64,000 nt of DNA from Symbiodinium sp. CCMP2592 (lineage: Eukaryota; Sar; Dinophyceae; Suessiales; Symbiodiniaceae). Below the pieces are notes generated by a model, which was not told where the DNA came from, did no database searches, and saw nothing but the letters and a program-made list of their open reading frames with translations. Where the stretch lies: assembly GCA_905221615.1 (NCBI GenBank), contig CAJNDT010006011.1, positions 372,001 to 436,000 on the forward strand. The letters run 5' to 3'. Positions 1 to 64,000 of the stretch are shown piece after piece (the stretch's first letter is position 1; every line of letters starts with the position of its first letter). Position numbers and translations under genes: made by a program.

Positions 1-1120
1 CCAGGGTGCATGCGTCGAAGGACAAGCGCAACTGATCGACCCGATATGGAGAAGCCAATTGCTTATGGAATCAGAACATAGCATTTACTTTCAACTACTG
101 GCCGGTTGTTAGCTTTATGGTTTCGAGGTTTCTATGGCTCCATATTATGTGGCTGATTTCGGGCAACTGGGTAAGCGGCCAGTGCTGTTCTCTATAGGTC
201 GGTGCTATGACAACTACTAAATATGATGTTAATCTGAGGGCTGTTTATCTGGCAGCAAGGGCCCACCAGTCTGCAGTGCAACATGCACAGTGATGCTGAA
301 GCAACTGGCTATAGAAGAGCTGGGACAACATAGGGCAGCTAGGGTTTCTACAGCATGTCTTAATATAGGGATCGATTTGCTCTTTGGCCAGTCCTTCTGT
401 AGCACGAGCATTCCCAGCTTCAGATGGCTAGCTAGCTGTCGTTGTACATGCTATGCATAACTGTGAATCGTGTGATGATTTCTTAATAATACTCTAGTGG
501 TATCTCATACTCTGCAGGGTGCTCAGGCTGATACAGGACATTCCGTTTTGGCTATGCAGCTTCCTGGGTCGAGGCTTTTACTTGCTGCCGTCTGTGATAT
601 CAGTTTCTGGCAGCAAATAGCCCACCAGCTAGCCTGCTTCTTTTAAGGAGTCGCTGTGGATCTGGGTACAGTGGCACAGTAGGGCTGTAGTGACTTCTAG
701 TGCCGATGGCATTTATACAGAAGGTACACAGGCCTCAATATAACGTAGTAAGCCTAGCTGCTGCCTACCAGGTGCACCATGCAATTCCCTCAACCCGATT
801 TTTGTCGGATGCAGAGAAAAGGCAAGTATCTGTTCGCGACCCATCCTTGAACGTATGTTGTGCTCTCCGTGCCTCCGTTGCTGTTGCTCTCCGTGCCTTA
901 AGTTCCTTCTATGCGTCTCTCCTTTTGCTTCCCATTCCGTGAGTGCCCCCACGCAGGCCTGCATCCAGAAGCGAAGAAGCAGCCGAGGAGCCCAACCTGG
1001 TATCATGTGTTGTCATGTGTGTGTGTGTGCACATGTTCTATAGGTGCTATTTACACTGGTGCCCTAGCGCAGGAAGCGAGATTCGCCGAAGATTCGAGTT
1101 CTGAAAAGAAGACTAGCTGC
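1..1120. other. No gene recognised
   Basis: Unique-looking DNA of mixed composition with only short random-looking open frames on both strands. A short TG run lies near 1015-1030. I see no domain, splice-flanked exon or repeat that I can support. It is upstream of the transposase-like gene on the plus strand and could hold its promoter or first exons. Confidence 0.4.
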
Positions 1121-1124
1121 TAAG

Positions 1125-1535
1125 TTGGCTTCTAAAGCTCATGATGCTGAACGACCTGCAGATCTACGTGTTCCTGGGCAGTTTGGGCTTCCTTACCGGT
1201 TGCAAGGCCTGGCTGGTGCAGCTCTAGCCCGCACCGCTGTTGCGTCCTTGAAGAAGAAGAATGCAGATTGCAATTACATATCGGAGCTTTGCAATGCCGC
1301 TGAGCATGAAAGTGGTAATCAGATGAGTTGGGTGACGAAAATGCTGGGGGGCCGCAGCACGGAGAAACGCTTTCACCAATTCTTTTCGAGGTCACTTCCA
1401 AGAGTGTCAACTATCATGCTACCATTGGTGACTTCCAGGAAAAAGAAGACAGTGGTCGTCAAACCATGCAGCACCCTTGTCGTTTTCCACAAGTTGTTCA
1501 TTTAACCTTGAAACCTGAAGCCCTACTGATGTAAT
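1125..1535 (+). CDS. Candidate upstream exons of the tnp2-like gene
   Basis: Open frames on the plus strand (about 1125-1505 and 1328-1534) precede the better-supported transposase exons by a few hundred bases. The second frame contains a QTMQHPCRFPQVVHLT stretch. It can be laid beside the PCIEQCPVVLPSSMVF stretch of the minus-strand relative at 48.5-50.7 kb, in the same order relative to the later exons. That positional agreement is the only reason to call it coding. The frames overlap, so the exon limits are not known and the start codon cannot be chosen. Confidence 0.28.
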
Positions 1536-1856
1536 ATTGGGGCTCAATTTCGGGCTCAATCCAAGGCATCGTTCTTCCAAGCTCTTATATGTCATGGTTG
1601 CAGAAGCGGCCCTGGATCTTAGAAGCCATCTGCTTTGGCAAGTCTACACACCAAGAGCGCAAGCTGTTACTTGGATCTGGAATCTAGAAATATTGTTTTC
1701 ATGGGCAGTAACACTAAAATTTTTACTGGCTAATCCCGGCTAGGCTCAGCTCTACTCTGCAAGCTGCTGGCATTGGCTACACTGGAGGTCTGTTGTTGAA
1801 ACCCAAAGCCCCTAAAACCCTAAATCCTAAACCCTGACATAATTGTTCACCCACAG

Positions 1857-4060
1857 GGCCTTCCGATCTTCCTGTTCGACTGCATGGAGATGAAGGTCCT
1901 GGACAGAAGCAAAAGAATGTGCTGGTCATCAATATGTCATTTCCCTTCTCCCACTCTGGTGAATCTTGCTTGAAATTACTAGGCCTCAGGTGCTCCACAG
2001 TATTGTTTGCCCTTGTAACAAACTGAGGACACTCTGAAGACGCGGCTCTGCATTGCATGCTTAACAGGCCAAACAGTCCTCACCAGAGCGATGCAAGTGA
2101 ACAACCGCATCGGAGTCAGCCATGAATGCACCTTGGATGTTCTGCTGCGACGCATCAAGCAGGACTTGGACAGCTTGCCCCCAGGCTTGAACAGACATGT
2201 GCAGCTTCTTACCACCTGCATCCGTAGCATTCTGGGAGTATTCTCAGGACATTCGATTATGCTGGAATCAGATGTCGAAAGCTTTGCTTTTATGGTCTGG
2301 CGGGCGATCAGAAATGGCTTCAACAAGTGCTGCGCTTGCCTGCTCCCTAGATCAGCTTGCACAGCTTTGAAACACGAGCTGTCTGCTGCCACCTTGTTGC
2401 TAAGTCCGCGGCACTGGAAAGGCAACGGCGAAGCCAATGGCAACAGGACTCCATAATGCATGTGTCGTTGCAGCTTTACATGTGCACGGAGATTGTTTGC
2501 AGGATGTGCATGCATTGCCGGTGACTTGGGAAGCAGTTAGCTCTAGAAGGGTCTTATTGCAGTGAAATCTCGATGTGAGGTATGCCTCCACAATCGACCC
2601 AATGGATGGTCGAACTTTCTTATCACCTGGATCTGGGCATTATATGAACTTCTTTGGCGATTCCCCATGGGAGTTATGTGGACGTGAAAGCCATGATGAG
2701 TCTTGCCAGGTATAGCACTAGTAACTTTTGATTACTAGTCCATCTTAGGGATCTCTGGGCTTAGGTGTGGAAGGTTCTGACACAACTCATTAAACCCTGT
2801 CTTTACGATAGACCGGGAGAGCCACCTGAGGATTTCTTGCAAGAACTCACGAAAGCTCATGGAAATCATGGGATACCGTCGATCTGTCATATCAGTGGCT
2901 TTCACAACAAACTCATCCACTATGATACGCTCCACGTGTGCTACAGAGGCTTCGCACCTGACCTGGTAGCATCTGTGATGCTGGATGTGTTCACCGCCCA
3001 GCTGGGAGGCTTAGTCGCTGCACACGATCAGTGCAAATTATGGGCCAAAGCCAATGGTGAGGAGCTGGCTTGTGACGATTTCATACTGAATGCTGAAGAG
3101 AACTCTGCATCCCTCAACGCCAAGGGTGCTGATATTAAACTTGTTTGCTTATGGCTTGCCCTTAGGATCTGAATGAGTTAGATTATATCTTTATTTCTTT
3201 ATTTTATACCGAAAAAACCGTAAACCCCTAAACCCTAATTCCTTAAGAATAAAATTATCAGATCGGGTGATTGTAGTTAAGGCTGCAGCCGTGCCAGTTG
3301 CTGTGCGAAGCTGGAGCGACACTGACAAAGCGCGAGTGCTGAATATGATCCCTGCCTGCTTCACCATGTACCCAAACCCTAAGTCCCCCACCCAACTAGG
3401 ACCCTAGACCTTTCGTGTTTCGTTTGGACTGGACGAAATTATCCCTGAAATTTAACTGTCCCCCACTGTCGATCCCAAGGACTGTGCGAGCTTTGGCCAA
3501 GATGATCCGGCTTATGGAGGAGACTGTGTATGTCATGCCACCGCTGGCAGTGCAACGCGCGAAAATTCTGGTTCGTCGATTTCTTCTTGGCTACCTGTGG
3601 CTGAGCCATGATGCTTTCTCCTCGAACGTAAAACGCTACAAGTGTCGCCCCAAGCCTCTTGACATATTTGAAACCATATGGTTCATGTACGGTTGTTGAG
3701 ATCTTTCCTGTGTGAGCAACCCAGGCTTCACACCTGGTGGCACATGTTCGCCGATCTGGCTGAGCTTCCGCTGAACCCACGACTTAACAGTTGTTTCGGG
3801 GATGAAGATTATGTGCGACGACTTTGCTCCATCGATTCTTGACTTTACCTCATTTCGCTTCAGTGCATCAGCAGCATCATGAACATCAGCATACATGTGT
3901 AAGTTGGTTTAGTCTTAATATCTGTATGAATGGTACCGATCCCAGGCGTCTGGATGCCACGCTGCTGCAGTACACAAGCAAGCTGTCAAGAGGTATTTGG
4001 CAGCTGCAGTGATGCACTGGAACACAAGCTTCAGACCCGAAGACGAGAAAATTCTTGGGC
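1857..4060 (+). CDS. Multi-exon CACTA/tnp2 (Plavaka)-like transposase gene
   Basis: Several exon-sized frames in order on one strand match, block by block, the minus-strand gene at 48.5-50.7 kb. About 1857-1962 encodes LPVRLHGDEGPG, after a cacag acceptor and ending at a GGTGAA donor. About 2040-2230 is a helical block. About 2565-2690 carries a C-x2-C (RCEVCLHNRPNGW). 2768-3170 encodes the key IHYDTLHVCYRGFAPDL block. About 3470-3665 and 3723-3838 encode ALAKMIRLMEETVYVMPP and RLNSCFGDEDYVRRL. Established knowledge: CACTA tnp2 and Plavaka transposases share a D-x-x-H block followed by a hydrophobic helix, preceded by acidic and C-x2-C blocks. Family assignment is inference from this motif order. 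Introns contain CCCTAAA-like repeats. It could be a functional transposase or a domesticated or decayed copy; the first and last exons are uncertain. Confidence 0.5.
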
Positions 4061-4950
4061 GGAAAGGGGTTTGAAGGGTCTAGGGTTCTAGGGTTTTGAG
4101 TTTCAGGTGGAGTTCAAAGTGGGGTTGTGGCTTACAAAGGAAGACCCATCTTCGATTATTGACATACCCTCCAAATATTTAACCTTTGCAAACCTGCTTT
4201 CTTCTCTATACCACATTTACACAACAACCAAGACTTGCAAAGTTCAGCCATCCTGTACCCAAGTCCCAAGCTCTTAGCCCCAACCCCAACGACACAGAAA
4301 TCCTAACCCCTTAATTGAATGCACCTGAAGCCCGGAACCATAATTTTCCCAAACCGTGAACACTGCACCCCTAACAATAACCCTAAACCCTAGAAGCCCT
4401 GAGCCAGACGCGCTCAACCGAAAGAATCGTGAACAAAGCCAGCTCCCACAACGAAAGACCCCCCAATCACCGCATAAATCTGCCGCTTCAGTTCCTTAAC
4501 CCTCTGCGATTTAAGCCCTTAACCTATATGTCTCAACCATATTCCAGGCCCTAAGCCCCAAACCTTAGAAACCTTAAGATGGCTCAAGCTGGCTCAAGAA
4601 TGTTTGGTGACAAACCAAGCTTCTGCTTCATAAATGATACCCACTTCTGTCTCACCAACCGCCCAAAACCGTAAATTGTTCCAGGATCACTGCAGATCTC
4701 AGGCAGGATATCTTGCCAGAACAATTTGAATGGCTGAATCGTAGACATTCTAGCAGCTCCAAATCACAGCATGTGTGTTGAGTAACGATGTGCAAGAAAT
4801 ATTTGTTTGATTTTTTGAAATCCATTGAACAAATGCTTGGCTATCGAATTGCTCTTCCCTGCCCTTGCTTTAGAAAAAAGTGCTTTTCTCCAAAACGATA
4901 CCCGTTCACCTTTTTTTATTGCTTAACAGACTGCTCCGGGAAAGGGCCGT
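4061..4950. other. C-rich degenerate telomere-like DNA, no gene
   Basis: Dense variants of CCCTAAA on the plus strand (for example around 4360-4400 and 4540-4570) with CCCAA-rich spacers and no sustained frame. A short GGCTCAAG doublet near 4579-4600 is discussed under rejected items. Confidence 0.6.
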
Positions 4951-5748
4951 AAACCTGCTTGAATGAAAAAATTGCCTTTGCCGTGGCTCAACAAAACCTA
5001 GTTGTTGGCCCTCAAAGCCAACTCCCGAAAATCCATTCGAGCTGCGTGAACCCCTCAAACATGGCTTTGATGTTGCCAATTCTGAAAAAGAAACCCTGGA
5101 GCCTGCAAAACCTGATTTTGGATATTCTGCTCAAACCCAGGTCTCTACAGGCTTTTTCGAGAGCGGCCTGTGCTGTTTCCGAAACGGATTTGGTCTGAAA
5201 ACCACGCTCTGATGTTAAGGAATCTGTGAAACCTGATTTTAGGGCGCTGGGATTTAGGTAGGCCGCGAACATGGGTCGACATGCCAGATTTGCTGCGGAC
5301 GCCAGCGTTGAGGACTTTTTTATTTGCAGTACTTCTACATTGCAAGAAGCTAATCACCATGTAGACGCCTGTAACATCAACCAACTCAGAGATCTCTACC
5401 TGGATGCAACAGTCCCATGTTGGATGCTGTTTGTAGTCTCCGAGTCGCGTAAACGCAATTGCAGGAAAGTTCACGGATGCTTGGTTTCAGGTACTTGTCG
5501 TTGCAATCTTTTGGAATACATGAACGTTGGCACCGATTCTATATGCGAAACCCACTGAGGACGTATAAGATAGATGCGTTGATTCCCGACCAAACAAAGT
5601 GACCGAGACTCCTGTTCGACAACAATGTACATCTGATAAACGAATTGCGCAAGCACCAGCTCGAGAAACACATCAGTGGCAACGCAGCCAACAGCTCATC
5701 AAAGCTAGCCGCTCCGCATGTAGATGCTGGATTTCGGAAGCAACAATA
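4951..5748. other. Ambiguous weakly coding stretch
   Basis: Both strands are open for 80-110 codons between about 4960 and 5670, so strand cannot be decided. Short repeats of an AAACCTGATTTT core occur at about 5108-5120 and 5228-5242. No domain recognised. Confidence 0.3.
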
Positions 5749-6240
5749 CTACTGCTGCACGGCCAGGACCATGGCAGTTCCACACCGGCACGGCGTAGCC
5801 ACGGCCTCAACTACGAGAAGCTTTGTGTTGCTGTCCTCCGTGCAATGTATGAGGTGGGGACCCGCCGCGTGGACCAGCACCCAGCCGGTGGAAGCCATCC
5901 GAAGGATGACTTCCACCGGCTGCCCCCCCTTGAGCTCTTCCCAATCGTGCAGCATCCGCACTTCCTGGCTGGAGGTTTCAAGATGTTCGACGGGGCTGTT
6001 GGTTCAGCAGGCCTCCACCGAGGAGTGCGGCTCCTCGGACTCCGACACGTAGTCGAAGTCCGAGTCGGGAAGTCCGAACGGGCGGCCCTGCTCCTCCGCA
6101 AGGGCCACCCAGGAACCTTCGTTACCGTTCTTGAATACGCCAGCACCATCACCGCCACCACCAACAGCAACAGCCGCAGCAAGAACAACAACACAAGCAG
6201 TAACAAAAACAGGAAGCCAAGCACGTGCCCCAGCCAACAA
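5749..6240 (-). pseudogene. Exon-like minus-strand frame broken by one TGA
   Basis: Two open segments in the same reading frame are separated by a single TGA at 6004-6006. Upstream of it the frame reads FKNGNEGSWVALAEEQGRPF and ends SVEAC. Downstream it continues through MLHDWEELKGGQPVEVILRM to a stop at 5749. The composition is GC-rich and protein-like, unlike the surrounding repeats. Just upstream, a GTT/GCT-rich stretch ending in TTCAAG could be an intron acceptor. Possible readings are a decayed exon, an intron boundary that skips the TGA, or (less likely) a recoded TGA. No family recognised. Confidence 0.35.
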
Positions 6241-6782
6241 CCGGAGCTTGCAAATACGAATTCGACGAGGTCTTGGAGAAAACCTCACACCCTGACCCAA
6301 CTCGTTTCGATTTGGTTTTGTGCCGAGGTGCAGAAGAGGCCCCTTGCATTTTCTGCATATCCGGCTTCCGAGATTGCAGGAATGGGGGGAATCCCACAAA
6401 AGCACCAAAGTCAGCAGGCTTACACAAAGAAAGTGGGTGCACCTCGACTTTGGCCCTTGGCTTCTTAAAAAGTGGTCATTTTTAGAGCCCTTTGGGGTGG
6501 AGCGTTCTGTTTAAAAATCTCGAAGCGGGTGATGCCGTTCGCTTGAAGTGAACGTCTTACAGTCTTTCGACTCGCGTTTCACTTGTGCTTGGCGGTCTCG
6601 CTCCTCACCATGGACCCGGGCCGTAAGGGACCAGTCGGTCCCCTTCGGCTCGCCGGGTCTCATGACGAGAATCGGCTCGCCCTTGGAACGCCCGGCAATA
6701 CTTCAGGTGCTCTTTGACGCCCGGAGGGAGCCCATTCCTGGTCGTGCAACCACACAGTGGTAGTACTGAAAGAAATTAGATC

Positions 6783-6943
6783 ACAAACTGAGGTCCCCGC
6801 TTGAAGTGGAAGGCCTCGACTGTGCCGTTGCAGCAGCAACGACGTTTCACCTCTTTCTTCTCTTGCTTGCTCAAGACCTGCACGAGACTTACTTCGAGGA
6901 CATTCGCCTTCCAGCCGACACCGGCCTTGGGGCTCATGCCTGA
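6783..6943 (+). CDS. Possible terminal exon, unknown protein
   Basis: A 53-codon open frame ends in TGA at 6941-6943 with a non-repetitive C-terminus, DLHETYFEDIRLPADTGLG. A hydrophobic FHLFLLLL run precedes it. GC-rich DNA upstream (6600-6760) has no clear frame. Too short to assign. Confidence 0.25.
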
Positions 6944-7567
6944 TCCAAGGTTTAGGGTTTCTAGGGTTTGGGGCTTAGGGTTTACAGGGTGAAGGGTTTA
7001 GGGTTTCTAGGGCTTGGGGCTTGGGTCTAAGTTCTCAGATCTTGGACCTAACATCGCAGATCCTTATCCGATTATTTCGAGTTTTGGCCCTGGGCCCCTG
7101 CTACAGCAGCCTTCATTACTACACTGGGGCTTGGGGCATGCTCGAGTATAACTATTCTAATAAGGAACCCTAGTGAATAGTTTGTACATGTTCGGGCTTC
7201 TGCTGCACCTGCAAAACCTGAAGCCGTCGAAATCGGAACACAACACGCTAAAGCCCAACTTCCCCAGACGTGTATTCACCGAGGGTCGGCTGTGTCGGCG
7301 ACAAGTTGCAGCGCTTCCTGTGTCGAACAAGAACCCCAAGGGTCCGAGTACCCAATAGTCATATACTCTCCAAGATCCTAACCTCTATAACTACTATGCG
7401 AAAACCGAATACCGAATTATTGGGTCCTTTGCACCCTTGGGGGAAAGCTTGACTTGGCTTCAAGTCGCGGAGCAGTCGGGAGTACCCTAAACCCCGGACC
7501 ATGCACCGAAACAAAACAGTAGCAGGATCAACCTGGCGTGGGTGTCCGCCTTAGGTTTGGCTGGGAG
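6944..7567. repeat. TTTAGGG-like DNA and a dispersed repeat
   Basis: Degenerate TTTAGGG units at about 6950-7020. A stretch at 7340-7440 (core ATACTCTCCAA...AACTACTAT) recurs in similar form at about 23440-23530, so it is a dispersed repeat. No gene seen. Confidence 0.5.
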
Positions 7568-7698
7568 GGAGCTTAGGTTCCTGAGTAGCCCCTTTAATGT
7601 TGATAGTATTGGTAATATGTGTAATATTCATCATATTGTATATGTGAGTTCTGTTAATGCAAAAAAGGCAAAAGGGTATTACTCAGGAACCTAGGAGC
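7568..7698. mobile_element. MITE-like TIR element, TAGGTTCCTGAG family
   Basis: The ends are inverted copies of TAGGTTCCTGAGTA (about 7574-7587 and 7680-7693), with GGAGC repeated directly on both sides (7568-7572 and 7694-7698). It has no coding capacity. A related element lies at 16999-17093, and right-end fragments at about 19100-19140 and 25990-26050. Confidence 0.65.
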
Positions 7699-7913
7699 GC
7701 ATATAAAGAGCAGGAATGGAAGGGTCGGGATCGGTGGCTGGGACTCGGGTACACCGTCAGGGCCTGAATAGTGCTAGAATAGGGCTCTTGGCGTAGATTG
7801 TACCTTAACCTACCTTAACCTACTTTTTGTAGGTTCTTATTAGAAACCCTTCATACTACGGAATTCATGGGGACCCTACGAAACGGAGCAGGCTCTGGTG
7901 GGATAGGGTACTG

Positions 7914-8090
7914 TTACAGTGACTTTAAGGAAAACTTAAATTCCATGTCAATTCCGACCAACGTTGTGCGAGGAAAGTGCAGCCATATGCTGTCCACCAC
8001 GTGCATGATGTAGCGAAAAGCGATAATGCGCTTGGCCATGCTTTGCAGTTCGGCCAGTGTCGGTACAGCCGGTGTGGCTTCCATGTCCAT
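7914..8090 (-). CDS. Small ORF or terminal exon, 58 aa
   Basis: ATG at 8088-8090, TAA at 7914-7916. The frame is non-repetitive and protein-like (starts MDMEATPAVPTLAELQSM, later FRYIMHVVDSIWLHF) and stands out from the telomere-like surroundings. It is also open a few codons upstream of the ATG, so it may be the last exon of a split gene. No family recognised. Confidence 0.35.
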   Translation of the reverse strand: MDMEATPAVPTLAELQSMAKRIIAFRYIMHVVDSIWLHFPRTTLVGIDMEFKFSLKSL

Positions 8091-9980
8091 CTTACGTTGT
8101 CTGGTAGGAACTGTACATGCAAAGCCTCAACTACCCTAAGTACCCCAGGCAGCGGAAGTCATGAAGTAGCTTGGAACCTTGTTTCACCTGGAAGGATACG
8201 CCACGGTGCCTGAGACGAGTCAAACACAAGTGGGTACACTACATGCGGCTGGCGGACCCTTTGAAGCCGCAATAAAATCATCCCATGATGGACCCTTTTC
8301 TGGTCCCGTTTTGACCATGACTGCGAATGCATGCAACTACAGAGGTAGTGGTGGTAGTAGCAGCCGCAAAAACCGGTAGTACTTGCGGTATTTGGACGAA
8401 CCATCCCGAGACCCTAAACCCTAACGCGAAACTCTACCAAACAAGCACTGATTCTGATCTCGACATAATCGTTGAGATGCTCTACGGGCAATCTTAGAGT
8501 TGGAACAGGCCATGTTTGCGAGCAAGGTTGATAACATACCATAGTATATAGCATAATGAGCTCAAAGGAGTATTGCCTATAGTCTCCATTGTCGATCCTT
8601 TTTTGGCTAACGAGTTTTGTGGTTAGGCTCCCGTCACACGAACTTGATTTACCAAAAAGATAACTACAATGGAGGCTGTAGGTACTACTAATCATTCAGA
8701 CCTCTAAATCAAGCGCAGAAATACTGCAGCACAGCAGCGTCAATTGTAATGGCTTACCTAATATAGGAACCTCAATGCCCAAAATACACTGTACTGTGAG
8801 GTTGCGTGTAGGCTCCACAGACTCAACAAGCACCACTACTGTGAAACATCTAGGCATCAATGGGGGGACCTTACTAGTAACAAGTAGAATCGGGACAAGG
8901 GCTAAGCGGTCCAGCAATTCCAGGAAGGAGCCCCAAGCTTAGGGCTCTATGGACTCACATCTTAAGGCTTCTTGGGGGTGGTACTATATGAGGCCTTTGG
9001 GCTGTTTTGAGCACTATCGTAAAGGAAAACAGTCGCCACACCTCATGGCAGCCTCAAACTGCTGTGGCGTGAGCCTTGCGAGGCTTCGGGCTTCAGGGAT
9101 TACCACTATGGGCTATTAGACCTTATGGGTACCTTAATCTACCCTTAATAGGGTCCTAATAGGGATCTTTAGGGTCATAACAGCCCATAGTGGTAAGGCT
9201 CAGGGGTTTTGTGGTAAGGGGAAATTATGTAATGCTTCGGGGTTAGGGTATAGGGTCTGGGGTTAAGGGGGTTAGGGTTTGGGGACAGGTTCATGTAAGG
9301 CTTAAGGGTTAGGGATGAGGGTTTGGGGTTAAGGGGGTTGGGGCTTGGGGACAGGTTCTGCAACGGAAGGGTGCCTCAAGTTAAAAAGGCTCTATGCGGG
9401 ATCTATAAGGAGTTTAGGGCTCTTGGGTTTAGGGTTCTACTCGAATGATCAGGGGACTTAGTACAGTAAGCAGGATCAGAAAGAAGACGATTATACCTAT
9501 ACGTTCGCTTACTTATATTGATATACCCACTATGGGTCTGAAACATGCCAAGAAGATGGCTTCAACCCGCAGGCCCTGCACAGATCCACCAGAATACAGC
9601 AAAGGCTGGTCACTCAGCGACAGCGAATTGTTTTTTATAAAAGCTGTTCTTCTAAAAACAACTGTTTTTATAAAACCAAATACTACTGTAATGCTGCCTC
9701 TGCTTCCGGTGACAGTTTACCTAATCAGTCTTGACCCAGCTGATTAGCATGAGTGGTTGCGCCGTGCTTAGGGTTCGGTGCGGTGTGTATGGCCTTACAG
9801 GGCCGCGCGTCTGCATCATCACGTGGGTAGTTTAGGGTCCTTTGTTGAGTCAAAAAACATACGGCACCCTAGTAAAAAGAGCCCGAAAGAGAACCTAATT
9901 TAGAAAACTACTGATGTGCTGCACAAGGTAGAATGTGTAAGGTCCACGCGTCAACAAGGGGTTGACATACCAATCGCGAA
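8091..9980. other. Non-coding, with G-rich telomere-like block
   Basis: No convincing gene. About 9240-9360 is a run of GGGGTTAGGG/GGTTTGGGG variants on the plus strand. The rest is unique-looking DNA with scattered CCCTAAA units. Confidence 0.5.
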
Positions 9981-10080
9981 GGGGGCCTTAATAATTAGAA
10001 CAGGGTTTTGGGGCCTATTATATTATAACCAAAATAAGGAACCCCCCCACAATAGTATAGGCAATTATTTCGGCCCCTAC
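9981..10080. mobile_element. MITE-like element, CTTAATAATTAG family
   Basis: It begins with a GGCCTTAATAATTAGAA-type end and closes with CAATTATTT-GGCCCC, an imperfect inverted match of about 15 bp. A similar copy is at 26076-26177, a diverged one at about 26370-26460, and an inverted copy at about 32594-32687. No ORF. Confidence 0.55.
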
Positions 10081-11196
10081 AGTAAAGGGTTTGCCCGGAG
10101 TCTTCCTTGAAAGATTCGACAGGCAGAATACAAAGCGGCTAGGAATCGCGCCCATGAGCCCGTTGTTGAGGTCATCGGCACTTGGGATACTTTCTCGCAA
10201 GATTCTAACATCGACGGCTGAACAAGTCCCTCTGGTCTTTTGTTCCTCATGAAATTCTGAACTGTCTTGTTTCCTACTGAACTTATATTAACGCATAGTC
10301 TACTCTACTGCAAGCCTCATTGAAAGCAGATCGACCCACGGTGTGGCTGGAGTTTAACGCTGGAGCAGTTGGGGCCCGTAGGATGAGATCAACTGAAAAA
10401 TCCAAACCCTAAACCCTAAACCCAAAACCCAAAACCATAAACTCTAAACCCTATACCCTAAACCCTATGAAAAAGCCAAACCCTTGAAGACTTGGAATTG
10501 TGGCTCAGTGTTTTCGGGACGAGGTCGTGGACTGGGGTATGCGGCGTAGACTACTGTAAGCTTAGGGTTTCGGATTAGGAATAAGGATCACTGGCTTTGA
10601 GCTGCAACCAGAAGCCTCCCTCAACCCGAAACCCTACTCCAAGGCAGGAGTCCCAAGCCCTGAGAACTAGAGTTACCAGCATGCGCCTCTCACGACCATC
10701 AACGTCGAACTCGCGGAACTCGTCGCGTGCTGCCCTTGGCGTTGGCAGCAACCTATCCTGTTTGCGCCTTGTCTCTACACCCTAAACGGGATACTGGCCA
10801 TCTTGCAAGGTCGCATCGCATATATTGCTAAAGGCCATACAGACACACAGCTCCAATGCCCTGCCCTGAAGCCTGAGCAACTCACGAAAAAACACCCCGG
10901 GAGCAATGACATCAAATCTGTATGGTATACCCTACCCAAAACCCCAAGTCGTAAGCCTTGAAACCTCAACCTTTAGCTGAAGCTGAAGCTCCTGGCGCAG
11001 AGGAACCCAGTACGCCAGCCCGATCCCCGGAGGTCAAGTAAATCTACATCGGCTTAGGGTTTAGGGGTTTAGGGGCTTACGGTTTTAACCCACATAGCCC
11101 GAAGATCATATACAAAACGCCTAAGTGCCATACAAGCCCTCTACCACCCCGTCCAAACCTTATGGAGCCCAGACCAGGCTCTGTCGATGCTTGTTG
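10081..11196. other. Non-coding with CCCTAAA cluster
   Basis: A cluster of intact and mutated CCCTAAA units at about 10400-10465, and TTTAGGG variants near 11050-11075. No gene recognised. Confidence 0.5.
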
Positions 11197-11305
11197 ACAA
11201 GGGGGTTTCCGAAAATAGAGACCCTAATATAGTACCCTAAATAATAGGATCCTTATTACAAGGACCTCAAAACAAGGTACCCCTATTTTCGGACACCCCC
11301 ACAAG
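11197..11305. mobile_element. MITE-like TIR element with ACAAG duplication
   Basis: Inverted ends of the form GGGGTTTCCGAAAATAG and CTATTTTCGGACACCCCC enclose about 99 bp (11202-11300). ACAAG is directly repeated outside both ends (11197-11201, 11301-11305), as expected for a 5-bp target-site duplication. A second member is at 13038-13134. Confidence 0.7.
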
Positions 11306-11606
11306 AACGCTGTCCTTCTGAACCCAAGCACCCCAAACCCTAAGGCCGCAGCCACGAATTTGGATCATCATTCTACTCATGGGCTTCAAGTAAAAGGAAT
11401 CCCAGCACTTAAAGTGACCCTAAACCCTAAATATCATCTTGAACCCATGTTCCAACTTGCTGGGATGCATTCTATAGCTCGCAACTTCACTCCAAAGCTA
11501 GATGTCTCGGGCACCGGCTTTACAGTAGCCATGGACAGGCCGTGCTGCTTCGCAAGTGCGATACTATCCTTCGCCCAGAGAGCGTGCAGCCCAAGAAACC
11601 CTTCAT
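11306..11606. other. No gene recognised
   Basis: A 101-codon plus-strand open frame (from 11360) runs into the following MITE and shows no domain. Part of it could be an exon (around 11440-11600), but nothing decides this. Confidence 0.35.
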
Positions 11607-11738
11607 TCAAAGGGGAAAAGGAGGGACCCTTAATGAGGACCCCTGGGTATACACCCTTAATGTAGCCGTTATATACCCACTATATAGCCCATTATAGGGA
11701 AGGGGTCCCCATTAAGGGTCCCTCCTTTTCCCCTTTGA
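11607..11738. mobile_element. MITE, TCAAAGGGGAAAAGG family, copy 1
   Basis: Long inverted ends starting TCAAAGGGGAAAAGGAGGGA (29 or more bp matching) enclose a 132-bp non-coding element. TTCAT is repeated directly at 11602-11606 and 11739-11743. A second copy at 15716-15825 has its own, different 5-bp flanking repeat, so the ends are well defined. Confidence 0.88.
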
Positions 11739-11800
11739 TTCATCAACTTGTCAAGCCGAGGGTTTCGGGATAAGGGCCTCAGAGGTGTTTGAGTCTTAAG

Positions 11801-11912
11801 CCTGCTGGTCGGGTATCATGGGGAACTTAAGGTTAACCTTTTTGGTTATATTGGGTATATACAAGGGCTATACTACCCCAAAATCTTAAAGGTTACCTAC
11901 TCTACTACTAGG
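11801..11912. mobile_element. MITE-like element, GGGTATCATGGGGAAC family
   Basis: A 112-bp segment with imperfect inverted ends (left CCTGCTGGTCGGG, right CTACTACTAGG). Its core GGTATCATGGGGAAC then GGTTAACCTTTTTGG is shared with 13279-13380. No ORF. Confidence 0.55.
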
Positions 11913-12133
11913 TAAGGGACCTGGGTAGGGCAGTGCAGATGTGGATTGAAGCGCAAGGTGTTCATGGGGTTTCACAGCTTCAGGGCAGCTCAGGACCTTC
12001 TGAGTCAGGAATCAAGGCGGATCCCTGTGTGAGTTAAGTTGCCGCAATGGAAGGGCCCTTATAAAGGGTTCTATAAGGGTTACTATCAGGAATCTATAAG
12101 GGTACAATAATATATGGGCCGTAGTAGTCCTAT

Positions 12134-12228
12134 AACTTACCTTTGGTTAGTTTGGAATGGCGGAACGGGGTACAATTATAACTACTTTTACTTCAGTTCT
12201 TCCATTCCCTACTAACCAAAGGTAAGTT
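12134..12228. mobile_element. TIR element, AACTTACCTTTGG ends
   Basis: Inverted ends AACTTACCTTTGGTTAGT at 12134-12151 and its complement ending at 12228, with further partial pairing (GGAATGG/CCATTCC) inward. About 95 bp, no ORF, only one copy noticed. Confidence 0.6.
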
Positions 12229-12639
12229 GTTACATGCTTTTGGAACTTGGGTACAAGGCTTTCATCAGCACTGAGCTTCCCGCTAAACGCCTGAATCCCT
12301 AAACTCTAGGCCCCCAAACTCTAAGCCCTATAAGCCCCATAAAACCCGAAAACCTCCCAGAACATGCAACAGAACCCTTGCTCAAGGAATATTCCGGACG
12401 TTTTTCTTTAAGGGGTGCCGACATCACCAGAATCGGGTGCCTCCAGGGGTTCTTTTCATTTTCTTGAATGGCTTTGTAAGTTTTCTACGGCACCTGGTGG
12501 AGGCGTGGCAAACGGAGATCCCGGAGAAAGTGCTGGCAAGTGGCCCCTTGAAGCCTGAACTCACAACCTGAGACCGTTTGAACACCTCCGTGAATACGAG
12601 GATCCGTTAAAGCACCAGGACCGAAGAGTTTGCTTCCCA
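12229..12639. other. No gene recognised
   Basis: Scattered CCCTAA-type units around 12300-12340. No frame with recognisable features. Confidence 0.4.
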
Positions 12640-12740
12640 GAGGGTCCAAGTACCCAAATAGTAGGGTTTTAGATCCCAAAATCCATACCCTGGATGGTTT
12701 TTGGACCTTGAAACCCTACTATTTGGGTACTTGGACCCTC
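12640..12740. mobile_element. TIR element with 30-bp perfect ends
   Basis: Perfect inverted ends of about 30 bp starting GAGGGTCCAAGTACCC (12640-12669 and 12711-12740) around a 41-bp core. It would form a strong hairpin. No flanking duplication seen. Confidence 0.7.
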
Positions 12741-13032
12741 AGGGCTTACGAGCTTTTCAGTTCCAAGAGGTTCTCTGGCCGACCACCGCCCAAAGCCCGT
12801 GTCTCAAAGCCTCACCAGCCTCAAACTCCTGGATTTTACACCCCTAACCTCGAACCTTACTTTCTAAAACCCTATGTCCTAGATCGTGCACCCAAGTTCC
12901 TACACCACAAGCCCCTAAGTAGTAAACACTGCATGTGCCTTTATCCCCGAACTTCCGAACTAAATCCCCAAGACCCTCATACCTGCACACGGCACCTTTA
13001 ACACCCTCAAAGTCCTTGCCTACGAAACCCCC

Positions 13033-13139
13033 ACATGTTTCCGAACATAGGGGACCCTAGTATAGCACCCTAAATAGTAGGATCCTTATTATAAGGACCC
13101 CCACATAAGGTACCCCTAATTTTCGGAAACCCCCACATG
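13033..13139. mobile_element. MITE-like element, second member of the ACAAG-flanked family
   Basis: It shares the internal sequence TAGTAGGATCCTTATTATAA and the TTTCGGAAACCCCC end with 11202-11300. ACATG is repeated at both edges (13033-13037, 13135-13139), embedded in a longer AAACCCCCACATG direct repeat. Confidence 0.65.
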
Positions 13140-13278
13140 CTTAACCAGCCTGAAGCCAGACCCTAGGCCTTAAACGCTAGATTCTAGACCCTGAATTCCT
13201 ACATCCAAAACCCTAAACCCTCAGCCTTAAACCCTTATAACCCTGTGAAGCTTATAGGACCCTGGTAGATCCCTTAAA

Positions 13279-13380
13279 CCTACTCGTCGGGTATCATGGG
13301 GAACGTAAGGTTAACCTTTTTGGTTTTATAGGGATTATACTGCCCAAAAAAGGTTCAAGGTTGCCTACTCTACGACTAGG
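13279..13380. mobile_element. MITE-like element, GGGTATCATGGGGAAC family, copy 2
   Basis: Left end CCTACTCGTCGGGTATC; right end CTACGACTAGG is its imperfect inverse. The internal GGTTAACCTTTTTGG is shared with 11801-11912. Confidence 0.55.
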
Positions 13381-13470
13381 CTTCTAGGCATCCTATACAA
13401 GACTAGGCTCCCCATACCCTATGGTGCCCTTGTTCTTACCATTTGGTGTCAATACTGGGAACCCTACGAG

Positions 13471-13563
13471 TGATGATATAAATCCTGCACTACCCAGAAT
13501 AAGGAATCTGCCATAATTCCCATAGTTGAGGGTCCTTAAGGTAATGCAGGATTTGTATCATCA
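13471..13563. mobile_element. TIR element, TGATGATATAAATCC ends
   Basis: Inverted ends of 24 bp with few mismatches (13471-13494 and 13540-13563) around a 45-bp core. No ORF. Confidence 0.65.
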
Positions 13564-14177
13564 ACAGTAGGTAAAAGGAACCTCAAAGGATCCTGACCCA
13601 AAATTTCCGAAGACGGCTGGAGGATCCTGGAAGCTGGATGTCTGGCGCCTGCTTGGTTTAGGGTTTAGGATTTAGGGCTCTTTTACGGTTTACATGGACC
13701 CTAAAGAACCTACCTATTTTTCGGGATTCGTATTATGATTTTCGAGGCTTCGTATTATGATTTCGATATATAAACCCTTAAAGGGTAAGTTCCGTAGGGT
13801 CCAGGTAAGGCTGCGGGTGCAGGATTTAGGGTGAAGGGTTCTGTTTAGAGTTCACGGTTAGGGACGCAAAAATCGACCCCAATCCTTGATCCCTGCACCG
13901 AGGCCCCAAACTCCAAGTCAAACGCCTAAATTTCTCGAGAGCTCCGAGGGAAGGAGGCAGTTAAGGCTCATTCCGGTTATTGGTTTCTTAAGGTGGCTGT
14001 CTCTGTTGAAACGTCTTTATATATATATATATATATATGTAAAAACAAATTATACTATATTGCATTACGTATTTGGGTTTAAGATTCAGGGCTTTGAGCT
14101 TCAGTGGGCTTCGGATTTGGGGTTCAGGGATTGGGGGATAGGCCGATAGGCCCTTAAGCCCTAGACTCTAACCCGTA
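13564..14177. other. Non-coding, includes (TA)n
   Basis: TTTAGGG variants around 13655-13680 and a (TA)10 or longer run at about 14018-14038. No gene seen. Confidence 0.5.
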
Positions 14178-14272
14178 CTATACTGAACTTAGAACCCTAG
14201 CAAAAATTATGATTTTAGCTGTTTCTCAGGGATTATAATCACCAAAAATTCAAATTTATTTCAAAGTACCCC
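14178..14272. mobile_element. ACTTAGAA MITE, copy 1
   Basis: Member of a roughly 95-bp dispersed family with short inverted ends (ACTGAACTTAGAACCC at left; right end reads AAGTACCCC). Other members: 21684-21776, 26614-26714, 27092-27172, 31051-31147. The conserved inner block is TTTTAGCTGTTTCT then ATAATAACCAAAAATT. Confidence 0.75.
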
Positions 14273-15715
14273 AAAGCATATATAGGTCACGAGGTACTCA
14301 GCTCAATGTCTCGGTTCTTGCACTTTTTGTAAACAACAGCCAAACAACATGGCTTAGAGCTGGCGTATGTAGCAAGGGCCAGCAACAACAAGACATCTTA
14401 ACAGCTGCTCGTGAAAGCAAGATGCCTATAAAGGTACGCATCCAGAATTGTTGTTCATATAGCTTGGTTACTGCTGTGCTTTAGTCAAGGTGCCGGGGAC
14501 AAGTGGGCTGAGGGTTCCAGCAGGACTTCAGAGCTTGCGCTCAGAAAATAGTCATTTCATTCTACAAAGTTTATCAAGGCCACAAACCCTATGTAGACCC
14601 GCAAGACCAAAACAAAAACACGCCCGCACACGCACACACACACACACACATGCAACATACACGCGAACACCAGCAAAGAACCCACCGCAACAACGCAGCC
14701 ACAAACAAACTCACCAACGCCAGCCCCACAACTGCAAACGAAAGGGTGATCCTAGCATGTGCTTCACCCTAAACCCTATAGTTAAGCGATCTCAAGACTA
14801 AGATGAAAATACAGCCCTTTTGCAACCCTAAGTCAGCCTTTTTTCATTGAGTGCCGTGGTTCTCCCCAGGCCCTCAAACTCACAACTTCCCCGCGCCTGA
14901 AAGCGTCGGTCTCAGGCAGGGGCCAATCCTTTTCTCTTGGATGGGCTTAGATTGGTTTTGAACCTCATTCAAGGAAACAGGGCTTTAGGAGTTCGTGCTA
15001 AGAGTTGTTGGGCGTTTGATCTTTTCTTTGGTCTTCTCGGTTTCCGGTTAGTACAACATGGATGTCGTAGTATTTGTACAGGCACTAAGGGCAGGTCATT
15101 GCGCATTATGCCGACCCCGATACCTAAAACCTTAAACCCTACACCCCAAAACCCCAAACCCTAAACCCTAAGCTCTACACCCCTAAGCCCAGGCCCTATC
15201 GTAGTTCAGGGGGGTTCCGCTAGCTTTAGCCGGGCTTTTGCAGGGCCTGGCTCGGAGTCCCAGATATTGCCGGATCCTTGGGCTTCTGGTGGGTTTAGGG
15301 CTTAGGGCTTAGGGGTTTACGGGTTTATCTATGGGGTCTGGAGGTTTAGGGTGGAGGGGTTGCGGCTGAGATTTTAGTGTTGAGGTGCTGTATGAGGACC
15401 TCTAACTCTGCAGGACAAGAGCTCTGTGAGCGAACATCTCTGAACCACTCTCCATGCATCTATTGCTTTCCAACAGGCTAGATGCCTTGCTATCAACTCC
15501 ATCTAGATAACCCTAAATCCTAAACCCTAAACTCCGGCCTGAAACCCTAAACAACACAGATGTAGACGAGATGATGAATCATGGCCGTCATGGCTCAGGC
15601 CGAGTCTTGCTGCTGGAGGTACCGTTTGGGTACTGCCACCCCTATGCTGTAGCAGTCTATAGTTGGGCTTGCAGTAAGGACCTTGTATATCTCTGCTCTA
15701 AATACTCAAAGGGTA
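14273..15715. other. Non-coding with telomere-like units and (CA)n
   Basis: A CA-rich run at 14620-14655. CCCTAAA and TTTAGGG variants at 15130-15190, 15290-15350 and 15510-15550, in both orientations. A plus-strand exon-like stretch at about 15550-15620 (MMNHGRHGSGRVLLLE) is too short to call. Confidence 0.45.
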
Positions 15716-15825
15716 AAAGGAGGGACCCCTAGGTATATACCCATAATATAGCTAATTATGTACCCATTATATAGCCCATTATAGGGTAGGGGTCCCCATT
15801 AAGGGTCCCTCCTTTTCCCCTTTGA
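15716..15825. mobile_element. MITE, TCAAAGGGGAAAAGG family, copy 2
   Basis: The same inverted ends as 11607-11738 and the same internal GGGTATATACCC...CCATTATATAGCCCATTATAGGG plan, but 110 bp long. AATAC is repeated directly at 15711-15715 and 15826-15830. Confidence 0.88.
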
Positions 15826-15954
15826 AATACTGACTTCGTCACAGAGTCAGAGCAGTACCCAAGATATCATCACTTGCCATCTGCTCTCCTGGCCTCACCC
15901 ATGTTTCGGTGCATGCTTCAGGAAGACAGCAAACAGCACCATCGACGGATATGT

Positions 15955-16176
15955 GTCTCTGTGCGTGTATGTAAATGTACATGTATATGTATACGCATAT
16001 GTATATACATGTATGTATGTATGTATGTATGTATGCATACATGTATGCATGTATGCATAAAGGCAAGTGTGCATGGATGCTGCCACGCAAGTGTATATAC
16101 ATACATATATATATATACACACACATATCAATGTGTATAGACATGGTACGCGCGAGAATATGCGCACACACACACA

Positions 16177-16211
<35 letters not shown>

Positions 16212-16425
16212 TATATACGTATACGTATGTATATATGTATACGTATGTATATATATATAGATATGTATGTGTATTCTATACATATAGGTGTATGCGCGTA
16301 TGTATGTGTGTATAACTATGTATGTATGTACGCATGTATGTGTGTGTATACATACTTACGTAAACACACACACACATACATGTGTAAATACGTATGCGTA
16401 ATATATACACACACATAATCTATAC
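15955..16425. repeat. Compound TATG/CA/TA microsatellite
   Basis: About 470 bp of interleaved (ATGT)n, (TA)n, (CA)n and GTATACGTATG units. All open frames over it encode MYVCMYI-like repeats and are artefacts. Confidence 0.9.
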
Positions 16426-16998
16426 ATGGATTATCGGGTGATGTCACATCTTGAATCAGCAGCCGTAACATCCAACTCTGAAGCTTTTACCCTGCAGCCT
16501 ACATGAACTTGTGCGCAATATCATGCCAAACATGCATTGCTAACCTTGTGCCTCAAGATTGATGTGGATGCCATGTCCCAGAGACTAGGGTCGTGTACAT
16601 ATGGACCCCCACCCCCTCGCCAGAAGAAGCCTTAACCATTGGAATGGCATTCTGGCCCCCTGAACTACCACATAAGTTCAATGACTCCCTTTTTCTGGCT
16701 TGGCAATTCTTTATAAGGTTGGGGATGGCTTCGGGTGTTCATGCAGTTTTGCGGGGTTTGGGGCCCACCTCAGCTCAAGCCCCCAATCCCGAACGCGCCT
16801 TAAAGCCTAAACGTTTACGGGGAAACGTGCTTTTGAATCCGAACTTTGATCTCTCAGCACCCCCTTGAACTTCGACCATAGTCCCAAATACCGGCCCCAC
16901 CTCGCTGTTGTCGTCTTCCTCAGTGTGAGCACGCTGAACATGTACATGACAATAACTGTCGTCGTGGTCTTTGGGATTGCCACTGCTTGCAACTAGTC
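16426..16998. other. No gene recognised
   Basis: Unique-looking DNA with a 91-codon plus-strand open frame (16593-16868) without recognisable features. Confidence 0.35.
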
Positions 16999-17093
16999 TA
17001 GGTTCCTGAGTGACTCCTTAATATAAGCATACCCTGTATCCTGGTAGTATTCAGTGTTCACAAGAAGGGCAAGAGGGTATTCCTGGGAACCTA
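16999..17093. mobile_element. MITE-like TIR element, TAGGTTCCTGAG family, copy 2
   Basis: Starts TAGGTTCCTGAG and ends GGGAACCTA, with internal AAGAAGGGCAAGAGGGTATT as in the 7.6-kb member. Flanking duplication is not clear here. Confidence 0.6.
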
Positions 17094-17395
17094 GTACTTG
17101 ATCTCATTGTGAGTGTTACAATTCTGATGACGGTCACTTGATGTACTTTTCACAAGAAGCATCCCCAAATCACCAAAGACGTAGCTTTATACATGCAGCC
17201 ACCAACACCTACTTCAAAACAGACTTTATCTGATTATATTTTGCCCGTGGTAGCGGACTTTGCGCGTTTGGAGCTTTTCTGTGTTGGGGTTCAGGCAATG
17301 TTACTGGGTTCAGGCGTTTGATGGGGAGTTCGGATGCGCCATGTAGATCCTCAGGGACCCCCCCCAATATGTTGCGCATGTCTCAATGCGAGAAA

Positions 17396-17403
17396 TTCGA
17401 GAC

Positions 17404-17442
<39 letters not shown>

Positions 17443-17482
17443 ACGGGAAGGGAGAGAGGGAGAGAGGGAAGGAGAGCGGGAC
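17396..17482. repeat. (GA)n purine tract
   Basis: GAGAGA and GGGAGA repeats, almost all purine on the plus strand. Open frames crossing it are artefacts. Confidence 0.85.
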
Positions 17483-19320
17483 AGTGTGCGCTCGTGTTCT
17501 GATTGTGGTAGAGTTCTGGTAGAAGGATTTTTGACTGGAACAAAGCTTCGGGAATTCTGTACAACTCCGACATCACAGACATTCAATCACCAGGAACACA
17601 ATAATCGAACAGCTCCTAACTCTCATCTTGCCAGCAGCATGCGTGTTACAAACACTGCCAGCCCTCCGCTGCCATTTTCGCATCCAGCTCACAAACCGAA
17701 TCACATCTGGTGCATCCAGCACAGAAAACGAATCACATCTGCTGGCAGAGTCCACGGTGGACGGCGAACATGTGTCCCGAAGTGATCAGCTCGGCTAGGC
17801 TCTACACGGAAGTTCCAGCCGAAAGCTTTAAATATAATAGACCCTCAGCCACCAAACCCTGAATCCCTAAACCCTAAGCCCCTAAACCCCGAAACCCTAA
17901 GCCCCTAAACCCTGAGCCCCTGAAGTCTAGGGTCGAGGGTTTGGGGGGTTAAGGGTTTAGGGTACGGTCGGAGGGGATGCTAAAGGTTTTTGTTTTAAGA
18001 CATGGGCTAACAGAAATACAATGCGATTGTGGGGTATAGTATACACTACTGACATGGGGACCATACAAATCTCGAACCATAAACCCCTAAACCCTAAAGC
18101 GTTGAGATGGTCCTTGACCCTAGACCCTACAGCATAGAGTCCCACCACCTGGCCAGAGTTCTTCTATTTGGGTCCGAAGAGTCGACGACGGTACAGTCTC
18201 CGGTTGAAGGATTGGAAGTTTGAGGCCAAGACTAGAAAACCCCGAGTTGGGAATCGCACGCCAACGGTGCCTAAGATTGCATATAGGGGTTTCGTGGATT
18301 AAGGCTCCCTGTCTAAGGTTCCCTGGTGTATAAACGCTCTATACTACGCACTTGCTGAAGTCCGGGGTACCTCAAGCCTAAAAACCTCAACCCTCTATAC
18401 GACGCACTGGCTGACTTCGTTGAGTTCATAAGCTCCAAATAGTGTTCACTTTCGGTCTATAGAGGGCAACCATATCCCAAAAATAATGCAAGGTATGCTT
18501 CTTCAGCTACTAAGCTCCAGTTTCCGGAACGCGCGCCATCAGAATTTCATTACGGGCGGTACCTAAAGTCCTGAAGTCTGAACTGTCTGAACCCTCTTTA
18601 TCCAGCGCTGGCTGAAGCTTCCAGGACGCACCCTTGCAACCACATCGTGGAACGGAGATCTCATGCTCCAGCTCCAACTGTCAGTCGAGGACGAACAACC
18701 AAGCCAATGGGTTCAGGGTTTAGCGGCGATCCCAACAGGGATCTATAAGGGGTGCCTCTAAAGGGATCCTTAAAGGGATCTATGAAGGTGTCTGAAGTTT
18801 AAGGTGCAATGTTGCAGGTTTGGGGTTTTGGCTTTGGGGTTTAAGGTCTAAGGGTTTCCTATAAGGTTCCTTGCAAGGGTTCCTGTAAGGGGTTCCTGTA
18901 GGGGTTCCTTCAAGGGTTCCTGTATATAGAAGGACAGCTGGCACCTCAACACCCTTAACCCCAAATAACTCCAAAAGCTGCGGCCCTACCAGCCGAAGCC
19001 GCATACCCGAAACCTAACCCGTCAAAACCCCAAATCCTGCCAGACCATCATAGATGCACCCTTTTTTCTGCGAATTATGCGGTTTTAACAAGGGCACCCT
19101 AAACTAACAAGGGCAAAAGGCTACTACTCAAGAACCTAGCAGACCCTAAACCTCCATAGATCCTTTATGGAGCCATGTAAGGAGGCCCGTTAAGGAAACC
19201 GCTGCAGATGCCTACCCTAAACCCTAAACCCACCTGCAAATCTCGGAAGTCAGAAGGAGCTCACTAGCGGCCGCCGGAGCACCCCACAGGGGTCCCTTCA
19301 ATCTCCCGACAGCCCGGCAT
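17483..19320. other. Non-coding with telomere-like and GGTTCCT repeats
   Basis: A CCCTAAACCC cluster at 17860-17960 switches strand to TTTAGGG at its right edge. Short repeats of GGGTTCCTGTA/AAGGGATC occur at 18730-18925. No gene supported. Confidence 0.5.
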
Positions 19321-19488
19321 GTAGAACTAGTAGGGTAGTGGTCTAAGCTAGGGTCTTTAGGGTTCAGGGTTTAGGGCAGAAGTTGTGGAACTTGTAGGGT
19401 AGTTGTCTAAACTAGGGTCTTAGGGTTCAGGGTGTAGGGCAGAATTTGTGGAACTAGTAGGGTAGTGGTCTAACTAGGGTCTTATGGT
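19321..19488. repeat. Tandem repeat, about 64 bp x 2.6
   Basis: Units starting GAACTAGTAGGGTAGTGG at about 19324, 19389 and 19451 (periods about 65 and 62-63 bp). Each includes a TTAGGGTTCAGGG telomere-like part. Confidence 0.8.
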
Positions 19489-21467
19489 CCCTGTTACAAG
19501 GGTGCGGTACTGTAAAGCGGTACCTTAATTAAGAGGACCGGGTAAGCAGGGCAGGGGTTGTAGAGGGCGCTGTACGATTTCATGGGGCTTATTGTATGAG
19601 TTCTGTTTGGGCCTTAAGTGTGGGTTCTCTTCAGGTAGGATAACATATGTAGATATATCAGGGACACAGTGTGTTGCTAGGAATGGTTCAGACCTCTACA
19701 TTGACTGAGCCCAGTACGAGTATCAACATGTTTTGCTAGTGTTGCTGTAGAAGTGGTTACTCGTTCCTGCTTGCTAATGGCGCATACTGCTACGAGGGCT
19801 AACACTTCGTGGGTTCTTTCGCAGCCCCAAAAGGCCCCAAACCCTTCAAGGGGCTAGGGGTGATCCCGAACGCGAGCTTGATACTGTGGGCTTAGATCTC
19901 ACACCCTAGATCGTAAGACCTAGTCGCAGCGCCATCGGCAAATTGAAGGCTTCCAAATACGGCAGAAAACACAGGCGCTGAAGTGAATCAAAGATCCAGA
20001 AACTCGGTGGGGTTTCGGGTTCTTGGGGTATTCTTAGGGTTTCGGATTCTAGTAGTGTCATTCTTGTATGGCTTGGGGTTTAAAGGCTTTTGTGCTCGGG
20101 GTAATGCCAGGACGATCCACTCCAATGGAATCAACCAGGCAAAGCAGCCTCAACGTATTTGGGGGCTAAATCTCCGAGACGTGGCTTATATACAGCGGTT
20201 TAGGGTTCGAATGAGGGCCTGACTATCTGGAATGGGGCTAAATCTTCAGATCCCACCCCCTTCCCCATGTTGGTTTTGACTTTAATGAGTATCGCTCCTA
20301 AACGTTGCTACCGTGACAGCTGTGGACATGCTGGATTTACCATGCTGTCTCTATTTAGCCAGGTATCAGCGGGAGCCATAACGATTCGGCTTAGGGTTCT
20401 ACGATTACCAAAAGCGTTCCCCAACGAATCATTAAGTCTTCTCCGAAAGGCTTTCAGACGCCCGACAGCCACTCCTTCGGTCAATCCACAACCTTTCACG
20501 GGGCAAAACCTCTAAACCCTAAGCTGTAACTCCTAAACCCTGAACCCTAAACCCTGAACCCTGAATTTGACTGTGGCTCGCGACCAGAGGTCTGGGCTCC
20601 TTTATAGCATCTTTGTATTCAGGAGCCCTATAACAGACAGTAATGGTCATAATTGAGGCGTTTTTGGTGCTGTAGTCACTTAGCATTACTGTAACCCGAG
20701 GCAGTGGGGTGTACCGTTGAGGCATTCAGCGGCTTTCTGCTTCGACCGTCGGGACCCGCCCCATGCAGTCTCTGGAAACTTGATCCTGCCTTGCACTGTG
20801 GGGGCCTGAGGGTGTAAAGTAGAACCAGAAAGTTGGGCTTAGGGTTTGAGGCCTACCATGAAGGGTCCCTCTGTCAAACAGGACCTTATGAATTGGACAA
20901 TTGAAAGTATCTGACCGGGGACCCTGACTAGGTGACTAGAAGTGCTGAAACTCTTGAAAACCTCCACAGATCAAGAACTGGGACGCGAGCGGTGATGCAC
21001 GGCATTCAGGAGGATTATAGGGAGTGCAACGAACAATACACTCCGAAAACCTAAACCAGCTCGAGCTTAAAGTACAATGACCCCCCAACCCCTATGCACA
21101 ATCCTCAACCTCGAACTAAGTACAGTACAGTACTGCTGGAACCTAAAAGTTCCGACACAGAGAACGCGAATCCTAGCGAAGGTGCAGTGCTGCGATTCGA
21201 GTGTCGTCATTTTAGGGTTTAGGGTCAGAACTCTATCGGCATTGTGAAACCCCTGTATTGCCATAGCAACAAGCCCTAATGCCCGGAGTTCAGGTCTCAA
21301 TATTTTCGGGCTTTGGGTGTTCTCAGATTTCAATCTTGTTTGAGCAGCACTGAGCTCCAGGTTTGTTGGTCTCTATGGGTGTTGCAAACCTTGACGCCGG
21401 GGTTAATGCGGGGTTTCGTGTCTATGACTTTAGTGCTTCTTGGTTTGGGTACAGGTGGCCATAAAAC
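19489..21467. other. No gene recognised
   Basis: Mixed unique and degenerate telomere-like DNA (for example 20515-20570). Several 60-90 codon open frames on both strands show no family features. Confidence 0.4.
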
Positions 21468-21531
21468 CCCCTAAACCCTAAACCCTAAACCCTAAACCCT
21501 AAACCCTAAACCCTAAACCCTAAACCCTAAA
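21468..21531 (-). repeat. Interstitial telomere array, CCCTAAA x about 9
   Basis: About nine exact tandem CCCTAAA units on the plus strand (TTTAGGG on the minus strand), far from any window end. Exactness contrasts with the degenerate copies elsewhere and suggests a recent insertion. TTTAGGG is the plant-type telomere repeat, also found in dinoflagellates. Confidence 0.95.
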
Positions 21532-21683
21532 ACTTCAGTATCCTCTATGCCCTCAGCCCTCTTAACGGCTTAGAGTTTAGGGCTGGGTTCTACGTTTGGG
21601 GTTTAGTCCAGGCTTCAGAAGCTAGGGCAGAAGGCTTTGCGAGCCAACTTAAACCTTGTTGAGATGATTGCAGACCAGCACCT

Positions 21684-21776
21684 TTACTGAACTTAGAACC
21701 CTAGCAAAAATTACAATTTTAGCTGTTTCTTAGGGAGTATAATAACCAAAGAGTAAAAAATATTTCTAAGTACCCC
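21684..21776. mobile_element. ACTTAGAA MITE, copy 2
   Basis: Same ends and inner block as 14178-14272; right end TTCTAAGTACCCC. Confidence 0.75.
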
Positions 21777-22872
21777 TATATACCTCGTTGGGGCATGTCA
21801 AAGACAGGCTGATCCCCAACTCATGGAGACTTGAATATCTTGCCCAAGCTCACCGTCGCTCTTCAGCCTCTGCGGAATCTGCAGCTTGATCGGCAGGACG
21901 ACATCTCGTTAGTCTAACATCGTCGATGCCTTGTCTTTGACGAAGATCATGTATGGATCCGTGGTATGCAATTAACCACTTGTAAAGCCCTGAACGGTTC
22001 AAAGGTCTTTCTCAGCGTTTAGCAACAGTTGGCGGGTCACGCCTACGGTCCATGAGTTCAGGGCTTAGGCTGTTTTGAGGTTTGGGATGATTTGGGTGTA
22101 GTTTGAACAAGCTGCGCTGCCAACGAAGAGTGCATGAGACACTCTGTGAAATGGTGCAAGTACGTCAAGGACACAGGGCCTCAGATGTAAAGAACAGAAC
22201 AAGCCCATTTGAGGAGGTGTTTCACACTCTAAGAATCGAATTCAAAGCCTCAAGCCTGGCAGCAGTCTGAGTTTTCAGGGTTGGGGAGGAAGGACCTCAC
22301 ATGGGATTGCCGGATGCCCTTAAAGGTATCCATAAAGAAGCCCTTAAGGGGAGAAGGCGTCGGAGCCAAGGGCTAAAGACCCTGGAAAGCTGTGATACCC
22401 ATGCTGTCTTGGTGGTGTCGTCTCCTCGTACCTGACAGCACTACCCCCAAGGGCTCCGCTTAGCTACATCGTAGGTCACTATACATACAAACAGCGATGT
22501 TATGCAATTCACCCAGTATCCAGAATTGAAATTATCGGAGCCCTCTGGTACTCCATCTTTCTTTCACCCTCGTTCTCCTTCCCGCCATGGTTCTTGTTGT
22601 TGCCGTTGTCGTCATCACGATGCATCATCTGCTGCTTGCGGCTGCATGCTGCTGCAACCGTCCTCGTTGTGGTTGTCGCTGCTGCTAGTTGCTAGTGCCT
22701 AAGCTAAACCCTGGCGGCAGCAGCAGCCCAAAGAATATTGATGTTCCTGCTATTGGTAATGGGTTTGGGCCCTTCGGCTCCTGCCGCTGCCACTGCTTCG
22801 GATGAGGTTTGGCATTCAGGGTCTGGGTTTTTAATTGTTGGGGTTGAGTTGTCAGAAGCATTTTGGGATTCA
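21777..22872. other. No gene recognised
   Basis: Unique-looking DNA; a pyrimidine/CTG-rich patch at 22580-22690. It lies upstream of the exon-like frame at 22873. Confidence 0.4.
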
Positions 22873-23047
22873 GGTGCAGAATGACACACGTACAGCTCAA
22901 ACTAGGGCCCCCGTATTCTCGCGGCTGCAAAATGCGCAGCTTGCTTTGACTGTGCCGACGCGCGAAGACATGTACGACGAGGCCGTCTCGAGGGTTCACA
23001 GAATGCTGGCCGATGAGAAGGACCCGTGCGTAGAATATGATTATTGA
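22873..23047 (+). CDS. Terminal exon candidate, unknown protein
   Basis: A plus-strand frame ends in TGA at 23045-23047 with a plausible acidic C-terminus (LTVPTREDMYDEAVSRVHRM then ADEKDPCVEYDY). A CAG acceptor-like site lies at about 22870-22876. Codons are GC-rich and the peptide is non-repetitive, in contrast to its flanks. No family recognised and no partner exon identified. Confidence 0.4.
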
Positions 23048-24519
23048 CGGGTTTGAAGGACTTTTTGGGAAGCGTGACAAAGGCACCAGGTAACTCCGCA
23101 AGGAGACACGGCCTGCTACACTCGGGCCGCAACGCCTTATGGCTTAGGCCCTAAATCCTAAACCCTGGAAAACATAAAGCCTCTAGGCCTCGACCAGAGA
23201 GCCCCCAGACTCGCACGTGCTATACGAGGTTTCTCAGATGAGGGATGCATTTTGGGGGATTCTTATGAACCCCACCGGGTGCAGGTTTTCATGTCTAAAC
23301 ATTCACCGCATTGTTGGGGTCCCCGGTTTTCTGACGCTCCAACACTGGGCATTGGCTATAATGGGATGTGCTATGTGCGCTCAGACTGCTCCTGAACGCC
23401 TAATTTAACAAACTCCCAGTCCGTCTCCCTAAGGGTCTACGTACCTAGTTATCATATACTCTCCAACATAGTAACCTACATAACTACTATCCTAAATCGG
23501 AGTGGCTAATTGTTGGGTCTGTTGGACCATTGAAGTCTGATCCCTCAAGCACAAATGGCCGCTCCGCTCTGCCTGTCGCAGGCAGCATCGTGTCACAGAC
23601 TGTTTCGAAACACTCGAAATGAAAAACCCCCTGGCTGCACGACCAAGCACACGAACACTAAACCCATAACCTTTTACCCTAACAACCTTCTGATAACTGC
23701 ACTCAAAACGGTTGCTGGGACCCGAAACCCCAAACCAGGTTTAGGGCCCATGGCGCTCAAGGGGGCTTAGCATGGAATTGGTCGGCTACAGAATTCAGAT
23801 GGGATCATTGCATCTGACGCCGAGCAGCTCCGCTGCACTCCCCTCGACTCCGGTCGGGCCACTAGGTCATTGGATCTTCGTCGCTTAGAGTTTTGAGCTT
23901 GTAAGGATCCCACGATTTCGGCAAGAACTGTACTGAAGTTTGGCTCTTGTTGACGTCAAATTATGTTTTTGCAGCTGTTGCTGCTATTACTGTTGCTGTT
24001 GCAGTTGCAGCTCTTGTTGCTGTTGCGGTGATGTTGTGGTTCTCGTGGTTGTTTTGTTGTTGGTGTTGCCGTGTTGCTGTTGCTACTCTTGCTAAGAATC
24101 ACGCTGCTGCTATTCCATCATGGACAACAAACAAACGAAAACAACAAAACTTTCTCTATGTTTGTCGATTCTGGTGGTGCCCCATTCCTATTACATACAG
24201 TAACCCGAACTGTGTCGATAACCGACCTGCACATCCTTGAACATCCGGTTGGCCCGACACCCTGCGGCCTGGTGTGCTTTAACCTGCTTTGTATGCTAAC
24301 ACCGGCTCCTGTAAAGCTTTACCTTCTGACTTCCGGACCCAACCTTCAGTCGAGCACTAGACCCAAGTAAGCCCAGCATGTCGAAGCTGCAAACTGCTAC
24401 TGAGCAGCAACCTTCTTACAAATCCAGATCGCTTTCCTGCCCGGCGCTCGACACGTAAACAAAAGTTGTAATCAGCAGTGCAACACATGAAACGAACGGC
24501 AATCAGCCATGGTGGCAAC
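23048..24519. other. Mostly non-coding; dispersed repeat at 23440
   Basis: 23440-23530 is a diverged copy of the repeat at 7340-7440. 23960-24090 is GTT/GCT-rich and makes artefactual hydrophobic frames. No gene supported. Confidence 0.45.
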
Positions 24520-24900
24520 TTTACAGTAGTAGTAGTAGTAGTAGTTCCACATATGCCCGTTGGAGGACTGGTGTTTTGATGCATTTCGGAGCCAGTCTGC
24601 ACGACAGGAGCGGGGTTTTGGGGCGGTGGGGGCACTCCCGGAGTCTTAAGCTTTGGGGTAGTCCGTTTGTATCTGGAATGTGCACGAGCTACGGAATAGA
24701 TTTCTCGCTGTCTTGCTTTCTTTCTTTCCTTCTTTCTCTGTCTTACTGACTCTTTGGCTGTCTGTTTGTCTGTCTGTCTATGCCTGTGTGTATGCATTGC
24801 TGCCTGCATGCATGCGTGCGTGAATGTGCGTATGTATGTATGGATGTAAGTATGTAATGTGTCTATGTATGTATGTATGTATGTAAGTACATACCTACAC
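24520..24900. repeat. Microsatellite cluster
   Basis: (AGT)7 at about 24522-24545, (CTTT)n at 24715-24745, (TGTC)n at 24765-24785 and (ATGT)n at 24830-24890. The 215-codon minus-strand frame across them is an artefact. Confidence 0.85.
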
Positions 24901-25124
24901 TGAGACAGATCATGTACCAACATGCCGAGACCGCTGCCGGCCAGGAAGGGTAAACCCAAGCTGCTGATGGCCCACCGCGGGCCGGAGCTGTGCGACCACT
25001 TCAAGCGGTTTCGGGTTTAGGGTACAAGGTTTGGTGTTTAAGGTTTCGGGAAGTTTACGAGGGGACTTAGAGCCCAGGGTTACGGGCTTAGGGCCACAGT
25101 GCCACCTACATTTTCGAAGAACAT

Positions 25125-25239
25125 TACTTGGAGGTTCATGGTTAGTTATAAGTAGAGATATGAGTAGGGTAACTGTAGTTATAACCCGTATAGAGTAGGG
25201 ACTTATCACCACTTATAGCTACCCATGAACCTCCAAGTA
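25125..25239. mobile_element. TIR element, TACTTGGAGGTTCATGG ends
   Basis: Inverted ends TACTTGGAGGTTCATGG at 25125-25141 and the complement ending at 25239, with further pairing inward (TTATAAGT/ACTTATAG). 115 bp, no ORF. Confidence 0.7.
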
Positions 25240-25431
25240 AGTCTCCCAAACGGCCGTCGGAACACTCCACACATGGGCGCCGACTCTTGTACTCGATGCG
25301 AGGCGAGCTTACAACTTTAAAGCGTATGCCGCTTAACCCAAAACCCCAAAACCCTAAAGCTATCAACCTAAACCCTTCGACACCGATGTGTGGACCTTAA
25401 GCCAATGAATACGGGACCCGCGTAATTAGCG

Positions 25432-25545
25432 TGTAGGGTTTTGGGGTATACCATATACGACATCCCCCAAAATGGCCCAAACTCGACCTTAAACCAAGGG
25501 TTTTGGGGTATACCACCTATTACATCCCAAAAACTGACCCAAAGA
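25432..25545. repeat. Tandem duplication, about 62 bp
   Basis: AGGGTTTTGGGGTATACCA starts two consecutive similar units (about 25435 and 25497), each continuing ...ACATCCC then AAAA...CCCAAA. Confidence 0.75.
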
Positions 25546-26075
25546 AAGCTGCACACATCCTGCAGTCACCTTGGCTCCTCAGCAACTGGGTAAGAGTCCA
25601 GTAGTGAACTGGTTTCATGGAGCGTGGCACTTGCCCCGCCCCGAATGGTTGGCTATTCTATCGGCCTTTTCCCCTGAACGGTTACAGGGTCTAGCGTCGA
25701 GGGCTTAGGATGGCAAGTGTGAAGTCGAGGGTTTCGGGGTTGGTGGCGAGACCACCATCAGCACATCTGTTGCTTGTGCGAGCTTTCCAGCTGAATCGCT
25801 AACCAAAACTATAGAGTATACTCCAGTGCTTCACCCGAGCATAAAGGGCGCCGTCCTTGGTCGCTGCTGATACGGTAGTACATCGAGCTGTCTAGGTGCC
25901 TATCAAGTGCCAACTTCGAGGTTGCAACTCTTGGCTCTTCGAGTAGCCCCTCATGATATGGGTATCCCATTTCGTAGCTTTGGTTGAATAAGGGGACCTT
26001 AAAATAGAAAGGGCAAAAGGGTACTACTCAGGTACTACTCAGGAAGCCAGGCTTGAAACTGGCATGCGTAATGCA
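25546..26075. other. No gene recognised
   Basis: Unique-looking DNA, ending in a right-end fragment of the TAGGTTCCTGAG family (GGGCAAAAGGGTACTACTCAGG, interrupted, 26005-26045). Confidence 0.4.
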
Positions 26076-26177
26076 GGGACCTTAATAATTAGAATAGGGT
26101 TTGGGGTATGCTTTACTATAAGTATAACAAGGAACCATTACGAATGCAATGGCAATTATTTAGGCTCCTATAGTAAC
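26076..26177. mobile_element. MITE-like element, CTTAATAATTAG family, copy 2
   Basis: Left end GGGACCTTAATAATTAGAAT and right end GGCAATTATTTAGGCTCC are imperfect inverses; the core matches 9981-10080. A third diverged member follows at about 26370-26460. Confidence 0.6.
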
Positions 26178-26613
26178 AGACCAAGGACCCAAACCCGAAG
26201 AACATCTGATCCCGAAGCTCGAAGTTTGAGGCCACAACAACAAAATGCCACGCTCCGAAAGAACACCAAGAGAGAACTCATGGGTCTCATGGAAAGCCTC
26301 ACACTCACACATCTTGTAGGGTCAAGACATCCCCATTTCTGATGACTCGCGGGGCTGCAGGCTGCTTTAAGGGCCTTAATGATTAGAATAGCGTTCCGGG
26401 GTACACTCTCTCTCGTATGCTTATGATAGGTAGGGACTATACGGGAAGACTATTTCTACTTACTCCGACCTCTCTATGTTACGATTGTCTTGGGGGTTTT
26501 TCGGCTTTCACATGAGCACGCTCTTTGGGGATCTTACCGCTCCTGGTTTACGAGATTCGCGGTTTAGGTTGTCGGGGTGCTGGGGTCAGAATCAGAAGGT
26601 TGTGTTTAAACGT

Positions 26614-26714
26614 TACTATACTGAACTTAGAACCCTAGCCAAAATTTCAATTTTAGGTGTTTCTTAGGGATTACAATAACCAAAAATTTGAAAACTATTT
26701 CTAAGTACCCCTAA
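26614..26714. mobile_element. ACTTAGAA MITE, copy 3
   Basis: Left end TACTATACTGAACTTAGAAC and right end TTCTAAGTACCCCTAA, with the shared inner block. Confidence 0.75.
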
Positions 26715-27091
26715 GGTTAGACTTGCATGCTAAGCCCACGCCACAGGTTCGGGCCTCCTAGCCGGAACCCTTGGAACCTAAACCCTCGGGGCAAGGCTTC
26801 GGGCTTAAGGTTTAAGGGAGGGTTTAGGGCTTAAGGTCTAGGGGTGGTACTCACCGTTGGCCCCACATATGTCGATGAACAAATCTTCGGCCATCTGCTG
26901 CTGCTAAATCTTCCGAGGGCCGCACAAGCCCTTAAACCCTGAAGCCCCTTAGATTACTCATAACTCAGAGCCCCAAAATCCTATAACCCCTACATATTCG
27001 ATCCACTGGAGAGGGAGACAGTTTCCCGTAAAGCCGACTGCGAGTCTCTACGGGGGTTTAGGGTTTAATAGGAGCTTTGGGGTTTAGGGTT

Positions 27092-27172
27092 TACTATACT
27101 GAACTTAGAACCCTAGCAAGAATTGTAATTTTAGCTGTTTCTTAGGGAGTATAATAACCAAAAATTAAAAAA
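27092..27172. mobile_element. ACTTAGAA MITE, copy 4, right end lost
   Basis: Left end and inner block as the other members, but the element breaks off after CCAAAAATTAAAAAA into TTAGGG-type DNA. It is preceded immediately by TTTAGGGTTTA. Confidence 0.7.
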
Positions 27173-28342
27173 CCTTAGGGCTTAGAGGCTTTAGGAGCTT
27201 TATAGGGCTTAGTGAGGAGCGACGGGGCTCTTTAAAGGGACCGGAAAGGAATCTGCAGAAGTCGGTGGGGAGTTTAGGTTTTCGGGGTGTAAGGTCTAGG
27301 TTCAGGGCCTGGGGATTTGGGACGGATTTCGGGCTTTTGCGTTGAGGCTTCAGTGATTAGTGATGATTAGTTTTTCCTTACAGGATCCCCTAACGAGTAG
27401 GCTCAGTCTCTTTATCAGGACCCGTGCTGAATTATCCCTAATTCATAATTGTGTCTCCAAAAAGTAGGCATGGTTGGTTACATCCTCCCACGGAACAGGC
27501 TCAGTTCTGGGTTTAGGGTTCAAGGTTAGGGGTTCCGGGCCAGGGTTTAGGGTTTTAACTTCAAGGTTTAAGGCTTCCTAATGTCCGCATTGGGAACCGC
27601 TTGACCGCATCTGAATCGTGGAATTCTTTGGTGTGAGCTCCGGCCGGTATCCAGGTAGAACAGCGGCACCACCCACGAAATAAGACTAGACCTTAGAGTA
27701 ACCTAGGAATAGAAAGGGTGCCCTTTTTGGTTAGAGGTGGTTATAAGGGAGCCAAATCCCTATAAAAAGGGAATTAAGGGTCTACTCTGGGTCCTAGAAG
27801 ATCAATATGCAGGTTTGCACATGTAGACCGAATCACCGACCGGCAAAATCCTAAACCCTATCCCTCAGACCACAAACCTTGAAACCGAAACCAACAATGC
27901 CAAACCAGATCCCGACGCCAAGTCATTCTGCAGGAAACACCATGCCTCAACCAAAAAGGCAAGGCCGATGCCCCTGTGTGTAGGGCTTCGGGGGTTTAGG
28001 GTTTAGGAATTCATTTGACGGGCCGAAACCGACCCTGTCTTCCACCACAGCAAGAGCATGGACAACGGATCACCAAACCCCACAGCCAGCGGCTGGCTCT
28101 CTGGACAGTCTTGAGGCTGCGCCCCAGCAGAACCAGGGCTCGCCAAGCGGAGAGCTCTCCGTACACCCCTTTGGAACGAAATGCATCTTAATTATGCCTC
28201 GCCGTCAATCAAGACTCAACACCTCGCGTGTGTTCAGGTAGCTGAGCCCGCAGGTGCGCCGAAAGTGCTGGTGGCCTCGGGTCCGACGAAAGCATTTGTC
28301 GCTTGGAACGTGAAAGAATGACAGCATGTAGATCCTGAAGTG
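27173..28342. other. Non-coding; possible TIR element near 27685
   Basis: TTTAGGG variants at 27500-27560. A partly palindromic segment at about 27685-27802 (CTAGACCTTAGAGTAACC to GGGTCTACTCTGGGTCCTAG) resembles a TIR element. 28020-28340 is more GC-rich and unique. Confidence 0.45.
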
Positions 28343-28540
28343 TCAATCACGCCGAGCAACTTGCACAATCATCAAGGTGACCTGGCAGTCCTTGGTCAAC
28401 ATGACAGCTTTATGTGACAAACTGCATATTGCATACTCGCTCACGAGCCTCAGGCTGCCTTGGGCAGACCTGAGTCGCCTACGCAGGACTCGCGTTACGT
28501 CACGCAGGACGTGAGTGGGCACGAAAAGGTCCAGCTGGTC
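28343..28540 (-). CDS. Exon-like frame, unknown (weak histone-H3-tail likeness)
   Basis: A minus-strand frame begins right after a good acceptor (GCTTTTGCAG, ending at 28541) and runs 65 codons to TGA at 28343-28345. It contains VLRDVTRVLRRRLRSAQGS and then SHKAVMLTKDCQ...VARRD. The last part loosely resembles the histone H3 block K-x-V-x-x-x-P-K-D-x-Q-L-A-R-R, with seven extra residues. The upstream part does not match H3 well. Treat the product as unknown. Confidence 0.3.
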   Translation of the reverse strand, partial: DQLDLFVPTHVLRDVTRVLRRRLRSAQGSLRLVSEYAICSLSHKAVMLTKDCQVTLMIVQVARRD

Positions 28541-29079
28541 CTGCAAAAGCACAACAGGCGAGCCTCCGACGTGTCAACTCGGTGTGCTCCCAAACTGCCC
28601 GCAATAAACTGCATCAAAACTCCTCGTGTTGCAATGCTTTGCGTGCCTGCGCCGGGGTCCACTCCTGCTGCGTGAGATACACGTGCATGGTCTGGTTTAC
28701 GAGCTCTGTTGGCCTTTTCGGACTATGCTAGCCTTCGCTTATCCGAAATCTGGACACAATGTGTTCCCCAACTTGCTGCTATCGAAACGAACACCCAGCC
28801 TGCCACAGGGTGATGCAGTGGCCGTCCCCGAAGATCGTTCTCGCTGTCAGGTGGGCGAACTCACCCGTGTCCTGCACCATCTGCAACTTGGCCATGGACT
28901 GCCAAGGGCAAGTGCAACATCATACTCAAGCTTAGCAGCATGAACGGAGCTTCTTTTCTGCCTAAAGGAAGTGGGTATGCTCCTCCTTTTGTTACTCGCT
29001 TGTGAGGTCTGCTGACGTTCTCATTAGATGGAGTTCTCTGTTCTTTCTCCCGACAGTCCCGACAGCAGTGTCCTTCCAC
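28541..29079. other. Unique GC-rich DNA, possible exons on minus strand
   Basis: A minus-strand frame near 28880-28790 (MAKLQMVQDTG followed by GTGAG) could be an exon with a donor. This is not strong enough to call as a gene. Confidence 0.3.
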
Positions 29080-29330
29080 TGGCGGCGGTGTCCTGGTGGT
29101 GATGTTCTGGTGGTGTCGCGGTGTCTCGACGGTGCCTTGGTTTACCAGCGAGGGTCCAGTGTGGCATCATTATCTTCGTGCCCCAGTCTCTCAGCCAGTG
29201 GCGGTGTTCCACTGCTGGTGTCCCAGTGGTTGTGTCGCGGTGGCCGCGGATTTATAATGGCGTCTGGGGGTTGTTTGTCGCGGTGTTTTGGTGGGGTCCT
29301 GGTCTCCCGGCAGGGGTGGAGGATCAACGA
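29080..29330. repeat. GGTGTC-type minisatellite
   Basis: Repeated GGTGGTGTC / GGTGTCCCAGTGG units, GT-rich on the plus strand. Overlapping frames on both strands are artefacts. Confidence 0.7.
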
Positions 29331-30530
29331 AAAATATAGATCAACAAAGAAAATCTGAGGATCAAGAGAAAACAAATGAGGATCATAAACAAAATCGCGG
29401 ATTTCCTTGTGAAACTTCTAGAATAGAGAGACAAGTCCGGGGATCAAAAAAACAACAAATGACTTAAGACTCATGAGAACCTTCGGGAATTTGGAGGATC
29501 AAAAAAACCGGCATCAACAACAAAATCTGATAATCGAAACAAAGGAAAAACACACAAAACAACCCACACACACACAAAAGTTGGTGAACACTTGTGAAAC
29601 TCTTCAAAATGCTGAAAAATCCAAAAGAATTGAAATTAAAAATTACGAAAACATGACGAAACTGATGAAAAATGATGAAATCATGCAAAATGGTGAAATC
29701 ATGATGAAAAGGATGAAAGATGATGAAAACTTACGGAAAACGATGAATTGTATGAAATTTGCTGATGACATGATGAAAAATGATGAAAATTGTGAAACAT
29801 GGTGAAAACATGATGAAAATGATGGAAGAAAAAGGCTGAAAAAATGAGATATGATGAAAGATGCCGAAAATGGTGCGAAATGATGAAAATTCTGGAAAAC
29901 TGATAAAACATGATGAGCGCAACATGATGAAAATGATGAATTCTGAAGGATAAGATGAAAATGATGGAAATCATGCAAAATACGAAAATGGTGAAAAGAT
30001 GATGAACATGATGAAACGGATAACAAATGGTGCAAAATGATGAAAACAATGGAAAATGATGAAATTTGATGAAAACTGGTGAAGATAATGAAAAGCGATG
30101 AAACATGATGACAAGTGATGGAAGAGATGAAAAACGGTGAACAGTCATGAAACTGGCAAAAAATGATTGGAGATGATGAGTGAAAATGATGAAAAATAAA
30201 AGTAATGGACCGTGTTGAAAAAGATGAGCAATGATGAAACAGATGACAGGTGATGAAGAAAAATCGTGAAAACTGGTGACACACGATGACAAATGACGAA
30301 AAATTGTGAAAGGTGATGGGAATGACGAAAAATGACGAAACGTTATGGCCCATCGTGAAAAATGATGAGGAATGATGAAGATTAATGAGACATCGTGCAG
30401 ACTGATGAAACAAAGTCAGAATCATCAAAACAATGAGAAGTTCGAGTATGATGCAAAAACATTAAATGATGAAAAATAAAGAGAGATCACGAAAAACAAT
30501 GAACATAATGAAAATGAGGCAATATCAATC
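29331..30530. repeat. GATGAAAAT satellite with GGATCAA-rich left part
   Basis: 29331-29640 has spaced GAGGATCAA and AAACAAA units. 29640-30530 is about 0.9 kb of degenerate GATGAAA(AT) units with very few C residues on the plus strand. The 261- and 197-codon minus-strand frames (Phe/His/Ser-rich) exist only because the unit lacks stops in that direction. Confidence 0.9.
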
Positions 30531-31050
30531 ATGATGGCCTTTAAAGAGCGGGGAGGGGGTTGGGGCCTACCACTTCAGTGAGAAAGAGCGCCTCGAATAT
30601 GAGGGGCTTTATGTTGGCTGTGTCTCGCACATTTTGGAGTTTGGGGATCCATAAACCGAAACTCGTAAAGACGTAATTACTAAGCCCCAAACTGGTGCAC
30701 CCGATGGCCGAAGCTTAGACCTGTAAGCTTTAGCACACTGCAACGATGATGGAGATGGCGGTGAGGAAGACGCTGCTGACGAGCTCAGATAGGCGATGCC
30801 CCTAGTACGAATCCAGAAAACCAGAACCTTTTCTTGCAGACGGGTTTCTGGCAACTGGACTGGATTTTCCCAGAAGCCCTAACCCCAAATCCAGAAGCAT
30901 CAACCACACACCGGGAACAAAACACATACTTTGCATGTTTTACGTTCAATAGGTGTGGGGCCGTGCGACCAAACAGGTCAACATTTACGAACTCGGTTAC
31001 AACTTAGTCTATTAGCATGGCTGCAAGGGTTGAAAAACTTGACGATGAAC
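30531..31050. other. No gene recognised
   Basis: Unique-looking DNA; an 81-codon minus-strand frame (30609-30854) shows no recognisable features. Confidence 0.35.
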
Positions 31051-31147
31051 CTATACTGAACTTAGAACCCAAGCAAAAATTACAACATAAGCTGTTTCTT
31101 AAGGATTATAATAACCAAAATTGAAACATGCTTCTAAGTACCCCTAA
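31051..31147. mobile_element. ACTTAGAA MITE, copy 5
   Basis: CTATACTGAACTTAGAACCC left end and CTTCTAAGTACCCCTAAGG right end; the most diverged inner block of the five. Confidence 0.7.
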
Positions 31148-31233
31148 GGAAATGCCAACCTCCACTGCAGCTTTTGTAGGTGGTAGAGGGTAAGATGGGC
31201 ACATATCGAAGCTGCACACTGGACTGCACTGAT

Positions 31234-31472
31234 CCCCAGTCCAATACCCAAATGCTCCGACCTCACTACGATCTGAACTTCTTGAATTGTGGTGCACTGA
31301 CCTGCCATGGATACTCAAGGCAAAACAACATGAAGAGGGCTGGCACGGAGAGCTTTGGAATCGACGGTGCAATGTCTTGGAGCGAGGAATCCTCAGCCAC
31401 TCCATGGCCCCCTCTCTCAGCATCTTGGCAAAACTCCATCGGGATTGGGTACTCGCTGTTGGACTACAGTAG
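31234..31472 (+). CDS. Terminal exon candidate, unknown protein
   Basis: A 78-codon plus-strand frame ends in TAG at 31470-31472. The peptide is Trp/Leu-rich and non-repetitive (SELLELWCTDLPWILKAKQ then GWHGELWNRRCNVLERGIL), reading like a folded domain. No ATG is needed if it is an internal or last exon; a Met lies at about 31287. The opposite strand and other frames are also open but look less protein-like. Family unknown. Confidence 0.4.
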
Positions 31473-31512
31473 ATGACTTGGTAGTCCCAGCTTGTACCCC
31501 TTCAGTACGTGG

Positions 31513-31584
31513 CTTAACTTTTCACTGACGATAACCCTAAACCCTAGACCCTAAACCCTAAACCCTTAACTTTTCACTGACGAT
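31513..31584. repeat. Short telomere-repeat insertion between 20-bp direct repeats
   Basis: The 20-bp sequence CTTAACTTTTCACTGACGAT occurs at 31513-31532 and again at 31565-31584. Between them are 32 bp of CCCTAAA-type units with one variant (CCCTAGA). Confidence 0.9.
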
Positions 31585-31668
31585 CAGCCCCCTCAGGGAC
31601 ATCGGCAGCATCTGCAGCACGGTTGGCATGTCGTCCGGGAGTCACCTGGTCTCCCGAGACGCTTTCGG

Positions 31669-31735
31669 GTTTGGGTTTAGGGTTTAGGGTTTAGGGTTTA
31701 GGGTTTAGGGTTTAGGGTTTAGGGTTTAGGGGTAG
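31669..31735 (+). repeat. Interstitial telomere array, TTTAGGG x about 8
   Basis: Eight or so near-perfect tandem TTTAGGG units on the plus strand, opposite in orientation to the array at 21.5 kb. They are followed by a short inverted CCCTAAACCCTAA stretch at about 31757-31772. Confidence 0.95.
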
Positions 31736-31772
31736 GGTTTAGGGAGTTTAGGGTTCCCTAAACCCTAAGCCC

Positions 31773-33457
31773 TAATCCCAGCAGCTTACAACAAGCTGGA
31801 GGCTGGGCACAACATGATCGGAGCTTGGATCCCCATGCTTTCAAATCGGGGCCTGAATGATTGCTACTCTTACCCCCTACAAATCCCTACAGTATGGTAT
31901 CTATACGTACTATACCCTCAACATCTAGCCTCGTGACTAAGACCCCAATTACCTGACAGGATGACCCAGGGTTCAACATGCCGGCAGGCTCTAAGTGTAG
32001 GACTTCTGCAGGCTCTAAGTGTGCTCCTATGTTCGATGGGCGGCATCGATCAAACCGTGATTCTCATTAGTGTGATACCAAACTAGGGGTGCCTTATTTT
32101 GGGGTCCTTATAAGAAGGATCCTACTATCTAGGGTACTATATTAGTAAACCTTTGGCGAGTACTTAAGACTCCTTTCCTTGGAAGCCTTACTGAAGACGG
32201 GGAGGGGGCTGTTTGAGGTTAATGTATAGGCCAACCGGGAAGTTCATTCTATACAAGTAGTCATATGCCAATGTATACACGGAATCATAAAGATACTGGT
32301 GAATCCAATAGACACATAAGTAAACCTGTACACACACACGTATAAACATAAATATATATATATATATATAAATATGTACACAACCAGCACACACACATAC
32401 ACATACATAAAACTACGAACATAAGTATAGATATGTATATGAAACTGAATCAAAAACACCATAGATAACTATATATATATATATGAACATACATAGATTT
32501 ATTGCTCCACTCTATTTGGTACCCTTCAAGGGGAATGGGATCCTTTAAGGGGTCTATAAGGGATCTACAGTAGGGTTCTATATTAGAGGCGAAAATTATT
32601 ACCTATACCAATTTAGGTTCCTCATTATGATTATAGTATAATGGGCACCAAAACCCTATTCAAAGTATAAAGGCCTCTATAGTAAGCCTCCTTTCCTCGG
32701 AAGACTTCGTGAATATTGGGCCCCATGTTCATCCTTGCGGGTGGGCGGGGTAATGAATCGCTACACCCGGGCCCCAAACCGAGGTCCTAAATCCTTCCAG
32801 GCAGGAGCCTAGTAGGATCCCTTAAAAAGGTTTAGGGTTTAGGAATTCCTGCTTTTCGAGGCTTCGAGGTTTTGGGGTGATAAGCAAAAAAGATCTAGAC
32901 TTTGGGGACCCAGGTTCGGGTTACCTAGACTAACCGAAGTATACTGGTTAACCGAAGTGTAGCTATCAAATTCTGCCTTTACTCTCCGCCATCCGCAACC
33001 TGAAATGAAGGTGTGCAGACTCAACCAATCAACCCTTGGCATCAAACCTAAACGGTAAACGATTAATTTTTCTGTCAATACAAATTAACCCGAACCGCAT
33101 TGTACACCGTAAACCTTAGTCATGATACCCTTAGCCCAGAACCTTTACCCTTTTGAAGCAGGAACTGGATTAGTGAGTGTCCAACCACACAAACGAGCAC
33201 ACTTTTTGGTCTGAGCCCAAGACGTCTGTCGTACAGGGTGCGTTCAGAACTAACACAAAAACTACGCTCGCATGAGGACATGTCAACACGGCGCTTCAAG
33301 ACAGGGAAATTTCACACCCGTCTTATCTGTAGTGTGACGTCCGAATCATGCTCGAATTTTGGCCGCTTTGGGCCAAGCCTACTTCACCGGATTATACCGG
33401 GAGCTTGCGCAGTCAACCGAGCCGAGTGCGGCGACTCAAGGCTCTAGGCTGAGTTCT
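31773..33457. other. Non-coding with MITE remnants and (TA)n; 3' flank of the retroelement
   Basis: A fragment of the ACAAG-flanked family at about 32085-32150 (GGATCCTACTATCTAGGGTACTATATTAG). (TA)n at 32348-32372 and 32470-32485. An inverted CTTAATAATTAG-family member at about 32594-32687. TTTAGGG units near 32830. 33100-33457 flanks the reverse transcriptase ORF; I could not find an LTR match to the 42-kb side. Confidence 0.45.
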
Positions 33458-36400
33458 TCAATCGCGAAGCGGAGTGCTTTCGGTACCCTCGGTATTCTGT
33501 GCGGCTTGCGCGGGCACATCGAGTACCTGTACGAGGTTGCGATCAATGCTGTGATTGATCAAAAGCGGTTTCATACTCTTAGTGAGACAATCCGCAAGTT
33601 GTAAATGCGTCGGTATCCATCTCAACTCATCGCCACAGGGATGGTACAGGACGTGCGTTAGCTCGTCCTCTTCCCAGAGTCCTTGGCGAAGTCCGGACAT
33701 CTCTATGGCAAGGCGTTTATCCTCGCAGGACTTTGGAATCGACGCTGTCAAGTGATCCGAAAGGGACCTGCAGTCCGTATACTGCAGGTGGAACATCGAT
33801 CTCTTGGCGACTTCTTCCCAGTTCTGTGACCGGGGCAGTTTGCCGAGTACTTCGAGTACTGCTGCTCGAATGCGGTCTCCATGCTCTATGGCATGCTGCA
33901 ACGAGTAAGCCTCACACTGCAGTGTGGCGCGACAAACCCGTTTCATGGTGGACGAGGAGAACGAAATGAGGTGCATCTCATGCGTTGGCGCGTTCTTGTC
34001 CACCGCCGACTGTGCGGAAGTGAGATAGTGGAAACGGCCTCTCTGCGACTTATGGTTCGCCTCTCCTGCAAAGGAGGCGTCGCAAAACGTGACGACCGCC
34101 AGCTCCCCTGTATTCCAGGGTAACTTAGCGCTGTACGTGATCGGCCTATCCGCATCTCCTAACGCCAGTGCTACTACGCGGTTTGCTTCACGGAGCGTAT
34201 CCACCGTGGCTGTCGTAACACGCTGCTGCAGGGCATTCACCCTATAGGCAAGATCAGGTCTCGTGGCGCGGGCCACCCAAGCCAGCGATCCTATGACGGA
34301 TCTCAGCGCTGTGCGCTGGCCATTCGAGACTGGAGTCGTGCCCTTTTCAGATTTATGTATATCGATCGGGCGAATTGCACGCGTGTTGTCCCTACAGTTT
34401 ATACTGATGGTCCCATCGGCGCTTTGCACATACTCGCGTCCGCAGAAACGGAACTTCTCAGTCTCTATGCGACCGATCTTAAACTTATCCAGCAGATTCT
34501 GGATAGCCGGCTCGCCTTCGGCGGTAGCAGCCCACAGGAAATCATCCACGTGGGTGCACAAGCAAGCGCACAAACGACCACCTTCTCCTGTAATATAGTA
34601 CAGGGCTGACAGAATTTGCGAGGCATTTAAGCCAAATTCTCGGCAACTCTCCTTTATACGGAGGTAAAGGTTCCGACCCGCGTCGGTGGTGCCGTACACG
34701 GGTACTCGGGCAATCATATACCCGGCTCGCTGAATCTCTGCATCGGGCACACCCTTAGGGTGTTTGGGAACCCGAAGAATGAGGAGGCGCTCAAGGGGTT
34801 TCCCTTGGAAGTATGCGTTCGTTATATCGGCTGCTTTGAGCCGCAGGGCCAACGAAACCGCCCATGAACACAGAAGGGCTATACCTTCCGGCTCGGCCGT
34901 GGGGCTGTCTGCCCTGATATCCTCCTCATTCGAGATATGCTCGAAGTTTCCACATGCGACCAAGCGTGCTTTCCACTTGGGAGTGTATGCTGCTGTCCCC
35001 TTTAGGTGTTCATTCTTATCGGTAAGAACCCATTTGGTGGGGATACACACGTGGCCAGCCTTTGTAAGCTCCTTAAACTCCTTGTCTGTGCAAGGGACCA
35101 CTGCGTTGAATTCAGTGTACTTCTGCCATTCAGTCTTCATGGCAGCATCCAGCCCCAGCTGTACCTCTACAGGGGCCTTATGGCAATCCAGGAGCGAGGC
35201 CATGTAGCCAACATCGACATTGGAGCCGAAGGCGTCTTCCCCATCAGGGGTGAGAGCAAAGGCCTTGGGTTCCGCCTCTCGACTATCCGAGGGCTCAACT
35301 GCTGGCACTGTCGTGCCAATCGCAGCTGTGTGCGATGCTGCTGCCAGTCCGTCGTCTTCCTCAGGAATGTAGTGACACGGATGGGCTTCTGGCAGTCCGT
35401 TAGCACGTATGTGCTCCGCAAGTTTCGAATGCTCGAGCCATATGTGCTGGGCGATATTTCGCCGATGGCATCGCCGCCAACTGGCCTCCGAACACAACAG
35501 AAGTATTCGGTGAAAGTCATCGTGAGCCTCGCTAACTATTCTAGCGATCGTACAGAGCCCTTGGTCTGTTTGCAGGTTGGCTTCAATCCCGCCCCGATTC
35601 CTGTTGCCTAACTCGGGGGCGTGACTGTACACAACCCCTTTTGCAAAGCATGTGGCAGAAAGCTCATCACAATTGTATTGTGGATGCCGAACGCTGTACG
35701 GGTGGCTTCTGCAATCTACGATTTCCTTAATCCCGTACTCGTGGATGCGCTCTAGGAACGTCTCGATGGGAAGATCAGAGTGACCCATGGTGTATATCCC
35801 ATCGCCTTTCCTGCCAAAGGTGTTGGGCGCATCCCTATATATGGGGTAGCCTAGATCCGACAAAAGCTGTATGTCATCTTTAGACAACTTACCGAGGTCA
35901 CTCACCGTGTATGCGGAGAGACTGTATCTTTCTCCTACAAACGGTGCGACCATGTGCACGTCCTTCGGGCGAAACTTAAGAACCTTGTTCTTAGTATCAT
36001 GGACGGTGCCATACATTGTCGTGTTTTGAATACGCACGGGAGTTGTACCCGTGGCTTCTTCCACCCAGAGGCCGCCTCCACGATACTCGCCCACACCTAT
36101 AGTGTAGTTATACGAGCCAGGAGTGTTCGCTAGGTCTCTATGGGCCTCTGCGCCTCTGTTGGTAAGCTGAACGCTACTCCACTGTGGAAGATGGTGACCG
36201 GCTTGCATACTGTGATGCAAGATGTAGTGGTTGAGGTACATGGCGAACGACGGTCTCTCGCGCGTTGGTCCAGAGACACCAACAAGACCACCGTGCCGAT
36301 ATACTCCCACCGCGAGGGCTATGCTCCCGGGATCTCCGTCATCTAGGAGCGGGCGCGTGTACGCCTCACGTCGGTCGCGGTCATAAGCGCGAAGGAGGGC

Positions 36401-36850
36401 CAGACACTCATCTGGAGAAAAACCCTGAGCATCTATCAGGCCTTTTGCCATGATTTCTACTTGATCAAGCTCTTCTGCAACTAGTGCGTCATCACGGCCT
36501 CCTACTGGCGATCGCGACCGGGCGGTTTCGCCCGTCTTATCTTTGGCGCGAAACCTTGCAGGGGTAGGTGGCGCTGGCATCGGTGTGCCGGGCATCATCG
36601 CTGGCGTCGATGGTGCTGGCATAGGCACATCGTGCGCGACTGCCGGTGTAAGCGGGGCAGCTGCAGCTACTGGACGTGGCGTCGCTGGTGCTGTGACCGG
36701 ATCCGCTACGCGCTCATCCTGGAACCTTTGTTCCGGCCCATGTACGATGGCTTCCGGAAGCACTGGTTCACCTGCCAAAACGCGGTGCGCTGCAACTTCG
36801 ATTTCATCACCCAATAGACCGGCGAAGTCAAAAAAGCAGGAAATAGTCAA
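33458..36850 (-). CDS. Copia-type pol: oxygenase-like + DUF488-like + reverse transcriptase + RNase H
   Basis: A 1,130-codon frame, second half of a retroelement polyprotein. Residues 200-316 show H237-x-D239, NYTIGVGEYRGGGLW, H299 and R308, the layout of 2OG-Fe(II) oxygenases. Residues 351-465 match the DUF488 pattern: YTMGHS, VDCRSHPYSVRHPQ, LLCSEASWRRCHR. RVT_2-type reverse transcriptase follows, with D675 (ADITNAYFQG) and HVDD at 767-770. Copia RNase H has D924, E980, D1026 and the ADCLTK box near D1087. The RT and RNase H catalytic residues are intact, so this part could be active. The first 14 codons lie inside the inserted TIR element; the true frame continues from the integrase ORF. 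No D[ST]G protease motif was found. Oxygenase and DUF488 calls are by motif only. Confidence 0.9.
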   Translation of the reverse strand: MTISCFFDFAGLLGDEIEVAAHRVLAGEPVLPEAIVHGPEQRFQDERVADPVTAPATPRPVAAAAPLTPAVAHDVPMPAPSTPAMMPGTPMPAPPTPARFRAKDKTGETARSRSPVGGRDDALVAEELDQVEIMAKGLIDAQGFSPDECLALLRAYDRDRREAYTRPLLDDGDPGSIALAVGVYRHGGLVGVSGPTRERPSFAMYLNHYILHHSMQAGHHLPQWSSVQLTNRGAEAHRDLANTPGSYNYTIGVGEYRGGGLWVEEATGTTPVRIQNTTMYGTVHDTKNKVLKFRPKDVHMVAPFVGERYSLSAYTVSDLGKLSKDDIQLLSDLGYPIYRDAPNTFGRKGDGIYTMGHSDLPIETFLERIHEYGIKEIVDCRSHPYSVRHPQYNCDELSATCFAKGVVYSHAPELGNRNRGGIEANLQTDQGLCTIARIVSEAHDDFHRILLLCSEASWRRCHRRNIAQHIWLEHSKLAEHIRANGLPEAHPCHYIPEEDDGLAAASHTAAIGTTVPAVEPSDSREAEPKAFALTPDGEDAFGSNVDVGYMASLLDCHKAPVEVQLGLDAAMKTEWQKYTEFNAVVPCTDKEFKELTKAGHVCIPTKWVLTDKNEHLKGTAAYTPKWKARLVACGNFEHISNEEDIRADSPTAEPEGIALLCSWAVSLALRLKAADITNAYFQGKPLERLLILRVPKHPKGVPDAEIQRAGYMIARVPVYGTTDAGRNLYLRIKESCREFGLNASQILSALYYITGEGGRLCACLCTHVDDFLWAATAEGEPAIQNLLDKFKIGRIETEKFRFCGREYVQSADGTISINCRDNTRAIRPIDIHKSEKGTTPVSNGQRTALRSVIGSLAWVARATRPDLAYRVNALQQRVTTATVDTLREANRVVALALGDADRPITYSAKLPWNTGELAVVTFCDASFAGEANHKSQRGRFHYLTSAQSAVDKNAPTHEMHLISFSSSTMKRVCRATLQCEAYSLQHAIEHGDRIRAAVLEVLGKLPRSQNWEEVAKRSMFHLQYTDCRSLSDHLTASIPKSCEDKRLAIEMSGLRQGLWEEDELTHVLYHPCGDELRWIPTHLQLADCLTKSMKPLLINHSIDRNLVQVLDVPAQAAQNTEGTESTPLRD

Positions 36851-37581
36851 TAGTAAAAATTTTGACTTCGGTTCATTTTGACTTTGACTTCGAAGTTAAA
36901 ACCGGGCGTAGAAAATAGTTAATTTGCGTGGCGTCAAAGTGACTTCGCGAAGCCAAAATTTTGACTATGAAGTAAACTCGGTGCAAAACTGCTAGAGGAA
37001 GTTTGGTGGAAGTTTCCTCTAAACTGCTTCTGAAACTGCTTCCAAACTGCTTCACCCTGAGTGGCAGTTTCAAGGGGCCGAAATCAAAACTTCCACTAAA
37101 CTGCTCTTCATGTTTTTGCATTATTTCCGGCAACGAATATGGGTACTTACATGCAAAAAACAATTCAAGTGTACATGGCAGACCGACACATATACGAACC
37201 CACCTGCACACATCTTCCACAACACACACACAAACAACAAACCTATATATACTTATGCACACAAACACACACAACAATGCACTTTCAAAGAGCAAAATCT
37301 CTGTAGCAGTTTCGGCCGGCCACAGAAGCAGTTTGGAAGCAGTTTCAGTAGCAGTTTCCCCTTCCCGAGTTTACTTCGAAGTCAAAATTTTGACTTCGAA
37401 GTAAACTCTGTTTTGACTTTGCGGGGGCGGCGTTTTAACTTCAAAGTAAACGCAAAAAAAATAACTATTGACTTCGAAGTTAACTAACATAGTCAATTCG
37501 CGTTTTGACTTGTTTATAAAAAAAGCTCTTTTTCTATGGAAAAGGGATTCGCTACTTTTCTGACTTCGCCGGTCTATTGGG
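36810..37581. mobile_element. 772-bp TIR element inserted in the Copia pol frame
   Basis: The ends are 21-bp perfect inverted repeats beginning CCCAATAGACCGGCG (36810-36830, 37561-37581), with imperfect pairing beyond. CA is directly repeated outside both ends (36808-36809, 37582-37583). Internal subterminal repeats of the palindrome ACTTCGAAGT and of AAACTGCTTC occur in both orientations. It has no coding capacity. The TAG inside its end stops the integrase ORF. Element plus one CA is 774 bp, a multiple of three, so the ORFs either side are in the same frame. CCC-ends with a 2-bp duplication could fit a non-autonomous CACTA-like element, which is inference. Confidence 0.85.
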
Positions 37582-40276
37582 CAGCTGGGCGCATCTTCCT
37601 AGCGTTCACAAGTACAGGGATATTCTCGTGTAATACCCAGTACGCATTCTCTGCCTCACGTCCTATGACGCGGCTAACCGTGGACCATACGACTCCTGGG
37701 CTGCCAGGGACGTTGTCCCGACGGTAGATAACTAAATCACCAACCTTATAATCAGTGTCTAGAGGAGCTGCATTACGCTGTAACGCTTTGGCCACCTTGC
37801 GGGAAGTCTCTAAATGGACAAAGGCCTTTTTGGCTTCCTGCCGTGCTCTATGCCGAATGTAGTATACACTCGTCTCATCATACTTGGTGAACAATGTACC
37901 AAGACTTTCGGATTCATCTAGCATGGAACCCGGTGTTCGAGGCTGCTTTCCCAACACGTGTCGTGCTGGACTAAACCCTTGGTGCCTACTAAGCTCGTTC
38001 TTAGTAGTAACACTCTCGGTAACGACCGCCTCCATCTCCTCGATATTCGAGGGCTGAGTCTCCTGCGCGACTTTTCTAATGATGGCCTTAGCAAGTCCAC
38101 CATGGCGTTTTCCAATAGTCTGCGGACTCTCGAGAGGGGCGTTCTTATGGATTATACCATGTTGTGCCAAATACTCTGAAAATTCTCCCCTAAAGTGCGT
38201 CCCTCTGTCAGTGGTGATGACTTTGGGATGTCCAGCCCAGCTGATCCACCTGTCAATCAGGCATTTCACACACTGGCGGGCACTTGGGTTACCACCCCCA
38301 GATTTCACGAGCACAACTTGCTGGAAACTGGTTCCCATGTCAACTATATTGACAGCAGTATAGCGATTTCCGAAGAAGTCCTTGACCTCTAGCGCATCCA
38401 TTCCTATCGTATGGTTGAATTCCTTTGGAAACACGCTATCACCTGCGACAGGATGGTGCCTGGGCACTGGAGCTGTGTCCAGGCAGACCTTACACTTGTA
38501 AAGTCCGGCAGCGGCGATGAAATCTTTGCTCGCCCGGGCCTGCTTCAGAACCTGTATCAGGACTGCGTTTGGCAGATGGCCAAACGATCGGTGCAGGCGC
38601 CTTATAGCTACCCGGACTCGTTGCGGTAACGATCTCCACGCCGCTCGGCGCTCTGCCTCTGTGTTCGGAGTTCCGGGAAACGGGAATTGTTCCAAAATGA
38701 GGCGTTCTCTCTCCTCGGGCGTCAGTGCGCCACCGGCATCGTCCATTCCATCAGGGACACCTCGCTGAGGCATCTCAGCGTCGGGCACCAGCTCTGCTTC
38801 GCTGATGTCCTCAGGATCTGTGTCCTGGGCGTCGCCGACAAAGCAAGTTCGGCTAAATGCGTTGATGTAGTACTCCTCAGAAATGGTACGACAAAGGTTC
38901 CAAAAGTCAGTACTATCCGTATCAACATAGCTACGGGGTATATACCCGTAAGACTCTGACCATGCTTGGAAGAGGTCCAAAGCCTTTCCAATCTCTGGGC
39001 CTATGCCTGAGATATGCATGTCTCCCCTCAAGGTAACAGTGTCCTCAAGCATTGGATAGCCGTTCGGGGTAACCAATATGATCGGAATGTTGAGGGTATC
39101 GGCTACACACTCAAGCTCCAAACACAACTCCTCTGTGGAAGTCTCAAACCTGGCAACCACGAGGCCCGGTGGCCCGTTCTGCCTCTCGTTGATCACGCTC
39201 GCGAGGACCTGTGCCGAGGGTTCATGCAATCTAATCAGGTGATCAGCTTCTCGCATGGCAGCGTTGTACACGATTGCCTTTAAGACTTCGTCTCCCGCTA
39301 CCATTTCGGTAAGGCTTGAGGTGAGGTACTTGGACTGGGCCTTGCTAAGCTTCTTTAGGCTAGCGGCTGAGGGCCCAGAGGCTGCGCTGCTACTGTGGGG
39401 CAGGTCTTCGGGAGGATCAGGGCTTGGAAAAGAAATCTGGCTGGCTTGTCCTACCCACTCCCCACTGCAGACGGCCATGTATGCTGCATCGCGCTCTGCT
39501 CCGTCCTCCTCCATGGGTGAAACGTCACCCTCCGGGACTGTGCCCGGGCTGGCAGAGGTGGCAATGCGCGACGCCCGCGGGTCTGTGCCCGGGATATACA
39601 CTGCACTCAAGGCATCTGTGTCCTCGATCTGATGCGGCATCGTGGCCGCGTCGAACGCCAAGGGAAAGACCCAAAGCGCGACGTATGCGCCGTCTTCCGT
39701 CGGCTCCTGCGTCGGGCAGGCCTGCTCGGCTCCACCGGTTTCGGTGGGCAACTTCTCGGAGTCTGACCCCGGCGGAAAGCATGCGCCTTCATACGTCCAA
39801 CTGGTGCCGTCGGAGGGGTCCATATGGGAAAACAAATATCCTATGGGATCTATGTCCCGTAGCTTGCCCGTCGGCTTATACGAACGGCCTGTGTGGCGGG
39901 TGACCACAGTGCACTTTATGTTGTGCCGTTCGCTGAGCTCATGGTGATTTTTGTCACCAGCCCAGAAGCGCCTCGGTGCATATGGACCGATCCAGCACGC
40001 TGGCGCCTGCTTCTCGCACATCACCTCGTATAGGGCGGTCAGCACACCATCAGGAAAGTCCTGGAACACGATGCGCCTGTTCCACCCGAAACCTGTGTCG
40101 GGGCTGAGTCCAATGGCACCAACGTCGATGGCCAGGATCCTCTCGTCGATTTCGACGAGCTTGCCTTGCCCTGGGGGCTTCGGGAACTGACGACGGAATT
40201 CTGCCCATTCCGCGTCATTCCACTCGGCCGACGGCCTATCGCCGTGGAAGTACCACCATGACTCGTTTGCTGTCAT
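37574..40276 (-). CDS. Copia-type gag-pre-integrase and integrase ORF
   Basis: A 900-codon frame. An HHCC zinc module (H562, H567, C595, C598) precedes an integrase core with D627 (GMDALEV) and D690 (TTDRGTHF). The third catalytic residue, expected about 35 residues after D690 in a G-x-x-E-R-H-G-G context, is missing: the sequence reads IGKRHGG, two residues short. A basic C-terminal chromatin-binding-like tail follows. Residues 1-300 are acidic and unrecognised. The ATG overlaps the stop of the upstream ORF as ATGA. The frame ends in a TAG supplied by the inserted TIR element; the original frame ran on into the reverse transcriptase ORF. Integrase before reverse transcriptase defines the Copia order. 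Confidence 0.9.
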   Translation of the reverse strand: MTANESWWYFHGDRPSAEWNDAEWAEFRRQFPKPPGQGKLVEIDERILAIDVGAIGLSPDTGFGWNRRIVFQDFPDGVLTALYEVMCEKQAPACWIGPYAPRRFWAGDKNHHELSERHNIKCTVVTRHTGRSYKPTGKLRDIDPIGYLFSHMDPSDGTSWTYEGACFPPGSDSEKLPTETGGAEQACPTQEPTEDGAYVALWVFPLAFDAATMPHQIEDTDALSAVYIPGTDPRASRIATSASPGTVPEGDVSPMEEDGAERDAAYMAVCSGEWVGQASQISFPSPDPPEDLPHSSSAASGPSAASLKKLSKAQSKYLTSSLTEMVAGDEVLKAIVYNAAMREADHLIRLHEPSAQVLASVINERQNGPPGLVVARFETSTEELCLELECVADTLNIPIILVTPNGYPMLEDTVTLRGDMHISGIGPEIGKALDLFQAWSESYGYIPRSYVDTDSTDFWNLCRTISEEYYINAFSRTCFVGDAQDTDPEDISEAELVPDAEMPQRGVPDGMDDAGGALTPEERERLILEQFPFPGTPNTEAERRAAWRSLPQRVRVAIRRLHRSFGHLPNAVLIQVLKQARASKDFIAAAGLYKCKVCLDTAPVPRHHPVAGDSVFPKEFNHTIGMDALEVKDFFGNRYTAVNIVDMGTSFQQVVLVKSGGGNPSARQCVKCLIDRWISWAGHPKVITTDRGTHFRGEFSEYLAQHGIIHKNAPLESPQTIGKRHGGLAKAIIRKVAQETQPSNIEEMEAVVTESVTTKNELSRHQGFSPARHVLGKQPRTPGSMLDESESLGTLFTKYDETSVYYIRHRARQEAKKAFVHLETSRKVAKALQRNAAPLDTDYKVGDLVIYRRDNVPGSPGVVWSTVSRVIGREAENAYWVLHENIPVLVNARKMRPAAQ

Positions 40277-40920
40277 GGGGCGGTGCGGATTCTCGCGCTC
40301 TGGAAACCTATGGTAACCAGCACTGCCTCGGAAGCGCGGTGGCTCCGGCGGTTCAGGCGGGCGCCTGCTGCCTCCAAGGCTGCTCCTGGGTCACCTGCAC
40401 CTGTGCCGTCGTCGTACTCGACCTCGTCGTACACACTGTGGGGTGCAGCCTTGCCTTTGCCCTTGCCTTTGTCGGGCTCATACTCCACCTCCGGCCGTGC
40501 AGAGGGGCGAGGATTCGTGCGCTCACGCTCGGGAGCTGTGTCCCGGCCTGCACGAATGCGCTCGCGCTCGGGAGCTGTGTCCCGATCCGCACGGTCGTCG
40601 CCTGGGTCGGCGCGGACGCGACCCCAACGGGAGGTGCGTTGGCGTGTCGGAGCCTCGGACCTATCCCGAGGTCTGGATTCCATTCGCCGCCTTTCTCGGG
40701 TGCGGTCACGGCGATGGCCCCTGCTCGAGGAGGAACTATCCCTCCGCCTGCGACGCGATCTGGAGCGGCGTGTGAGCCTCTGAAGCTCCGCCTCGGCCCT
40801 ATCGGCCCGGTGTTCCGCGTCTTCTGCCCTCTCGCGCATGTCCTGCAGCCGGTCATACGCATTATCGCGCTGCCGCTTCACATTGCTGAGGGCCTCTCTC
40901 AAGTCACTTATAGTGCTTTC
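40273..40920 (-). CDS. Gag-like coiled-coil and SR/RD-rich basic protein
   Basis: The open frame runs from 40920 to a TGA at 40273-40275, about 215 codons without an ATG near its start. It opens with a heptad-like coiled coil (ALSNVKRQRDNAYDRLQDM, then repeated RAED/RADRAEAEL). It then has an Arg/Ser/Asp-rich block (SRSRRRRRDSSSSSRGHRRD) and acidic DEVEYDDG. Such basic tracts usually bind nucleic acid in gag proteins. It overlaps the end of the upstream ORF by 17 nt in the +1 frame and overlaps the integrase ATG by ATGA. Translation probably depends on frameshifting or on coupling to the neighbouring ORFs; a plain sequencing indel is the alternative. Confidence 0.65.
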   Translation of the reverse strand, partial: ESTISDLREALSNVKRQRDNAYDRLQDMRERAEDAEHRADRAEAELQRLTRRSRSRRRRRDSSSSSRGHRRDRTRERRRMESRPRDRSEAPTRQRTSRWGRVRADPGDDRADRDTAPERERIRAGRDTAPERERTNPRPSARPEVEYEPDKGKGKGKAAPHSVYDEVEYDDGTGAGDPGAALEAAGARLNRRSHRASEAVLVTIGFQSARIRTAP

Positions 40921-42130
40921 TTACCAGCGATTCGCATCGGTGAGGTCGTGGACCTCGGCCTCGAGCCTGCGAATCCGAGGCGACGACCCTGTCGGCGTCG
41001 CTGCGCGGTCCTGTGCCCCACCGGACTTTGCCGGCGGCGGTGTCGGTGTGTCCTTCGGTCCCATATATGGGGGCCGCTCCGCCCTTGGCTGACGCACCTA
41101 CGCTAGAACTAGCAGGGTTAGGACCCGAGCTAAAGGTAACCGAAGGCAAGCGTCCTCCAGGGGCTGTGCCCTGTGCGCGATTCATCGCCGCAGTGAGCGA
41201 GTTGGGGTCGAACTTGGCCACATACGATGTATGTGTCTTGCCGACCAGCCCCATGCGGGTTGCAGCCTGGTACGCGGTTTCGCCTGCCAGGGGAGGCCTA
41301 TCAAGGGGACCTACCCCCGTCACCGGTGCCTGTATGCGGCCCTCTGCAAGCAGGCGTTCATGAAACCGCTCAGCATATGTAGGCTGATCATCAGGGCGTG
41401 CACACTGCGGCTCCACGACAAGGATGCACTCATTGTCTTCCGGTCCGTCTATGCGGACGGCGTCGACGAAGGACTTCGTAAGATCCTCAACCTCCTGGGC
41501 TATGCCAGGGGCGCGGTGCAAACACTTGGGGCACTGCCCTTTGCACGCTTTGCTGCCCATGAACGGCCAACTGTTCGCTGCACTCATGTGAGTGAGGCTG
41601 ACGGAGCAATCCGGCACAAGCTCCAAAAGCGTCGCATGGGTAAGGATACCCGCCGCAACAGATCTATGTCTGTTGGCCTTGCAAACAACATGCACGGCTA
41701 TGGACCGAATCCCAGCATCCTTGGCGTCGAGGATGTTCGCCAAGATGTGCCTGACGTGGGCAATCAAATTGGGATGGTCTGCGTGCTCCCGAATTATATC
41801 GGGGTTTGACCCAACATGCTTTGTGCGGTCGCGCTGTTCATCGTTGCGCTGCTGGGCTTCTGCAGGCGTCAGATCGTCTTTGCGATCGTCCTTTAGCCAC
41901 ACCATGTCCAACATCACCAGCATATAGCTGGTGGCAGACGCATACGTCGTGGTTGCATGCGTTTCCATCTCTTCGTGCTGTGCGAAGAGCTCGGCTGCTG
42001 TCCACTTCCCTCTGACGCGTTGCAGCCAGGCATGGTGCTCATAGCCCCAGGTAAAAACATCAATAATGATGTCCGGGTTCGCTATGTCCCCCGCATAATA
42101 CGGCTGCAAGGCCAAATCCGGATTATACAC
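40904..42130 (-). CDS. First retroelement ORF with RapZ-C-like motif
   Basis: A 408-codon frame at the 5' end of the Copia-type element. Residues 110-165 resemble the RapZ C-terminal domain: an N-terminal stretch of helices, the strand SIAVHVVC150, then KANR-H155-R156-S157-V158. That is the C-x4-HRSV signature (also readable as C-x5-R-S, as in protein tyrosine phosphatases). A Cys cluster follows (C196, C200, C203). The C-terminal half is disordered and Pro/Gly-rich. The first codon used here is GTG; the frame stays open upstream through 42138 into the neighbouring duplicated unit, so the real start is unknown. Role in the element is unknown; a gag-position protein is the default. The RapZ likeness is motif-level inference. 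Confidence 0.7.
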   Translation of the reverse strand: MYNPDLALQPYYAGDIANPDIIIDVFTWGYEHHAWLQRVRGKWTAAELFAQHEEMETHATTTYASATSYMLVMLDMVWLKDDRKDDLTPAEAQQRNDEQRDRTKHVGSNPDIIREHADHPNLIAHVRHILANILDAKDAGIRSIAVHVVCKANRHRSVAAGILTHATLLELVPDCSVSLTHMSAANSWPFMGSKACKGQCPKCLHRAPGIAQEVEDLTKSFVDAVRIDGPEDNECILVVEPQCARPDDQPTYAERFHERLLAEGRIQAPVTGVGPLDRPPLAGETAYQAATRMGLVGKTHTSYVAKFDPNSLTAAMNRAQGTAPGGRLPSVTFSSGPNPASSSVGASAKGGAAPIYGTEGHTDTAAGKVRWGTGPRSDADRVVASDSQARGRGPRPHRCESLVRKHYK

Positions 42131-42634
42131 GGATGCTGCTTTAATGGACCGGGTTTTAGCTAATGACTTGGAAGGATTACAGAGGATGACAAGCTGGTAG
42201 TAACCTGTTAGTAAGCTAGTGGTAAGCCAGTAGTAAACTGTTATAAGAGTGATACAAGGTTATAGAAGTTATGTGATCTTATATAAAAGTTATATTTTTT
42301 ATGGTGTTTACAGAAAAGGTTATGATACGTTATGTAAGTGGTTAAGCATAAAAAATATAAGTCCTATAGTGGTTATAACAGTGATTGCATAACCACTTAT
42401 CAATGTATTATAAGCGTCATTTCCTTGCATGACGCTGTGTAAATCTTTGAGTGCCAATGTGAAACAGAAGCAAGTTGCGAGTACGACATGCAGTGTTTTT
42501 CTGATGGACATTCCGGGATTTAATTTCTAATTCCGCTTGCGAATTGAAGTCCATTTGGTTGCCGCATGAATTAAAGGGCTCAAAGTCCAGGAAGCATGCA
42601 CAGGTCATGGCGGCAGTGCATTAGCCATATATAG

Positions 42635-42655
42635 CCCCGGAGGCGTGCTCCGGGG
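42635..42655 (+). promoter_or_regulatory. Stem-loop in leader, copy 1
   Basis: A perfect 8-bp stem CCCCGGAG / CTCCGGGG with a GCGTG loop, just after TATATAG and just before an ATG. The same hairpin is at 44871-44891 in copy 2. It sits about 150 nt upstream of the 511-codon ORF. Function unknown; another 7-bp stem (GCGTCAT/ATGACGC) is at 42414-42435. Confidence 0.5.
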
Positions 42656-42808
42656 ACATGTGCAAGATTTACCAGCAGCACAGGAGCAGCAGCAGCAGCA
42701 GCAAGCAAAAGTCACACACAGGCTGCAGGCCAAGAAGCATGTCAGCATCACTATTGGTAATAGGACGCCGCAGAGCACGTAAGTCTAGCGAAGCTAGCGG
42801 TTGGCGGC

Positions 42809-44344
42809 ATGGAGCCAGGCACGCGTGCAGAAGTCGCGGCCTTGTTGGAGAGCTCTCAGGAGCTGGGGACCAAGGTGGAAAAAGTGGTGCAGGTGCTGAC
42901 GAGCGCAGGTCTTGCGTACAAGCGAAGGGAGCCTGTGACGGCTATGCTCGTGCATCCAAAAAATCGCGGAGGGCTGATGGTGCAACCACACGATGCACAT
43001 GCCAATGGCAGAGTCATGCTTGAGGCCGGGCTGCGGCGGGAGCTCCTGGAAGCTGGCAGCGTTTGCTTCGAGATGAGCAGCGATGCCACGTTGCGCGAGT
43101 CGCAGTACGCGGCCAACGAGCGCGTAGTCGCAGCTGCAGAGGGAATGCTGGCGCCCGTGACCCGAACGGAACGGTTTCTCACCGTGGCGGGGTCGCACAC
43201 AGCGGCCTTTTTGAAGGCGACCGTGACAGGCGCACGTGCCGCGGACGGTAGCAGCCTGGGCGCCCTTGTGGCGGGGCGCGAGCCGGACCACCCGGTGAAC
43301 GTGCTACTTCGCGACGGCTGGGAATGGTTGATCATTTCCTCTTCTGTTGAGGCGAGCTTTCCAGAGCTGGCGACTTCATTCCAGCAGTCTTACAACACGG
43401 CGCACGCTGCTGCGAAGGTGCTGAGTGAGGTGGAGTGCATGCAGACTTTTGCAAGTCTGTTCATGCAGAAGAGAGCACATGGCAGCTTGACCGAGGAAGA
43501 GCGCAAGGACGCTGCCCTGGAGCAGCTCTTGCTGTCGAAACCAGCGTGCGCGAAATACGCGGGTAGCTTGGCGCAGTACGTTTTGTTGTACGGCGGGGGA
43601 GAAGGTGAGCGGTTCCCGCTGGTCGAGTTTTTGGCTTGCTTTAGCAAGGTCTTCGGAGCATCTATGATGCTGGGGGAGGATTTCGTGCGCGCAGTGGTCG
43701 CGACAGAAGTGAAGGGGCAACTTCTGCCGATGGTGAGGTGCGCCTTGCTGGCATGCCAGCTTACGGCGCCGGTGCAGAAATGCAGGGATGGGTTTGCGCG
43801 ACTTCTCTTGTCGAGTGACGCAGAGAAGCTACGCGGGGCGGCGCTCGCGAAGCGGGTGGCGGAGACCGAGGAGTGTCTGGCGCGCGCTTGGCCGCTGTAC
43901 CTGCAGGCGGCAGCTTTGGCGGAGAATGGGGAGCCTCTGAAGGCTATGGGCCGCTTGATGGTGCGAGCCGTGCTCCTGCTACTGCAGAAGCAAAAGGCTG
44001 GAAGGGAGGCGCGGGTCTACGCGAACTTGGCGGAGGTGAGCGCGGTGTTCGCGAAGGAGCTGCAGGGCGAGGGTGCGCCTGCAGCGGCGGCGTCCGGGAC
44101 CAAACGCTCGAAGCAGCAGCCGGAGAGAGCTCTGAGCTTGAAGGAGTGCGCCGACCCGGCGGTCGTGGCACTGCAGGGGAACAAGCACCTGATGCTGGGA
44201 GAGCGGTATACCAACAAGGAGCACGCTGCACAAGTCTTCCGCTTGGTGAGCTTGGACGCTGCGGGCGCGGTCTTTCGCGGGCAGCGCTTGTTCGAGCCGG
44301 AGCTCGAGGTCATCGAGGCCTGCATGCAAGGTTTATATATATAG
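42809..44344 (+). pseudogene. Upstream copy of the 511-codon exon, lacking its second exon
   Basis: Encodes the same 511-aa frame as copy 2, with motifs VHPKNRGGLMVQPHDAH and DGWEWLIISS. The likely donor (CTCGAG|GTCATC, intron from 44309) is present. However, the duplication joins the unit to a new leader at 44375, so the downstream exon found after copy 2 is absent. Unless the intron is retained (stop at 44342-44344), the product would be truncated or spliced into the next copy. See 45045-47201 for the family description. Confidence 0.6.
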
Positions 44345-44374
44345 ACTGCACGCAGGAGCTTTATAGATGACTTA

Positions 44375-46610
44375 CTTTAATGGACCGGGTTTTAGCTAAT
44401 GACTTGGAAGGATTACAGAGGATGACAAGCTGGTAGTAACGTGTTAGTAAGCTAGTGGTAAGCCAGTAGTAAACTGTTATAAGAGTGATACAAGGTTATA
44501 GAAGTTATGTGATCTTATATAAAAGTTATATTTTTTATGGTGTTTACAGAAAAGGTTATGATACGTTATGTAAGTGGTTAAGCATAAAAAATATAAGTCC
44601 TATAGTGGTTATAACAGTGATTGCATAACCACTTATCAATGTATTATAAGCGTCATTTCCTTGCATGACGCTGTGTAAATCTTTGAGTGCCAATGTGAAA
44701 CAGAAGCAAGTTGCGAGTACGACATGCAGTGTTTTTCTGATGGACATTCCGGGATTTAATTTCTAATTCCGCTTGCGAATTGAAGTCCATTTGGTTGCCG
44801 CATGAATTAAAGGGCTCAAAGTCCAGGAAGCATGCACAGGTCATGGCGGCAGTGCATTAGCCATATATAGCCCCGGAGGCGTGCTCCGGGGACATGTGCA
44901 AGATTTACCAGCAGCACAGGAGCAGCAGCAGCAGCAGCAAGCAAAAGTCACACACAGGCTGCAGGCCAAGAAGCATGTCAGCATCACTATTGGTAATAGG
45001 ACGCCGCAGAGCACGTAAGTCTAGCGAAGCTAGCGGTTGGCGGCATGGAGCCAGGCACGCGTGCAGAAGTCGCGGCCTTGTTGGAGAGCTCTCAGGAGCT
45101 GGGGACCAAGGTGGAAAAAGTGGTGCAGGTGCTGACGAGCGCAGGTCTTGCGTACAAGCGAAGGGAGCCTGTGACGGCTATGCTCGTGCATCCAAAAAAT
45201 CGCGGAGGGCTGATGGTGCAACCGCACGATGCACATGCCAATGGCAGAGTCATGCTTGAGGCCGGGCTGCGGCGGGAGCTCCTGGAAGCTGGCAGCGTTT
45301 GCTTCGAGATGAGCAGCGATGCCACGTTGCGCGAGTCGCAGTACGCGGCCAACGAGCGCGTAGTCGCAGCTGCAGAGGGAATGCTGGCGCCCGTGACCCG
45401 AACGGAACGGTTTCTCACCGTGGCGGGGTCGCACACAGCGGCCTTTTTGAAGGCGACCGTGACAGGCGCACGTGCCGCGGACGGTAGCAGCCTGGGCGCC
45501 CTTGTGGCGGGGCGCGAGCCGGACCACCCGGTGAACGTGCTACTTCGCGACGGCTGGGAATGGTTGATCATTTCCTCTTCTGTTGAGGCGAGCTTTCCAG
45601 AGCTGGCGACTTCATTCCAGCAGTCTTACAACACGGCGCACGCTGCTGCGAAGGTGCTGAGTGAGGTGGAGTGCATGCAGACTTTTGCAAGTCTGTTCAT
45701 GCAGAAGAGAGCACATGGCAGCTTGACCGAGGAAGAGCGCAAGGACGCTGCCCTGGAGCAGCTCTTGCTGTCGAAACCAGCGTGCGCGAAATACGCGGGT
45801 AGCTTGGCGCAGTACGTTTTGTTGTACGGCGGGGGAGAAGGTGAGCGGTTCCCGCTGGTCGAGTTTTTGGCTTGCTTTAGCAAGGTCTTCGGAGCATCTA
45901 TGATGCTGGGGGAGGATTTCGTGCGCGCAGTGGTCGCGACAGAAGTGAAGGGGCAACTTCTGCCGATGGTGAGGTGCGCCTTGCTGGCATGCCAGCTTAC
46001 GGCGCCGGTGCAGAAATGCAGGGATGGGTTTGCGCGACTTCTCTTGTCGAGTGACGCAGAGAAGCTACGCGGGGCGGCGCTCGCGAAGCGGGTGGCGGAG
46101 ACCGAGGAGTGTCTGGCGCGCGCTTGGCCGCTGTACCTGCAGGCGGCAGCTTTGGCGGAGAATGGGGAGCCTCTGAAGGCTATGGGCCGCTTGATGGTGC
46201 GAGCCGTGCTCCTGCTACTGCAGAAGCAAAAGGCTGGAAGGGAGGCGCGGGTCTACGCGAACTTGGCGGAGGTGAGCGCGGTGTTCGCGAAGGAGCTGCA
46301 GGGCGAGGGTGCGCCTGCAGCGGCGGCGTCCGGGACCAAACGCTCGAAGCAGCAGCCGGAGAGAGCTCTGAGCTTGAAGGAGTGCGCCGACCCGGCGGTC
46401 GTGGCACTGCAGGGGAACAAGCACCTGATGCTGGGAGAGCGGTATACCAACAAGGAGCACGCTGCACAAGTCTTCCGCTTGGTGAGCTTGGACGCTGCGG
46501 GCGCGGTCTTTCGCGGGCAGCGCTTGTTCGAGCCGGAGCTCGAGGTCATCGAGGCCTGCATGCAAGGTTTATATATATAGACTGCACGCAGGAGCTTTAT
46601 AGATGACTTA
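44375..46610 (+). repeat. Tandem 2,236-bp duplication, copy 2
   Basis: Near-identical to 42139-44374. At its right edge GATGACTTA passes into (AT)n (46611-46632) and then the second exon, which is probably the ancestral arrangement. Confidence 0.97.
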
Positions 46611-47201
46611 ATATATATATATATATATATATCCCTGTCGCAGGACCTGCAGAAGCTGAAGAGCTGGAAGCGCACGCAAGCTGCGGAGTGCTTCCTTTGT
46701 GAGCCTGCAGTGGCTGCAGCTCTGCAGCCGCCGTGCGCCCTCAGCGGCGAAATCCGCCGACTGCGTGCCCAAACCTTGCTTTGGCAGCACTTCGAGCAGC
46801 AGAGCTGCGGCACGGTGCTGTTTGCAGCCAATCCGTGCGCGATTTACGCGGATAAAACCTACAAGGCGAAGAAGCTGAAGCTCTGGCCTGGGGGCACACT
46901 TGCTGCTGTCAAGGCCGGGGAGGCCAAGGAAGGTGCAGTGTTGGTGCAGTTCGAGGGCGAGAGTTTCGCTGTGCAGCCTGTGCGTCCCACCGCAGACTTT
47001 GCGAAGGCAAGCGTGCTTGTGGCGTTCTGGTGGGCGTACAAAACGTCCGACGAAGGCAACTTGCAGGTGACGAGTGCGAAAATCGCAGGTCTGACCGTGC
47101 CGGTGCTGACGAATGAGCAGGAAGTGCTGAAGCATGAGCTTCTGCAGCTGAAAGCTCCCGACCAAGGCTCGCCGAAGAAGCGCGCCAAGAAGGCGGCGTG
47201 A
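45045..47201 (+). CDS. Two-exon gene, unknown dinoflagellate-type family, about 685 aa
   Basis: Exon 1 is 45045-46544 (500 codons) and exon 2 is 46644-47201 (185 codons plus TGA). The 99-bp intron starts GTCATCGAGG after CTCGAG and ends CCCTGTCGCAG; it contains the (AT)n run. Splicing keeps the frame and joins FRGQRLFEPELE to DLQKLKSWKRTQAAE. If unspliced, exon 1 stops at 46578-46580. The protein is mostly helical. It has VHPKNRGGLMVQPHDAH early, SGTKRSKQQPE before the splice, a FLCEPAVAAALQPPCALSGE segment after it, and a basic tail GSPKKRAKKAA like a nuclear localisation signal. I recall similar proteins repeated in Symbiodiniaceae genomes but cannot verify this. No enzymatic motif recognised. 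High-GC third positions contrast with the AT-rich flanks. Confidence 0.7.
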
Positions 47202-47555
47202 GAAGTTGAAAAAGAGTATAGCACTGCCACCGTGCTATTTGCAAACATTTGCATGCAGCATGATTTGTTTGTGAGAAGTTTCATGATGGCTCGCCAGCTG
47301 CTCAATTTCTCGGCTTTCTCAAGGGCATGCCATGAGCTCTTATAAAAAAACAGCATGCCGCAAGGGAGATGTGCAACATGGATCATGCATATATATATGT
47401 ATATATATACATATACATATTTATATGTATGGCAGGCAAAAGATAAAGCATGCATCGCCTCGGCGCCTATATATACAGGGCGGTCATGGAAAGCATGCAT
47501 GCATGATAATATAAAGCTAAGTTGTTTTGTACATACATATATATATAGCTTGGCC
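47202..47555. other. AT-rich spacer between the two cassette genes
   Basis: AT-rich with a TATATATGTATATATATACATATACATA run at about 47390-47420 and repeated GCATGCATG. It presumably holds the 3' end of the upstream gene and the leader of the downstream one. The long upstream frame extension here is low-complexity. Confidence 0.5.
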
Positions 47556-47894
47556 ATGGAGGTGCGCTTGGCGCAGGAGCTGTTTGTGGCGCGCGGAGAA
47601 GTGACGCGGAAAATCCCCAGCAACTTTTTGTGCACGGTGGAGGGAGTGCAGTACGTGCAGTTGCGGCCGACGTCGCCCTGGCTCTGCAGCATCGTCTGCG
47701 GGAAGTGCCCACGCGGCATGTCGCTGGCGAGCTCCCCGCAGCTGGAAGAGCTGAAGAAGCTGCGTGACGGCGCGCTGGAAGCCGCGTTGGGGGGTGCAGT
47801 TCCTGCAGAGAACTTGTTTGGGGAGGAGCGAGCGCCCAAGAGGCGGAAACAGCAAAGTGCCGAGGAGGTGCGCGCGGTGACCGTTGATACCTAG
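47556..47894 (+). CDS. Small basic-tailed protein of the same cassette, 112 aa
   Basis: ATG at 47556 follows TATATATAGCTTGGCC, and TAG is at 47892-47894. The frame is open further upstream, but only through (TA)n-encoded low complexity, so the ATG before EVRLAQELFVARGEVTRKI is the sensible start. The middle contains CGKCPRG and a short coiled segment LEELKKLRDGALEAAL. The C-terminus NLFGEERAPKRRKQQS looks like a nuclear localisation signal, similar in style to the tails of the preceding gene. Same strand, GC-rich codons and 350-bp spacing suggest a cassette. Function unknown. Confidence 0.6.
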   Translation: MEVRLAQELFVARGEVTRKIPSNFLCTVEGVQYVQLRPTSPWLCSIVCGKCPRGMSLASSPQLEELKKLRDGALEAALGGAVPAENLFGEERAPKRRKQQSAEEVRAVTVDT

Positions 47895-48551
47895 AAGACG
47901 TGGCGTACCTTAAATGTACCTATACCCCCGTTTGGGCGCCGTATATAAGAGTCATTTGAAGTTTAAAGGACATTTGGTCATTTAAGAGACATTTGAAAAC
48001 AAAAAAGACGAATCAACAGTTTTCGCCTCAATCGGGTCGAACAAACAAGTTCGCCATGGATTTCACGAATGTCACAGAACCAAGCCGAATGTCGCGGACA
48101 GGTCGGGTTTGTCCGGAACTTTTGGGACGGCCCGAAACCACAGAGATTGGCAGCAAGCAGCGATATATTCATCGCAGGCACGTGAAAAAATCGAGCCACA
48201 CATGCTTGAGCAAATAACATTTGAGCCACACCTACTGTGATTTGAGTCCGGCTTGTTTTGAGCCATATAAAAACAATTCGAGCCACACTTAGGGTTTTAG
48301 GGTTTGTTTGAGCCAAACAACACTTGAGCCACACTTAGGGTTTTTTAGGGTTTGTAAGGTTTGGGCGTTGGGGTTTCGGGTTTAAGAAGTGGTGTAACAT
48401 AGGTTTTGGGTTTGGGTCTCCCTGTTTCGTTCGTCGCCCTGAATGCCCTGAACTCGAAAGCGACAGTAAAACCCTTAAAGACGGAAGCAACACCCTTGAA
48501 CCGGAAACTTAAACCAAAAAACCCTTCCACTCGCCGCCTTTCGACGTTTTC
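47895..48551. repeat. Convergent intergenic region with TTGAGCCACAC repeats
   Basis: Six or so copies of a TTTGAGCCACAC-like word spaced 20-40 bp apart (about 48190-48335), mixed with TTAGGGTTTT. It lies between a plus-strand gene end and a minus-strand gene end, so it is not an upstream region. Further TTAGGG variants occur to 48400. Confidence 0.6.
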
Positions 48552-50711
48552 TCACTTGGGCAGCAAGCACTCCAGCAGGGCCTGTTTCGCCTGCACAGCA
48601 TTTCTTTTAAGCAAAGATTGTTCTGCCGTTCGGTGGCTTACTTTGCGCAGGATGCGCACACAGTGTTTGATATGATCCTCGTCCATATAACAGTTGTCCC
48701 ACCCCGGCGATCGTTTGCTCGGTCGCTTGTCTCTCAGCATGTGGATCAAATGATGAAATTTTGGTCGCAGCTTGAAGTAGTACTCCCCTCTGTCGCATGC
48801 TATTGTGGCCAGTGCACAATAGGAGCTCAGGAAAACATCGCCCACCACACGTAGGTGTCGTTGCTGCTCCATCGTCAGAAACACACCGGAACTCATGGCA
48901 CAGCGGCTCAACTCGTCGGCAGCCCAAACCATGCCAAGCAAGCCTCCGTATGGCCCCGGCAATGGGGACTCCTCCAGCTTCTTCAGCACGAATGACATAA
49001 AGGTCGAGGCATCCGCAGCCTTGCAATGTAGTTCCGGGCAGCCACGATTCCAGTGAAGCGAGCTTTTCCGAAGCCGCTTCATTGCCACAGTTTTTCCAGT
49101 CGCAGCTGCGTAGATCTTCAGATCTTTGAAGAGTTCATTTAGCCGCTTTGGAATCGTGGGTCCTCCATAAATCGATGTGTCTCTGCACATCAGTTTTATG
49201 GCACTTCCAAGGATGTCTCGTGCCACCCCCAGCGACCACGTGTGCATCCAGTCCACTTGCACCATTTGAAGATCAAACCCATCGATAAATGCAAAAGCCG
49301 GACGGTCCACCCAGGGCTCATGGGAATATTCGGTCGTTGTCCAGGGAGCATCAACATTGATGTCGGTGTACAGCATGCCCGGATCGGATCTCGATGCCAA
49401 ACACTTGAAGCATACCTATATAGCTGCGAAGTCAAAAGAAAGGTTTTGACCAACACGACCCAAACTTTGATTTCAATCCAAACCCTTAGAACAACAAAAA
49501 AAATCTAATGAGTTGTGAAGACCTGGGCCTTAAATCTAAGGGTTTCGGTTTTGGCTGGTACAGTCCTGCGGGGAGCTCGCGTTGCGAACGAAGTTGAAGC
49601 ATTGGGTCAAATATTTGAGATCTCCACGAAAAGCCACCGGAACAAAATAATAGGTCTCCTCCGATGCAACTGTATATGAGGTGGGCTCATAGGTTCTTAT
49701 TTTGTAGCGAGTCTTACACCACAAACAAATATTTATTTGTAAAGAAACTATGCGTACACCCGCCCGAAACCTAATATAAGGACCTAGTAAAAACCCTACA
49801 TCATGGAGGTATATCATAGGGTTTAGGGTTTCGGGATTTGCCGGGCAAGAATCTCCAGAGCTGCATGGTAAGCCTTTATGCATGACTTCGTTGATGTCCT
49901 TGACCACTGCAGCGTTCAGGTGCTGGAGGGTCTCATTGGTTTTGCCATTCACAAAGTATCTGCTGGCCAGAAGCGAGTAGATCATATAACGAGATGCTTT
50001 GCTGTGCTCACGGAATACCGACAGGTCAGGAGTCCTTAGACAAATATATAGTTGGGTTTGACTTAATCCAGGCTACACCGGCTTCATACAAGATCCTTCA
50101 ATTCAACTTGTGATTTAAGCTTGCAGCTGCAGCGGCCACGAAACCACCATCCAGGAGCTGTTATTGAGGGTCCCCTCGTCACCCCAAAGGACTATGGGGA
50201 TTGTGTAGCTCCAAAGCTTTCGCTTGTTCTTCAGCCAATGGTCAGGGAAGTCAAGCAGCAGTTGGGCCCAGTAAGAATGCAGATCAGCGCTCGATGGGTA
50301 CATGGACTCCACGAAATCCTCCTCGAGCAGTGCCCTTGCCTGAAGTCAAGTCGTGGCTTCCGGACGGGTTTGGAGGTTTCGATTTTCTTGAACTTATACC
50401 AGGGATTTGCAATCAAGGGTAGGGTCGTTGTGGACAAACGAACAATTGAACTTAATTTAGGGTAGACTTCGCGATGAAGTGCTATTTGGAAAACTAACAT
50501 TCATGCACAAACATGCTGGCCATGTCAGAATCCGAAACACCATAGAGGATGGCAGCACAACTGGGCATTGTTCAATGCAGGGTTCCTCGTCCTCACCACG
50601 GATGACTGGTGCAGCCACATAGGTCACGTCGGTATTGAAGGCATACCCAGCTTTGCAAACTCTTCTAATGTATTCAGGCTCCCGCAGTGCACGGGTGTCG
50701 TACCCATGCAA
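48552..50711 (-). CDS. Multi-exon CACTA/tnp2 (Plavaka)-like transposase gene
   Basis: Exons on the minus strand, approximate: 50711-50510 (CPVVLPSSMVF); 50355-50115 (IPIVLWGDEGTLNNSSW); 50025-49870 (helical, ends CATAAAG|GC donor); 49712-49560 (VAFRGDLKYLTQCFNF); 49412-48552. The last, 282 codons, holds CFKC at its start, then VDWMHTWSLGVARDIL, KFHHLIHMLRDK and DNCYMDEDHIKHC, ending LECLLPK. The order of acidic GD blocks, C-x2-C and D-x-MH-x4-LGV is that of tnp2/Plavaka transposases (known family plan); assignment is inference. The plus-strand gene at 1.9-4.1 kb matches exon by exon. Introns carry CCCTAAA units. Catalytic residues cannot be fixed by eye, so activity is unknown; it may be a gene-like expanded family rather than an active transposon. 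Confidence 0.6.
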
Positions 50712-52152
50712 TAATTCACTGTCATAGATGTCACCTAGCTGGGTTGTTACCGATTATCTATATACTCGTAAAGTATTTAACGTATAGTGCATATAAAAAC
50801 ATGTCAAAGTCTTAAGCAGCATGACAACTAATTTCAGCACAAGGCTCCGAGGGAGCATGCCAGTGATAAGCTTGCCTCACCAGCAGTCGTCGCTTTGACT
50901 AGCCTCGGATCTAGCTGTGACGGGTTAAAGCAGCTAGAACCGAGAAGCCGAGCAACAAATCATCGAGGCGATCACTCGTAGCCTTGGATCCAGAGCTGGA
51001 GGAAGGCTTGCCTGCGGTGGGCCAGGGCATTTCGGTCTTGGGGGCATAGCATTACAGGGTTTAGGGGTTTAGGGTGTAGGGGTTTTGAGTGAAGGTCTGG
51101 GTCAGTCCAGGTGCACTCTCGGAGCAATGTTCTGCACACGTTCCAATTTTTCAAGCACGGACATCCTGCTCATATGGCCCCACGTGCGATCACATCACTC
51201 ATAAGCGGACCAGTGTCAGTCTCCAGCACTCCCAGCTAGCAACTTGTGTGGATGTGCATTGCTCGGCTGGTGACTGAGCCTAAGGCCCAAGCCCAAACCC
51301 CTGCCCACCGCAACTGCTTAATGCAGCGGGTTCAAATCTTGAAGCTGTGCCCTGAAAGCCCGAATTACCAAACAATCAGAACTGTTTGACAAAGCTCACA
51401 GCATACCTTGAAATGATCACAGGGCCATCAGCCAGCACAACACAGCCAGCAGGAGCATTGCTCGGGGCATCGTTGGAGCAGTAAACTCTTGCGTGAACCA
51501 GTCGGTCACTAAATATTCATCTTACCCCGAAACCAACACTCAATGCTAGGCCAACTCACGGTCGCTTCCGCAACTCCTTCAAAAGGCCTGAAGCTTGGCC
51601 TTTGGTCAGCTTCAGCTGCTCGATCTGCCGGGCAGCGGACAATGGTATCAGGCCGGGTTATGATTATTAAGTGGGTGTGAGATTTATAAGGATCGGGTTT
51701 CAGATATGGGTATATATAGGGTTAGGATACAACTACATTGTAGGGGTTAAGGACCGGGCTTATTCAGATATGGGTAGAAATAGGGTTAGGATACAACTAC
51801 ATTGTAGGGGGTGTTGTTTGGGTTTTCATAGCACAGGGCAACCTCTCCAACCTAAGTCGAAGCAATACCTGGTTTGGCAACATTTATATCGCAGCCTAAT
51901 TCAATGCAAAACCCCGGCCATCCTACACCAAGCCTCCTCGTGGATCTGCTCGCATAGACCATCGAACTTCTCACCGGCCTTTGTCATACCCAGCCTGAGC
52001 AAGGTATTTTAGTACGATATGTTAAGGTCATCGGGCTTTGTACGGAGTTTAGGGTTCTGGGAATGTTGATTTATGTGGATGGGTCAACAGCTTGGGGTTC
52101 TCAGCAAAGGTTTAACGTGATTACAAGCTTCAGGGTTTTTGGCTGCAGGGCT
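50712..52152. other. Mostly non-coding; tandem repeat at 51702-51810
   Basis: Two units of about 64 bp starting AGATATGGGTA (51702, 51766) share GGGTTAGGATACAACTACAT. TTTAGGG variants at 51055-51080. Possible small minus-strand exons around 51090-51160, not callable. It separates two minus-strand genes. Confidence 0.45.
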
Positions 52153-52179
52153 TCAAGATTTGGATGTTCCGATTTGACA

Positions 52180-54322
52180 TGTGCCGGGTTTGCAACATCT
52201 ATAGACAAGTGGCTTCAAGCTGAAAGCCTTCATTTTCGCATCGTGGGCTTTCAGGGATTTCAGCAGGTCCGGGCTATCAGCCTGCGACATATCGATGATC
52301 ATATTGCTCAGCTGCCCGATTTCCTTCTTCACGGCTGCACCTCGGATGATGTTGCTACACAAAAAAACTTGCATGCACAGATTCATACACCGACCGGTCA
52401 TTTTAAACAAGTAACTGAACTTGGCGTGCTTCTCTTCATCGGTCCTGAAACTCTCGTTGATGAGACTCTTTCGCCCCACAACGGAACTGGCCGCGCTTCT
52501 TGCCGGCCCCCTTGTAGACGGAGCTCGACGGTTCTTGCCCGAATCCGAGCGACCTGCCAGATAAGCGATTCAAGACTACTGAGTATAGTGTTTACACACA
52601 GAGGAAATATGATTTGAACATAACAACAGGTGTCAGGCCTGCACCAGCAGCAGCTTCGAGGTCACGGTTGTAAGAGTCGAAGGCTCGAAGAACGTCCCCA
52701 CTGAGTGGGCCACTGGCCGGTCCTTGGCCTGCTCGAGCCTTTTGAAGAAGGCTCGGCATGTTGGGTCCATTTCCCATCATCTGGTCCAGCAGGGCTGTCG
52801 TTGGCCGAACCCGTGCATTCACAGAGCAGCCCAGCCTGAGTTCAAGCATCATTTGTTGGGGACATTGCACGAAAAACACACAAAGATGCACGTGAAAAAA
52901 ATTGGAAGCCAAGCTGCCTTGTCTCGGAAGTCTCAGTCCTTGTCCTCTTTGTCACCACCCAGAACTTTGTCTCTTCAAGCACCCCCGGACAGTCCGGGTC
53001 CTCCTCCCCCGTTTGTCGGGAGATAATGGACTGGATTTTCCGCCTTGGCTCTGCTGCTAGCACGTGTGGCCAGCTTGCAATAAGATTTCAATGGAAAGTA
53101 ATCAAGATTGTTATTCTATGGGTAGACAAGGCACTCGCTAAAGTTGTAAGGGGGCTTAGACATGTCCTTGACACTGACTTGCTCCCAGATCCTTTCTCCC
53201 TTTAGGGATTCCTGCCGATGCATCTCCAGAGACGACTCCATGGCATCAATGTTGCCGCCCTTGCATACCCACTCTCGTAGGGCTTTGTTTCGATCCTTAT
53301 TAGAATGAATGCAAGCATATGCTGCGACCTGATTCCGAAACAAACGAAGATTATGAGCCGAGTATCGGTGAGGGAGCCATCCATCAGCTGGCTGATGTTG
53401 GGGCAGCTCGCGAACTTGCCGGACTGATGCGCCCGTGCCTGGGATCGTATAGCGGGTAGGCTTGGGGACCTTGAGGATTTAAGCTTCGGCTTTTTGTTCA
53501 ACATGAACTATCTCACCCATACACACACACATAATATATATATATATACATATGCATATATACATATACATCTAACATATATATATATATATGTACATAT
53601 ATATGTATAGTTGCAAGGTTCAAAGGGGTAGTATAGGGCCTGGGTTTAGGGTTTAGGTTTTGGCTTCAAGGGTTTTCCAGGTACTATGTGTAATCGGGGA
53701 TGCAATAACGGTCCCCACAAAGGCGACTCTCCTTCGGGAGAGGCTGATACAAAACAACATATGTTGTCAGGTTTATATAGGGATATTATATAGGGCCTAG
53801 GCTTTGGCTTCAAGGGTTTTCAAAGTATATACTAGGTTACTAGGTGTAATCGGGGATGCAAGGGGTTCAAGTCGACAGGCAAGTTGCCATCTGCATGTAC
53901 TCCTTCTTATGCGTCGAAGTGTTGATCACGAGTTCGGCTTCGGGGGCAGCAGTGGGTTCCGGGGCTCTCGCAGGACTGGGTTTGGTGTGTGGGGCAACGG
54001 CAGCAGCGGGTTCCGGGGCTCTCGAAGCTTTGGCTTTGTCGGGGGTTGCGGTACCTTTCCCAAAGTGGTGGGTCTTGGCCTTGGGCGGGTCCTTGTCCAC
54101 AATCGCAGGCATCGAGCTAGCACGTGCTGGCGTGGGCACAGGCTTCACTGTCGTTGCAGCTGTCTTCGTCGTCGGTGCAGCTGTCTTCGTGGTCGTTGCT
54201 GCAGCTTCCTTTTGCTGCAAAAGGCGGTCCATACGCGAGAGCATATTGGAGATTTCGTGCTCATAGCCTAGTTGGCTCGCACTCGGCCCAAGCCTTAGGA
54301 TGCTAGGATTTTTCACAAACAC
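52180..54322 (-). CDS. Multi-exon gene, dinoflagellate-expanded STHKKEYM family, function unknown
   Basis: Exon-like frames in order on the minus strand. 54322-53867: coiled start LSRMDRLLQQKEAAATTTK, then Pro/Ala/Thr-rich linker, then NTSTHKKEYMQMA. About 53500-53370: GKFASCPNISQLMDGSL. About 53300-53150: RNKALREWVCKGGNIDAME followed by SLEMHRQESLKGERIW. About 53060-52910: EEDPDCPGVLEETKFWVV. About 52830-52620: an LLDQMMGNGPNMPSLL region. 52479-52180: KHAKFSYLFKMTGR and VKKEIGQLSNMIIDM. The frame before the Arg-Asn exon is preceded by a TAATAAG acceptor. I recall this exon order as a very common family in Symbiodiniaceae gene models, but cannot check it. No catalytic motif is visible. Exon edges and the first exon are uncertain. 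Confidence 0.5.
53515..53862. repeat. Intronic (TA/CA)n and two direct repeats of about 80 bp
   Basis: (CA)n/(TA)n at 53518-53612. Then two similar blocks (about 53625-53706 and 53780-53862) share TATAGGGCCT, TTTGGCTTCAAGGGTTTTC and GTGTAATCGGGGATGCAA. They lie between exons of the STHKKEYM-type gene. Confidence 0.8.
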
Positions 54323-54515
54323 TGATTGCAGTATTCGATGCCAAGCCTTAGGATCCTAAGATTTTTTGCAAACACTGATTGCAGTATTCGATCCAAGCTT
54401 CGATCTGAGAAGTTCCGAAAGGTCCGTGAGCGTGTCTTCACGCTGGAGCTGGGCATGCCCGGCGAGGTGAAGTCGATCCTGTAGCCCGTCTTGCCCTGCT
54501 TTGAAAGTAGCACAT
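54283..54515 (-). CDS. Exon candidate beside a 59-bp tandem repeat
   Basis: About 54283-54400 contains two tandem 59-bp units (CCAAGCCTTAGGAT...AACACTGATTGCAGTATTCGAT). Adjoining them, 54405-54513 on the minus strand is GC-rich and reads QGKTGYRIDFTSPGMPSSSV and then RSRTFRNFSDRS. It may be an upstream exon of the STHKKEYM-type gene. Confidence 0.35.
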
Positions 54516-54892
54516 GACCTGGGATCGAAGGGTCGGGATAGCATGTTTGGGATTTGGATCACGAAGGACTTTGGTAGTATTTGGTTTGCCGGGATTGGAA
54601 GTGGGGCTTGAGGTCGGGATTTACAGTCTAGATACGCTTTCAAGTTCAGAGGGATTTGAGCTGTTCTTAATCGACGAAGTTTGTGGGTTTTCCTCACCCA
54701 GAGGCTGAGAAGGTTCAGGGTTTGTGGTAAATTGGCTCATAGGAGGACTTATCTTCGAAGGGCCGGGCTTAGGCTGTCTTCGGGTTTGCAGGGCTTCGAA
54801 GGGGTGTGCTGGCGGTCGGGAAATAGACTAGTTCGAGGGGTTTTAGTTGTTCTTGAATGAGGTCTTGGGGGCTTTTCCCACCCTAACAGCTT

Positions 54893-55014
54893 AGGGTTTA
54901 GGGGTTTAGGGGTTTAGGGGTTTGGGGGTTTAGGGGTTTGGGGGTTTAGGGGTTTGGGGGTTTAGGGGTTTGGGGGTTTAGGGGTTTCGGGGTTTAGGGG
55001 TTTCGGGGTTTAGT
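54893..55014 (+). repeat. Variant telomere-like minisatellite TTTAGGGG/TTTGGGGG
   Basis: About 15 tandem 8-mers alternating TTTAGGGG, TTTGGGGG and TTTCGGGG on the plus strand, one G longer than the canonical TTTAGGG. Runs of four to five G make G-quadruplex formation likely. Confidence 0.9.
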
Positions 55015-55097
55015 GACTTAGGCACTATATGGGTTCGAAGCTTGAACTCGGAATTGGTACTTTTGCATCGCGGGTCAGGCCACGGGTTGCAGCTATG

Positions 55098-55651
55098 TCA
55101 TCTTGTGGACACAACGTACACACAGAATGGACCCTCGACATGATGACTCGGCACCCCTTCACCACCAGTAGCCTTATTAAGGCATCGATGGTGGCTTTGC
55201 CATTTGTCGATCAGTGATGCCTCCATAAATGCGGCCCCTTCTGTAGAGGCAAGAATACCAACAACTCGCATTTCAGTGAAGCAAGGGTTTGTAGAGTGCA
55301 CATACCCATAGCCAGTGTTGTGCCATCTGTGAATTGGATTGCTCGTGAGGCCGATTTTGAAGTAAGCACTGGGACTCAGGCCCCGGATAACAATGTTCGC
55401 CCGTTCAAGGATGTGGCTCGCTAAGGTCTGTGAGGGCAGCAGGTCTAGCTTCAAAGAAGGATCGGCCATGATGTCTTGGATAAGGCCTTTCAGGCGAGGT
55501 AGTTCAGCCAGGTGTTTCGGCACCCGAAGCTTCCAATAATTATCCGAAACAAAGCGAACAGCGGCACCGTTCTTCTCCATAACAGCACCCCGAGGATGCA
55601 CGGCAACGGTGACGGGGAGCTCGAAATGGTCTGGCGGCGCCACCAATCCTG
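55098..55651 (-). CDS. GIY-YIG-like nuclease-fold protein (last exon)
   Basis: A 182-codon frame after a CCTCTGCAG acceptor (about 55652) to TGA at 55098. Residues 95-164 show the GIY-YIG order: YFKIGLT (95-101, standing for the GIY/YIG strands), R107 in HRW, GYGY at 112-115, E142 in MEASLI, and N157 in CLNKATGGEG. R, E and N correspond to the catalytic Arg, the metal-binding Glu and the conserved Asn of the superfamily. The N-terminal 90 residues are unrecognised. The GIY tripeptide itself is degenerate, so nuclease activity is not certain. Similar proteins are, from memory, widespread in dinoflagellates. A likely upstream exon is 55915-55755 (GTIPGDFDDSEAWLSELLAY). It lies between two other minus-strand genes. 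Confidence 0.6.
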
Positions 55652-55754
55652 CAGAGGCCCAGCACTACAGAACAATTCTAGCCCCGTATATATTATGAAG
55701 TGCCACAGTCCAGAAAATAACACACTCGTGAATATGATGCAAACTAAGAATCTT

Positions 55755-55915
55755 CTTCGCTGCTTTTCTCTACCATAAGCCAACAGCTCCGATAACCAGG
55801 CTTCCGAGTCGTCGAAGTCACCGGGAATCGTGCCAGAGCTAGTCGAGCTAGCACATGGCATGCAGACACTCTGTACCATAAAACGGAGGGCTGTGCAGCC
55901 GAGCTGGCCCTGCAA
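55755..55915 (-). CDS. Probable upstream exon of the GIY-YIG-like gene
   Basis: A minus-strand frame with MPCASSTSSGTIPGDFDDSE and AWLSELLAYGREKQRR, acidic then basic and non-repetitive. It is about 100 bp upstream of the GIY-YIG exon. The following AT-rich stretch would be the intron. Confidence 0.4.
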
Positions 55916-56084
55916 AGCAACAACACCTTCGGAGTGTTCAAGCCCTCCACAACCACATTGGAATCATGCATGGACAGAGAGAGCGAGAGAGCAATCGAGA
56001 GATAATCCATGTGTGTATATGTATATGCACGAAAGTGTACATTTGTTTATCTCTGTAGACGTGCAAGCACAGGTCTACATGTAG

Positions 56085-56165
56085 TCAGTCACACACATAC
56101 ACATACATACATATACACATATACACATACATACATATACATACATACACATACAGATACATGCG
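56085..56165. repeat. (CATA)n microsatellite
   Basis: ACACATACAT and ATACATACAC units between the GIY-YIG-like gene and the end of the Lys/Glu repeat gene; frames here are artefacts. Confidence 0.85.
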
Positions 56166-56207
56166 TGCATTCGATGGTTTCGGGGTTTAGGGTTAATTTG
56201 TGTCGAG

Positions 56208-57995
56208 TCACGGAGCACCACCTTCATCATCATCGCCCCCGTCATCGTCTTCCAGGGGCTCACCATCGTTCTTTTCCTCGTCTCCCTGTGGCTCATCCTC
56301 CTCGAGTTCCTCGTCTCCTTGTGGATCATCCTCCTCGTCTCCCTGTGGCTCATCCTCCTCGGGTTCCTTGTCTCCCTGTGGCTCATCCTCCTCGGGTTCC
56401 TTGTCTCCCTGTGGCTCCTCCTCGTCCTGCTGCTGCTCCTTTGGTGGGGCAGGATCCACTAAGGTTTCCGGAAACGGATCCTCCTCCTCCTTGCCTTTGC
56501 TTGCCGATCTGGCCTCACTCACCCTGTCGATTTCATCCAGCATTGCCTGCACTTCCGCCAACCTCTCAGCATCCGAATCAGCGGCGACGGTGTCCTCATC
56601 CTGTGCTAGCTTTCGCCTTTTGGTGGGCTTGCTCTTGCTGCTCAAACGGACTTTTGGTGGCGTTTCGATGCTCTTGCTGGGTGACGGATTGCCTTTGTTG
56701 TGCTTGGCCTTCTTTGCTGACTTTGCACTCTGCGGCTGCTTGGGCTCTTCCTCATCCTCTGGCTCCTCCTCGGGAACCGCTGGCTTGGGCTCCTCATCCT
56801 CTGGCTCCTCCTCGGGAACCGCTTCAGCCTTTCGAGCCTTCACCTTTGCACCTCGCCGGGGCTTCGGCTCCTCATCCTCTGGCTCCTCCTCGGGAACCGC
56901 TTCAGCCTTTCGAGCCTTCGCCTTCGCTCGCCGGGGCTTGGGCTCCTCATCCTCTGGCTCCTCCTCGGGAACCGCTGCGGCCTTTCGAGCCTTCGCCTTT
57001 GCACCTCGCCGGGGCTTCGGCTCCTCATCCTCTGATGGCTCCTCCTGGGGAACCGCTTCAGCCTTTCGAGCCTTCGCCTTTGCACGCCGGGGCTTGGGAT
57101 CCTCATCCTTTGATGGCTCCTCCTCGGGAACCGCTTCGGGCTTTCGAGCCTTCGCCTTTGCACGCCGGGGCTTGGGCTCCTCATCCTCTGATGGCTCCTC
57201 CTGGGGAACCGCTTCGGGCTTTCGAGCCTTCGCCTTTGCACCTCGCCGGGGCTTGGGCTCCTCATCCTCTGATGGCTCCTCCTGGGGAACCGCTTCGGGC
57301 TTTCGAGCCTTCGCCTTTGCACGCCGGGGCTTGGCCTCCTCATCCTCTGATGGCTCCTCCTCGGGAACCGCTTCGGCCTTTCGCGCTTTCTTGCTCTTTC
57401 CACGACCACCCTGCTTGGAATCCTCAGCTGGCTCCTCAGCCTTCCTGGCCTTATCGGCTTTGTTCTTGGGCTTGGTAGCACGGGCTTTGGGGGCAATTGT
57501 CACACCCTTTGGCTCATCCTCCTCAGTGTCCTGCGGCTCCTCTTCCTCTGCAAGGTGGGTGCAAGCCTTTGATCTGCGAAGGGGTTCGGCCTTTTCCTTT
57601 TTATTCTCCTTCACCTTCGGGGTCTTGGCCGTGGCTGCGCTGGCTGCTGCTGCTGCTGCTGCCTGCTGTTCTCGCAAGCCTTCTCGAACATTCTCAAAGA
57701 CTACTACAGCATCAGCATAGGTCAAACGCTCGGATTTCATAAGCTCCTCTAAGCTCATCGTATCTTCACCCGAAAGCCTCTCAGTCAAAGCGATCGGTGG
57801 CTCATCCGGGATTCCGTGAGGATTGGCGTGGGAGGCAATCGATAGCTTAGAGCTACATGCACTCGAGGAACTCTTGTTGCCCTTGGCTTTGGTCTTCTCC
57901 CTCTCCTCGGCCTTATGCACCTTCAAAGCTTTGATGCCATCACGAACAAGCTTGCCCCTCTTGAGGGCTTCCACCAAGCCCTTGTCCCGGGCCAT
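56208..57995 (-). CDS. 595-aa protein with 26-aa Lys/Arg-Glu repeats
   Basis: ATG at 57993-57995 lies just after a TTTTGTGCAG acceptor, so a 5' UTR intron or earlier exon is likely. The stop is at 56208. The N-terminus MARDKGLVEALKRGKLVRDG and the region TMSLEELMKSERLTYADAVVV look globular or helical. The centre has seven full and one partial copies of a 26-residue unit, EAVPxEEPSEDEEPKPRR(GA)KAKARK. Later copies lose the Ser to give EEPEDEEPKPRR. The last 90 residues are a second, acidic repeat (EPQGDKEPEEDE). Alternating basic and acidic blocks suggest a chromatin- or RNA-associated, disordered protein (inference); no known family fits. Long open frames on the opposite strand are by-products of the repeat. 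Confidence 0.7.
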   Translation of the reverse strand: MARDKGLVEALKRGKLVRDGIKALKVHKAEEREKTKAKGNKSSSSACSSKLSIASHANPHGIPDEPPIALTERLSGEDTMSLEELMKSERLTYADAVVVFENVREGLREQQAAAAAAASAATAKTPKVKENKKEKAEPLRRSKACTHLAEEEEPQDTEEDEPKGVTIAPKARATKPKNKADKARKAEEPAEDSKQGGRGKSKKARKAEAVPEEEPSEDEEAKPRRAKAKARKPEAVPQEEPSEDEEPKPRRGAKAKARKPEAVPQEEPSEDEEPKPRRAKAKARKPEAVPEEEPSKDEDPKPRRAKAKARKAEAVPQEEPSEDEEPKPRRGAKAKARKAAAVPEEEPEDEEPKPRRAKAKARKAEAVPEEEPEDEEPKPRRGAKVKARKAEAVPEEEPEDEEPKPAVPEEEPEDEEEPKQPQSAKSAKKAKHNKGNPSPSKSIETPPKVRLSSKSKPTKRRKLAQDEDTVAADSDAERLAEVQAMLDEIDRVSEARSASKGKEEEDPFPETLVDPAPPKEQQQDEEEPQGDKEPEEDEPQGDKEPEEDEPQGDEEDDPQGDEELEEDEPQGDEEKNDGEPLEDDDGGDDDEGGAP

Positions 57996-58196
57996 GCTGC
58001 ACAAAAGCAGGTCTTACACACACACACGTATGATCGAGCCTGATATAGCACAGAAGAAACATGTTTAGGTTGTGAAAAAAATTCCCACGCAGAATCACGC
58101 ATAATAGCGCTCATTAGCTCGATTATAACGTGCATTGCACGCTTTTTCACGCTGCCCTTTTGTAGGGGCTGCACAGGCCAGTTGCGAATTGGCACC

Positions 58197-59056
58197 GATG
58201 GGATACCTTAGGAATGATCAATATGGCAATTAGGCCACGAGTCCTGTGTAATTCCTGCAGAGCCATTTAGTATGCAGCAGAGGAGCAGCCATCAGCTCGA
58301 ATTGTAGCCCATACCATAAACCAAGGGTTATCCTCAACGGCACCCAGAAATCACGACACACAGGCACCTGGAGCCTCGACCTATATAGATCTGCCTGGTG
58401 GCCAGCTGCAAACCATTCCGTGGAAGCATCGGGCCTTGGCATACTTTGTGTGGGGGGAATATATTGATTAAGTCAAATAATCAGGCTATATGGTCTAGCT
58501 ACTCGGGTTGTGGTTTCCTCTATATGTTGTTGTATTATTGTACATCCAATATAAGCCAAGACTCGGGGGTCCGAGGAAGGACTGTGATTTCTGAACAACG
58601 AAAGGGTCTCGTGATTTGAGCAGGGGCTTCGGGATGTCTAGTGGGGCCTTACCTAGGCATGATTGTGCGAGTATCCAAGACCCACACGAACGACAATGGT
58701 TTGGTGATATGTACCTTAAGAGGTAGGGACACTAAATAGTATAGCGGTAGCTATGATCGAGGTTCGGACGGAGAACCTTGATTTTGGGATAGCTAGAAGG
58801 TATTAAGGGATGGGATAGTCGGGGAAGGACAGTGATTTAGTGAGTTCCTAAAGGCTTTGGGAAGGACCCTGATTTCGTGATGGTTCCAATAATAAGGGGT
58901 TTGGGAAGGAGCCTGATTATCAGGTTGCAGAGTTTGGGGGAAGGACCGTGAATTCGTGAATTTCTAGGGTTTTGGGAGAAGGGACCGTGAATCCGTGAAT
59001 TTCCTAGGGTTTGGGGGAAGGACCGTGATTTCGTGAAAAATGCAAGGGTTCCACGA
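58197..59056. repeat. Direct repeat of about 860 bp, copy A
   Basis: Starts GATGGGATACCTTAGGAATG and ends AAGGGTTCCACGA. It matches 59403-60269 closely, with a few substitutions and 1-5 bp indels. The right half contains internal 40-60 bp repeats of GGAAGGACCGTGATTTCGTG. A minus-strand frame of about 65 codons (HQADLYRSRLQVPVCRDFW) is kept in both copies and might be an exon, unproven. Confidence 0.95.
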
Positions 59057-59402
59057 AGGACCGTGAATTCGTGAATTTTCGTGGGAATCGTGATTTCTGT
59101 TGGGCTGTGTCTGGCTCCTGCTCTAATTCTTAATATAGCACCCCAAACCCAACCGAGAATTCACGAGATATCTCGTGAACGCCCCGGCCCCGGCCCCCAG
59201 ACGAGATTTTCACGAAATCACGGCCTCAAGTCCCAAATCGGTTTATTAGTTTTATCAATAGCATTCAATTTTAGTATGAAGAATAGCATTATTATATTAT
59301 GTCCTATTATAAATATTGTTACTAATAATATTGATGATGTATATATTAATATTAATAGCAGCAGTATTAAAAGTACTCATAATATTAGTATAATTACTAC
59401 TT
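59057..59402. other. Spacer between the repeats, AT-rich right half
   Basis: Begins with another GGACCGTGAATTCGTG unit, has a short palindrome GAGATATCTC at about 59162-59171, then about 170 bp of very AT-rich TAATATTA-type DNA. Confidence 0.6.
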
Positions 59403-60269
59403 GATGGGATACCTTAGGAATGATCAATATGGCAATTAGGCCACGAGTCCTGTGTAATTCCTGCAGAGCCATTTAGTATGCAGCAGAGGAGCAGCCATCA
59501 GCTCGAATTGTAGCCCATACCATAAACCAAGGGTTATCCTCAACGGCACCCAGAAATCACGACACACAGGCACCTGGAGCCTCGACCTATATAGATCTGC
59601 CTGGTGGCCAGCTGCAAACCATTCCGTGGAATCAATCATCGGGCCTTGGCATACTTTGTGTGGGAGGAATATATTGATTAAGTCAAATAATCAGGCTATA
59701 TGGTCTAGCTACTCGGGTTGTGGTTTCCTCTATATGTTGTTGTATTATTGTACATCCAATATAAGCCAAGACTCAGGGGTCCGAGGAAGGACTGTGATTT
59801 CTGAACAACGAAAGGGTCTCGTGATTTGAGCGCAGGGGCTTCGGGATGTCTAGTGGGGCCTTACCTAGGCATGATTGTGCGAGTATCCAAGACCCACACG
59901 AACGACAATGGTTTGGTGATATGTACCTTAAGAGGTAGGGACACTAAATAGTATAGTGGTAGCTATGATCGAGGTTCGGACGGAGAACCTTGATTTTGGG
60001 ATAGCTAGAAGGTATTATAAGGATGGGATAGTCGGGGAAGGACAGTGATTTAGTGAGTTCCTAAAGGCTTTGGGAAGGACCCTGATTTCGTGATGGTTCC
60101 AATAATAAGGGGTTTGGGAAGGAGCCTGATTATGAGGTTGCAGAGTTTGGGGGAAGGACCGTGAATTCGTGAATTTCTAGGGGTTTGGGATAAGGGACCG
60201 TGAATCCGTGAATTTCCTAGGGTTTGGGGGAAGGACCGTGATTTCGTGAAAAATGCAAGGGTTCCACGA
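59403..60269. repeat. Direct repeat of about 867 bp, copy B
   Basis: Same order and orientation as copy A, 1.2 kb away. It ends at the same GGGTTCCACGA and abuts the perfect palindrome at 60269. Confidence 0.95.
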
Positions 60270-60336
60270 TATAGTACTTAGTACTAATACTATAGTACCA
60301 TATATGGTACTATAGTATTAGTACTAAGTACTATAT
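60269..60336. repeat. 68-bp perfect palindrome
   Basis: Two 34-bp arms with no spacer, centred at 60302/60303 on ACCATATATGGT. The first mismatch outside is G60268/A60337. It would extrude as a cruciform. Confidence 0.97.
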
Positions 60337-60590
60337 ATAGTGCGACTATAGTGCTACTATAGGACAGCCATAGTACTACTATATAGTGTTGCTATTGTGC
60401 TGCGAAATGGCTACTATAGTGCTATTCATAGTAGCACAAGTACTAGTATACTAGCTAGTACTAGTAGTAATACCGTGCTAGTATTATAGTCCAGTACTAT
60501 AGTGCAAGTACTATAGAACTAGTACTCGTGCTAGTACTAGTATTGGTATTAGTATTACTATTACTATGAGTGTAATATTATTATTACTGC
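60337..60590. repeat. TAGTACTA-rich simple sequence
   Basis: About 250 bp dominated by CTATAGTAC, AGTACTAGTA and TAGTATTA words with many short palindromes (ACTAGCTAGT at about 60449-60458). No frame. Confidence 0.85.
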
Positions 60591-61266
60591 AGCCCGACCC
60601 AAATAAGTCCTGAAATCTGCAACCTGTAATTAAGGTTATACCCGACGTGTGCCAGCAGATTCATGCAAGCTGCTCACCGAGAATTGCCCGCAACTCGTCT
60701 CGGAGGCAGTCCTTGGATGATCGAGAGAAAGAGAAGATCTAGGGAGGCGGAGGGGAGCTTTGGAGGGACGGAGATGGGAGGGAGGAGACCAAACCACAGG
60801 CGTGATTGTGTATTAGGGACCTGGGTCCTTAGCTTAGCCAGCTTAGGGGAACTGAAAGCAAACCAGTAGAATGCACGAGAGAGGTGAACGGCAGGTTTAC
60901 CGGGTTCGACAAGGGAGTGAGGGATCTAGGGAGGCAGAAGAAAGAAAACACTGACTCGAACCTCATGGCCTCACTCAAATCTCGGCACTGTTGCCACTCG
61001 ATCATCTTCACATATAATGTATTCCCCAATCCTCTCCTCTCTGAAACCTTGAACCATCCAAACCCAAACCCTAAGATTCATCTCTCCAGCGAGACCCTAT
61101 AAGCCCAATTAATAGACCCATACTAGAAATTTACACTTTGGATCTTGAACGGGAGAGAAAGTAGGAATTCAATTCTCCCATTACAATCCCACAATTGGCT
61201 ATTTACGGTCCGGCTGACATAGCACTTTTGGTTTGCTAGGTATATAGTAGCGACGGGTTTGTACCA
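60591..61266. other. No gene recognised; purine-rich patch
   Basis: 60720-60790 is GA/GGA-rich. Both strands carry 60-70 codon frames without features. Confidence 0.35.
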
Positions 61267-61379
61267 CTACGAATATTTCTGATTCAACACTGAACCCCAA
61301 ACCTGAAGGCTCAAAATCCCAGAACCCAGCCCAAGGCCAATATAAACCAAGCCCAGGTATCCCACTGGCCAGGAAAGTG

Positions 61380-61800
61380 GATGCTCTTGCTGCGAAGCAG
61401 ATACTTGACACATGACAGGAGGTCGGCCTGAGTTGATGCATGACACATACGGGAACATAGCTAAAAAAACAGACTTGTCTGACTTAACTAGATGCAGTGT
61501 ATACATCCTCAGCAGGCAATGCACCTCTGCAAACTCTGCAACAGTTGTCGATCTGAGAAGAGGAAGGAACAGCTCGAAGTCCGTCTTCGACATGTCAACA
61601 TCAGTGGACATTCTGGGGCCCTCCAATTCATCCTGGGTTCAACCAGAGACAGTACATGAGCCAACACATTCAGTTTTTCCGGAATCCTGCAGATAAGCCT
61701 CACTGTCCTGGTTCGTGCGCCAATAGTCTGCCAACAGCAAGCCGAATCTCCGAGGGTATGTCCTGGGCTGGATGTCAGGGCATCATGCATGAGGCTATGT
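61380..61800 (-). CDS. Exon candidates, unknown minus-strand gene
   Basis: 61626-61400 reads MSTDVDMSKTDFELFLPLLR, then TVAEFAEVHCLLRMYTLHLV, ending near VMCQVS: protein-like and non-repetitive. A second stretch lies at about 61800-61690. No family recognised; they may belong with the frames at 62.3-62.9 kb. Confidence 0.35.
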
Positions 61801-62114
61801 CCCTAGGCAGGATGCGGCTTCGGCTTTTGAAGCCTGAACCCCCAAACCCTCAAAGCCCTATACCCTCAACTCCACACTTGTATAAGCCCCGAACCCTATC
61901 AGCCCCATGTATAAGCCCGATATATACAAAGCTATAATCCCTATATATAAGCCCTAAGAGGCCCTTTCCCTAAACAAGTTATCCCGACCCCGTGAAACCC
62001 AATATGTTGAACTTCACAGCCAAACAGAATCCACGACTCCAGGGCTTCGAGGTTAAAGCGGCAGACTAATAGTGTCTAGGGATTCAGAGTTTCAGGGTAA
62101 AGGGTATTTAGGGC

Positions 62115-62195
62115 AGCATATATATATATATATATATAGGGCCAAGTATATTGATCAATATATATATATATATATATACATACATACATATAGCC
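62115..62195. repeat. (TA)n runs flanking a short palindrome
   Basis: (TA)n at 62117-62140 and 62157-62178 around TATTGATCAATA, followed by (CATA)n. The whole could fold as a hairpin. Confidence 0.85.
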
Positions 62196-62309
62196 TCTAA
62201 CAGGGTCTAAGGCGGTTTTCGGAAAACAATAGGTGCCATCTTCCTATTGGTCCACAAACAAAGACCTTGTCGGGGGTCGAAGTGTTTGTTTACCGGGTTT
62301 ACCGAAGCT

Positions 62310-62556
62310 TTAACACATGCAGTCGGGCATCTGACTCTGCTTGAGGCTCTTTTTCACCCCCGTAAAAGTTCGTTGTCCAAACCTAGACCTGCTGCGACCG
62401 TGGTGGGCCAGAGCCACTTGTGTCATTTTCTCCCGTTGTGATAAAGTCATGTACCCACCCTGAGCTGTAATTGCTGCAAGGAGAGACCGGGCATTGCTAT
62501 ATCCGATATGGCGCTTGCAGCTCAGCTGGCCAAAGAATCCCATGTACCACTTGGCC
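62310..62556 (-). CDS. Exon candidate, KRHxGxxN-type family
   Basis: A minus-strand frame after a GCCATCAG acceptor: VFEAKWYMGFFGQLSCKRHI, then GYSNARSLLAAITAQGG and LSQREKMTQVALAHHGRSRS to a stop at 62310. The WY-x-GFF-x-x-L-x-x-KRH-x-G pattern recalls a dinoflagellate-expanded family seen in gene models, from memory only. Function unknown. Confidence 0.4.
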
Positions 62557-62606
62557 TCGAATACCTGATGGCATTTAGTAGCTCCGTGCTAAGAACCAGA
62601 GATATG

Positions 62607-62878
62607 TCATGCAAGATAAGAATACACTACAAGCTTCCGTGCAGAAACGGCACATGAACTCTTCCCCGCAAAAACTCCATCCATGGATGCATCCCCACAC
62701 AGCTCTGGAAGGGCTGCTCGATCAACCATCTCACTTTTCGTGAGCTCAGTAGCAAAGCCAGAAGGCAAACCCTTGCAAGCAGAAGGTTTCCGGTAGCCAC
62801 CGACCCATAGCCAGTATTGCCATTCGGATTGATTTCGTTCCTCCCACTCGTAGCTCTGGACCTTGAATGGCAGCACAC
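62607..62878 (-). CDS. Exon candidate, unknown
   Basis: Two overlapping minus-strand frames of 83-89 codons. One reads YEWEERNQSEWQYWLWVGGY and then LTKSEMVDRAALPELCGDAS, which looks protein-like. Unrecognised; it precedes the exon at 62310-62556 in transcription order. Confidence 0.3.
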
Positions 62879-63839
62879 GAGTTAATTCAACACTATGTGG
62901 AATTGAACACCGTCATGTAAACTTCTGTTTGAAGATAAGCAACATTACCGAGAAAGAGTTGCAAGGGAGCGCCAGGATTACCAGACCGCCTTCTTTTACT
63001 CGTCGTGCTTCATTTAAAGCCAGCCTGCCAACCGGTGGTTGCCAACCAGCAGCATAAACAAATTTCACACAATGCAAGGTTTAGGGGTTTGGGTTTCGGG
63101 TGTTTGGGTTTCGGGTGTAAGGGTTTCATCTTAAGGCGAGCAGCAAAAAGCCAGATGGCTTCGTCAAGTCCATGGCAACGGGGTCGGTGTCTAGATCTAT
63201 GCTGGATCCACGAGCTCCAGCATCCTCGCAAGGAGCAACTACGTATCACGAAAGAGGTCTTACAGTAGATCCGATAGGCGAAATCCCGAAATTGCCGAAT
63301 TCCAACAAATCCCACAAACACCATCCCCTACCTGATTGCCAAACTCCAGTCCTGTCTCAGGCACTGGGAGACATGGCCCATCCCGGCGAAAACCTCGAGG
63401 AAGTCCAGATCCTGCTGTGCGTGGTGGTGGCTGCGGCGGTTAAGGGTCTTGGCTTACCAATAAAACCCGAAACCCTACCGAGCCTTGCCCATATATAGTT
63501 CTGAATAAGTTTCTGAACAACAAAATTATTGCCTCTATTATGATGCAGCTGTTCGGTCCTGCCCCTGAAGAGCTGACTCATAAAAGCCAAGCAGTACACA
63601 CAGCAGGATGAAGGGCACGGGCGCCCGCCATTGGAGCAGCTCTGCCACCACCATAATTCGTCAAAGTCGGACCCTGAAATCTGAATCCTGACAACCACAG
63701 TCGAAAAAGCGAGACTCCCTATAGAAGAGCGGCGAAGTCACCAACCCAGAACCAGGACCTAGCTAGTGCACCTGAAAAGGATCAGTAAACTCAAGCAGAA
63801 ACAGGAAGCCCAACACAAAACCAATAAGTACTGGCATAC
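62879..63839. other. No gene recognised
   Basis: TTTAGGGG/TTTCGGGTG units at 63080-63125. Frames of 60-113 codons on both strands (63172-63498 plus, 63357-63698 minus) overlap and cannot be ranked. Confidence 0.35.
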
Positions 63840-64000
63840 CTTAGGTGCAGCATCTATATGTACAAAATAAATGCATGAAAAACATGCACACACATTCTTT
63901 AATTCTCATGAATCAATAGACATATGTATGCACATATACATGTTTCTATCTGTAATATACTACACATATGTACACACACACACACATACATACATGCATC
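63840..64000. repeat. (CA/TA)n microsatellite at window edge
   Basis: CACACA, ATATGT and CATACATA units continue to the end of the window. Confidence 0.75.

Follow-up and report, generated by a model that had tools for sequence, protein, structure and literature searches.

A lineage of Copia-type LTR retrotransposons in the genome of Symbiodinium sp. CCMP2592 carries a DUF488 domain inside Pol, between the integrase and the reverse transcriptase (RT), and its diverged copies hold this domain under purifying selection. Taken jointly, we regard this anatomy and this selection as very nearly certain.

The domain and its element

The window (i.e., the whole 64,000-nucleotide stretch analysed) includes an open reading frame (ORF 33458-36850, minus strand) of which positions 35456-35800 encode residues 465-351. 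Within residues 351-465, the translation displays YTMGHS, VDCRSHPYSVRHPQ, APELG and LLCSEASWRRCHR in the order given by the first-pass annotation, and the DUF488 signature that it had read from these motifs was confirmed by the profile search that it proposed: PF04343 matched the whole ORF at 47.6 bits (E 3.2e-12) and the DUF488 fragment alone at 55.2 bits (E 1.4e-14), for a curated Pfam cut-off of 22.2 bits. A custom profile, for which 76 proteins of <260 aa were selected among 83 loci (80 bacterial, 2 plasmid, 1 phage), scored 88.4 bits against the window ORF (E 2.2e-26) and at least 100 bits against each of three database relatives (P0003, P0004 and P0005), and 0 of 1,000 shuffled fragments reached E 10 with it. 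The match is far above chance. The best PADLOC match to the domain was PDC-M45B, a candidate defence family (68 bits, E 1.7e-19). PF22751 (DUF488-N3a, the “active” subclade) was absent among matches to the window ORF (E up to 1) and to the window DUF488 fragment (E up to 10), and was matched by two of the eight members of set A6 (best E 0.015). Searches with the domain returned nothing better than E 0.017 from PHROGs, no credible match from PDB sequences, and no match at E 0.001 from BFVD, whose weak rows include giant-virus phosphatases.

The proposed placement between an integrase and a Copia RT also holds, as RVT_2 is found in DUF488's own frame (residues 599-839, 47.5 bits by Pfam) and the integrase core in the preceding ORF. 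The features are as follows:

33151..42138, minus strand: partial copy of a Copia-type LTR retrotransposon (alignment limits against fetched copies)
33151..33316, minus strand: 3' LTR, ~166 bp (same sequence upstream of the ORF in copies C158, locus L134, and C3990, locus L126)
33458..36808, minus strand: upstream domain, DUF488, linker, RT and RNase H, residues 15-1130 (open frame)
33581..34153, minus strand: RNase H region (by position and motifs)
34334..35056, minus strand: Copia RT, RVT_2 (Pfam PF07727, E 2.2e-12, over cut-off)
35447..35767, minus strand: DUF488 domain, residues 362-468 (Pfam PF04343; the genome profile search gives the same place, G000:C5149:407447-407767)
35816..36253, minus strand: conserved domain with a 2OG-oxygenase-like motif, H237xD239...H299...R308xS310 (by motif)
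36813..37581, no strand: 769-bp insert with terminal inverted repeats, splitting pol (inverted repeat I8)
37582..40276, minus strand: integrase part of pol, rve core at 38138-38416 (Pfam rve E 9.4e-5, below cut-off)
40904..42130, minus strand: gag-like ORF, 5' truncated (ORF list and copy alignment)
42139..46610, no strand: two 2,236-bp tandem units, 99.9% identical, bounding the element copy (repeat comparison)

The element is ~12 kb in size and ordered as gag-like part, integrase, conserved upstream domain, DUF488, linker, RT and RNase H. RVT_2 thus lies 3' of the integrase as expected for Copia, the integrase match itself being below cut-off, and an IS481 transposase model also matched the integrase part below its own cut-off (E 3.9e-11). 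Pfam gave no match over the RNase H region 33581..34153, whose motifs we take to be those of RNase H. A weak match to the RapZ C-terminal domain was seen in the gag-like part of both the window, which there includes the stretch CKANRHRSVA, and L118:3003-4502 (E 0.011 and 0.022, below cut-off); this RapZ-like region may be another borrowed domain.

On the 3' side, seven of the eight fetched long copies that reach past the ORF stop end at 33147-33152 (C224 ends at 33271), and on the 5' side the alignment of seven fetched copies ends at 42132-42138, where the tandem array starts. The window copy shows its 3' LTR only; LTR pairs flanked by 5-bp target duplications (GGGGT and ACTAT, read by eye) were found in C158 and C3990, with pair identities of 166/167 and 166/166. 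Protein identity to the window ORF was 97-99% in 27 of 30 fetched copies. The ORF match begins at residue 14 or 15 in 29 of these 30 and at residue 37 in one, and residues 1-14 were therefore assigned to the insert. This MITE-like insert (36813-37581) is missing in 9 of 10 fetched long copies, whose alignment crosses the site without a break; the remaining one, C36, is rearranged there. The gag part of the window copy also breaks frame. Because of its 5' truncation at 42138, the insert in pol and this gag frame change, the window copy is dead.

Around the element, the tandem units are arranged head-to-tail, each with a 511-aa plus-strand ORF, and the retroelement is cut exactly at the array edge; we take the units (42139-46610) to resemble a dinoflagellate tandem gene array. 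Elsewhere, the window includes a direct repeat of ~867 bp at 98.3% identity (58197-59056 and 59403-60269), a 282-aa minus-strand ORF (48555-49400) without Pfam match, in which DWMHTWSLG is presumably transposase-like, and a 598-aa ORF (56208-58004) of charged repeats derived from a 78-bp tandem repeat.

Copies, relatives and origin

To evaluate the distribution of the domain in its own genome, we searched the 1.1-Gb assembly (5,383 contigs), which yielded at least 150 DUF488 matches (the best 150 of 165 at first look). Every one of these 150 was over the Pfam cut-off and none had an internal stop, with one spanning only half of the profile, and 24 sit in frames of ≥3,900 aa; as the list consists of the best-scoring candidates, such proportions are biased towards intact copies. 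Three copies have open frames of 3,906, 3,914 and 3,929 aa up to the edge of the fetched stretch (3,939, 3,935 and 3,932 aa in the genome search). The suggestion that DUF488 would be translated with pol is consistent with these long frames for the family, but fails for the window copy, which, as its reading frames stand, could not make the polyprotein. With a 3-kb DNA query, the best 40 of 183 places were all at ≥98% identity, the window itself included. Given so many near-identical copies, the DUF488-bearing family is abundant and recently active.

DUF488 was also carried by more distant copies in this genome, at 80-94% (L085, L084, L099) and 54-84% (C1273) protein identity. C1273 had been considered as a DUF488-free element (upstream domain 73% identical, DUF488 not in the scored list), but the fetched piece has the domain, in two frames. 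For the first 20 of at least 150 upstream-domain matches, compared by eye, DUF488 was located 48 bases downstream on the same strand in 20 out of 20. Loose first-look counts (RVT_2, 5,766; upstream domain, 4,432; DUF488, 165) suggest that most Copia elements of the genome would be without DUF488. No host DUF488 gene was found among five lower-scoring places fetched out of 150: three continue into the element RT, and in the other two the match to the element ends at residues 514 and 534.

Beyond this genome, a homology search (residues 190-500 plus P0001) recovered 23 proteins, of which P0001, P0003-P0012 and P0019 appear from their sequences to belong to elements, and the remaining 11 resemble free-standing DUF488 proteins (four seen in full, six more in alignment). 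The relatives from other database contigs are 47-67% identical, with P0003 and P0004 spanning both the upstream domain and DUF488 at 67%, P0004 extending to the RT edge, and P0019 joining a damaged DUF488 to an RT. Since the best identity of these relatives to the fetched copies is 59-81% (stretches >60 residues), they are probably other subfamilies or species. The same insertion, which the first-pass annotation had proposed to look for in further elements, is thus recurrent in its own genome and occurs in other database contigs as well. No relative was found in three scans of viral contigs, and phages provided a single DUF488 record (35% identity) and plasmids 102 records, all <60%.

A 94-row tree groups all nine element rows in a single clade (support 100/100) on a stem of 2.46, and one acquisition, before the known subfamilies split, would most simply account for this clade. 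The sister of this clade is without support (44/84), and no row is known as a free-standing eukaryotic DUF488 protein. Of the earlier idea that a mobile element had captured a cellular or bacterial domain, the capture is supported (the insertion being recurrent and under selection), and the bacterial or cellular source stays tentative, given this long stem and its lack of a supported sister.

Selection on the domain

Codon rows were compared by pairwise Nei-Gojobori estimates, using 37 copies with the window among them (fewer for three segments: RNase H, 7; integrase, 11; linker, 33). Among the most diverged pairs (pS >0.3), which share branches and are thus not independent, pooled dN/dS was 0.033 for DUF488 (198 pairs), 0.031 for RNase H (13), 0.102 for the upstream domain (69), 0.148 for RT (45), 0.174 for the integrase core (30, including the damaged copy C1335) and 0.083 for the linker (122), which is itself constrained and hence no neutral yardstick. 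At pS 0.1-0.3, the ratios were 0.064 for DUF488, 0.110 for RT, 0.058 for RNase H, 0.105 for the upstream domain, 0.116 for the linker and 0.039 for the integrase; at pS 0.02-0.1, 0.102 for DUF488, 0.052 for RT, 0.070 for the upstream domain and 0.140 for the linker; and for near-identical pairs 0.312, 0.094, 0.226 and 0.366, respectively. Compared with RT, DUF488 is less constrained in young copies, and in old ones it is constrained as tightly as RNase H: diverged copies hold it under purifying selection, and the surviving lineages kept the domain. As selection kept DUF488 intact, the domain probably helps the element multiply.

Synonymous divergence from the window differed between segments for L128/L129, L120/L121, L099 and L130/L131 (0.66-1.0 in DUF488 vs. 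0.14-0.33 in RT), as if segments had been exchanged between subfamilies.

Possible function and significance

We find reasonably likely, if well short of assured, the overall picture of a Copia lineage that acquired the DUF488 domain of its Pol once and keeps it, best read as a nucleic-acid or nucleotide enzyme aiding replication. DUF488 would be made together with Pol and would enter the virus-like particle alongside RT and RNase H, where, as an enzyme of PTP-like fold, it could act on phosphate groups of nucleic acids or nucleotides, or else on damaged or modified bases, and would thereby let the RNA or cDNA survive host surveillance or be better copied. It would then count as an accessory domain, comparable to DNMT and AlkB in other retrotransposons though with a different fold. 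Taken by itself, the proposal that the domain acts enzymatically on nucleic acid or nucleotides is tentative, and we give it slightly less than even weight.

The residues of the domain bear on this question in two ways. The would-be active-site residues G356, H357, D379, R381, C453, E455 and R460-R463 are present in the window copy, and the conserved Cys is found in six of seven element rows. However, a structural or protein-binding module without catalysis (a spacer, a partner of integrase or RT, or a host-factor site), which we consider the strongest alternative although clearly the less probable one, would fit with the changes at 8 of the 23 strongly conserved DUF488 columns (≥95%; 15 are kept in the window), with the shorter loop after LGG, and with the missing Cys in P0001. 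G416 and R418 are likewise changed relative to other DUF488 sequences, as is W459, replaced by R. Against such a module stand the retained active-site residues and a dN/dS in diverged pairs as low as that of RNase H.

A narrower alternative is a PTP-like phosphatase whose substrates would be nucleotides or the 5' ends of RNA, with C453-x5-R459 as a gained signature. The Arg at C+6 occurs in 7/7 element rows vs. Trp in 97% of other DUF488 rows, so that C-x5-R is displayed by six of the seven, window included. The predicted model of the domain resembles a PTP-like fold: PTP folds head the structure-match list, which also includes an RNA 5'-phosphatase (1yn9) and a capping-complex chain (8p4c). 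Yet no His precedes the Cys, and the catalytic loop of PTP phosphatases is HCx5R with a PTP-loop Gly, both of which (His and Gly) the element is without; moreover, the fold comes from a predicted model and a fold shows no function, and we judge this phosphatase reading improbable. Finally, one could invoke a chance likeness, a misassembly or contamination by bacteria, given that DUF488 was detected in 6 of 14 control genomes, and that the six named are all bacterial or archaeal; this reading is refuted by at least 150 matches in one genome with dinoflagellate spliced leaders (217 + 212, i.e., 429 exact copies of a 21-base motif that we take to be this leader, vs. 0 + 0 for the reversed control) and by the same domain order in other contigs.

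Returning to DUF488 as a nucleic-acid or nucleotide enzyme, bacterial DUF488 loci have a same-strand neighbour within 60 bases in 26 of 80 cases (29 genes), for which the Pfam families listed (25 of 38) include UDG in three and LigD primase-polymerase in one, the rest being scattered; UDG did not prove to be a constant neighbour. One plasmid copy lies beside CRISPR genes and another near an SOS-response-associated peptidase. On the Allochromatium tepidum plasmid (L001), two adjacent DUF488 genes were observed in a CRISPR neighbourhood (cas1, csx16, csm6). Two further sources describe a CTP-binding ParB-fold protein fused to DUF488-HTH (PMC12704722) and a DUF488 gene located with genes for plasmid replication and repair (PMC9674854). 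Together with the PADLOC match, these neighbourhoods and fusions hint weakly that DUF488 proteins work on nucleic acids or nucleotides and take part in conflict, and they indicate no specific reaction.

Directly upstream of DUF488, residues 200-345 are conserved across subfamilies and display HxD...H...RxS, which we take to be the pattern of 2OG-Fe(II) oxygenases. The motif residues were matched in P0003, P0004 and P0009, with departures in P0012 (E for D, distal part unaligned), L099 and P0006 (R for H299) and P0008 (H for R308). This domain had no credible Pfam or PDB profile match and a structure model at pLDDT 32, and the oxygenase-like reading, made on the motif alone, is suggestive only. 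Dinoflagellate DNA is rich in 5-hydroxymethyluracil. It is tempting to speculate, as a long shot, that an upstream oxygenase oxidising bases and a DUF488 processing or protecting them would make up a captured cassette for modifying or repairing nucleic acid, through which the element would write host-like chemistry into its own cDNA or strip host marks before integration. If so, DUF488 would be a new type of enzyme, serving a retroelement in DNA processing or in counter-defence, and the element would be a route to learn DUF488 function.

The element shares with the Copia superfamily its integrase followed by RT (RVT_2) and RNase H, its LTRs and its 5-bp target duplication, and differs from it in that two additional domains, DUF488 and a conserved neighbour, separate its integrase from its RT. 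With the bacterial and archaeal DUF488 family (PF04343; PDC-M45B) it has the profile match in common, but its own version is a domain within a retrotransposon polyprotein, on a long tree stem. According to PMC5890265, Symbiodinium DIRS and LINE elements carry DNA methyltransferases, and abundant Symbiodinium Copia elements are described there without any DNMT domain; the former are likewise dinoflagellate retrotransposons with an added enzyme domain under purifying selection (inside the Pol ORF for DIRS), but the domain and the retrotransposon class are different. Orchid Ty3/Gypsy elements with an AlkB m6A demethylase, as presented in PMC9289625, are similarly LTR retrotransposons that captured an enzyme of nucleic acids, in their case a 2OG oxygenase, but they belong to Gypsy and have AlkB in a separate ORF; in the 121 angiosperm genomes covered there, 15 unusual domains were all in Gypsy-type, not Copia-type, elements. 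Both the DNMT (PMC5890265) and the AlkB (PMC9289625) elements show that nucleic-acid enzymes are indeed acquired by retrotransposons. In the open-licence literature, with transposon papers judged by title, we found no report of DUF488 in dinoflagellates or retroelements; DUF488 is not named in PMC10853773, passages of PMC6338049 yield nothing on it, and PMC5890265 and PMC9289625 are not among the open-licence papers containing the word.

The few retrotransposons that carry added enzymes have brought to light pathways of host surveillance (DNA methylation, m6A). In the present case, a widespread prokaryotic family of obscure function is found inside the Pol of a high-copy, recently active Copia lineage and under selection, which offers a natural experiment both on DUF488 function and on what dinoflagellate retroelements must withstand.
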